This document shows, in pieces, positions 1 to 32,765 of a stretch of 32,765 bases of DNA. The notes below the pieces were generated by a model. It did no database searches, was not told the origin of the DNA, and saw nothing but the letters and a program-made list of their open reading frames with translations. Location: positions 1 to 32,765 of the forward strand of contig CAIZLD010000020.1 in assembly GCA_903933715.1 (NCBI GenBank), read 5' to 3'. The position numbers and the translations under genes were made by a program. Origin of the DNA: an uncultured Spartobacteria bacterium. GTDB lineage: Bacteria > Verrucomicrobiota > Verrucomicrobiia > Chthoniobacterales > Chthoniobacteraceae. The number at the start of each line of letters is the position of its first letter. Position 1 is the first letter of the stretch.

Positions 1-177
1 CCCAAGCATGGGCAAAAGCCAAAGCAGGCCAGACCCTACGCAAAGTCGCATAGATCTCAGAGACCCATCGCATCTGACATCTATGCTTCCTCCCTCAAAT
101 CCACGCCCCGACGGTCAAGATGTCCCTCACCGGACGCTTACGGTTGAATATCGATTCAGCCTAAGCCATCGCAGTAC

Positions 178-229
178 AAAAAAATGCCGCCGTGGCACAT
201 TGATTTGTGCCACGGCGGTTCTATGTAAG
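178..229 (-). terminator. Terminator-like hairpin, copy 1
   Basis: A perfect 13-bp stem (187-199 with 206-218) closes a 6-base loop. Read on the minus strand it is followed by a run of seven T (complement of 178-184), the usual form of an intrinsic terminator. The block 178-229 matches 470-521 with one difference in 52 bases, so this is a duplicated module. Confidence 0.6.
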
Positions 230-237
230 TTTTTGCT

Positions 238-408
238 CTCTTCCCAATCTCCTGATTGGGAACGCCCCTGTCTGTGAATCTCCGATTCGAAAACCGCGAG
301 TTTACAGATCAAGCCTTCTGGATCATCTTCGACTTTTCACGCAATCCACGATTGTCGAAACAGAGTTTCGCAGACACTTGCGTTCCCAATCGGAGATTGG
401 GAACGAGG
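238..408. repeat. Long imperfect palindromic element
   Basis: Both ends carry the short palindrome TTCCCAATC..GATTGGGAACG (240-264 and 384-407). The flanking sequence continues as an imperfect inverted repeat: about 60 bases on the left (239-297) resemble the reverse complement of the right end (350-407), leaving an unpaired centre of about 50 bases. A partial copy of the same short palindrome lies at 14629-14650. The form suggests a REP/BIME-like or MITE-like element; no REP-associated transposase is in the window. Confidence 0.55.
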
Positions 409-469
409 CTGGGCTTGTGTCTTTGCCTATCGCTTAAACGTGTGACAGCCCACTAGGCTATTGCAACCC

Positions 470-521
470 AAAAAAATACCGCCGTGGCACATTGATTTGT
501 GCCACGGCGGTTCTATGTAAG
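470..521 (-). terminator. Intrinsic terminator of the PEP-CTERM gene (copy 2)
   Basis: A perfect 13-bp GC-rich stem (479-491 with 498-510) with a 6-base loop is followed, on the minus strand, by TA and seven T. It lies about 75 bases past the stop codon of the minus-strand gene ending at 585, as expected for its terminator. It is a near-exact copy of 178-229. Confidence 0.75.
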
Positions 522-522
522 C

Positions 523-569
523 TTTACGTTACCCCTCCGATTGCTTCCGCAATCGGTTCTTAACGTAAA
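523..569 (-). terminator. Two-part hairpin after the PEP-CTERM stop codon
   Basis: A 9-bp outer stem (523-531 with 561-569) and an 8-bp inner stem (537-544 with 549-556) are separated by a small internal loop and capped by a 4-base loop. It begins 16 bases past the stop codon of the minus-strand gene and has no T-run of its own. It may protect the 3' end of the mRNA or act with the terminator at 470-510. Confidence 0.4.
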
Positions 570-584
570 CCCCCTTTATTTAAT

Positions 585-3500
585 TTATTGTGCCGAGCGG
601 CGGCGCAGGCGCTGGCCGAAGGCCAACATCCCAATGCCACCCACGACCATCGCCCAAGTGCTCGGCTCCGGAACTACGACAAACTCGCTGTTGTGGTCGA
701 TAACCGCCCACGCAGTGTGTTTGGTGGAATCATACCCGTAGTTGCCCAGTGTCAAATACGCGTCGGAGAAGGCCATATCGCCGTAGTTGCTTCCCGAGGT
801 CAACAGGCTGTTGCCCTCGACCGCGTTCACAAACTTCGTCATGCTCGTGCCGGGTTCAATGTAAGCGATGAAGACCGCGCCGCTGAAGTTCACATCATAG
901 CTCAACTGCAACACGAACAGGTCCGTCAGGTTCGGTGTTGCCATGTCGGGCTGGTGGATTCCGGTCAGTGTGAGGAAGTCGCTCAGAGCGTTGAAGCCAC
1001 CGGCTCCCGCCACCGATGAGGTGCTATCAAACGACATGGTGACCGTCGCGTCTCCGGCAGCCGTGCCACCCAGCAATTCTGCTGTGGTGCCCCGACCTGC
1101 CCCGCTCGTCAGGCCGTAGCCTTTATAACTTGCGGTGGCTGCGAGATTCGCGAATTTCTTTTCATCCCGGTTGTTGCTGACGCTGTCGGTAACTGTCGCA
1201 GTGACTCCGACTGAGCTGCTGTCGCCGGTGCCGCCGCTGATCGCCGCATCCGCCGCCGTTTTGTTGTCAAACGACAGGTTTGCCGTGGCCGTGTAGGTGC
1301 CGTTAAGCCTGTTGCTGTTCAACGTCGCGACTGCCGCCGAGCCGCTTGCCGCGACCAGGTTGCCGGTGCCGGCTGCCGCAAAGTTCCCCGCCTTAACGCC
1401 GGTCAAGGTGTTGCCGGTGATCTTGGCCGCCGCGGTGTAAGTGCCGCCGGTGTTGACCAGATTCAAGCCGTTCGAACTGAGGTTGGCGCGGTCGTACCCA
1501 ATACCGGTGACGTGGATCGTCTCCCCAGTAAGGCCTGTGTTGCCAAGCCCGCTGGTGCCGGTGCCATTCGAGGTGGCGCTCAATACCACGGTGCCGTTGT
1601 GGGTGCCCGAGGTGACGGAGCTAAGCGCGACGGTCAAGCTGGTGCTGTTGCCCGCCGCGATCGAGTTTGCTCCTCCGCTGAAGGTAGCTCCATCCGTTGC
1701 GGCTCCGCTCAGATCGAGTTTCTCGCTGTAGCTGTCACCCGTTGCTGCGGTATTACTTCCGCTCAGAACCCGGCTCTGCGCGTTGCCCGCCATGAAGTTG
1801 CCGAAGTTCACATCGCCCACCGTGTTGACCGAGGCCAATCTGTAGCCGGTGCCGTTGATTGTGACGGTCTGGCCAGTGATATTCGCCGCTCCGAGGCCGC
1901 TGCCGTTCACGGCATTGGATTGCAGAGACAGGACTGTCGTGGCCGACTGGACGCCGGCTCCGGCGCTTGCCCCTGCGCCCACCAGCAAGGTGCCGCTGTC
2001 GCTGCCGCCGCCCGCGATGCCGCCGGCGGTGCCGCTTGCGACGAAGTTATTCGTCGGCGCGCTAAACCCGTTGGTTTGCAGGGTTTCGGTGTAGGTCGCG
2101 TCTGCCGCGGCCGTGTTGGCGATGGTCAGCGCCGTTGTCTTGCCCACGCCAACATGGTAGTTCCCGATGTTGACCGTCTGGGTGGCTGCGGCTGCTGCGA
2201 GCCGGTAGTTATCCACGAAAACCCCCAATCCGGCGCCCGTGCCCGCCCCGCCATCCGCCACTGCGGCGCGATAACCGGCCACGTTACTTACGTCGGTAAA
2301 CGAGCCGCTCTTGGTTCCCGTATAAGTGAAGATTTTGTAGGAACCCACCCCAGCGCCGCCTGCATTAGTCAAAGCCAAGGTGCCGCCGAGCGCGAGGTTA
2401 CCAGTGACATCGGCACGGTCGGAGGAACCCGGAGTGTTGCGGGTGCCCGCGGCTGCCAGTTCAATTTCCGTAATACCAGCAAGAGACAGGCCATTGCCGA
2501 ACGCCACCGTGCCAATCGAGTTGCCGGGGGCCAAGGTGTTGCCCGCAGTGACACTCACGAAATTGCTGATCGCGCCGGTGCCGCTCAGTCTGCCGCCCGT
2601 TCCCGCGAATTCGACGGTCTTGGAAAGCGCCGTGCCGGAGTTGTATTTGAATTCACCCGCGCCGATGCTCACCTTGTTGGTGTTGTTGATCGAACCGCCG
2701 GACCCAATGGCCAGCACGCCTGCGTTCACGGTGGTTACCCCCGTGTAGCTGTTGCTGCCGCTCAGCGTAAATGTTCCGCCGCCAGCCTTGGTCAGGCCAA
2801 GCGCTCCGCCGCCGGTGCCATCGCGAAGCCAGCCCTTGAAGTCTCCAGTATAATTTTTGGAATTACCAACGGTGAGGGTGGCCGCCGTGGCATTCGCATT
2901 TTCAACCACCCCTCTGTAGGTGGCCCCGCTGTTGGTCAATTTGGAAACAGTGACGTTGGTTCCGTTCAGCTGCAAATAGCCGCCATCAGGGGTGGTGTAG
3001 CCAGCTCCGCCGTTATCAAAATCAACCGCATTTTCCGAACCTGCCGTTTTGTTTAGTGCTCCACCATTGGTTATTTTAATGGTAAAGTTCTTACCGATTT
3101 TAATGCCCCCGGTGAAAGTATTGTTTCCACCCAGTTCAATAATCGGAGTTGCATTGGTTGCGGCGGTACCAAACTCCATAGAGCGTGGGGTGCCATCCTC
3201 CCCAATAACCCCAGTAATCTTTGTATTACCGGTAAACGGCTGCGCACGAAAGCGAGTGTCGGCATAAAGCGTGATCTTCCCTTGGTGGGTTCCGCCACCA
3301 AAATAGATCGATCCTCGTGCGCCGCCAAACGTATAGATATTGACGTCGTTTAAATAGGTACCACCCCCATACTGCACAGTAGTCGAATCACCGGGATTGG
3401 CCGCAGACCCGATCGCAACCGTAGCTGACCCAGCGGCATAAGCATTAGCGATGCTTATTGTGTTAAGGTTGGTGGAGCCTGTACGGCTGGTCGTTAAGGT

Positions 3501-4058
3501 CAAAGTTCCAGTAAAGCTATTACTCCCCCCCAATGAAATGCCGGCAGAAGCTGATCCGGCCTGGTTGATAGTCACATTATTCCCGACTAAAACGGAGTTA
3601 ATCGTGCCCACACCGGCTACACCAGCAGTGTCAAATGTTGTGATTGTCGGGTTGGAGCCCCCGAGGTAAATCGTGCCGCTTGAGAGCGTTGTTGTGTATT
3701 TCGAGAAATTGATGCGATTCGCATAGACAGCACCCACTGTGACGGTGGTATTGGACGCAAGCACAAAATTGGCTTCGTTGCTGTAATTCGAGCTATTCCA
3801 TATTGTGTTCTGGGCAGTGCCCCATCTGGTCGTGTCTGTAAGCGTTCCATCCCAGTTTCCTGACCCGCCAGTGTTCCAGGTGTAGCTGGCGGCGTCGGCC
3901 GAGCCTGTCAAAAGCCCAAATGACAGGGCGATGGCGGCCAAAACCGGGGATTTTTGGCCGGGAAGAAGCTTGCGAATCAGACTCTCAGGAGACTGCGGGG
4001 GGATTTGTCGGGAAGATCGGGGTTGGTAATAGGGGTTAGTTTTCATAGAGGCAGCCAT
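585..4058 (-). CDS. PEP-CTERM autotransporter-type surface protein
   Basis: This 1157-residue protein is probably exported and handled at its C terminus by an exosortase-like system. The start ATG at 4058 is chosen because it is soon followed by a basic stretch and a signal peptide (SPVLAAIALSFGLLTGSADAA); the frame stays open to 4241, but that extension does not look like a signal sequence. The mature part is rich in Gly, Ser, Thr, Asn and Ala and has autotransporter-associated beta-strand repeats (for example GTFTLSGSNSYTGVTTVNAG), then repeated segments of about 100 residues resembling choice-of-anchor domains. The C terminus is a clear PEP-CTERM signal: VPEPSTW, a hydrophobic helix, then RLRRRS. 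No beta-barrel translocator follows, so it is not a classical autotransporter. No exosortase gene is in the window. The ligand or role is unknown; adhesion or extracellular matrix are guesses. Confidence 0.85.
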   Translation of the reverse strand: MAASMKTNPYYQPRSSRQIPPQSPESLIRKLLPGQKSPVLAAIALSFGLLTGSADAASYTWNTGGSGNWDGTLTDTTRWGTAQNTIWNSSNYSNEANFVLASNTTVTVGAVYANRINFSKYTTTLSSGTIYLGGSNPTITTFDTAGVAGVGTINSVLVGNNVTINQAGSASAGISLGGSNSFTGTLTLTTSRTGSTNLNTISIANAYAAGSATVAIGSAANPGDSTTVQYGGGTYLNDVNIYTFGGARGSIYFGGGTHQGKITLYADTRFRAQPFTGNTKITGVIGEDGTPRSMEFGTAATNATPIIELGGNNTFTGGIKIGKNFTIKITNGGALNKTAGSENAVDFDNGGAGYTTPDGGYLQLNGTNVTVSKLTNSGATYRGVVENANATAATLTVGNSKNYTGDFKGWLRDGTGGGALGLTKAGGGTFTLSGSNSYTGVTTVNAGVLAIGSGGSINNTNKVSIGAGEFKYNSGTALSKTVEFAGTGGRLSGTGAISNFVSVTAGNTLAPGNSIGTVAFGNGLSLAGITEIELAAAGTRNTPGSSDRADVTGNLALGGTLALTNAGGAGVGSYKIFTYTGTKSGSFTDVSNVAGYRAAVADGGAGTGAGLGVFVDNYRLAAAAATQTVNIGNYHVGVGKTTALTIANTAAADATYTETLQTNGFSAPTNNFVASGTAGGIAGGGSDSGTLLVGAGASAGAGVQSATTVLSLQSNAVNGSGLGAANITGQTVTINGTGYRLASVNTVGDVNFGNFMAGNAQSRVLSGSNTAATGDSYSEKLDLSGAATDGATFSGGANSIAAGNSTSLTVALSSVTSGTHNGTVVLSATSNGTGTSGLGNTGLTGETIHVTGIGYDRANLSSNGLNLVNTGGTYTAAAKITGNTLTGVKAGNFAAAGTGNLVAASGSAAVATLNSNRLNGTYTATANLSFDNKTAADAAISGGTGDSSSVGVTATVTDSVSNNRDEKKFANLAATASYKGYGLTSGAGRGTTAELLGGTAAGDATVTMSFDSTSSVAGAGGFNALSDFLTLTGIHQPDMATPNLTDLFVLQLSYDVNFSGAVFIAYIEPGTSMTKFVNAVEGNSLLTSGSNYGDMAFSDAYLTLGNYGYDSTKHTAWAVIDHNSEFVVVPEPSTWAMVVGGIGMLAFGQRLRRRSAQ

Positions 4059-4627
4059 AATACTTTTTCCCGACCTTGATGTAAGCTTTATTAATTGCGA
4101 AAGGGATTCAGAAATATGCGTTATTGTTTCAGCGGGGTCTCCGTGCTTTCCTGAGAAGAGTAGAAGGCAATAAATCAAAAAAGTCGAGGAGTTTCCAGGC
4201 CTAAGGACACACTGAATAAAGAACGATGGAGCAGAATGCACGTCAGTTTTGGCGGATGCCGCAGCCGCAAGCGGTGGCCTTGTCTGAAGACAGAAGACAA
4301 GGACGCCGAGCGCGGCAATGGCAGACGCTAAAAATCACGCGCAGGCTGCCCGTCGGGATTTGTTCAGCGTGTCCCTAAGCTGAATCGATATTCAGATCGA
4401 GCCAGACCCAAAGGGTTGCGGCGCGGTTTTGAATGTCGAAATTACCTGGCGCCTTGTATCTCGGTTTTTTGGAAAAAGAGAATCCGCAGATTGCGCAGAT
4501 GAACGCAGATTTATACGGAATAATCGGCGAAAATCTGCGCAATCTGCGGTTAACTCCCCTGTCTTGCCTGCGAAAAGCTTCATGATATACGTATACTAGC
4601 GCCTGTCCTGCGACTGTCGTGACGACA
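4059..4627. other. Intergenic region with a nonamer palindrome
   Basis: No gene is supported in this 569-base gap. It holds the 5' side of the PEP-CTERM gene, a small hairpin (4278-4302, 8-bp stem), a patch at 4378-4420 that resembles the reverse complement of about 14866-14910, and a full copy of the nonamer palindrome (4460-4602). No convincing -35/-10 pair for the PEP-CTERM gene was found. Confidence 0.6.
4460..4602 (+). repeat. Nonamer palindrome, copy A (full length)
   Basis: Perfect 17-bp arms (4484-4500 and 4533-4549) are built from the unit ATCTGCGNA. A conserved tail follows (about 4550-4602, including TAACTCCCCTGT and AAGCTTCATGATAT). Copy C at 19031-19174 matches over nearly the whole length. 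It lies just past the 3' end of the AraC gene that ends at 4628. Confidence 0.75.
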
Positions 4628-5599
4628 CTACTTGGCGCAGCGAAAGCGTGATGGCGCTGCGGCGGAGGCGCGCCCCGAATCCCCCGCGGCCAACGTATCC
4701 CGGTATTCGCTGGCCCGCATCCCGGTAAAAGAACGGAAAATCCTCGCAAAATATTGTGAGCTGTCGAACCCGCATGCCATCGCGATTTCAGTGATTGTCT
4801 GGCTCGACTCGCGCAGCATCCGGCGGGCATGTTCTACGCGAAGCCGGTTGAGCAACCCCATTGGCGTATCTCCCGTGTGCAGCCGCAGCCGTTGCGCAAA
4901 CTGGGTTCGTTTCAGCCCGCAAAAGGATGCCATTGCCTCCAGCGTCCACGGCTCATCAATCCGCGCCTCAAGTTCTTGGATCAAATGCCGGATCGGGAGG
5001 GTTCCCGGCAGTGCTTTCAGGGCGCAGTTATTGCGGATCGCCTGTTCCAGCTCGAGCAGGACGATCGCACTCCAGGACGCGCAACGCCGGGTTTGAAACG
5101 GGCCGCCGGTGTTGCATTCCTCCACCAGGGCCGCCATCGCTTGCGCAAGTTTGGGGCTTGCGGGCCAGGAATGGCGGGGAGCCGCCCGCAACGAGGCAAA
5201 CAGCTGCCGCTGTTCGCTGAAAGTGAAGCCCAGCGCCTCTGGAAACTGCAACGGTCCGGGGTGTTCGATCCCTTTTCCCTCCACGCGAAAGACGGCAAAA
5301 TACCAGTGATGACCCGGCTCGAATTCCGCCATGCTCCCATGCCATTGCCACGGCAATGTGAAAAAAACGGAACCCGGGCCAACCGGCTCCGGCTTGCCAT
5401 CCACCTGCCAGGGGAGATTGCCGCCTTCGACATACACCACCTCCAGGCCGGGATTGCGATGCACCTCCAAATGCCGGGTATGGCCGCTGCCATATTGGAT
5501 GATCCACGGCGGAGGCAGGGAAAGTGATGGCATGGGTTTGGACAATTTACCGGCAGCATTCCATGCAAGCAAACTTTCATTGCCTGTTATAAAATCCAA
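4628..5599 (-). CDS. AraC-family regulator paired with a URO-D-fold gene
   Basis: This 323-residue regulator has an N-terminal cupin-like sensing domain (about residues 30-130, with the motif YGSGHTRHLEVHRNPGLE) and a C-terminal double helix-turn-helix DNA-binding domain (about 215-312, with AMACGFDSSQYFARIFRSF as the second recognition helix region). It lies back to back with the gene at 5602, which it probably controls; AraC proteins of this type usually respond to a small metabolite. The start shown is a TTG codon at 5599, two bases from the ATG of the divergent gene. An ATG at 5533 would shorten the protein by 22 residues and leave 68 bp for promoters. The 22 extra residues look like protein, so the longer form is kept, but the start is uncertain. 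The effector is unknown. Confidence 0.85.
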   Translation of the reverse strand: MDFITGNESLLAWNAAGKLSKPMPSLSLPPPWIIQYGSGHTRHLEVHRNPGLEVVYVEGGNLPWQVDGKPEPVGPGSVFFTLPWQWHGSMAEFEPGHHWYFAVFRVEGKGIEHPGPLQFPEALGFTFSEQRQLFASLRAAPRHSWPASPKLAQAMAALVEECNTGGPFQTRRCASWSAIVLLELEQAIRNNCALKALPGTLPIRHLIQELEARIDEPWTLEAMASFCGLKRTQFAQRLRLHTGDTPMGLLNRLRVEHARRMLRESSQTITEIAMACGFDSSQYFARIFRSFTGMRASEYRDTLAAGDSGRASAAAPSRFRCAK

Positions 5600-5602
5600 T
5601 TA
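5588..5602 (+). promoter_or_regulatory. Possible -10 box of a near-leaderless promoter
   Basis: TATAAA at 5588-5593 ends 8 bases before the ATG at 5602, so transcription would begin at or just before the start codon. No good -35 box is present at the right distance, and if the AraC gene starts at 5599 the box lies inside its first codons. Confidence 0.3.
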
Positions 5603-6870
5603 TGCAATCTTTTCCATCTCCAGAACCCCAGGTATCCGCTAAAGACCGCGAAATTCTCCGCTCCCTTGCAGGGCGGGTGCGGGAAATAGCCGAATTGCCC
5701 GAGCAGGCCATCCGCAAGCGGCGTTTGACAAATCACAACGCCCTCAAGCCTGAGCGCCCGATCATTCTCGCCTACCCGGAATGCGCCTGGTTGGAGTTGC
5801 TGCCGGAATCTTCGTTGCACTGCGAAGATAAAACGTTGCGTGGCTGGGAACAATCGCTCCGGAAAAAGATCTATTGGTGGGATCACCTGCGGGACGACAA
5901 CACTGTCGAACCGTACTTCAATCTCGGCTGGGATATCGACATGGGAAACTATGGTTTCGATATCGCCTACGAACACGGCGATAACCGCGGCAGCTATCAT
6001 TGGGTTCCACCGCTTCAGGATATTGAAGCGGGCTTTGATCAGTTGAAGCCTGCAATCTTAGCTGTGGATCGCAAAAAAACCCTGGCCCATGTCGGCCTGG
6101 CCACGGAACTTTTTGGCGATCTCCTCCCCACCCGCATCCGCGCGAGCTATTTCTGGACTTCCGGGCTCACTTGGGAAGCCATCAAGCTGATCGGTTTGGA
6201 AACGTTAATGCTCGCCCCCTATGACCAACCCGAAGGACTCCATCGCCTCATGGGTTTCCTGCGCGATGAACATATGCGTTTGCTCAAATGGCTGCAAAGC
6301 GAGGAGTTGCTCTCCGATTGCAATCAAGATGACCACGTAGGTTCTGGCGGCGTCGCCTACACTACTGAACTCCCGCAACCCGGGCGCAAGCCGGGCGATC
6401 CCGTGCGCTTGAAAGACATCTGGGGCTTTGCGGAATCGCAAGAAACCGTGGGGGTTTCCCCGGAAATGTTTAAGGAATTCATTCTCCCCTATCAGCTCCC
6501 CATTCTGGCGGAATTCGGCCTGAGTTGCTACGGCTGCTGCGAGGGACTCCACGACCGGATCGATTCGATCCTCGAAATCCCAAACCTCCGTCGCGTTTCG
6601 GTATCCCCCTGGTGCGAACAAAAGATCATGGCTGACAAGCTCGGGCAAAACTACGTTTTCAGCCGTAAACCCAATCCCACCCAAATCTGCCTCACCTTTA
6701 ATGAAGCCGCCATTCGGGACGATCTGGCGACCACCCTCGGGATCGCAGGGGGCGGTCCCCTGGAAATCATCATGAAAGACACGACAACCGTCCAGAATGA
6801 ACCCTGGCGCATTTCGCGCTGGATCCAAATCGCCTTGGAGGAAGTGGAGAAATACGTTCAGACGCGATAA
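5602..6870 (+). CDS. URO-D-fold protein, probable methyltransferase-like
   Basis: This 422-residue protein belongs to the uroporphyrinogen decarboxylase superfamily, which contains HemE and corrinoid-dependent methyltransferases such as MtaA and MtbA. It is not HemE: its N terminus is long and the HemE substrate-pocket signatures are not seen. Methyltransferases of this fold bind zinc with His-x-Cys and a later Cys. Here the matching place reads YGCCEG (310-315), so the His is replaced by Tyr and two adjacent Cys follow, with another Cys at 338. Metal binding may be altered, or the protein may do a different reaction. It stands alone with a divergent AraC regulator, 1.1 kb before the corrinoid methyltransferase genes. 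It may demethylate an unknown substrate, but no corrinoid partner is directly adjacent. A hairpin with a T-run follows the stop codon. Confidence 0.75.
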   Translation: MQSFPSPEPQVSAKDREILRSLAGRVREIAELPEQAIRKRRLTNHNALKPERPIILAYPECAWLELLPESSLHCEDKTLRGWEQSLRKKIYWWDHLRDDNTVEPYFNLGWDIDMGNYGFDIAYEHGDNRGSYHWVPPLQDIEAGFDQLKPAILAVDRKKTLAHVGLATELFGDLLPTRIRASYFWTSGLTWEAIKLIGLETLMLAPYDQPEGLHRLMGFLRDEHMRLLKWLQSEELLSDCNQDDHVGSGGVAYTTELPQPGRKPGDPVRLKDIWGFAESQETVGVSPEMFKEFILPYQLPILAEFGLSCYGCCEGLHDRIDSILEIPNLRRVSVSPWCEQKIMADKLGQNYVFSRKPNPTQICLTFNEAAIRDDLATTLGIAGGGPLEIIMKDTTTVQNEPWRISRWIQIALEEVEKYVQTR

Positions 6871-6875
6871 ACGCC

Positions 6876-6901
6876 GCTTCATAGTATCATGAAGCTTTTT
6901 T
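6876..6901 (+). terminator. Intrinsic terminator after the URO-D-fold gene
   Basis: GCTTCAT (6876-6882) pairs with ATGAAGC (6889-6895) around a 6-base loop, followed by six T. It starts 6 bases past the stop codon. The stem belongs to the tail of nonamer palindrome copy B, so the repeat seems to supply the terminator. Confidence 0.6.
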
Positions 6902-7005
6902 CATGAAGACAGGGGGAGTTATCCGCAGATTTCGCAGATTTTCGCTGATTCTTTCAGTATAAATCTGCGTTCATCTGCGCAATCTGCGGTTTCTCTTCTT
7001 CCGAA
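6876..7005 (-). repeat. Nonamer palindrome, copy B
   Basis: Arms at 6923-6939 and 6973-6989 are built from the ATCTGCG unit. The conserved tail (AACTCCCC, then the GCTTCATGATA-like end) is on the left, so this copy is inverted relative to A and C. It fills most of the gap between the convergent genes ending at 6870 and 7057. Confidence 0.7.
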
Positions 7006-7056
7006 AACGTTCCCGTCCAAACGGCCGTCGGGCGCACCATCAGGAATGGCTCGATT

Positions 7057-7917
7057 TCAGCGCCACTGGGAGGGAGCCACTCCGACCTTGCGCTTGAATA
7101 ATCGCGAAAAATAAAGCGAATCTGAAAAACCAACACGGGCGGCCACTTCCGCCACGGGAAGCGTGCCGAGCAATCGTTTGGCCTGATTGAGGCGGAAGTT
7201 AAGGAGATATTGATGCGGGGCGACTCCCGTCGCTTCCTGAAAAAGCCGACGAAAATTGCGATAACCTACGCCGAGTTGCTTTGCCAAAAGTTCGAAACTG
7301 ATCTCTTGGCCCCAATTTTTCCGAATATATCCTAAAGAAGCCTCCACGATCGGGGTTGCCTGTCGGGAATGCATAAAACGGTCCTGATGGAATTTCAGAA
7401 CCATAGCCAAAATTTCCATGACCACACCCGCCTGAATCTGGTTGGAAAAAGGGGATGCCACGCGGGCAATATCCAGGAGGCGGTCAAATCCCTCCGTGAC
7501 TTCGTTGCGTAAACCCACACGCAGCACCGGGGTGTCGACACAAAGCAGATCGTGCATGCACCAATGGTTGGCCAATTCGCCATTAAAGAGTACCCAGCGC
7601 GCCGTCCAACCGGTTTTGGGCGAGGGATAATAATCGTGCCGAATCCCTGGAAAAAGCGCCAGCACATCCCCCTCCTGGACCCGGCGCCACTTGGAATCAT
7701 GCCCTTTGTACGACCCGTGCCCGTCGGTGATATAAATCAGACAATAATCGCGCAAGACCCGCAAAGGGTGGTTGTGCGATGGCCTGGGTTGCTTAGGCTC
7801 CACCTGGCGGCCCACACCGGTGACATAAACTCCCCAAGTTCGTTCCCGGGCGGCAGGAATGTAATCGAAACGCTCTCTTATGGCCATTTTGTCCATATTT
7901 TTGGCCATTGTGTGCAT
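7057..7917 (-). CDS. AraC-family regulator of the methanol locus
   Basis: This 286-residue AraC-type regulator is divergent from the corrinoid operon that begins at 7989, 71 bp away, and is the obvious candidate to control it. The N-terminal half is a cupin-type sensor (about residues 30-130, including HNHPLRVLRDYCLIYITDG and a GDVLALFPGIRHDY strand). The C-terminal half (about 185-286) has two helix-turn-helix motifs, the second being EVAARVGFSDSLYFSRLFKR. Four in-frame ATGs lie within the first 11 codons (7917, 7908, 7896, 7887). The conserved part begins near RFDYIPAARERTWGVYVTG, so a start at 7887 is also possible. Methanol sensing by this family is not established; the effector could be a sugar or a pathway metabolite. 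Confidence 0.85.
   Translation of the reverse strand: MHTMAKNMDKMAIRERFDYIPAARERTWGVYVTGVGRQVEPKQPRPSHNHPLRVLRDYCLIYITDGHGSYKGHDSKWRRVQEGDVLALFPGIRHDYYPSPKTGWTARWVLFNGELANHWCMHDLLCVDTPVLRVGLRNEVTEGFDRLLDIARVASPFSNQIQAGVVMEILAMVLKFHQDRFMHSRQATPIVEASLGYIRKNWGQEISFELLAKQLGVGYRNFRRLFQEATGVAPHQYLLNFRLNQAKRLLGTLPVAEVAARVGFSDSLYFSRLFKRKVGVAPSQWR
7881..7912. promoter_or_regulatory. Candidate AraC operator: direct repeats 21 bp apart
   Basis: TGGCCATTTTG (7881-7891) and TGGCCATTGTG (7902-7912) match at 10 of 11 positions with a 21-bp offset, two helical turns. That is the spacing of direct half-sites bound by AraC-type proteins. A weaker GTCCAT lies between them. The repeats overlap the first codons of the regulator, or its leader if translation starts at 7887. 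Confidence 0.25.
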
Positions 7918-7988
7918 TCATCTGGTGTAAGGTCAATGCTATAAGCAGATCGTAACCAACCCCTCTTTCTCTTAGCCAAATATTATTT

Positions 7989-8621
7989 ATGAGCGAACTC
8001 CAAGAACTGACCGCCGCCGTTGAAAAAGGAAACCGCAAAGAAGCCATCAGGCTCACCAATCTTCTCATCGAAGCGGGAATGCCCCCGATGGATATCGTCG
8101 AGACGGGCCTCGTTCCCGCGATGTCGAACGTTGGCGAAAAATTCAAAAACAACGAAATCTTTGTTCCTGAAATGCTTATTGCCGCCCGGGCAATGAAAGA
8201 AGCCATGGCGATCATCCAGCCGCTTTTGACGGCCGCCGGGATCAAGCCGAAATACACCGCGATCATCGGAACAGTTCAAGGGGATTTGCACGATATCGGC
8301 AAGAACCTCGTAGCAATGATGCTCAAAGGGGCCAATTTCAACGTGATCGATATTGGCACTAATGTGCCGCCGGAGAAATTCGTCGCCGCAGCCAAGGAGC
8401 ATGAGGCCCAGCTCGTAGGGCTCTCCGCGCTTTTGACCACCACCATGCCGGCCATGAAGACCACGGTGGAAGCGTTCCGCACCGCCGGGTTGAATACCGT
8501 CAAAATCATGATCGGCGGAGCGCCGATCACCCAGGAGTTCGCCGACGAAATCGGAGCGGACGGCTACAGCCCCGATGCCGCCAGCGCGGTCGATCTGGCG
8601 AACAAAATGGTCGCGGCCTAA
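7989..8621 (+). CDS. mtaC: Corrinoid protein, MtaC-like
   Basis: This 210-residue protein carries the corrinoid cofactor that accepts and donates the methyl group. Residues 1-85 form the helical cap domain. Residues 88-210 form the Rossmann-like B12-binding domain with the signature GDLHDIGKN (98-106), in which His101 is the expected lower axial cobalt ligand, followed by SALLTTTM (146-153) and IGGAP (175-179). Length and layout match MtaC/MtbC/MttC proteins. The next gene is a methanol methyltransferase, so the MtaC role is the best fit; the protein alone does not reveal its substrate partner. It is the first gene of the plus-strand series and is divergent from an AraC regulator. There is no Shine-Dalgarno sequence before the ATG. 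Confidence 0.9.
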   Translation: MSELQELTAAVEKGNRKEAIRLTNLLIEAGMPPMDIVETGLVPAMSNVGEKFKNNEIFVPEMLIAARAMKEAMAIIQPLLTAAGIKPKYTAIIGTVQGDLHDIGKNLVAMMLKGANFNVIDIGTNVPPEKFVAAAKEHEAQLVGLSALLTTTMPAMKTTVEAFRTAGLNTVKIMIGGAPITQEFADEIGADGYSPDAASAVDLANKMVAA

Positions 8622-8704
8622 GCCGTTCGACCTTTCACTCCCCACCCAAACCCCCCACCCATAACCAAAGCGGCCGGAGCTTCTCCAGCCGATACGCTAC
8701 TCCT

Positions 8705-10084
8705 ATGCCCAGATACCAAAAACTCGCCATCGTTGATCCAGCGGAATTGCGGTTCGGCATCGCTCCCAACCCGCTGACTACCCGCCATGGAATGACCATC
8801 GGGGGCGGAATCGTCTACCCCGAACTGAACTTTACCCTTCCTCCGATGTTTGTAGACAAAACAACCATCTCGAAGGCTCAAGATCATTATCGACAAATCA
8901 TCGGCGGCGCCTTGCAGCGCGCGGTGGAATTGGAAGCCCCCGGCCTGGTCGTGGAATTCGAAACACTGCCGCCCATGACGGAAAATCCGGAATGGGGGAT
9001 TGATATCGCCAAGATTCTGCTCGAAGCGATGGAAAAGGCCAACACGCAACATGGGCTCAAAAGCGTGCTGCGTATGACCCCCAATGATACCCGGGAAATG
9101 GAACGCCCCCCGGCGATGCGCAGTGGGATGCTTTGGGAAAAGATGCTTGAAACCTTCGAGGGAAGCGCCGCGGCAGGCGCAGAACTGCTCAGCATCGAGT
9201 CGGTCGGCGGCAAGGAAGTCCATGATGACGCGCTCCTGACGGGCGACATTGCTTCGGTGATTTTTGGCCTGTGCGTGATGGGAACGCGCGATATGCGCTT
9301 TTTGTGGAGCCAGCTCGACAAGATCGCCAAGCAGTACGGCGTTCATTGCGCGGGAGACACGGCTTGCGGCTTCGGCAACACGGCCATGGTTCTGGCGGAA
9401 CAGAAAATGATCCCGCGTGTATTCGCAGCCGTTGTGCGGGCGATCAGCGCGGTGCGGACCCTGGTGGGCTATGAATGCGGATGCGTCGGCCCGGGCAAAG
9501 ATTGCGGGTATGAGAACATCATCATGAAAGCCATCACCGGTTTCCCGATGGCCATGGAAGGAAAGACTTCCGCCTGCGCACACCTCAGCCCGCTCGGGAA
9601 CATTGCAGCGGCTGCGTGCGATACCTGGAGCAACGAGTCAGTCCAAAACATCAAACTTCTCGGCGGCATGGCCCCGACGGTCTACCTAGAGCAACTGGTG
9701 TACGACTGCCGGATCATGAACCAGGCTCTCGGCGACGGGCGCGATGCGGCCCTGCTCTATCGCAAATGGTTGGTTAACTCCGACGCCGGTCTCGATCCGC
9801 AGGCATTCGTCCTCACCCCGGAAAGTTCGATCGCCATCGCCCAGTCAATCGTCCAAGCGCCGGACGACTACACTGCCGGCAAACAAGCGGCGCTCACCGC
9901 CATCGAACTGCTGCGGCAAGGCCATCGCAACGGCCTGGTCAGAATCAGTGAAATGGAACTCCCCTGGCTCGATACCATGCGGGAAGCGGTGGAAGACCTT
10001 CCCGCCGACGAAGGGCAGTTTATCTGCCAGATGATGGGCACCCTGGAAACCGAAAAATTCTGCGCGAAAGATTACGAACTTTAA
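8705..10084 (+). CDS. mtaB: Methanol:corrinoid methyltransferase MtaB
   Basis: MtaB breaks the C-O bond of methanol and moves the methyl group to the Co(I) corrinoid of MtaC. This 459-residue protein has the family's usual length (about 460) and many of its characteristic segments: LLSIESVGGKEV (161-172), HCAGDTAC (214-221), GPGKDCGYEN (262-271), MEGKTSACAH and DTWSNESV. In Methanosarcina barkeri MtaB zinc is held by one Glu and two Cys (Glu164, Cys220, Cys269 as I recall). Glu165, Cys221 and Cys267 here lie in the matching motifs, so the active site looks intact. It follows mtaC after 83 bp and precedes the MtaA-like gene by 4 bp. The family assignment is firm; activity on methanol rather than another small alcohol is inferred from the family. 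Confidence 0.93.
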   Translation: MPRYQKLAIVDPAELRFGIAPNPLTTRHGMTIGGGIVYPELNFTLPPMFVDKTTISKAQDHYRQIIGGALQRAVELEAPGLVVEFETLPPMTENPEWGIDIAKILLEAMEKANTQHGLKSVLRMTPNDTREMERPPAMRSGMLWEKMLETFEGSAAAGAELLSIESVGGKEVHDDALLTGDIASVIFGLCVMGTRDMRFLWSQLDKIAKQYGVHCAGDTACGFGNTAMVLAEQKMIPRVFAAVVRAISAVRTLVGYECGCVGPGKDCGYENIIMKAITGFPMAMEGKTSACAHLSPLGNIAAAACDTWSNESVQNIKLLGGMAPTVYLEQLVYDCRIMNQALGDGRDAALLYRKWLVNSDAGLDPQAFVLTPESSIAIAQSIVQAPDDYTAGKQAALTAIELLRQGHRNGLVRISEMELPWLDTMREAVEDLPADEGQFICQMMGTLETEKFCAKDYEL

Positions 10085-10088
10085 AAAT

Positions 10089-11114
10089 ATGGATCGCTCT
10101 TATTATCTCGAACTGGCCGAATCCGGCCTGAAAATGCCCATCGGCACCCACCTCGTCCTCCACGAACACGCCGACGCCGAAGCGATCTTGCTGGAAGGAG
10201 AACGCCTGGGCTCCGTTGTGGAGGAAGCGGCCCGCACCTTCGGCGCTCCCATGGCCATCCCGGTGATGGACTTGAAACTCGAAAAAGAAGCGTTGCTGAG
10301 TTCTCATGGCGTGCCGGAGGCCGAAATCGACCAATTCCATTTCAAGGAAGCCCCGGAGCAGGATTGGGCTGTTTCCGCAACGCCCCGGATGAAAGCCACA
10401 TGCGAGGCGATCAGCCATGTGGCAAAAAACGGGGAATTTCTCCCTGTCGGCATGGGCATCGGGCCGTTTTCGCTGATGACCAAACTGGTCTCGGACCCGA
10501 TCACCCCCGTCTTCCTCGCCGGAGCGGGAAGCACCGCCGAGGAGGACGAGGAAGTGCATCTCGTCGAGCGCACGCTGGCGCTGGCCATGAACGCCATATT
10601 GCCTTATCTCGAGGCCCAGATTAAAGCCGGAGCCAAAGCGATCATCCTCTGCGAACCGGCGGCGAACATGGTCTACTTTTCGCCCAACCAGCTCGCGGAA
10701 AGCTATGAAATCTTTGACCGCTACGTCATGGAGCCCAACCGTCGGATCAAGGCGCTGCTCGACGCGCACAACGTGGATATGATCTTCCACGACTGCGGCG
10801 AACTGCAAAATGAAATGGTGAGCCGCTTTGCCACGCTTAACCCGGCTATGATGAGCCTTGGCAGTTCCCGGATGCTCTGGGAAGACGCGGCGCTCGTCCC
10901 CAACGACATCGTGCTTTACGGCAACCTGCCGACGAAGAAATTCTACTCCGATTCGCTCGTCAGCCAGGAAGATGTGCGGCAGCTTTCGGCCGAACTGACC
11001 CGGCGCATGCGTGCGACCGGCCATCCGTTCATCCTGGGCAGCGAGTGCGACGTGCTCAGCGTGCCCGGCGCGGAGGCAACCATCAAGGCAAAGGTCGAGG
11101 CCTTTCTGAAATAA
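10089..11114 (+). CDS. URO-D-fold methylcorrinoid methyltransferase, MtaA-like
   Basis: This 341-residue protein has the URO-D fold and the zinc motif of MtaA/MtbA-type methyltransferases: His234-x-Cys236 (FHDCGEL) and a later Cys320 (GSECD). In methanogens MtaA passes the methyl group from MtaC to coenzyme M. In acetogens such as Acetobacterium woodii a related protein passes it to tetrahydrofolate. No coenzyme M genes are seen here, so tetrahydrofolate or another thiol is more likely, but the sequence does not settle the acceptor. The zinc motif would activate a thiol directly, which leaves room for a thiol acceptor. The gene starts 4 bases after mtaB and is surely cotranscribed with it. 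A perfect 12-bp hairpin follows the stop codon. Confidence 0.85.
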   Translation: MDRSYYLELAESGLKMPIGTHLVLHEHADAEAILLEGERLGSVVEEAARTFGAPMAIPVMDLKLEKEALLSSHGVPEAEIDQFHFKEAPEQDWAVSATPRMKATCEAISHVAKNGEFLPVGMGIGPFSLMTKLVSDPITPVFLAGAGSTAEEDEEVHLVERTLALAMNAILPYLEAQIKAGAKAIILCEPAANMVYFSPNQLAESYEIFDRYVMEPNRRIKALLDAHNVDMIFHDCGELQNEMVSRFATLNPAMMSLGSSRMLWEDAALVPNDIVLYGNLPTKKFYSDSLVSQEDVRQLSAELTRRMRATGHPFILGSECDVLSVPGAEATIKAKVEAFLK

Positions 11115-11145
11115 GCCGCACCTTCCGGCAACGCAAATTGCAATG

Positions 11146-11177
11146 AACGCCCTCGCCATCTCCGGCGAGGGCGTTTA
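11146..11177 (+). terminator. Perfect hairpin between the MtaA-like and homocysteine methyltransferase genes
   Basis: AACGCCCTCGCC (11146-11157) pairs perfectly with 11164-11175 around a 6-base loop. Only a weak T-rich stretch (TATACTTTT) follows. It could be a partial terminator that lowers expression of the distal genes, or an mRNA processing or stability structure. It ends about 15 bases before the next start codon. Confidence 0.5.
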
Positions 11178-11189
11178 TACTTTTCGCCT

Positions 11190-12074
11190 ATGACCGATCT
11201 TCTGGTTGCATTAAATACGCGTCCGCTTCTTTGTGATGGGGCGATGGGAACCCAGCTCATGGATTGCGGCCTCGGCAGCGGTGATTGCGGAATGCTTTGG
11301 AACACCCTCCATTCCAATCGGGTCCGCGGCATTCATCAATTTTACGCCGAGGCGGGCTGCAATCTCCTGACGACCAACACCTTTGGGGGAACCTCCTATG
11401 CGCTGGATCGCCACGGTCTCGCCGACCATGTCCTGAAACTCAACCGTGCCGGGGCACAGGTCGCGAGAGAGGCTATCGGAAAATCCGGCTGGGTGCTTGG
11501 CGACGTGGGGCCGTTTGGGGATTTTATGGAACCCCTGGGCCAAACGTCCGCAGACGAACTCTGCGCCATGTTCCGCGAACAGATTGCCGCGCTTGCGGAA
11601 GGCGGCGTGGATGCCATTCTCATTGAAACGATGAGCGATCCTGCCGAAATGGAAGTCGCCATCGCCGCTTCAAAACAAGCCGCCAGCCTGCCCATTATTG
11701 GAACCTACGCTTTCCAGAAATCGGGGGAAACGGGCTTTCGCACCATGATGGGCGCCCCCGTGAAGGAAGCCATCGAACGGGCCATTGCCGCCGGAGCGGA
11801 TATCGTGGGAACCAATTGCGGTGTGGAGCTTTCCTTTGGCGACTACCTGGAGCTTGCACGCCAAATCGTGAGCGCAGCGGGGAAAACTCCGGTCATCTTG
11901 CAGCCAAACGCCGGCTCGCCTCAACTCGTCAACGGAGAAATCATTTACAACGCAACTCCAGAGGAAATGGCCGCGCTGACTGCAGATTTGCTGGACGCGG
12001 GAGTCCGCATCGTGGGAGGATGCTGCGGAACCAACCCTGGCCACCTTGCGGCAATGAGTCGCAGGATTGGTTGA
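11190..12074 (+). CDS. Homocysteine S-methyltransferase family protein
   Basis: This 294-residue protein matches the homocysteine-binding, zinc-dependent barrel domain found at the N terminus of methionine synthase MetH and in BHMT/MmuM enzymes. The start DGAMGTQL (16-23), the TNTFGG motif (62-67) and the three zinc cysteines are present: Cys210 in GTNCG, and Cys278-Cys279 in GGCCGTNP. It has no folate- or B12-binding domain of its own, so its methyl donor must be another protein or molecule. Next to MtaB and MtaC the natural idea is that methyl-MtaC is the donor and methionine the product. Alternatively it is an S-methylmethionine or betaine-type enzyme. A hairpin separates it from the upstream gene; the DUF1638 gene follows after 10 bases. 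Confidence 0.85.
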   Translation: MTDLLVALNTRPLLCDGAMGTQLMDCGLGSGDCGMLWNTLHSNRVRGIHQFYAEAGCNLLTTNTFGGTSYALDRHGLADHVLKLNRAGAQVAREAIGKSGWVLGDVGPFGDFMEPLGQTSADELCAMFREQIAALAEGGVDAILIETMSDPAEMEVAIAASKQAASLPIIGTYAFQKSGETGFRTMMGAPVKEAIERAIAAGADIVGTNCGVELSFGDYLELARQIVSAAGKTPVILQPNAGSPQLVNGEIIYNATPEEMAALTADLLDAGVRIVGGCCGTNPGHLAAMSRRIG

Positions 12075-12084
12075 TCGCCCCCCA

Positions 12085-12840
12085 ATGAAAATTGCCGTTC
12101 TGACTTGCGATGTCCTGACCGATGAAGTGAAGCACTTTTGCCGCGACTTGCCCGAGGTGGCGCGGGTCGAGGTGATCGAACAAGGGTTGCACAATACCCC
12201 CGGCCTTTTACGCGAACGGCTCCAGGCGGCCATTTTGGCAACGGAAGAAGACCCGGACATCGATGCCATCGTTCTAGTCTACGGCCTTTGCAGCCGGGGC
12301 ATCGAGGGCATCAGCGCGCGTCGTTGCCGGATCGTTATCGCGCGGGCGCATGACTGCATCACGCTGCTCCTCGGCTCCAAAGAACGCTATGCCGAATATG
12401 TGGCGCGCCATCCCGGCACCTACTGGTACAGCCCGGGCTGGAACCGATGCCATCTCCCGCCCGGGAAAGAACGCGTTGAAAAACTCAAACGCGAATATGT
12501 CGAAAAATATGGCGAGGAGAACGCCGATTACCTGATGGAAATGGAGCAGGATTGGCTGCGCGCCTACAATCGCGCCACGTATGTCGGTTTCGACGCCGCG
12601 GCCGCTCAAGCCGATGCCGAATATACAAAGCAATGCGCCGACTGGCTCGGTTGGAGCTTCGATTCCCAGCAGGGGGATGCGCAATTGCTGCGCGATCTCC
12701 TTTCCGGGCACTGGGACTCGGGCCGTTTTCTTGTATTGGAACCGGGAGAAACCGTCCGGTTCACCGTAGACGATTCCATTCTCGCCGCCATGCCATGCGG
12801 CGGAAATTGTTCAGTCCAACCCGGTGCGGCACAGCAATGA
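12085..12840 (+). CDS. DUF1638 protein, companion of corrinoid methyltransferases
   Basis: This 251-residue protein resembles the DUF1638 family, which has no established biochemical role and is often encoded beside corrinoid methyltransferases. Recognisable features are the N-terminal MKIAVLTCDVL strand, VYGLCSRGIEG (65-75), ARAHDCITLLLGSKERY (86-102) and a Cys-rich end (AMPCGGNC). Several Cys and His residues (Cys8, Cys69, His89, Cys91, Cys122, Cys238, Cys242) could bind metal or a cofactor; this is inference. The ATG at 12085 is chosen over an upstream TTG at 12067. The stop codon overlaps the start of the reductive activator in ATGA, so the two are probably translationally coupled and may work together, for example in corrinoid loading or repair. 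Confidence 0.8.
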   Translation: MKIAVLTCDVLTDEVKHFCRDLPEVARVEVIEQGLHNTPGLLRERLQAAILATEEDPDIDAIVLVYGLCSRGIEGISARRCRIVIARAHDCITLLLGSKERYAEYVARHPGTYWYSPGWNRCHLPPGKERVEKLKREYVEKYGEENADYLMEMEQDWLRAYNRATYVGFDAAAAQADAEYTKQCADWLGWSFDSQQGDAQLLRDLLSGHWDSGRFLVLEPGETVRFTVDDSILAAMPCGGNCSVQPGAAQQ

Positions 12841-14459
12841 ACACCACCCTGCATCTCCAGGCTCTGCACCGCAACCAAACCATCCATCCCGATCCGGCGA
12901 CCGATCCCCGGGGTCTCGCCGATCTGCTTGCGTTCCACGGGCTGCCGCTCAATACCCGTTGCGCCCAGAATGGGTGTTGCGAGAGTTGCACCGTGCAACT
13001 CGACCGCGGAAGCCTCAAGGAAACGATCAGCGGCAACCCGATCACCCACCCCGGGCCGCTGCTCGCCTGCCGGGCGGAGTGGATTCCGGGAACAGAAATC
13101 GCCCTCACCATTCCAAGCCGCTCCCTGCTCGCCCGTGATGCCGTTGCCGCTGATGATTTTCAGATCAGCGTTCCGGTCGGGAACTCACCTCTCTTTTCCG
13201 GCGAGTTTGGACTGGCTGTGGATATCGGAACGACCACCGTTGTCGTACTCCTCGCCGAACTAGCCACGGGCCGAATCCTGACTCGCGCCAGCGGCTTCAA
13301 CCAACAAGTCGGCCTGGGGGACGACGTTCTGGCCCGCATCGGCCTGTGCTATAAAAACCCCGGAATGGTGATTCGGCTTCAGCGCGCCATCTGCGAGGAG
13401 ACCCTTGCTCCGTTGGCATTGGAGGCGTGCGCCAAAGCATCCATCCCCCCGGAACGCATCAGCGGAATGGCTGTTGCCGGGAACACGGCGATGCTGCATC
13501 TCTTGTTCGGCGAGGACCCTTCCCCCCTCGGCGTGGTTCCATTCACACCCCGCTTTCTCGACCATCGAATCCGCGGCGCACATTCCCTCGGCTTTTGCGA
13601 TTTCCCTGACATGCCCGTTCACGCTTTGCCGGGTCTCGCGGCCTATGTCGGCGCGGACATCGCCGCCGGTCTCTACGCCACGGGACTTCACGATAGTCCC
13701 GGCCCGGCGCTCTTCGTGGATGTCGGCACCAACGGCGAGATTGCCCTGCTCAAAGAAGGCCGTCTGTATGCCTGCGCCACCGCAGCCGGACCGGCCTTCG
13801 AGGGGTGCAGCCTTTCATGCGGAATGCGTGCGACCGAAGGGGCCGTCGAAGGGATCGCGCTCAGCCTCGACCAAAACGGGCAAATCGCGATTCACCTCCA
13901 GACGATTGGCCATCTTCCACCGGAACAATCGCCCGGTTTTTGCGGATCGGCTTATATCGATTTCCTGGCCCAAGCCCGCGCCGCCGGGATCCTCATGGAA
14001 AACGGGCGCTTCGATCCCAAACACGTTGCGGCAAATCCCGCTCTGTTCCAGGACGAGGAAAACGGCCGCGCCATGCGGCTGACCGAGGGAGAACCCCCCC
14101 TTCGCATTACCGAATCCGACCTCGCCATTCTTCTTCAATCCAAAGCCGCCATCGCCGCGGGAATCCAAACATTGCTGGAGCGCGAACGGCTTGCCGGGGT
14201 TCCACGGCTTTATCTCGCGGGCGGGTTTGGCATGCACCTTGATGTTCCCCACGCGATCGCATGCGGCTTGCTTCCAGGGTTTCTGCCTTCCCAAGTCGAA
14301 GTGGTCGGCAACACCTCCCTTGGGGGAGCCTATCTTGCCATGCTCGACCGGTCCGTCCTGAAGGAGCTAACGCGGCTCCAGACACGCACCACCATCGTCG
14401 AGCTCAATCTCGACCCGGAGTTTGAGAACCGCTATATCGATAACCTGACGCTCGCGTAA
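12837..14459 (+). CDS. Reductive activator of corrinoid proteins (RACE type)
   Basis: RACE proteins use ATP and a [2Fe-2S] cluster to reduce inactive Co(II) corrinoid to Co(I). This 540-residue protein has a short plant-type ferredoxin domain at residues 1-95 with Cys42, Cys48, Cys51 and Cys78 (C-x5-C-x2-C...C) and an extra Cys47. A short linker leads to the ASKHA ATPase region (about 124-510) with LAVDIGTTTVV (126-136), VAGNTAML (213-220), DVGTNGE (295-301), AGGFG (461-465) and GNTSLGGA (491-498). The ATG at 12837 overlaps the previous stop; the open frame upstream of it is a shadow of the DUF1638 gene. It is the last gene of the locus and supplies the reactivation step that any MtaBC system needs. 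The family assignment is strong; the exact partner, MtaC at 7989, is inferred from context. Confidence 0.9.
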   Translation: MNTTLHLQALHRNQTIHPDPATDPRGLADLLAFHGLPLNTRCAQNGCCESCTVQLDRGSLKETISGNPITHPGPLLACRAEWIPGTEIALTIPSRSLLARDAVAADDFQISVPVGNSPLFSGEFGLAVDIGTTTVVVLLAELATGRILTRASGFNQQVGLGDDVLARIGLCYKNPGMVIRLQRAICEETLAPLALEACAKASIPPERISGMAVAGNTAMLHLLFGEDPSPLGVVPFTPRFLDHRIRGAHSLGFCDFPDMPVHALPGLAAYVGADIAAGLYATGLHDSPGPALFVDVGTNGEIALLKEGRLYACATAAGPAFEGCSLSCGMRATEGAVEGIALSLDQNGQIAIHLQTIGHLPPEQSPGFCGSAYIDFLAQARAAGILMENGRFDPKHVAANPALFQDEENGRAMRLTEGEPPLRITESDLAILLQSKAAIAAGIQTLLERERLAGVPRLYLAGGFGMHLDVPHAIACGLLPGFLPSQVEVVGNTSLGGAYLAMLDRSVLKELTRLQTRTTIVELNLDPEFENRYIDNLTLA

Positions 14460-14492
14460 AGCCGCGATTTCCTGGTTGGTTTGTCGGCTCGC

Positions 14493-14627
14493 TTAGAGCA
14501 ACTGCCAAAATCTTTCCGAAAGAGTGCGGCGGCACGGGTCAACGCGCTGCGTTGCTCGCTCGGGCACTGCCCCCAGCCGCGATCAGCGGCTCCCGCCTCT
14601 CATATGCGAAGCCTCATTGCAGATCGC
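14493..14627 (+). repeat. MITE-like repeat, copy 1
   Basis: Bases 14543-14627 recur in reverse orientation at 32681-32764 with only a few differences and one indel. The outer end (14493-14545, AGAGCAACTGCCAAAA to CACGGGTCAACGCG) resembles the sequence at 32572-32630. Together these suggest an element of roughly 250 bp with imperfect terminal inverted repeats, of which this copy keeps about half. Confidence 0.65.
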
Positions 14628-14692
14628 CCAATCAGGAGATTGGGAACGAGAGCAAAATTCAAAGCCGCCGCAACCCGGAGGGTAGCCAGCGA

Positions 14693-14856
14693 ATAGCCGG
14701 TGGTTGAGCGTTAGCGACACCACCGGATGAGGTGTTGGAAAGAATTCACCCCAAAGGGGTGGCAGAGCCATCGCCTCGTTTTCTGCCACCCCTTTAGGGG
14801 TGAGGCGCGGTTTTGGATTGAACCGGTGGTGTCGCTAACGCTCAACCACCGGCTAT
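14693..14856. repeat. Nested inverted repeat with perfect 34-bp arms
   Basis: The arms 14693-14726 and 14823-14856 are perfect reverse complements. Inside lie a second inverted pair (14753-14766 with 14782-14794) and two short palindromes, CACCCCAAAGGGGTG (14747-14761) and CACCCCTTTAGGGGTG (14787-14802). The whole could fold into one long cruciform. It contains no reading frame of note. Confidence 0.8.
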
Positions 14857-14905
14857 GGGCTTCAAACCCTTTGGGTTTGGCTTGGAATCTGAATGTCGAT
14901 TCAGC

Positions 14906-16342
14906 CTAGCAGACTCTTGCGATGTCGAGATTGAGCAGTTTTCCGAGCTTCTGGAGCCGATCGCCAATATGGCCGACCCCGACGGCGCAATGGTGAGCCG
15001 GGCCGTGTGCATTCCACCCTTCGACGAAAGCTCGAGCGCCAATCGGGAACCGATAACGGCTATTGGTGTTGCCGATTTCCAAAATCGGCCCGGGGACTGA
15101 TTCGCCTTCCGCAACGAGCAGGGAAAGCTTCCCATTTTTTTGCTCAACCACGGAGAGCAAAGTGACGGGGCCATGCTTTACCATCATTTCCACGGAGAGA
15201 CCTTTCCCGACTTTTCCATGGTATACCTTCAAGGGGCGCACCTTGGTTTTTCCGGCGGCAATGGCGATATGCCCGGGGCCGTCATGCCCCATAAGAACCA
15301 CATCGTCTTTAAAATCCATCGCGTAATATTCGGTGAACGACCCTCCGACGCCGAAGCTGTCGAGGATTTTCATGGCCTGGACGTTTTTGACTTCGTATTC
15401 ACCAGCCACCGGCACACCTCTGGCGGTGAGCAGAGAGTTTCCAAGGATCACGGAACTCATGACATCCTCCAACTCCGCGATACCGCTGCCCATGTGGTAA
15501 TAGGCCAGAGAGCCGAGCTGTTTGTTTTCCACCAGTTGATCCAGCGCGAGGGAGGTGCGCGCGGCCCGCAGCAATTCCTCTTCCGAGCAGTCGGGCTGGA
15601 CCTCAAACACTTCCCGGAATTTCGCAACCCGTTCGATCGCCAATTTTTCCGGGATATCCCGGCGCAACGCGGCGAGTTCCTCGACCTCGACGATTTCCAT
15701 GTGGCCGCCGAAGGTGGCGACCTGCAAGGTGATGTCGCTGGCGATATCCAGCATGCCATTATAATAATGGCCCATGAGTCCCATTCGGTTATGGGCCATG
15801 ATCGAGGCGACCCGGGCGGCTTCGATCCACTGGTCGATCTCTTTCCACACCACAGCATCCCCCTCGAGTATCCCTGTGACTTGGTGGAAATCCACCCCTG
15901 CGCGATTAAACACGTTGGCGATTTCAGGCACCGGGCAGGATGAACAATAGGACAGCCATTCCCCCGTCATTTGAGTTCTGTCGCCGAGGGCATTGAATCG
16001 GGCGTAGTCGATGGCTGCCTCGGGCTGGAGATTCAATACAATCACCGGCACCTTGGCCCGGCGCACCACCGGAAGCACCGTGGAAGAAAGCGCGTAAGTG
16101 GTGACATACAAGAAAATGATGTCCACATCCTCTCTCCGGAACTGGTGCCCGGCATCCATGGCTTTTTCCGGTGAGTCGATCAGGCCAAGATTGACGACTT
16201 CCACCCCGGGCCGTTCAAGTTTCGAGGCGACGGTCTGGAGATAGCCCTCCAGACGTTTTTTTAATCCCTCAAACTGGGACCAGTAGGTGTCCAAGCCGAT
16301 TCCAAACAAACCAACACGCAGGGCAGAGGGGGATGTTTTCAT
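14906..16342 (-). CDS. L-arabinose/L-fucose isomerase-family protein
   Basis: This 478-residue protein resembles the L-arabinose isomerase branch of the fucose/arabinose isomerase superfamily, which interconvert aldose and ketose sugars using Mn2+. The N-terminal Rossmann-like part begins RVGLFGIGLDTYW. Likely metal ligands are Glu315 (VAGEYEV), Glu338 (GSFTEYYAMDF), His353 (LMGHDGPGH) and His450 or His451 (GPAHHCAVG). These places correspond to Glu306, Glu333, His350 and His450 in E. coli AraA. The sequence is distant from E. coli AraA, so the substrate may be another sugar. It is divergent from an AraC regulator (ATG at 16342, 193 bp away). No kinase or epimerase for an arabinose pathway is next to it. 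Its last codons run close to the repeat region downstream. Confidence 0.8.
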   Translation of the reverse strand: MKTSPSALRVGLFGIGLDTYWSQFEGLKKRLEGYLQTVASKLERPGVEVVNLGLIDSPEKAMDAGHQFRREDVDIIFLYVTTYALSSTVLPVVRRAKVPVIVLNLQPEAAIDYARFNALGDRTQMTGEWLSYCSSCPVPEIANVFNRAGVDFHQVTGILEGDAVVWKEIDQWIEAARVASIMAHNRMGLMGHYYNGMLDIASDITLQVATFGGHMEIVEVEELAALRRDIPEKLAIERVAKFREVFEVQPDCSEEELLRAARTSLALDQLVENKQLGSLAYYHMGSGIAELEDVMSSVILGNSLLTARGVPVAGEYEVKNVQAMKILDSFGVGGSFTEYYAMDFKDDVVLMGHDGPGHIAIAAGKTKVRPLKVYHGKVGKGLSVEMMVKHGPVTLLSVVEQKNGKLSLLVAEGESVPGPILEIGNTNSRYRFPIGARAFVEGWNAHGPAHHCAVGVGHIGDRLQKLGKLLNLDIARVC

Positions 16343-16534
16343 TGGCGGGAAATATGCTGTTTCTTCAGCGATGCGTCACGCCGACTTGCCTTCAGAAGGC
16401 TATCTTTTGATTGCAAAAAAATATCAAAAAACCCGGCTGATTTTTAACCCCCGGCTTGCCATGGGGGAGTTTTCTTCATATTTCAAAGAAGCATCAAAGA
16501 TTACTTCGAATATTTCCCTTCAGGATCCCGCGAG

Positions 16535-17362
16535 TTGGGTTGGACTTTCCATCTCTCCGCCATCGGGCATACCCGGATCAAACCAGGGGAGCTTTACCCC
16601 CCGCGCCACCATCCCGAAGACCGCGCGTTTGTGTGGAACGAAGGAAGGGTGATCAACGCCCTGCAACTGGTTTTTATATCCCAGGGCGAAGGAGACGTGG
16701 AGTGGCGTTCGCGGGTCGAGCGGGTGAAGGCGGGGAATGTGGTCGTGCTGTTGCCGGGGGAATGGCATCGGTATCGGCCGAGAATAAAAACGGGCTGGAC
16801 CGAGGATTGGTTTGAGTTGCGGGGAGCCACGGTGGATGCGTGGATCAAGGCGGGTGTGGTCAGCAGGGAAATCGGCCAGGCAGATTCCCCGGGCGACTTC
16901 GCCAACACGTTCGCCCAAATGCATGAACTTTGCGCGAGCCAACTGCCGCATGCCCGGGCCGTTGCAACCGGGCTCTCGATGAGCTTGTTGGCAAGGGTGA
17001 CAACCCCTGGCAGCGCCGAGGGAAAGGAAATCCTTGGGTTATTGCATGCTTCAAAACCGTTATTGGCCGAAGGTAAAAGGGTTCGGGAAGTAGCCCGCCA
17101 ACTGGGCCTTAGCTATATCACTTTTTATCGGCAGTTCAAAATGGCTGTGGGAATCACACCCCAGGAATATGCCAGCCAACTTCGCCTGGCCCGCGCGGAA
17201 AATTTTCTCCTTGGAACCAGCCTTCCCATCAAGATCATTGCCGACCGCCTTGGATATAATACCCCGTCTCATTTCTCCAATGAGTTCAAAAAAGCGCGGA
17301 AGATGACTCCGGAGATTTGGAGGCGCTCTCGAAGGCAAAACGATACGCCCACGGTTGCTTAA
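16535..17362 (+). CDS. AraC-family regulator of the isomerase gene
   Basis: This AraC-type regulator has a cupin-like sensor (GHTRIKPGELYPPRHHPEDR, then QLVFISQGEGDVEW and GNVVVLLPGEWHRY) and a C-terminal double helix-turn-helix (VREVARQLGLSYITFYRQF and IIADRLGYNTPSHFSNEF). It is divergent from the isomerase gene and probably controls it. The start shown is TTG at 16535, giving 275 residues, but the frame stays open back to 16448. The upstream translation (IKDYFEYFPSGSRELGW) looks like the usual N terminus of this subfamily. No ATG, GTG or TTG lies there in frame, only ATA (16478) and ATC (16493). An ATG at 16461 is in another frame. Either a rare start codon is used, the start was lost to a one-base indel or sequencing error, or translation really begins at the TTG. 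Confidence 0.8.
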   Translation: MGWTFHLSAIGHTRIKPGELYPPRHHPEDRAFVWNEGRVINALQLVFISQGEGDVEWRSRVERVKAGNVVVLLPGEWHRYRPRIKTGWTEDWFELRGATVDAWIKAGVVSREIGQADSPGDFANTFAQMHELCASQLPHARAVATGLSMSLLARVTTPGSAEGKEILGLLHASKPLLAEGKRVREVARQLGLSYITFYRQFKMAVGITPQEYASQLRLARAENFLLGTSLPIKIIADRLGYNTPSHFSNEFKKARKMTPEIWRRSRRQNDTPTVA

Positions 17363-17447
17363 TTAGGCGGGCCTTGCGCGCAAACCGGTTCCCAAAGGGA
17401 GACGGCGGCCAATGAACAATGCGCCAAGGCTTGCTCGGAAAAACCAG

Positions 17448-17488
17448 TTTCCAAATGCACCGCAAGCCTTTATAAAAGTAGCTTCTCA
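17448..17488 (+). promoter_or_regulatory. Likely promoter with almost no leader
   Basis: TTTCCA (17448-17453) and TATAAA (17471-17476) are 17 bp apart, a good sigma70-type pair with 4 of 6 and 5 of 6 consensus bases. Transcription would begin about 5 bases before the ATG at 17488, leaving no room for a ribosome-binding site. Confidence 0.45.
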
Positions 17489-17991
17489 TGGCCCCAAACG
17501 AAATTTTCTCCCAAATAACGCCCGCGATTGCGTCGCAAATCTTCGGTTTCCTGTTCGAAAAAGAGAAGCCGCTTTACAAGGCAACCCTCGACACCCTGGC
17601 CAAAAAACGCAACCTGCGCCCGGTGTTTGTCGAACGCAAACCGCGCGTCGAACGGTTTGCCTGGATGAAAGATTCCCTTTCCCGACCGGCCAATGAAGGG
17701 GTGGCCGCTCACCTGCTCCAGGTTTGGCTTGTCGGGGCACAGTCCGGGATGCTGTGCGACTTTTTGGACGGCCTCGGGATTGCTCACGACGAAAGCGGGA
17801 CCGTCGAACAACTCCCCGGAGCACCGGCCAAAGAACCGTTAGCTGCCGCGGTGGAGAGTTTGCTGGGCAAATACGAGCCCGCGTTGGTCGCTCTGTACCT
17901 GCATACGTTCCAAGCGCTTCATGAAGAAGGCGGCTGGGCCACCTTGGGGGAATTGCTGGAAAGCGATCCCCGGCTCAAACTGGGGGCTTAG
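17488..17991 (+). CDS. Uncharacterised protein, 167 residues
   Basis: I do not recognise this family. The protein is soluble-looking, has no signal peptide or membrane segment, and seems mostly helical. The N-terminal third is basic (EKEKPLYKATLDTLAKKRNLRPVFVERKP). The C-terminal part is acidic and Leu-rich (VESLLGKYEPALVALYLHTF, then LGELLESDPRLKLGA). Coding is supported by a good promoter-like sequence just before the ATG and by base composition like its neighbours. It sits 94 bp before the SurA-like gene in the same direction, so the two may share a transcript. No metal-binding or catalytic motif stands out. It may be lineage-specific. Confidence 0.65.
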   Translation: MAPNEIFSQITPAIASQIFGFLFEKEKPLYKATLDTLAKKRNLRPVFVERKPRVERFAWMKDSLSRPANEGVAAHLLQVWLVGAQSGMLCDFLDGLGIAHDESGTVEQLPGAPAKEPLAAAVESLLGKYEPALVALYLHTFQALHEEGGWATLGELLESDPRLKLGA

Positions 17992-18085
17992 AGAGCGGAT
18001 GGGGGTCTCCCCGATCCTTTGCCGATCCAAGCTGGCGCTTGACTTCAATCCGCCGTCCCTTACGGTGGAAAAAATTTCAAAAAAC

Positions 18086-19033
18086 ATGAAATCCCGCTTG
18101 CTGGCCTTTGCCCTTATTGCCGTATCCATCGCTCCTTTTGCCGAGGCGGAAGAGCAGGTTCTGGATGGCATCGCCGCCGTGGTTAATGGCGAAGTCATCA
18201 CCTTTTCCCAGGTCCGGGAGCTCGTGGTTTCCCGGGAAATGGCGTTGCGCCAAACCCTTCGGGGGCAGGAGCTTGCCGACAAGGTCAAAGAGACCCGGCT
18301 GGCCGCCATCAACGACTTGATCGACCGGCAGCTCGTGCTCCAGGATTTCCAGAAAAACAAATTCAACATCCCCGAATACGCCGTTGACGACCACGTCAAC
18401 ACCATCATCCGGGAGCAGTTCAAGGGGGATCGCCTGGCGTTCATCCGCACCTTGCAGGCCCAGGGATACACCCTCCAGCGGTTTCGGAAGGTCGAGACCG
18501 ATAAAATGATTGTTCAGGCAATGCGGCAGCGGGCCGTCAAAATTGACCCGATCCTTTCCCCGTCGAAGGTGGAAAAATTTTACGAGCAGCACAGCGCCGA
18601 CTATACCACGCCCGAGCAGGTCAAACTGCGGATGATCGTCCTCCACAAAGACAGCGCCGACGCCAAAAACGTGGCCGAGGAGATCCGCACGAAGGTCAAA
18701 GGCGGCGCCGAATTTGCCAAAATGGCGCAACTGTATTCCGAAGATTCATCCAAGGAAATCGGCGGCGACTGGGGCTGGATCGACCGGACCACGTTGAACG
18801 AAACCCTCTCCGGCCCCGCGTTCAATCTCAAGCCGGGGCAGATCAGCAAAGTCGTCGAAGTCGGCAGCAACTATTACCTGCTCTTTGTGGAAGCCCGCAA
18901 AAAGGCGGAGACCAAACCGCTCTCCGTTGTCCGGGACGAGGTCGAGAAAAAAGTGCTCCAGAGCGACCGCCAAGCCGCCCAGGAGAAATGGATCAAGGGA
19001 CTGCGCGACAAAGCCTACGTGCGGATTTTCTAG
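18086..19033 (+). CDS. SurA-like periplasmic peptidyl-prolyl isomerase
   Basis: This 315-residue protein has a signal peptide at residues 1-21 (MKSRLLAFALIAVSIAPFAEA), a SurA-type N-terminal domain (about 24-150, beginning LDGIAAVVNGEVITFSQV) and one PpiC/parvulin domain (about 175-272, with LRMIVLHK, FAKMAQLYSEDSS and GGDWGWI). It would help fold outer-membrane or secreted proteins in the periplasm. E. coli SurA is about 430 residues with two parvulin domains, so this is the shorter single-parvulin form common outside Proteobacteria. The ATG at 18086 is chosen because the signal peptide begins there; the open frame upstream overlaps the previous gene. SurA and pdxA are also near neighbours in E. 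coli, and pdxA follows here. Nonamer palindrome copy C lies between the two. Confidence 0.88.
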   Translation: MKSRLLAFALIAVSIAPFAEAEEQVLDGIAAVVNGEVITFSQVRELVVSREMALRQTLRGQELADKVKETRLAAINDLIDRQLVLQDFQKNKFNIPEYAVDDHVNTIIREQFKGDRLAFIRTLQAQGYTLQRFRKVETDKMIVQAMRQRAVKIDPILSPSKVEKFYEQHSADYTTPEQVKLRMIVLHKDSADAKNVAEEIRTKVKGGAEFAKMAQLYSEDSSKEIGGDWGWIDRTTLNETLSGPAFNLKPGQISKVVEVGSNYYLLFVEARKKAETKPLSVVRDEVEKKVLQSDRQAAQEKWIKGLRDKAYVRIF

Positions 19034-19174
19034 TTTTTTTCCGGATAAGAGAATCCGCAGATTTCGCAGATGAACGCAGATTGATACTGAAAATAATCTG
19101 CGAAAATCCGCGAAATCTGCGGATAACTCCCCTGTTTTGCATGCGAAAAGCTTCATGATATTACCTACTAGCCG
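19031..19174 (+). repeat. Nonamer palindrome, copy C (full length)
   Basis: Arms at 19055-19071 and 19106-19122 are followed by the conserved tail ending near ACTAGC. It is very similar to copy A at 4460-4602, in the same orientation. It fills the gap between the SurA-like gene and pdxA, ending 14 bases before the pdxA start codon, so it makes up nearly all of any pdxA leader. Confidence 0.75.
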
Positions 19175-19187
19175 TCCGCCCGGGATC

Positions 19188-20090
19188 ATGACCTCTTTGG
19201 GAACCATCGCGGTCACTTTGGGCGATCCGGCCGGGATCGGGCCCGAAGTCGTCCGCGCCGCGCTGGAGTCCGGTCAGCTCGATCCCCGCTTTCAATATCG
19301 GCTTTTGGGCGGCACCGAAGGGGCTATTCCCGGCCAGCCTACCCCCGCCACCGCCCGCGCCGCCGTCGATGCGCTCGAAGAATCGGCCCGGCTTGCGGTT
19401 TTGGGAGAAATCGACGCGGTGGTGACCGGCCCGATCCACAAAGCCCATTCCCAAGCGGCCGGATTCCCCTTTCCCGGCCAGACGGAATTTTTCGCCGCCC
19501 GCGCCGGGGTGGATAATTTCGCCATGCTGCTTACCGGGGGCAAAATGACCGTGGCGCTCGTGACGATGCATGTGGCGTTGCGCGACGTGCCCGGGATGAT
19601 CACCGGCCCGGAGATCGAGCGGGTCGGCTCGTTGCTTGCCGAGTTCCTGCTGCTTCGCCCCGGCTCGCCAAAGAGCCCACGCATCGCGGTGGCCGGGCTA
19701 AATCCCCACGCCGGGGAATCCGGAGCGATGGGGCGCGAAGAGATCGAGGTGATTGCCCCCGCCGTCGCCCGGCTTCAAGAACAGTGGAACGGGCGGGCCA
19801 CATTCGCGGGGCCGATCTCGCCCGACACCCTCTTTTGCCGTGCCGCCGCCGGGGAGTTCGACGGCGTCCTGTGCATGTATCACGACCAGGGGCTCATCCC
19901 GCTCAAGCTCCACGCCTTTGATCAAGGGGTGAACGTCACCCTGGGGCTCCCGTTCGTGAGAACCAGCCCGGACCACGGCACCGCCTTTGAAATCGCGGGC
20001 AAAGGGATCGCCCGGCCTGACAGCACCATCGCCGCCCTGCGGCTCGCCGCGGAACTGGTCGCCGCCCGCAAAAAGGCGCAGGGATTTTAA
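19188..20090 (+). CDS. pdxA: 4-hydroxythreonine-4-phosphate dehydrogenase PdxA
   Basis: PdxA oxidises 4-phosphooxy-L-threonine in the DXP-dependent pathway to pyridoxal phosphate. This 300-residue protein has the N-terminal IAVTLGDPAGIGPEVV motif, the VTGPIHK segment, NPHAGESGAMGREE, and the metal-binding and dimer segments MYHDQGLIPLKL and RTSPDHGTAFEIAGKG, where family His ligands lie. It is about 30 residues shorter than E. coli PdxA, mostly in the first third, where the loop before ARAAVDALEESARLA is short. The ATG at 19188 is chosen: the frame is open to 19137, but those codons lie in a repeat. Its stop codon overlaps by 4 bases that of the convergent DUF167 gene. Confidence 0.92.
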   Translation: MTSLGTIAVTLGDPAGIGPEVVRAALESGQLDPRFQYRLLGGTEGAIPGQPTPATARAAVDALEESARLAVLGEIDAVVTGPIHKAHSQAAGFPFPGQTEFFAARAGVDNFAMLLTGGKMTVALVTMHVALRDVPGMITGPEIERVGSLLAEFLLLRPGSPKSPRIAVAGLNPHAGESGAMGREEIEVIAPAVARLQEQWNGRATFAGPISPDTLFCRAAAGEFDGVLCMYHDQGLIPLKLHAFDQGVNVTLGLPFVRTSPDHGTAFEIAGKGIARPDSTIAALRLAAELVAARKKAQGF

Positions 20091-20362
20091 TTCTGAGGCC
20101 CGGGTGGCAAAAAACGCCCCCGGTCGGCCTCTTCAATACCTTCGATGCGCACGGTCTTGAGCCGTGCGGTATCTCCGCGCACCAAGGTCACGGCATGGGG
20201 CCGCACCCCAAAGTGCCCGGCCAGAAACCGGAGCAACTCGGCATTCGCCTTCCCCTCCACCGCCGGGGCTTTCACCTTCACCTTGAGCCGATCGCCCAGC
20301 CAGCCGACGATCTCGCTGCGGGGGGCGTTCGGGGTGGTCTGGAGATTCAGGATAATCGACAT
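20087..20362 (-). CDS. YggU/DUF167 family protein
   Basis: This 91-residue protein matches the small YggU family, whose function is unknown. The family signature VKVKAPAVEGKANAELLRFLA (about 42-62) is split here as VKVKAPAVEGKANAE then LLRFLAGHFGV, followed by TLVRGDTARLKTVRI. E. coli YggU is about 96 residues, so the length fits. The ATG at 20362 is chosen because the conserved domain starts there; the frame is open upstream to 20464. The gene is convergent with pdxA and overlaps it by 4 bases at the stop codons. Confidence 0.85.
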   Translation of the reverse strand: MSIILNLQTTPNAPRSEIVGWLGDRLKVKVKAPAVEGKANAELLRFLAGHFGVRPHAVTLVRGDTARLKTVRIEGIEEADRGRFLPPGPQN

Positions 20363-20484
20363 GGGGGCGTAGCGGCTCGGAAGGGTACGAGTTCCGGGCC
20401 GGTTTTGAAAGCCCGGTTTTTTGGCAATCTTCCCGTTTTCAGGTTGAAACCACACGGAAACCACGTCATTGGTCTTTCCTGCCG

Positions 20485-21675
20485 ATGCGTATCCGTCGTT
20501 CCGTCGTTCGTTCCATCCGTTATTTTACGGCCACCGTGGTCGCCATCCTGTTTGTCGCGGGATGTGGCTATGCGTTGTGGTTTGCCCTCCGTCCCCCGGA
20601 ACCTCCCAGCCCGGAACTGAGCACCCCGGCCGTTTGCCTGAGCGCCCTGCCCGCGACTCCCGTCGGGCCGCTCTTCTTTAATTTGGGAGCGCTCCCGTTT
20701 TTAAAAGGAGATTGGGAAAAATGGGGCGCAGCTTACGGGGCATCCACCCAGGTTCCCGAAGAGCTGGCGGTTCAGTTTGATAGCTGCACCCGCGCTCCCC
20801 AGTCATGGCGGGTTCTCGACCGCAAGTGGCACTTTGGTGCGGTGTTGCTCTCCGGCGATCCGACCAACTTCCGCCCGCTTCTGGAGCATTTGAGGAGTTC
20901 ACCCGACTGGACGCTCACCCAAATCGATCCCACCAGCTACCTCTTCCAACGGAGCCCGGCGCGGGCATGGTCCCGGGAAAACTTGAGATCCGTGCTGGAG
21001 GTTTTTGCCGGGCATTCGATCAAGGAACAGCACGAGGCCCGTATCCAATTAGCCCATCGGCTCCTGTTTATTGCGGAAATCCCGGCTTCGCAAATTCTTT
21101 TGGACGAGGTGCTTAAGGCCGATCCTGATTCCATGATGGCTTGGACCGAAATGGCAAGCGCCCACGGGATGTTGGGCCAATGGAAAGAATCAACGGAAGC
21201 AGCCGAGCGAGCCCTGAATATCGACCCCCACTACCGGCCCGCCCTGATCGCGCAGGCCAACGCCTTCTACGCCATGGGGCGTTTTGACAAGGCGCTCTTG
21301 ATTACGCGCATCCTTTATGTTGAGATGCCCGGAGACGGCCAAATCCTCCTTTTGCACGCCAAAGTCGCCCATGCGGCGCACGCCTATCAGGAGGAAATCG
21401 AGGTTCTTCAAACGATGATCACCGCCGCCCAGGGAGCGTCCCAGCCGGTCGGTCTGCTGCAAATTTACCTGGGCCAGGCATATGCCGGGCTGGGGGATGG
21501 CGGCGCGGCCTATGAGCATTTGAAGATCGCGTTGAAGGACCCCAGCATCTCGGATGCCGACCGCAGTTTTGCCGAAAAAGCCCTGGAACGGTTCGATTCG
21601 AAGAATCAATTCTTGAATACCGTCCCCTCATTCCCCCAATCTTCTCTGCTTGACGCCCCTGCCGGGCACCTTTAA
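20485..21675 (+). CDS. Membrane-anchored TPR protein
   Basis: This 396-residue protein begins with a basic N terminus and a hydrophobic segment (about residues 14-35, YFTATVVAILFVAGCGYALWF). The Cys in VAGCG resembles a lipoprotein site, but a long hydrophobic stretch follows it, so a simple membrane anchor is as likely. A non-repetitive domain of about 130 residues follows, then tetratricopeptide-like repeats (about 185-370, for example AWTEMASAHGMLGQWKESTEAAERALNIDP and LLQIYLGQAYAGLGDGGAAYEHLKIAL). TPRs bind other proteins; the partner is unknown. It lies directly before nusA, where many bacteria have rimP, but shows no similarity to RimP. A strong terminator separates it from nusA. Confidence 0.75.
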   Translation: MRIRRSVVRSIRYFTATVVAILFVAGCGYALWFALRPPEPPSPELSTPAVCLSALPATPVGPLFFNLGALPFLKGDWEKWGAAYGASTQVPEELAVQFDSCTRAPQSWRVLDRKWHFGAVLLSGDPTNFRPLLEHLRSSPDWTLTQIDPTSYLFQRSPARAWSRENLRSVLEVFAGHSIKEQHEARIQLAHRLLFIAEIPASQILLDEVLKADPDSMMAWTEMASAHGMLGQWKESTEAAERALNIDPHYRPALIAQANAFYAMGRFDKALLITRILYVEMPGDGQILLLHAKVAHAAHAYQEEIEVLQTMITAAQGASQPVGLLQIYLGQAYAGLGDGGAAYEHLKIALKDPSISDADRSFAEKALERFDSKNQFLNTVPSFPQSSLLDAPAGHL

Positions 21676-21698
21676 TGTTAACAGGTTGTCCGTAGCAT

Positions 21699-21725
21699 AG
21701 AGTGGGCTTGTCCCCACTCTTTTTT
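21699..21725 (+). terminator. Intrinsic terminator between the TPR gene and nusA
   Basis: AGAGTGGG (21699-21706) pairs with CCCACTCT (21713-21720) around a 6-base loop, and six T follow (21720-21725). It ends 23 bases before the nusA ATG, so it may terminate the TPR gene, or attenuate transcription into nusA if a promoter lies upstream. Confidence 0.8.
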
Positions 21726-21748
21726 GTCTCTGGATTTAACGATTTTAT

Positions 21749-23008
21749 ATGAACAGCGATCTCATTTCTGGACTGGATTATTTTGAACGGGAGAAAGGCA
21801 TCAAGCGCGAAGTGCTGATCGAAGCCGTGCAAAATGCGTTACTCTCGGCCTCCAAAAAGGCCATTGGCCCGGCCCGGGAAATGCGTATCGAGATCGACTC
21901 AAAAACAGGGGAAATCCGGGCCATTGCGACCCTCCTTGTCGTCGAAAACGTCACCAATCCGCACGACGAGATCGCCCTGGGCAAAGCCAAAGCCATCAAG
22001 CCCAGCGCCGCTTTGGGAGAGGGGATCGACGTCGAGGTGACCCCGAAAAACTTCGGGCGCATCGCCGCGCAGACAGCGAAACAGGCGATGATGCAGCGCA
22101 TCCGCCAGGCAGAAAAAGAGATGGTCTATGACGAGTTCAAGGACCGCGCCGGGGAGATCGTCAGCGGCACCGTGCGCCGGTTTGAACGCTCCGACGTCAT
22201 CATTGATCTCGGCAAATTCGAAGCCGTCATGCCGTCCCGCGAACGGGTTCAAACCGAAGATTACAATGTCGGCGACCGCATTCGCGCCTACGTCGTCGCC
22301 GTCGAAATCGGCCCGCGTGGCCCCGAAATCATCCTTTCCCGCAGCCATCCCAACTTCGTCCGCCGCCTCTTCGAAACCGAAGTGAGCGAAATCGCCGACA
22401 AGACCGTTGAAATCCGCGGCATCGCCCGGGAAGCCGGTTACCGCACCAAAATCGCCGTTCACAGTGAAAACGACAAAGTCGATCCCGTGGGCGCGTGCGT
22501 TGGCATGAAAGGGTCGCGGGTCAAAAACATCGTCCGCGAACTCAACAGCGAGAAGGTCGATATCATCCGCTGGAGCGAAGATACGAAGGAATTTGTCCTT
22601 GAAGCCCTGAAGCCCGCCAAGGTGAAAAACGTCACGCTCGATCCCGTCAAACGCGCCGTCCTGATCCGTGTCGATGAAGACCAGCTCTCGCTGGCCATCG
22701 GCAAGCGCGGCCAGAATGCCCGGCTCACCAGCCGGCTGGTCGGCTGGGATATCAATATCGAGAAAGACGAAACCGCCAAGGAAGCATTCGCCCAGAGCGT
22801 TTCCAAAGCAGCGGGTGGGCTGGCCGCCGCCCTCAAGATCGACGAAGCCGTGGCCCGCAAATTGATTACTGCGGGAATGAACAGCCCGGAAGTCATCGTC
22901 GGCGCCGAGCCCCAGGATATTGCCGATGCGACCGGCGTGGATCTCGAAACGGCCCAGACTATTTTCAACTCGGCCCAGGCCGAATACCAAAAAGGGGTTT
23001 CCCAGTAA
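21749..23008 (+). CDS. nusA: Transcription termination/antitermination factor NusA
   Basis: NusA binds RNA polymerase and nascent RNA and modulates pausing, termination and antitermination. This 419-residue protein has the N-terminal polymerase-binding domain (1-125, with REVLIEAVQNALLSASKKA), the S1 domain (about 133-200, GEIVSGTVRRFERSDVIIDLG), and two KH domains (about 205-345) with the typical DPVGACVGMKGSRVKNIV and LAIGKRGQNARLTSRL loops. A short helix-hairpin-helix-like C-terminal region (about 355-415) replaces the longer acidic repeats of E. coli NusA (495 residues). It is the first gene of the nusA-infB-rbfA cluster; infB follows after 31 bases. No Shine-Dalgarno sequence precedes the ATG. 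Confidence 0.95.
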   Translation: MNSDLISGLDYFEREKGIKREVLIEAVQNALLSASKKAIGPAREMRIEIDSKTGEIRAIATLLVVENVTNPHDEIALGKAKAIKPSAALGEGIDVEVTPKNFGRIAAQTAKQAMMQRIRQAEKEMVYDEFKDRAGEIVSGTVRRFERSDVIIDLGKFEAVMPSRERVQTEDYNVGDRIRAYVVAVEIGPRGPEIILSRSHPNFVRRLFETEVSEIADKTVEIRGIAREAGYRTKIAVHSENDKVDPVGACVGMKGSRVKNIVRELNSEKVDIIRWSEDTKEFVLEALKPAKVKNVTLDPVKRAVLIRVDEDQLSLAIGKRGQNARLTSRLVGWDINIEKDETAKEAFAQSVSKAAGGLAAALKIDEAVARKLITAGMNSPEVIVGAEPQDIADATGVDLETAQTIFNSAQAEYQKGVSQ

Positions 23009-23039
23009 GGCAAAGCCCCGTATTTTATCCTTTTAACGA

Positions 23040-25199
23040 ATGGCAACCCGATCAACACCCAATCCCCACGGCGCGAAGCGTCCCTCATCCCGAAAACCGA
23101 CGGGAGGCAGCGGCGCACCAGCTCGCGCGCCCCGAGATTCGGGCAAAGAGCCTGCCGCTCCAGCCGAAGCTGCGGCGAAACCGACCCCGCCCCCGGCTCC
23201 CCAGGAAACCGTTTCCCTGATCGATAAACCGAAGCCGGGAGCCCGCCGTCGCGCCGCTTCCGGTCTCAAACCGTTCACCGCGCTGCCGGTGATCTCCAAA
23301 ATTCTCGCTCCCGAACCTCCGCCGCAGCCTGAACCGGAGCCGGTCGAAGAAGAACCCGCAGCCCCGGTGGAAGAAGCTGCGCCTGCACCCGTTGCCGTCG
23401 AAGAACCGAAAAGCGACGAGAAGATCATTCACATCAAGCCGCCGATCATCGTCAAGGAACTGGCCTCCCAGCTCGGGCTGAAGCCGTTCCAGCTCATCTC
23501 CGAGTTGATGGAGATGAACATCTTCGCGGCGATTAATCACACTCTCGAACCGGAAGTCGCCTCCAATCTTTGCAAAAAGCACGGCTTCATTTTCGAAAAA
23601 GAAAAACGCAAGGAAGGCGGCGGTGTCCATAAGCCGGAGCCGGTCGTCGAAGCGCCCAAGCCGCCCCCCGCGCCGCTCAAGGACGAACTCAAAAACCGCG
23701 CCCCGATCGTGACCTTCATGGGGCACGTCGATCACGGCAAGACCTCGCTGATGGATTACATCCGCAAAGCGCGCGTCGCCAAGGGGGAAGCGGGCGGGAT
23801 CACCCAGCACATCGGCGCTTACACCGTTGATTACAACGGCAACGCCATTACTTTCCTCGACACTCCCGGCCATGCCGCCTTTACCGCCATGCGGGCTCGC
23901 GGAGCCAACGTCACCGACATCGTCGTACTCGTCGTTGCCGCCGATGACGGCATCATGCCGCAAACGGTGGAAGCGTTGAACCACGCCAAGGCCGCCAAAG
24001 TGCCGATCATCGTGGCAATCAACAAAATCGACATGCCCTCCGCCAACGTCGACCGGGTCAAAGGCCAGCTCCAGGAGCGCGGACTTACGCCTGAAGACTG
24101 GGGCGGCGAAACGATCGTCTGCCCGGTTTCCGCCATCAAAGGCACCGGCATCGACACCCTTTTGGAAATGATTCTCCTCCAAGCCGAAATGCTGGAGCTC
24201 AAAGCCAGCCCGAGCGTCGATCCGCGCGGGACCGTGATTGAAGCCCGGGTGGAACCGGGCCGCGGCCCGACGGCCACTGTACTCGTGCGCATGGGCACGC
24301 TCAAAGTCGGTCAGCCGTTCATCTGCGGCAACTACTCGGGCAAAGTCAAATCGCTCATCGACGACAAAGGCAAGAACGTCAAATCGGCCGGACCGTCCAC
24401 CCCCGTGCAAGTGCTGGGGCTCTCCGGGCTTCCGTTTGCCGGGGACGAACTGCTGGTGATGGAAGACGAAAAAGCGGCCAAGGCGTTGAGCGAAGAACGG
24501 TTAAGCGAACAGCGTGAAGAGAAACTCGCCGCCCCGCGTGGACGGGCCACTCTCGAAAACCTTTTTGCAAGCCTCGCTGCCGACGCGAAAAAATCGCTGC
24601 GCATCGTTCTCAAAGCCGACGTGCAGGGGTCACTCGAAGCTTTGATCGCCTCGCTCAACCAGATCGAGTCGAAGAAAGTCGATCTGGAAATCATCCACGC
24701 CGCCGTGGGTCCCGTTTCCGAAAGCGACGTGCTCCTGGCCACCGCCTCCAATGCCGTGATCATCGGCTTCGGCGTCAAAGTGGAGAACACCGCCGCCAAC
24801 GCCTCCAAGCGCGAAGGGGTCCAGATCAAACTGTTCTCCATCATCTACGAATTGATCGACCAGATCAAAGAAGCGATGGCCGGATTGCTGGAGCCCGAAC
24901 TGCGCGAAGCCGTTATCGGCCACGCCGAGGTCAAACAAATTTTCGAATTGACCAAGGGAATCGTCGCCGGATGTTCCGTCACCGACGGACGCATCTCGCG
25001 CACCGCCCGGGCCCGTGTCCTGCGCCGCCGCCAATCGGTTTACGACGGCAACATCGCCACGCTACGCCGGTTCCAGGACGACGTAAAAGAAGTCCGCACC
25101 GGCCTCGAATGCGGCATCAAGCTGGGCGACTACACCGAATACGAACCGGGCGACATCATCGAGTGCTACACGCTCGAAAAATTCACCCAAACGCTGTAA
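23040..25199 (+). CDS. infB: Translation initiation factor IF-2
   Basis: IF-2 is the GTPase that brings initiator tRNA to the ribosome. This 719-residue protein has a low-complexity Pro/Ala/Glu-rich N terminus (1-125), an IF2_N domain (about 128-190), and the GTPase domain with G1 GHVDHGKT (228-235), G3 DTPGH (274-278) and G4 NKID (328-331). Beta-barrel and IF2-specific C-terminal domains follow, to about 719. It is shorter than E. coli IF-2 (890) because the N-terminal region is compact. It sits between nusA and rbfA, the usual order. The long open frame on the opposite strand is a GC-driven shadow. Confidence 0.97.
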
Positions 25200-25267
25200 G
25201 CTAAGGGAAGAACCTTTTACCAAGGCAGGGGGCTCGGTTCCATCCGGGCCGCCCGCCATTTTATCCC

Positions 25268-25651
25268 ATGAAGAATCGCCTCGTCCGAGTCAAAGAACTC
25301 ATGAAGCGCGAACTCGGCGACCTGATCGGTCGTGAGTTGACCTTTCCGCAGCTTGTCACCATCCAGGACGTCGACCTGACGCCCGACCTCAAGCACGCCC
25401 ACGTCTACGTGAGCGTCCTGGGCGGGGGCGAGCAAGCCGCCAACGCCGTCCTTTCGACGCTTCACGAGCACCGCAAGGATCTGCAATACAAGCTTTCGCG
25501 CCGCGTCATCATCAAATTCACGCCGCAACTCCATTTCAAACTCGACGTGGCGGTCGAACGCGGCTCCCGGGTCATCGACATCCTGAGTAACCTCGACATC
25601 CCCGAAGACGAGCCCGGGGAGCACCCTGAAGACCCGGACAAAGAGATATGA
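25268..25651 (+). CDS. rbfA: Ribosome-binding factor A
   Basis: RbfA is a KH-type protein that helps 16S rRNA mature in the 30S subunit. This 127-residue protein starts with the helical segment RLVRVKELMKRELGDLIGREL and contains the family motif DVDLTPDLKHAHVYVSVLG (about 35-53), then LSRRVIIKFTPQLHFKLDVAVERGS. The acidic tail (EDEPGEHPEDPDKEI) is a small extension. It follows infB after 68 bases. Nonamer palindrome copy D begins directly at its stop codon. Confidence 0.93.
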   Translation: MKNRLVRVKELMKRELGDLIGRELTFPQLVTIQDVDLTPDLKHAHVYVSVLGGGEQAANAVLSTLHEHRKDLQYKLSRRVIIKFTPQLHFKLDVAVERGSRVIDILSNLDIPEDEPGEHPEDPDKEI

Positions 25652-25765
25652 TCCGCAGATTTTCGCAGGTTCGGAAAGATTTTGCCGCGGATTGTTTTTC
25701 CGCGCTGAATACTTTTCTGAAAATCTGCGTTCATCTGCGCAATCTGCGGACCCCTCTTTTCCTTT
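25649..25765 (-). repeat. Nonamer palindrome, copy D (diverged)
   Basis: A left arm from 25653 and a right arm at 25733-25749 (ATCTGCGCAATCTGCGG) bracket a longer, diverged centre. It starts within the rbfA stop codon and ends about 17 bases before the ATG of the next gene, so it fills the whole gap. Confidence 0.65.
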
Positions 25766-25781
25766 TCTGCGGAATCCAGCC

Positions 25782-26765
25782 ATGAACAGCAACTGCATCT
25801 TAGCCGAGATCGCCGAGGCGCTTCGGGAGAACCAGACGTTCGTCGTGATGAGCCATCTACGACCCGACGGCGATGCCATCGGCTCCGTGATCGCCCTGGC
25901 GCTCGCTCTCAAGGGAGCAGGCAAGGAAGTCACCGTCTGGAATCACGACGGCCCGATGGAGAAATTGCGATTCCTCCCCGGTTCCGACCTGATCGCCAAG
26001 CCGCCCGCGACGCCGCAGGATTTTGACGTCGCGCTCGTGCTCGATACCTCCACCCAGCCGCGCCTGGGCGATTCGCTCGCCGCCGTCCGCAAGGCCAAGC
26101 TCTGGATCAACCTCGATCATCACATCTCCAATACCGGATTCGGCGACCTCGTCTATATTGACGTACCCGCCCCGGCTACCGGCCAGATCGTTTTTGAACT
26201 GATCCGCGCCGCCGGGTACCCGCTGACCCCGGCCATCGCCGATAACCTCTGGGCCGCGATCGCCACCGACACCGGCTCGTTCCAATATTCCAACACCTCG
26301 GCCCGCACCTTTGAGATCGGTGCGGAACTCATCGCCGCCGGAGTCGATGTCGGCAAAATCTCCGAGCAGTTGTTCCAGACCCATCCGCGCCGCCGGCTCG
26401 AACTGCTCCGGGCCTTGCTCAACACCATGCAGTTCACCTGCGACGGCCGCGCCGCCAGTTTCTCGCTGCCCCTGGCGACTGCCGCGCAAATCGGGGCCGG
26501 TCCCGAAGACACCGAAGGGCTCATCGACACCTTGCGCAGCACCGAAGGGGTGCTCGTGGCCGCCTTTTTTGAAGAACTCGAAGGCGGGCGCGTCCGCGTC
26601 TCCATGCGTTCCAAAGACCCGCGCTACGATGTCTGTAAAATATGCGCGCAGTTCGGCGGCGGCGGACACATCCTTGCCTCCGGAGCCCGGATCAAAGGCG
26701 GTCTGGCCACCGTCGAAGCCCAAGTCTTAAAAGCCATTTCCGATGCAATCCAACAACAACCTTGA
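25782..26765 (+). CDS. nrnA: NrnA-like DHH/DHHA1 phosphoesterase
   Basis: NrnA-type enzymes degrade short oligoribonucleotides (nanoRNA) and often dephosphorylate pAp. This 327-residue protein has the DHH-family metal motifs: HLRPDGDAIGS (about 26-36), VLDTST, NLDHHISN and DTGSFQYSNTS. The C-terminal DHHA1 substrate-binding motif is GGGGHILASGA. The ATG at 25782 is chosen because the conserved domain begins there; the frame is open to 25692, through the repeat. The 3' end overlaps truB by 23 bases, so the two are translationally coupled. The rbfA-nrnA-truB order is common in bacteria. Confidence 0.9.
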   Translation: MNSNCILAEIAEALRENQTFVVMSHLRPDGDAIGSVIALALALKGAGKEVTVWNHDGPMEKLRFLPGSDLIAKPPATPQDFDVALVLDTSTQPRLGDSLAAVRKAKLWINLDHHISNTGFGDLVYIDVPAPATGQIVFELIRAAGYPLTPAIADNLWAAIATDTGSFQYSNTSARTFEIGAELIAAGVDVGKISEQLFQTHPRRRLELLRALLNTMQFTCDGRAASFSLPLATAAQIGAGPEDTEGLIDTLRSTEGVLVAAFFEELEGGRVRVSMRSKDPRYDVCKICAQFGGGGHILASGARIKGGLATVEAQVLKAISDAIQQQP

Positions 26766-27465
26766 CGGCGTTCTTATCGTAGACAAAGCCCCCGGCATGA
26801 CCTCGCACGACGTGGTCGCCATCGTCCGGCGCGCGCTCAACACCAAAAAAGTCGGCCATTGCGGCACGCTTGATCCGCTAGCCACCGGGTTGCTCATTAT
26901 CGTTATCGGGCGTGGCACCAAGATCCAGGATTTGCTCATGAGCGAGGACAAGGAGTACGTCGGCACCCTCAAGCTCGGCGAGACGACCGATTCCCAGGAT
27001 GCCGATGGCCAGCTCGTTGAAACCCGGCCCGTCCCTGAATTGAGCCGGGAGCGCATCGACCAGGCGTTTGCAAAATTTGATGGCGACTTCTACCAGATGC
27101 CGCCGATGGTGTCGGCCATCAAGATGGAAGGCGTCCCGCTCTACAAACTCGCCCGCCAGGGGAAAACCGTCGAGCGCGAGCCGCGTTTCGTCCATATCTT
27201 CGCGCACGAAATCAAAAAAGTTGAACTGCCCGAAATCGAATTCCGGGTCGTGTGCAGCAAAGGCTTTTATGTCCGCACCTACGCCTTCGACATCGGCAAC
27301 GACCTCGGCTGCGGAGCGCATTTGAAAGCCTTGCGCCGCACCAAGTCCGGCAAATTCACACTGGACTGCGCGGTCACCGTCGAGGATTTGAAAACCAAGC
27401 CCGCCGCCGAGATCGCGTCGAAAATCTTGAGCCTCCCCACCGTCTCCCGGATGCGCGGAGCGTAA
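26743..27465 (+). CDS. truB: tRNA pseudouridine-55 synthase
   Basis: TruB makes pseudouridine 55 in the T-loop of tRNAs. This 240-residue protein has the N-terminal DGVLIVDKAPGMTSHDVV segment, the catalytic Asp in KVGHCGTLDPLATGLL (about 36-51), the KEYVGTLKLGETTDSQDADG strand and SKGFYVRTYAFDIG. It lacks the C-terminal PUA domain of E. coli TruB (314 residues), as in many bacteria with a short form. The start ATG lies inside the end of nrnA. A 410-base repeat-filled gap separates it from ribF. Confidence 0.93.
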   Translation: MQSNNNLDGVLIVDKAPGMTSHDVVAIVRRALNTKKVGHCGTLDPLATGLLIIVIGRGTKIQDLLMSEDKEYVGTLKLGETTDSQDADGQLVETRPVPELSRERIDQAFAKFDGDFYQMPPMVSAIKMEGVPLYKLARQGKTVEREPRFVHIFAHEIKKVELPEIEFRVVCSKGFYVRTYAFDIGNDLGCGAHLKALRRTKSGKFTLDCAVTVEDLKTKPAAEIASKILSLPTVSRMRGA

Positions 27466-27875
27466 GGGAACCCAAGGAAATGACTCACGCAAAAACGCAA
27501 AGGCGCAAAGATCAAAAGCCATCGCGCGAACGGTTTTTGGGAATGCCCAGCGCTTGCAGGTTTTTACACGAAGGCACGAAGGCACGAAGGCACGAAGGTG
27601 AAGAATGGGAAAGTGAAACGCCCGCTTTACTTCACACTTCACGCTTGGAAATCCGTTCCAGCTTTTTTTTATTTCTTCTCCAAAAATCCGTTGGTTTTGC
27701 AGCGGAGCGCCGAAACAAACCCGCCCTTTCCGTTCTCCTCTCTTTTCTTCGTGCCTTCGTGCCTTCGTGCCTTCGTGTGAGATTCCTTCAAGGCTGTGCC
27801 TTCAGACCCGCGCCCGGAATTCAATCGGGGCCCGACCCTTTGCGGCTTTGCGTCTTTGCGTGAGAATAAAAAACC
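27466..27875. repeat. Nested inverted arrays of octamers between truB and ribF
   Basis: The gap is almost wholly one symmetrical structure. The outer arms 27484-27510 and 27838-27864 are reverse complements at 25 of 27 positions and consist of octamer-like units (GCGTCTTT type). The inner arms 27566-27598 and 27746-27778 match at 32 of 33 positions and consist of four tandem copies of the octamer GTGCCTTC. The centre (about 27600-27745) shows no gene. The right outer arm ends 11 bases before the ribF ATG. Confidence 0.8.
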
Positions 27876-28805
27876 ATGCGCATCCACCACTCCATCACCG
27901 AGCTTGCCGCCGTCCCCGGACCGGTATTCCTGGCGATCGGGGTTTTTGACGGCGTCCACCTCGGCCACCAGGCCGTGATCGGACGGGCTCTTTCCGATGC
28001 GCGCAAGGCAGGCGGAACCGCCGTGGTCGTCACGTTCAATCCGCATCCAATACGCATGATGCGGCCCGAGCACGCACCGCGGCTCCTCACCTCCACACAG
28101 CACAAAGCGCAACTCGTCGAACGGCTCGGCATCACCGATCTGCTCATTGTCCCATTTACCCCCGAACTCTCAGCCACCTCGCCGGAAAACTTCGTACTCC
28201 AACTGCACGCCGCCTGCCGTCCGTTACGCGAAATCTGTGTCGGCCATACGTGGTCCTTTGGCCGGGACCGGGCCGGGAACCTCGAACTCCTCAAAGCCAT
28301 GGGCGACCGTCTCGGCTTTGATGAAGTCGGCCTCCCGGCGGTGGAAATCGATGGCGAAGTCGTCAGCAGCACCCTCGTGCGGGCCGCCGTGGAAGCGGGC
28401 GATCTGCAAAAAGCGTCCCGGTTGCTGGGGCGCGACTTCACCCTCCTCGGAACCGTGGTTCACGGCGACGGCCTGGGGCGCACCCTCGGCTTCCCCACCG
28501 CCAACCTGAGCGCCCATAACGAGCAATACCCCCCCAACGGCGTCTACGCCGTGGAAGCCTTTCATCAAGGGCGCAAGCTACCGGGCGTCGTCAACATCGG
28601 AGTGCGGCCCACGATCGAAAACGCCAGCGGCGAGCGGGTGCTCGAACTGCACCTCTTCAACTTCGATGCCGATATTTACGGACAGGACGTCGAAGTGGCC
28701 TTCAAGAAATTCCTCCGCCCGGAGCAGAAATTCGCGGGTCTCGATGCGCTCAAAGCGCAGATCGCCCGGGACGTTGCAGAAGCCCGCAACGCGCTGGGGA
28801 TTTAG
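27876..28805 (+). CDS. ribF: Bifunctional riboflavin kinase/FAD synthetase
   Basis: RibF turns riboflavin into FMN and then FAD. This 309-residue protein has the N-terminal nucleotidyltransferase domain (1-180) with AIGVFDGVHLGHQAVI (20-35) and TFNPHP (53-58). The C-terminal kinase domain (about 185-309) has GDGLGRTLGFPTANL, PPNGVYAVE and GVVNIGVRPTI. All usual motifs are present and the length fits the family (about 310). It closes the nusA-to-ribF cluster. No FMN riboswitch is seen before it; the upstream gap is filled with inverted octamer repeats instead. Confidence 0.95.
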   Translation: MRIHHSITELAAVPGPVFLAIGVFDGVHLGHQAVIGRALSDARKAGGTAVVVTFNPHPIRMMRPEHAPRLLTSTQHKAQLVERLGITDLLIVPFTPELSATSPENFVLQLHAACRPLREICVGHTWSFGRDRAGNLELLKAMGDRLGFDEVGLPAVEIDGEVVSSTLVRAAVEAGDLQKASRLLGRDFTLLGTVVHGDGLGRTLGFPTANLSAHNEQYPPNGVYAVEAFHQGRKLPGVVNIGVRPTIENASGERVLELHLFNFDADIYGQDVEVAFKKFLRPEQKFAGLDALKAQIARDVAEARNALGI

Positions 28806-28831
28806 AGCAACGAACCGGCTTTTCAAAAATG

Positions 28832-28880
28832 AATCTGCGGCAATCTGCGCAATCTGCGGTTTACTCTTCTTCTCCCCTGG
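28832..28880 (-). repeat. Nonamer repeat, half copy E
   Basis: Three tandem units of the ATCTGCG type (28832-28859) match the right arm of the other copies, with no left arm. It lies between the convergent ends of ribF and glgC, next to the glgC stop codon (28882). Confidence 0.65.
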
Positions 28881-28881
28881 T

Positions 28882-30186
28882 CTAAATCGTCGTCCCCGAG
28901 GGGATCGTTGTGTTCTTGGGAACAATCACGATGCCGTCGCGGATGTAATAATTGGGCCCGTCAAAATTCTCCGGCTTGCCTTCCGGGGTAATCGTGACGT
29001 TGTCGCCGATGCACGCGTTTTTATCAATGATGGCATGGTCGATCACGCAGTTCTTCCCGATCCCCAGCGGCGTGCCGGTGTGGTCGCGTTGCGCGAGATC
29101 GGCGTCGAAGAAATCGTTGCCCATCAGGATGGAGTGCCGGATCGTGGTGCCGCTGTTGATAAAGGAGCGGACGCCGATCACCGAGCGCTCGATCTGCGCG
29201 TCGGCAAGCACACAGCCGTCGGAAATGACCGCTTGCTTGACCGTCGCCCCCTGGAACTTGCTGGCCGGGAGAAAACGGGCATGCGTGTAAACCGGGCGCG
29301 TCGTGTCGAAGAACGAGAACGGCGGCTTCTCATTGGTCAGCGCAAGGTTCGCATTGAAGAACGAACGGATCGTCCCGATATCTTCCCAGTAACCTTGGAA
29401 AATATAGGCCTGCACCTTCCGGGTCTCGATGGAACGGGGGATGATGTGCTTGCCGAAATCGACCATCTCATTGTCGAGCGCCTCAATGAGCGCCTGCCGG
29501 TTAAAGACGTAAATGCCCATCGACGCCTGGTAAAGCTCCTCATTCGGGTTGTGGCCGAGTTCCTGGAGCAGTTCGCCGGGGATTTTGAGGGTGTCGAGCA
29601 CGTCGGCCTCCTTCGGTTTTTCCACAAACCGGGTGATCCGGCGGCTGGCATCGGTGTGCATGATGCCAAAGTCGGAAGCGGAAGCCCGGTCCACCGGAAG
29701 CGTTGCCAGGCTGATGTCGGCCTTCGTCTGGATGTGCTGGCGCAGGAGGTCGCGGAAATCCATCCGGTAAAGCTGATCGCCACTCAGAATGACATAATAT
29801 TGGTAAGGACGGCTCAGGAAATTTTGCAAATTCTGGCGCACGGCATCGGCCGTCCCCTGATACCAGTGCGAGCCCGAAGGGGTCTGCTGGGCCGCCAGGA
29901 TTTCCACAAAAGAACGGGAGAAACGGTCGAATTTGAATGCGCTTGCGATATGGCGGTGAAGCGATGCGCTGTTGAACTGCGTGAGGACATAAATATGCCG
30001 CAAATCGGAATTGATGCAGTTGGAAATCGGAATATCGACAATCCGGTATTTGCCCCCCAGTGGAACCGCCGGTTTGGACCGGTCCTTGGTCAAGGGGAAA
30101 AGACGGGTGCCCGCCCCGCCCCCCATGATGATGGCGAGGGTGGAATTAGTGACGGCGGAGAAATCGGAGAAGTCGGTGGGATTCAT
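28882..30186 (-). CDS. glgC: Glucose-1-phosphate adenylyltransferase
   Basis: GlgC makes ADP-glucose, the donor for glycogen synthesis. This 434-residue protein has the nucleotide-binding start IMGGGAGTRLFPLTKDRSKP (20-39), then the RIVDIPISNCINSD segment, HWYQGTADAVRQN, and the sugar-phosphate motif FVEKPKE. The C-terminal part is a left-handed beta-helix with hexapeptide-like repeats (VISDGCVLADAQIERSVIGVRS). The arrangement and the C-terminal end (DGIVIVPKNTTIPSGTTI) are closer to cyanobacterial and plant enzymes than to E. coli GlgC, by my reading. It is divergent from glmS, with 78 bp between starts. No other glycogen gene is in the window. Confidence 0.94.
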   Translation of the reverse strand: MNPTDFSDFSAVTNSTLAIIMGGGAGTRLFPLTKDRSKPAVPLGGKYRIVDIPISNCINSDLRHIYVLTQFNSASLHRHIASAFKFDRFSRSFVEILAAQQTPSGSHWYQGTADAVRQNLQNFLSRPYQYYVILSGDQLYRMDFRDLLRQHIQTKADISLATLPVDRASASDFGIMHTDASRRITRFVEKPKEADVLDTLKIPGELLQELGHNPNEELYQASMGIYVFNRQALIEALDNEMVDFGKHIIPRSIETRKVQAYIFQGYWEDIGTIRSFFNANLALTNEKPPFSFFDTTRPVYTHARFLPASKFQGATVKQAVISDGCVLADAQIERSVIGVRSFINSGTTIRHSILMGNDFFDADLAQRDHTGTPLGIGKNCVIDHAIIDKNACIGDNVTITPEGKPENFDGPNYYIRDGIVIVPKNTTIPSGTTI

Positions 30187-30225
30187 GGTTTTTAACCTTG
30201 CGGAGTCCTTTTAAGCGCGATCATG

Positions 30226-30265
30226 TTGCCTTGAGTCGTTGCATTTGTCATTATTGAAAAAATTA
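30226..30265 (+). promoter_or_regulatory. Possible glmS promoter, near-leaderless
   Basis: TTGCCT (30226-30231) and CATTAT (30249-30254) are 17 bp apart. Transcription would start only a few bases before the ATG at 30265. The 78-bp gap is too short for a glmS ribozyme. Confidence 0.3.
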
Positions 30266-32112
30266 TGTGCGGAATTATTGGTTACATTGGCAAATCGGAG
30301 GCGGCGCCGATCCTTCTCGAAGGTCTTCGCCGACTGGAATACCGTGGTTACGATTCCGCCGGGTTGGCGATCCTGAATGGGGAGCTGAGCCTCCGAAAAT
30401 GCAAGGGCCGCATTGCGAACCTCGCCGATCTGATCGCACGCGAACCGGTTTGTGGTTCTATCGGAATTTCACACACCCGCTGGGCCACCCATGGCGGCGT
30501 GACCGACGAGAACGCCCATCCGCATTTTGACCAAAGCGGCAAGCTCGCCATCGTCCACAATGGGGTGATCGAAAATTACCAGACCCTCAAGGACCAGCTT
30601 ATCGCCAAAGGACACTTTTTCAAATCCCAGACCGATACCGAAGTTCTGGCCCACTTGATCGGCATCCATTACGACGCCCTTCCGGGGGAAGCGAGCCGTC
30701 AACGCCTGGTCGAAGCCGTCCGGGGCGCTCTTAAAGAGGTGATCGGCACCTACGGCATCGCCGTCATGCACCAGGCCGTGCCCGGAACCTTGGTTGGGGC
30801 GCGGCGTGGCAGCCCGCTGGTTCTTGGGATTGGCAAGGGGGAGAATTTCCTCGCCAGCGACGTCAGCGCCATTGTCGGCCACACCCGGGAAGCCGTTTAC
30901 CTGCGCGACTACGACATTGTCGCGCTCGACGGGGTCGATTTTGAGATCAGCACCGTCAACGGCGGCACCTCCGGGTTCGAGGTGAGCACCGTTGAGTTTT
31001 CCGAGGACGACGTGAGCAAGGGCGATTACCCGCACTACATGCTCAAGGAAATTTTCGAACAACCCGATTCGATGGCCAACGCCTTCCGCGGGCGGCTCTC
31101 GACGGAAGAATCGACCGCGAAACTCGGAGGCCTCAACATGACGCCCAAGGAACTCCGGGATATCGAGCGCATCGTCCTGACCGGCTGCGGCACCGCCTGC
31201 CACGCCGCCATGGTGGGCGAATACCTTTTGGAACATCTGGCCCACATCCCGACCGAGGTAGAGTTCGCCAGCGAATTCCGCTACCGCAACATGCCGATGA
31301 ACAAAGATACGCTCGTCTTTGCCATCAGCCAGAGCGGTGAAACCGCCGACACGCTCGCCGCCTTGCGCGAAAGCCAGCGCAAAGGCCACCGCACCCTGGC
31401 CATCTGCAACAATGTCGCCAGCACCATCGCCCGCGAGAGCGACGGCGGCGTCTACATGCATGCCGGGCCGGAGATCGGCGTCGCGGCGACCAAATCGTTC
31501 ACCTCGCAAGTTGGCGTGCTGACCCTGCTCGGGCTTTTGCTCGGGCGCATTCATCACTTGTCCACCTCCGAAGGGATTCAAATCATGGAGGAATTGAATG
31601 CCATCCCGGATAAAGTGCGCACGATCCTCAAACAGAGCGATTACATCAAGAGCATCGCCGAGAAATATTCGTATGCCAAAGCGATGATGTTCCTGGGGCG
31701 TCAGTTCAGCTACCCGGTTGCCATGGAAGGGGCGTTGAAAATGAAGGAGATCAGCTATATCCATGCCGAGGGGCACCCCAGCGCCGAGTTGAAGCATGGC
31801 GTCATTGCGTTGATCAGCCCGGAAGTCCCGTCGGTCTTTATTGCGCCGGACGACTCCGTGTTCGACAAGAACGTCTCCAACATCGAGGAAGTCAAAGCCC
31901 GCAAGGGGCCGGTGATCGCCATCGGCACCGAAGGCTCCACCAAGCTCGAAAAAGTGGCCGACGACGTGATCTATATTCCGCCCTGCCCCGATTTCCTGTC
32001 GCCCCTTTTAAGCGTCATCCCGCTCCAGTTGCTCTCGTATCACCTCGCCGTCAAGCTCGGGTGCGACGTGGATAAACCCCGCAACCTGGCCAAGAGCGTC
32101 ACGGTGGAATAG
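30265..32112 (+). CDS. glmS: Glucosamine-6-phosphate synthase
   Basis: GlmS uses glutamine to convert fructose-6-phosphate to glucosamine-6-phosphate, the first step toward UDP-GlcNAc for peptidoglycan and LPS. This 615-residue protein has the N-terminal glutaminase domain with the nucleophile Cys2 (MCGIIGYIG), RRLEYRGYDSAG, HTRWATHG and HNGVIENY. Two SIS isomerase domains follow (about 290-430 and 460-600), with GCGTACHAA, ISQSGETADTL and HAEGHPSAELKHG. It ends DKPRNLAKSVTVE, the usual family C terminus. Length and motifs are typical. A possible near-leaderless promoter lies just upstream. Confidence 0.96.
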   Translation: MCGIIGYIGKSEAAPILLEGLRRLEYRGYDSAGLAILNGELSLRKCKGRIANLADLIAREPVCGSIGISHTRWATHGGVTDENAHPHFDQSGKLAIVHNGVIENYQTLKDQLIAKGHFFKSQTDTEVLAHLIGIHYDALPGEASRQRLVEAVRGALKEVIGTYGIAVMHQAVPGTLVGARRGSPLVLGIGKGENFLASDVSAIVGHTREAVYLRDYDIVALDGVDFEISTVNGGTSGFEVSTVEFSEDDVSKGDYPHYMLKEIFEQPDSMANAFRGRLSTEESTAKLGGLNMTPKELRDIERIVLTGCGTACHAAMVGEYLLEHLAHIPTEVEFASEFRYRNMPMNKDTLVFAISQSGETADTLAALRESQRKGHRTLAICNNVASTIARESDGGVYMHAGPEIGVAATKSFTSQVGVLTLLGLLLGRIHHLSTSEGIQIMEELNAIPDKVRTILKQSDYIKSIAEKYSYAKAMMFLGRQFSYPVAMEGALKMKEISYIHAEGHPSAELKHGVIALISPEVPSVFIAPDDSVFDKNVSNIEEVKARKGPVIAIGTEGSTKLEKVADDVIYIPPCPDFLSPLLSVIPLQLLSYHLAVKLGCDVDKPRNLAKSVTVE

Positions 32113-32249
32113 AACGACTCCAAAAGCCTTGCCAATAGAGTGCGGCGGCACGGCGGTGCTCGCTGTTTTTTGTGCCCCTTACGTTTATCGCCGCTTCTGG
32201 AGTAAGCGGAGCTCTACTGCTTTGGGCAGAATCGGAATTCAGAAAAAGA

Positions 32250-32570
32250 TTAGGAGCTGTTAACGAATCCAGAAAGGAACGCTCTTTCTTTTGAGAGAGC
32301 TTGATTGCATCCAGAGTCCGCGTCCTCAATTGCCTTTCTCCGTGCCTCTGTGCCTCTGTGCCTCTGTGTTAAATACCATCGAGCTTCGAATCTCCCGGCG
32401 CATGGTCTTTTCTCTGCGCGTCTTCTCCCCTCAGCCTAACGGGAAAAGACACCTTTTCTGAATCTCCACACCTCTTTTGCTGCCTTCCTTTGCCTTTTTC
32501 ACACGGAGGCACGGAGTGTTTTGATCCAAGCTCATCTTGGCTTCCTCATTAAAATTCATTAACAGTCCCT
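32250..32570. repeat. Nested inverted structure with octamer arms
   Basis: Inner arms: 32338-32372 has three tandem copies of the octamer GTGCCTCT, and its partner 32499-32520 reads as the reverse complement of a shorter version. Outer arms: GGAGCTGTTAACGAAT (about 32252-32267) resembles the reverse complement of bases around 32547-32570 (GGGACTGTTAATGAAT). The plan is like that of the truB-ribF gap, with different octamers. Confidence 0.55.
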
Positions 32571-32571
32571 A

Positions 32572-32765
32572 GAGCATCTGCCAAAAGAAATTTCCGGATA
32601 AAAATGCGAGCGCCACGGGTTAACGCGCAAGGCGCGAGCGAAGCGGCTGTAGTTTCCTATTATCGCTTCGCAAAGCCTCAGCGATCTGCAATGAGGCTTC
32701 GCATATGAGAGGGGGAGCCGCCGATCGCGGCTGGGGGCAGTGCCCGAGCGAGCAACGCAGCGCGA
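32572..32765 (-). repeat. MITE-like repeat, copy 2 (cut by window end)
   Basis: Bases 32681-32764 are the reverse complement of 14543-14627 with few differences. The left end (AGAGCATCTGCCAAAA to CACGGGTTAACGCG, 32572-32628) resembles 14493-14546 in direct orientation. If the missing right end continues like copy 1, the full element would be about 250 bp with imperfect terminal inverted repeats of about 50 bp. Confidence 0.65.

Follow-up and report, generated by a model that had tools for sequence, protein, structure and literature searches.

The window (the whole stretch of DNA analysed here, 32,765 nucleotides) carries at positions 7989-14459 an operon of six plus-strand genes. Each gave a match in a Pfam profile search, so the six genes of the original prediction are real. 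All the residues it had named in MtaC (His101), MtaB (Glu165, Cys221 and Cys267) and the URO-D-fold protein (His234, Cys236 and Cys320) were verified at the positions it had assigned to them, which bears out the gene identities and the intact motifs of these three proteins.

The first gene (7989..8621, plus strand) encodes a corrinoid protein of the MtaC/MtgC type (PF02607 and PF02310) whose base-off His101 lies within a DLHDIGKN motif. Its closest relative of solved structure, at 207 bits, is Moorella 1y80, which we take to be the 25-kDa corrinoid protein, induced by methanol, that Das et al. described in 2007. Next come mtaB (8705..10084, plus strand), coding for a methanol:corrinoid methyltransferase homolog identified by PF12176, by alignment with 2i2x_A and by trees, and a gene (10089..11114, plus strand) for a predicted zinc methyltransferase of the URO-D fold, recognized from PF01208, motif conservation and a structure model. 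The product of the fourth gene (11190..12074, plus strand) is a free-standing homocysteine S-methyltransferase (PF02574, 219 bits) that aligns with the homocysteine module of MetH (1q7m) and has, from a family alignment, the zinc residues Cys210, Cys278 and Cys279. The fifth gene (12085..12840, plus strand), which most likely starts at the ATG at 12085 (12067 is a TTG), encodes a DUF1638 protein (PF07796, 136 bits); Cys8, Cys69, Cys91, His36 and His89 are invariant in an alignment of 17 sequences. Its predicted fold (pLDDT 91) has no clear match in the PDB (best Z 7.3), and kinship to double-cubane HgdB-type proteins is a guess. The last gene (12837..14459, plus strand) specifies a corrinoid reductive activase of the RACo/RamA type (PF17651 and PF14574, with an ASKHA domain; 266 bits against 3zyy). 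A C-x5-C-x2-C motif precedes the RACo domains, and the N-terminal part is ferredoxin-like ([2Fe-2S]) by this cysteine motif only. The start of this gene is the ATG at 12837; that in the open reading frame list, 12552, is overlong.

A gene for an AraC-family regulator (7057..7917, minus strand; AraC_binding and HTH_18 by Pfam) is divergent from the operon, 71 bp from mtaC. A promoter scan did no better than on shuffled sequences. The order AraC-mtaC-mtaB-URO-D-homocysteine methyltransferase-DUF1638-activase recurs without change in a contig of a Spartobacteria metagenome-assembled genome (MAG; L030), where the AraC gene is at the same place (66% identity) and amino acid identity across the block, AraC included, is 65-84%. 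When the two contigs are compared, each of the six operon genes has a dN/dS of about 0.08-0.19, indicating purifying selection. Because the order is kept and dN/dS is low, the block is both real and maintained.

MtaB and its substrate

MtaB matches PF12176 over its full length (residues 3-458, 553 bits against a cut-off of 25, E 5e-166). It aligns at 320 bits with the solved M. barkeri MtaB (2i2x_A), and Glu165, Cys221 and Cys267 fall on the glutamate and two cysteines of that protein, in the same motifs. All 12 MtaB proteins compared within the phylum have these zinc ligands. The score against the NCBI methanogen-MtaB equivalog is 428 bits, below the cut-off of 720.

MtaB relatives were looked for in GTDB species genomes, and at least 586 loci were found. 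Among the 80 that match best, most are from Verrucomicrobiota and others from Planctomycetota, Armatimonadota, Hydrogenedentes, Bacteroidota and Bacillota. The view that such a system is not well described in the lineage was accordingly overstated, the more so as a paper of 2008 (PMC2474590) had mentioned in passing a close MtaB homolog of the verrucomicrobium Opitutaceae TAV2. Within the phylum mtaB is patchy, being present in 14 of 387 genomes and in none of 10 others sampled in the host's order.

The phylogeny of MtaB, which the original prediction had proposed as a check on itself, puts the window's protein with that of L030 (support 100/99) and other Verrucomicrobiota in maximum-likelihood trees. 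The group is dominated by Verrucomicrobiota, Planctomycetota and Armatimonadota, and the neighbouring clade includes methanol-using acetogens. The Moorella, Clostridium luticellarii and Bacteroidota proteins group apart in a clade of their own (95/87). Methanosarcina MtaB is placed far outside, as is one unusual verrucomicrobial copy (L019). In Moorella thermoacetica mtaA1B1C1 is strongly methanol-induced (PMC13391211).

Is methanol the substrate here as well? The position of MtaB in the trees makes this reasonable, not proven. An alternative is that MtaB takes its methyl group from another donor, for example a methoxylated compound, and passes it to methionine or to THF. We know of no assayed member of the window's MtaB clade, which leaves room for this possibility, as does the score below the methanogen equivalog cut-off. 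Many related loci also hold several URO-D-type methyltransferases, and that superfamily includes O-demethylases (PMC10418091). Set against these points are the zinc ligands and surrounding motifs kept in common with M. barkeri MtaB, and the acetogen MtaBs in the neighbouring clade, and we regard another donor as distinctly unlikely.

The host genome

The genome to which the window belongs (G000) is of 2.80 Mb and 97% complete. Its InfB is 87% identical to that of the Spartobacteria MAG with the same operon, 70% to that of a Terrimicrobiaceae MAG and 59% to that of a Methylacidiphilales MAG. Judged by these identities the host belongs to the Verrucomicrobiota, near Terrimicrobiaceae/Spartobacteria, and the verrucomicrobial origin agrees with the original prediction.

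That prediction had also read the locus as a sign of anaerobic one-carbon use. Of the one-carbon and cobamide genes proposed for a search of the genome, those for methylene-THF reductase (MetF) and CobS are present in G000, but acetyl-CoA synthase (ACS, PF03598) and formate-THF ligase (Fhs, PF01268) are both absent from it. Also absent from G000 is the acetogen-type, pterin-binding MtaA (PF00809, about 270 amino acids): its three pterin proteins are MetH and two of the FolP type. A hidden MtaA of this kind elsewhere in G000 was considered and discarded, as the third pterin protein is FolP-type. So too are the unassigned pterin matches in another genome (G392) and one of those in a further genome (G390), whose other match, in a long frame where a contig ends, is probably part of a MetH. 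Acetogen-type MtaA is near mtaB in only three of 92 loci, those of Moorella, Thermosediminibacteraceae and C. luticellarii. Heme-copper oxidase, in contrast, has two matches in G000; its genes occur in nine of the 10 other verrucomicrobial MtaB genomes tested (the exception being G029) and in neither of the two acetogens tested.

Because ACS, Fhs and acetogen-type MtaA are lacking and heme-copper oxidase is present, G000 does not suggest an obligately anaerobic one-carbon energy metabolism, and the anaerobic reading was not upheld. Acetogenesis was rejected because ACS and Fhs are missing. The kinship of MtaB and the corrinoid protein to methanol-induced acetogen proteins does favour acetogenic or other anaerobic energy-yielding use of methanol, as in Moorella or Acetobacterium. 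This reading is nevertheless largely refuted for G000, and among the 11 verrucomicrobial MtaB genomes tested, G000 included, none has ACS and a single one, not G000, has Fhs. We consider it very improbable.

The homocysteine methyltransferase and the URO-D-fold protein

Phaeobacter inhibens has a split methionine synthase, its corrinoid protein, pterin module and homocysteine methyltransferase (PF02574) being separate proteins, and this enzyme also requires a RamA-like ferredoxin plus DUF4445 protein and a DUF1638 protein; mutants in all five genes are rescued by methionine (PMC5764234). In Ruegeria one corrinoid protein of such a system takes part in both methionine synthesis and glycine-betaine demethylation (PMC12478193). 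Four of the five Phaeobacter parts are in the window's operon: a free-standing corrinoid protein (PF02607 and PF02310), a free-standing homocysteine methyltransferase, a DUF1638 protein and a RamA-like activase, the ferredoxin part of which is recognized by cysteine motif only. The fifth, a free-standing pterin-binding (methyl-THF) module, was found neither in the operon nor elsewhere in G000. The original prediction had listed the homocysteine methyltransferase and DUF1638 correctly but missed the link to split methionine synthase (PMC5764234). With MtaB and the URO-D-fold protein in place of the pterin module, the simplest reading by analogy would be a methanol-fed methionine synthase.

We therefore propose, with confidence a little better than even, that the operon specifies a B12-dependent hub of methyl transfer through which methanol supplies methionine synthesis, and in which the URO-D-fold protein would be a second inlet or an alternative outlet. 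Methanol would bind to the zinc of MtaB and its methyl group would pass to the Co(I) of the corrinoid protein, as family membership and the intact ligands suggest. From there, to judge from module identity, the operon and co-occurrence, the free-standing methyltransferase would transfer the methyl group to homocysteine, forming methionine. Corrinoid oxidized to Co(II) would be re-reduced by the RACo-type activase together with DUF1638, a predicted accessory factor of corrinoid reactivation by analogy with the genetics of the Phaeobacter homologs (PMC5764234). The whole would amount to a split methionine synthase with its methyl-THF module swapped for a methanol module.

This methionine model is favoured by the lack of a THF outlet in G000, whose only pterin proteins are MetH and the two of the FolP type. 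Against it, G000 also has MetF and a complete MetH with its activation domain, and so could make methionine without the operon. The homocysteine methyltransferase, too, could need no partner and use betaine or DMSP directly, as has been seen in vitro with Phaeobacter Bmt (PMC12366255).

The URO-D-fold protein is harder to place. It matches PF01208 at 60 bits, and its model (pLDDT 92) is as close to M. mazei MtaA (4ay7, Z 28.4) as to uroporphyrinogen decarboxylase (Z 28.3), a tie; identity to 4ay7 in the structural alignment is about 16%. Nine operon-type URO-D proteins all have the His-x-Cys...Cys zinc motif, as do all 20 of a set that includes those of genomes lacking MtaB. Fold and motif are thus as in methanogen MtaA/SCMT. 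Membership by sequence, taken as more than 25% identity to an SCMT or a score above the cut-off of a curated MtaA model, was found on neither count, the scores being 21 bits against 400 (MtaA_Meth) and 21 against 235 (mtaA_cmuA). As a member of the MtaA family the protein was rejected: sequence and profiles give no credible MtaA match, and by fold uroporphyrinogen decarboxylase is no less similar than MtaA. The earlier label 'MtaA-like' consequently holds for the fold and the zinc motif but not for the family. To our knowledge, coenzyme M metabolism is not to be expected in the host bacterium.

Nineteen loci in which the URO-D gene lies away from MtaB were scanned. In five of them it adjoins a corrinoid protein gene, sometimes with DUF1638 alongside, and a further URO-D gene may or may not be present; in the others it is alone. 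Most likely the URO-D-fold protein is a second donor-side methyltransferase that charges the operon's corrinoid protein with methyl groups of a different origin; it may instead be an alternative acceptor-side outlet towards THF or a thiol.

An outlet to THF would allow methylotrophic oxidation. The URO-D-fold protein, replacing the pterin-type MtaA, would pass methyl groups from MtaB and the corrinoid protein to THF; MetF and folate enzymes would oxidize them to formate or CO2 and so yield energy, the acceptor being oxygen or some other compound, and the homocysteine methyltransferase would be a side branch. In keeping with this, the URO-D gene directly follows mtaB, one of the tied best fold matches is M. 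mazei MtaA, MetE (a methyl-THF binder) has a related fold, G000 has MetF and heme-copper oxidase, and the Ruegeria corrinoid system supplies THF and homocysteine alike (PMC12478193). We nonetheless think oxidation unlikely, if still credible: the URO-D subfamily is missing from eight of the 14 MtaB genomes and MtaB from 17 of the 23 URO-D genomes, Fhs is absent from G000, and the His-x-Cys...Cys motif would seem more at home in a site that activates a thiol or a donor than in one that binds a pterin.

The distribution of the genes bears on methionine synthesis too. The homocysteine methyltransferase subfamily (A3) occurs in 86 of 387 genomes from the phylum, at E under 1e-90, a cut chosen post hoc that separates free-standing enzymes from MetH-like frames; 14 of the 387 have MtaB and 23 have the URO-D subfamily of the operon (A2). 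The homocysteine methyltransferase is in 11 of the 14 MtaB genomes (3.1 expected, p 8e-6) and 20 of the 23 URO-D genomes (5.1 expected, p 1e-11), p-values that treat genomes as independent and are a guide only because the cut was set post hoc and kinship is uncorrected. It is also in seven of eight genomes with MtaB only and in 16 of 17 with URO-D only; MtaB and URO-D occur together in six (0.8 expected). Such a pattern would be expected if two inlets, partly independent of each other, shared a single homocysteine outlet. Against the model, three of the 14 MtaB genomes lack the homocysteine methyltransferase subfamily, and a homocysteine methyltransferase gene is near mtaB in 13 of 92 loci within the flanking DNA examined, so that in most relatives the two are not neighbours.

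Significance and comparison with known systems

When MtaB turns up in a metagenome, it is often taken as a sign that methanogens or acetogens use methanol there. Should non-acetogenic mtaB loci serve chiefly in methionine synthesis or aerobic oxidation, that sign would mislead for a sizeable fraction of the mtaB genes of bacteria. A wider reading, to which we give not quite even credence, is that a methanol:homocysteine methyltransferase system operates in oxygen-respiring or facultative Verrucomicrobiota and related phyla, directing methanol carbon to methionine and SAM, with URO-D paralogs adding donors. If so, there would be a direct, folate-independent route from methanol to methionine, and the modular view of one corrinoid hub, one homocysteine outlet and swappable inlets would give a testable role to many so far unassigned URO-D proteins in such loci. 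Every part of the operon is already known; the combination of MtaB with the split methionine synthase kit, of which we found no description in the open-licence literature, is apparently new.

The operon shares features with three known systems. As in the MtaABC systems of the acetogens Moorella, Acetobacterium and Eubacterium (PMC13391211), mtaB adjoins the gene for a related corrinoid protein; the acetogen MtaA, however, is a 30-kDa pterin-binding THF methyltransferase that is absent from G000, as is the carbonyl branch of the Wood-Ljungdahl pathway. With Methanosarcina MtaABC (2i2x, 4ay7) the window has in common the MtaB family and its zinc ligands, and in both the third enzyme has the URO-D fold, although Methanosarcina MtaA and the window's protein are only about 16% identical. 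The split methionine synthase of Phaeobacter inhibens and MtgBCDE of Ruegeria pomeroyi likewise have a separate corrinoid protein and PF02574 enzyme, with a RamA-like ferredoxin plus ASKHA activase and DUF1638. Unlike them, the window's operon has neither the pterin-binding MtgD protein nor MtgB, its host has a full MetH as well, and MtaB and the URO-D-fold protein are there instead.

Conserved residues of the DUF1638 protein and other genes of the window

Across alignment A4 of the DUF1638 protein (window 12085-12840), Cys8, Cys69, Cys91, His36 and His89 are invariant, and these conserved cysteines and histidines look like a metal or cluster site. Comparison of its confidently predicted fold with the PDB gave no clear match.

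Elsewhere in the window, the product of the minus-strand gene at 14906-16342 is a remote member of the fold group of fucose/arabinose isomerases and gives a weak match to sulfoquinovose isomerase; the gene is accompanied by a second AraC regulator (16535-17362). The large minus-strand protein at 585-4241 bears a PEP-CTERM sorting signal at its C terminus and contains autotransporter-type repeats as well as a choice-of-anchor D domain.

Neighbors of MtaB in other genomes

In six of the MtaB-bearing loci fetched from other genomes (L035, L036, L041, L057, L060 and L076), MtaB (near local position 10001) belongs to the same clade as the window MtaB, and no corrinoid protein or activase is recognizable in the fetched flanks. 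The partner genes may lie at another genomic location.

Other neighbors recur. Locus L026 encodes a 765-aa protein (2338-4635) in which fatty-acid-desaturase, Rieske and NAD-binding reductase domains are fused; in the fetched DNA such fusions are near MtaB in seven loci (L026, L045, L049, L051, L053, L055 and L099). A CobW-type metallochaperone GTPase (L026 12531-13454) is likewise a recurrent neighbor of these methyltransferase clusters, found also in 10 further loci. In locus L038 (MAG Bin_23R) a tandem run of about eight URO-D-type methyltransferase genes (11385-21371) lies immediately 3' of mtaC-mtaB.

A Methanosarcina-like MtaB in a verrucomicrobial genome

Locus L019 (G143:C3:434500-454200) belongs to a verrucomicrobial genome whose class is also that of the window. 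Its minus-strand MtaB (about 9157-11583; PF12176, 672 bits) has 38% identity to the window MtaB and is accompanied by corrinoid protein, RACo and DUF1638 genes. In the MtaB tree it is remote from every other bacterial MtaB, and it is Methanosarcina-like.

Follow-up and report, generated by a model that had tools for sequence, protein, structure and literature searches.

The window—the whole stretch of DNA analysed, 32,765 nucleotides from an uncultured Spartobacteria bacterium—belongs to a draft genome of 2.8 Mb in 77 contigs that is 97% complete. It carries a run of forward-strand genes encoding, in order, a corrinoid protein, MtaB, a URO-D superfamily protein, a stand-alone homocysteine methyltransferase (hereafter HMT), a DUF1638 protein and a RACo-type corrinoid activase (Table 1). 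The successive intergenic gaps are 83, 4, 75, 10 and −4 bp; given the last two, the HMT gene is closely coupled to both corrinoid-reactivation genes (DUF1638 and RACo). The preliminary description of this locus placed the URO-D and HMT open reading frames at exactly the coordinates listed here, and overlooked the DUF1638 and RACo genes immediately 3' of the HMT gene.

Table 1. Features of the cluster in the window, with strand and supporting evidence.
Feature	Position	Strand	Evidence
AraC-type regulator, divergent from the corrinoid protein gene	7057..7917	-	64 bits against an in-house HMM of AraC neighbours
Corrinoid protein, MtaC/MtgC-like, 210 aa	7989..8621	+	PF02310 101 bits, PF02607 81 bits, DxHxxG at residue 99
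MtaB, methanol:corrinoid methyltransferase, 459 aa, methyl-donor side	8705..10084	+	PF12176 553 bits
URO-D superfamily protein with H-x-C...C triad, 341 aa	10089..11114	+	PF01208 60 bits
Hairpin between the URO-D and HMT genes	11143..11178		z -6.4
Stand-alone homocysteine methyltransferase (HMT), MetH/MtgE type, 294 aa, proposed methyl acceptor side	11190..12074	+	PF02574 219 bits, residues 13-292
DUF1638 protein	12085..12840	+	PF07796 136 bits; 10 bp 3' of the HMT gene
RACo-type corrinoid activase, 540 aa	12837..14459	+	PF14574 212 bits, PF17651 149 bits; ATG overlaps the DUF1638 stop by 4 bp

The corrinoid protein consists of a B12-binding cap and a B12-binding domain. Its top NCBIfam model is MtgC_2 (199 bits), with MtaC at 121 bits, and every score lies below the respective cut-off. 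MtaB matches the NCBIfam model MtaB_Meth over its full length at 428 bits, missing the cut-off of 720. By their Pfam domains, then, the MtaB and corrinoid protein components of an MtaABC system are present, with the NCBIfam equivalog cut-offs missed. The divergent AraC-type regulator is, judged by position alone, probably a local one.

Several other features lie around the cluster. On its 5' side, positions 5602–6870 (forward strand) encode a 422-aa protein for which Pfam, NCBIfam and PDB gave no match and which has, by eye only, the appearance of a diverged URO-D-type methyltransferase. A distant fucose/arabinose isomerase-like protein is encoded at 14906–16342 (reverse strand), and three AraC-type regulators surround the cluster; these genes possibly link it to sugar metabolism. 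Near the start of the window, one long perfect hairpin occurs in two copies (187–218 and 478–511) beside the gene for a large PATR/PEP-CTERM protein (585–4241).

The gap between the URO-D and HMT genes contains a hairpin, as the preliminary description had noted: a perfect 12-bp stem (11146–11175), extending to 15 pairs with its flanks (11143–11178), around a loop of 6. Its folding energy is well below that of 200 shuffled sequences (z = −6.4), and it sits in the 75-bp gap 5' of the HMT gene. Searches within the window returned neither a second copy (up to 3 mismatches) nor an Rfam match, and on these grounds a dispersed repeat or Rfam family was rejected. The structure is terminator-like, but its T run is poor; with a T-poor tail and no place in the terminator scan list, it does not qualify as a clear intrinsic terminator. 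A promoter-like match overlaps it, but such matches are no more frequent than chance predicts (2 found against 2.1). The hairpin may separate the HMT–DUF1638–RACo genes from mtaCBA and might, as the preliminary description suggested, set the ratio of the two genes on either side of it.

A Pfam domain search of the HMT protein reveals PF02574 as its sole domain; no B12, pterin or activation domain was found, in agreement with the earlier reading of a stand-alone homocysteine methyltransferase domain lacking B12 and folate domains of its own. The protein is thus not a full-length MetH, which combines its homocysteine domain with pterin, B12 and activation domains in a single chain. Its zinc cysteines (C210, C278 and C279) are kept in 30 of 30 aligned relatives, and its nearest named relatives are from Verrucomicrobiota. 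Among solved relatives, the best match is the homocysteine domain of Thermotoga MetH (145 bits), ahead of BHMT (55 bits) and MmuM (49 bits). The predicted model (mean pLDDT 95) gives the same order: it superposes on Thermotoga MetH with bound Zn and homocysteine at a TM-score of 0.90 and 1.6 Å, against 0.82 for BHMT and 0.78 for MmuM. In a tree of 97 domains—built by a quick method, with several weak branches, one MetH row outside the MetH clade, and MetH labels that we assigned from genome searches—HMTs of the window's kind do not group with the well-supported MetH clade, with HMT-MTHFR fusions or with MmuM, which forms a distant outgroup. The 97 rows are what remained of 124 after 27 were removed by hand, mostly near copies (marine Chloroflexota, Sporolactobacillus) and some second copies. 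A closest kinship with BHMT or MmuM was not found by sequence, by fold or in the tree (which is without BHMT). Judged by sequence and predicted fold, HMT is of the MetH type. With its zinc cysteines, it has the make-up of the homocysteine component of a split methionine synthase, and the stand-alone corrinoid protein, RACo-like and DUF1638 components are likewise present.

The URO-D protein is harder to place. The preliminary description called it an MtaA-like zinc methyltransferase, which holds at the level of the superfamily and of its H-x-C...C triad (H234, C236 and C320, kept in 14 of 14 aligned sequences) and goes no further: the NCBIfam model MtaA_Meth gives 21 bits against a cut-off of 400, a single-sequence search at E 0.001 gave no PDB match, and a URO-D subfamily profile gave matches at E 0.03 to 0.1 only. 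In a fold search, which shows that methanogen MtaA shares its fold, MtaA (TM up to 0.67) and UroD (up to 0.68) are not separated. Known O-demethylases were not matched by the subfamily profile; CdmB was matched at E 1e-4 by a mixed profile made up mainly of other URO-D proteins. Among 12 genomes, relatives are close in six (its own included), distant in one and absent from five. Relatives 53–69% identical occur in four other genomes, each with an HMT gene within 2 kb.

Its suggested part in a branch to folate was not borne out. The genome has three PF00809 genes—MetH and two single-domain dihydropteroate synthases—and no pterin-type methyl-corrinoid:folate transferase was recognised in it outside MetH; a folate branch via a pterin-type acceptor was therefore rejected for this genome, which also lacks the stand-alone methyl-folate:corrinoid (pterin) component of a split methionine synthase. 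Because the URO-D protein is not of the pterin type that bacteria use for folate, and no stand-alone pterin-type acceptor was found in the genome, the folate branch is unsupported. Acetogenesis was rejected as well, on the absence of an FTHFS match in the genome. By sequence, HMT is the sole recognisable acceptor enzyme at the locus. The URO-D protein may be an accessory, on the side either of a thiol acceptor or of a second methyl donor.

We surveyed 80 loci encoding HMT relatives (L025–L104). In 44 of them a corrinoid protein gene is found no more than 5 kb from HMT, and in the other 36, many of which are short, none is; outside a marine group of 29 loci with its own layout, the count is 16/51. 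Where at least 9.5 kb was available on both sides, a corrinoid protein lies within 5 kb in 24/37 loci and at 5–10 kb in none (0/37); without the marine group, the figures are 9/22 and 0/22. Corrinoid protein genes thus cluster near the HMT relatives and are far rarer in the outer flanks of these loci. The coupling can be tight: in L029 the HMT start and the corrinoid protein stop share 4 bp, RACo and HMT likewise share 4 bp in L110, and L112 has a single operon-like run of corrinoid protein, RACo, MtaB, HMT and DUF1638 with gaps of 10, −4, 122 and −4 bp.

Three other arrangements were encountered. The marine group, from Chloroflexota and SAR324 (29/80 loci; e.g., L060 and L095), has the order Virulence_fact, HMT, a ~225-aa protein without a Pfam match, URO-D, corrinoid protein and RACo, and has the look of a further split methionine synthase or demethylase. 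In Victivallis, a member of another phylum, a three-part form (L047, 9260–11859) joins a corrinoid protein, HMT and a pterin methyltransferase. Since that genome, whose completeness is not stated, shows no MetH, no other PF02574 gene and no PF01717/MetE match, this locus may be its only methionine synthase. Finally, on a Gemmatirosa plasmid (L174, 2725–8912) the genes for URO-D, a corrinoid protein, RACo and HMT stand together.

MtaB and HMT occur together in six loci: the window, L025, L032, L037, L110 and L112. On the 97-row tree, whose label 'other' takes in short loci, this combination is scattered, requiring six changes, of which at least five are forced by well-supported branches; the linkage has therefore been gained, or lost, repeatedly. 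It is recurrent rather than obligatory, since among the 14 MtaB genomes found in 387 genomes of the phylum, a set in which several contigs are short, three have HMT at the MtaB locus and 11 do not. An obligatory linkage was rejected on the same count. In Spirochaetota, MtaB occurs in 2/392 genomes and HMT is linked to it in one of the two. Within the window's class, two or more PF02574 genes are found in 4/5 MtaB genomes, compared with 16/104 other genomes with a match (one-sided p 0.004, from counts made by eye that exclude genomes without a match, and taking no account of kinship); elsewhere in the phylum two copies are common and the contrast is not apparent.

The preliminary description had named a complete MetH elsewhere in the genome as evidence against its proposal. 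Such a gene was looked for and found: it encodes 1213 aa with homocysteine, pterin and activation domains, and its B12 part was recognised by matching the corrinoid protein of the window. MetF is also present, and no PF01717 methionine synthase was found in the genome. Given the complete MetH, a second synthase is not needed, though there may be one all the same: in Sinorhizobium meliloti, a MetH with a standard activation domain is reported beside RamA-like and DUF1638 proteins (PMC5764234). Each of the other five genomes with MtaB–HMT loci likewise has an open frame for a full-length MetH or MetE; the possibility that HMT is the sole methionine synthase of the L037 genome was rejected on the presence of MetE.

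Taken together, the MetH-type HMT, the neighbouring corrinoid proteins, the presence of four of the five genes that Phaeobacter needs for its split methionine synthase and the six MtaB–HMT loci lead us to infer a methanol-fed, folate-free variant of a split methionine synthase; the preliminary description had likewise proposed a split, methanol-fed analogue of MetH. We put the chances of this reading at about even. MtaB, occupying the place of the folate piece of a split methionine synthase, would pass the methyl group of methanol to the corrinoid protein. HMT would dock on the corrinoid protein and transfer the methyl group from methyl-Co(III) onto zinc-bound homocysteine, giving methionine, while RACo, aided by the DUF1638 protein, would re-reduce corrinoid that has slipped to Co(II). 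The presumed purpose is a supply of methionine and SAM that spares MetF and folate while methanol is present. Counting against a methanol pathway are the complete MetH, the full-length MetH or MetE frames of the other five MtaB–HMT genomes, the sub-cut-off score of MtaB, the ambiguous role of the URO-D protein, the hairpin as a possible break between the HMT genes and mtaCBA, the MtaB loci of the phylum that mostly lack HMT, and the HMT relatives that have other donors or none. The wider claim—that methanol is turned directly into methionine, with no folate step, by a recurrent module repeatedly assembled in Verrucomicrobiota and Spirochaetota, in parallel to a complete MetH or MetE—we hold somewhat more tentatively, at a little under even chances.

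Other readings turn largely on the URO-D protein. The methyl group of methanol might go mainly to another acceptor (folate or some thiol) through this protein, with HMT only tapping the corrinoid protein for methionine, a form of the division between folate and methionine raised in the preliminary description. The zinc-type triad in 14/14 sequences, the position of the gene just 4 bp 3' of mtaB and the fold shared with methanogen MtaA are as expected if so. However, the folate-methylating MtaA of Moorella is described as a 29.7-kDa protein (PMC13391211), and a 2026 study groups bacterial MtaA with AcsE, MtvA and MetH, while the URO-D proteins to which it gives a role in bacterial systems (CdmB, MtvB and OdmB) are donor-side enzymes (PMC13222342). 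In addition, FTHFS was not found in the genome, and searching at E 1e-5 brought up no relative of the window's URO-D protein in any part of three MtaB–HMT genomes (G115, G387 and G393). The methanol and homocysteine parts can therefore occur where it is absent. Likewise, the preprint on the mlp gene cluster describes clusters that encode MtaA-like proteins but no folate methyltransferase (PMC10418091). We regard this reading as unlikely. Alternatively, the URO-D protein could be a second donor-side enzyme, feeding methyl groups from a methoxy or other methyl compound onto MtaB's corrinoid protein and leaving HMT as the sole acceptor. Loci L028 and L030, which carry a corrinoid protein, a URO-D relative and HMT without MtaB, fit this idea, as does the presence of URO-D relatives within 2 kb of HMT in five of the six genomes that have one (a sample partly picked for HMT). 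Yet the triad also fits a zinc-thiol acceptor, and no sequence link to known O-demethylases emerged beyond the mixed-profile match to CdmB; we judge it decidedly improbable.

A further explanation removes HMT from the pathway altogether: it would be an ordinary methyl-salvage enzyme, using S-methylmethionine or betaine as donor and lying at the locus by chance. In favour of salvage, methionine is already supplied by the complete MetH, the NCBIfam betaine–homocysteine S-methyltransferase model gives HMT 236 bits (short of the 338 it requires), and MmuM and BHMT belong to the same Pfam family. Against it stand the greater distance of BHMT and MmuM by sequence and fold, the outgroup position of MmuM, and the repeated linkage of HMT to corrinoid proteins and activases. 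Moreover, the case has been made that rhizobial 'Bmt' is MtgE, part of a split methionine synthase (PMC12478193). Chance placement of a salvage enzyme therefore strikes us as a poor prospect.

If the methanol-fed split synthase is real, one-carbon units from methanol reach methionine and SAM while bypassing folate, making environmental methanol a direct source of their methyl groups. The 2025 finding of a corrinoid protein common to a demethylase and a split methionine synthase would then apply to methanol as well as to glycine betaine, and to phyla that were not central to that study. Among open-licence papers, we found no published description of an MtaB–HMT cluster or of a folate-free route from methanol to methionine.

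The closest known systems each share part of this arrangement. The MtaABC systems of acetogens and methanogens have in common with it MtaB and the corrinoid protein; their acceptor is folate, via an MtaA of ~30 kDa (PMC13391211), or coenzyme M, via a URO-D-type MtaA, whereas here HMT and a distant URO-D protein are found. In Phaeobacter inhibens, HMT, a corrinoid protein, a pterin protein, a RACo-like DUF4445 protein and a DUF1638 protein are all reported to be required for methionine (PMC5764234). Four of these five—the PF02574, corrinoid, RACo-like DUF4445 and DUF1638 proteins—are encoded here; unlike P. inhibens as described there, the window has MtaB in place of the pterin piece (PF00809), and its host also has a complete MetH. 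MtgBCDE of Ruegeria pomeroyi is reported to use one corrinoid protein for both glycine betaine demethylation and methionine synthesis, the authors sending methyl groups by folate via the pterin protein MtgD (PMC12478193). The sharing of a corrinoid protein between demethylase and HMT, as proposed here, and the RamA-like and DUF1638 proteins are common to both; the donor differs (glycine betaine in R. pomeroyi, putatively methanol in the window), no MtgD-like gene was found here, and most Mtg genomes are described as being without MetH (PMC12478193). Lastly, the core methionine synthases MesA, MesB and MesC, as presented in PMC7857596, resemble the proposed pathway in making methionine without folate, probably from a corrinoid protein; they are MetE-type catalytic domains, whereas the window's HMT is a MetH-type domain.
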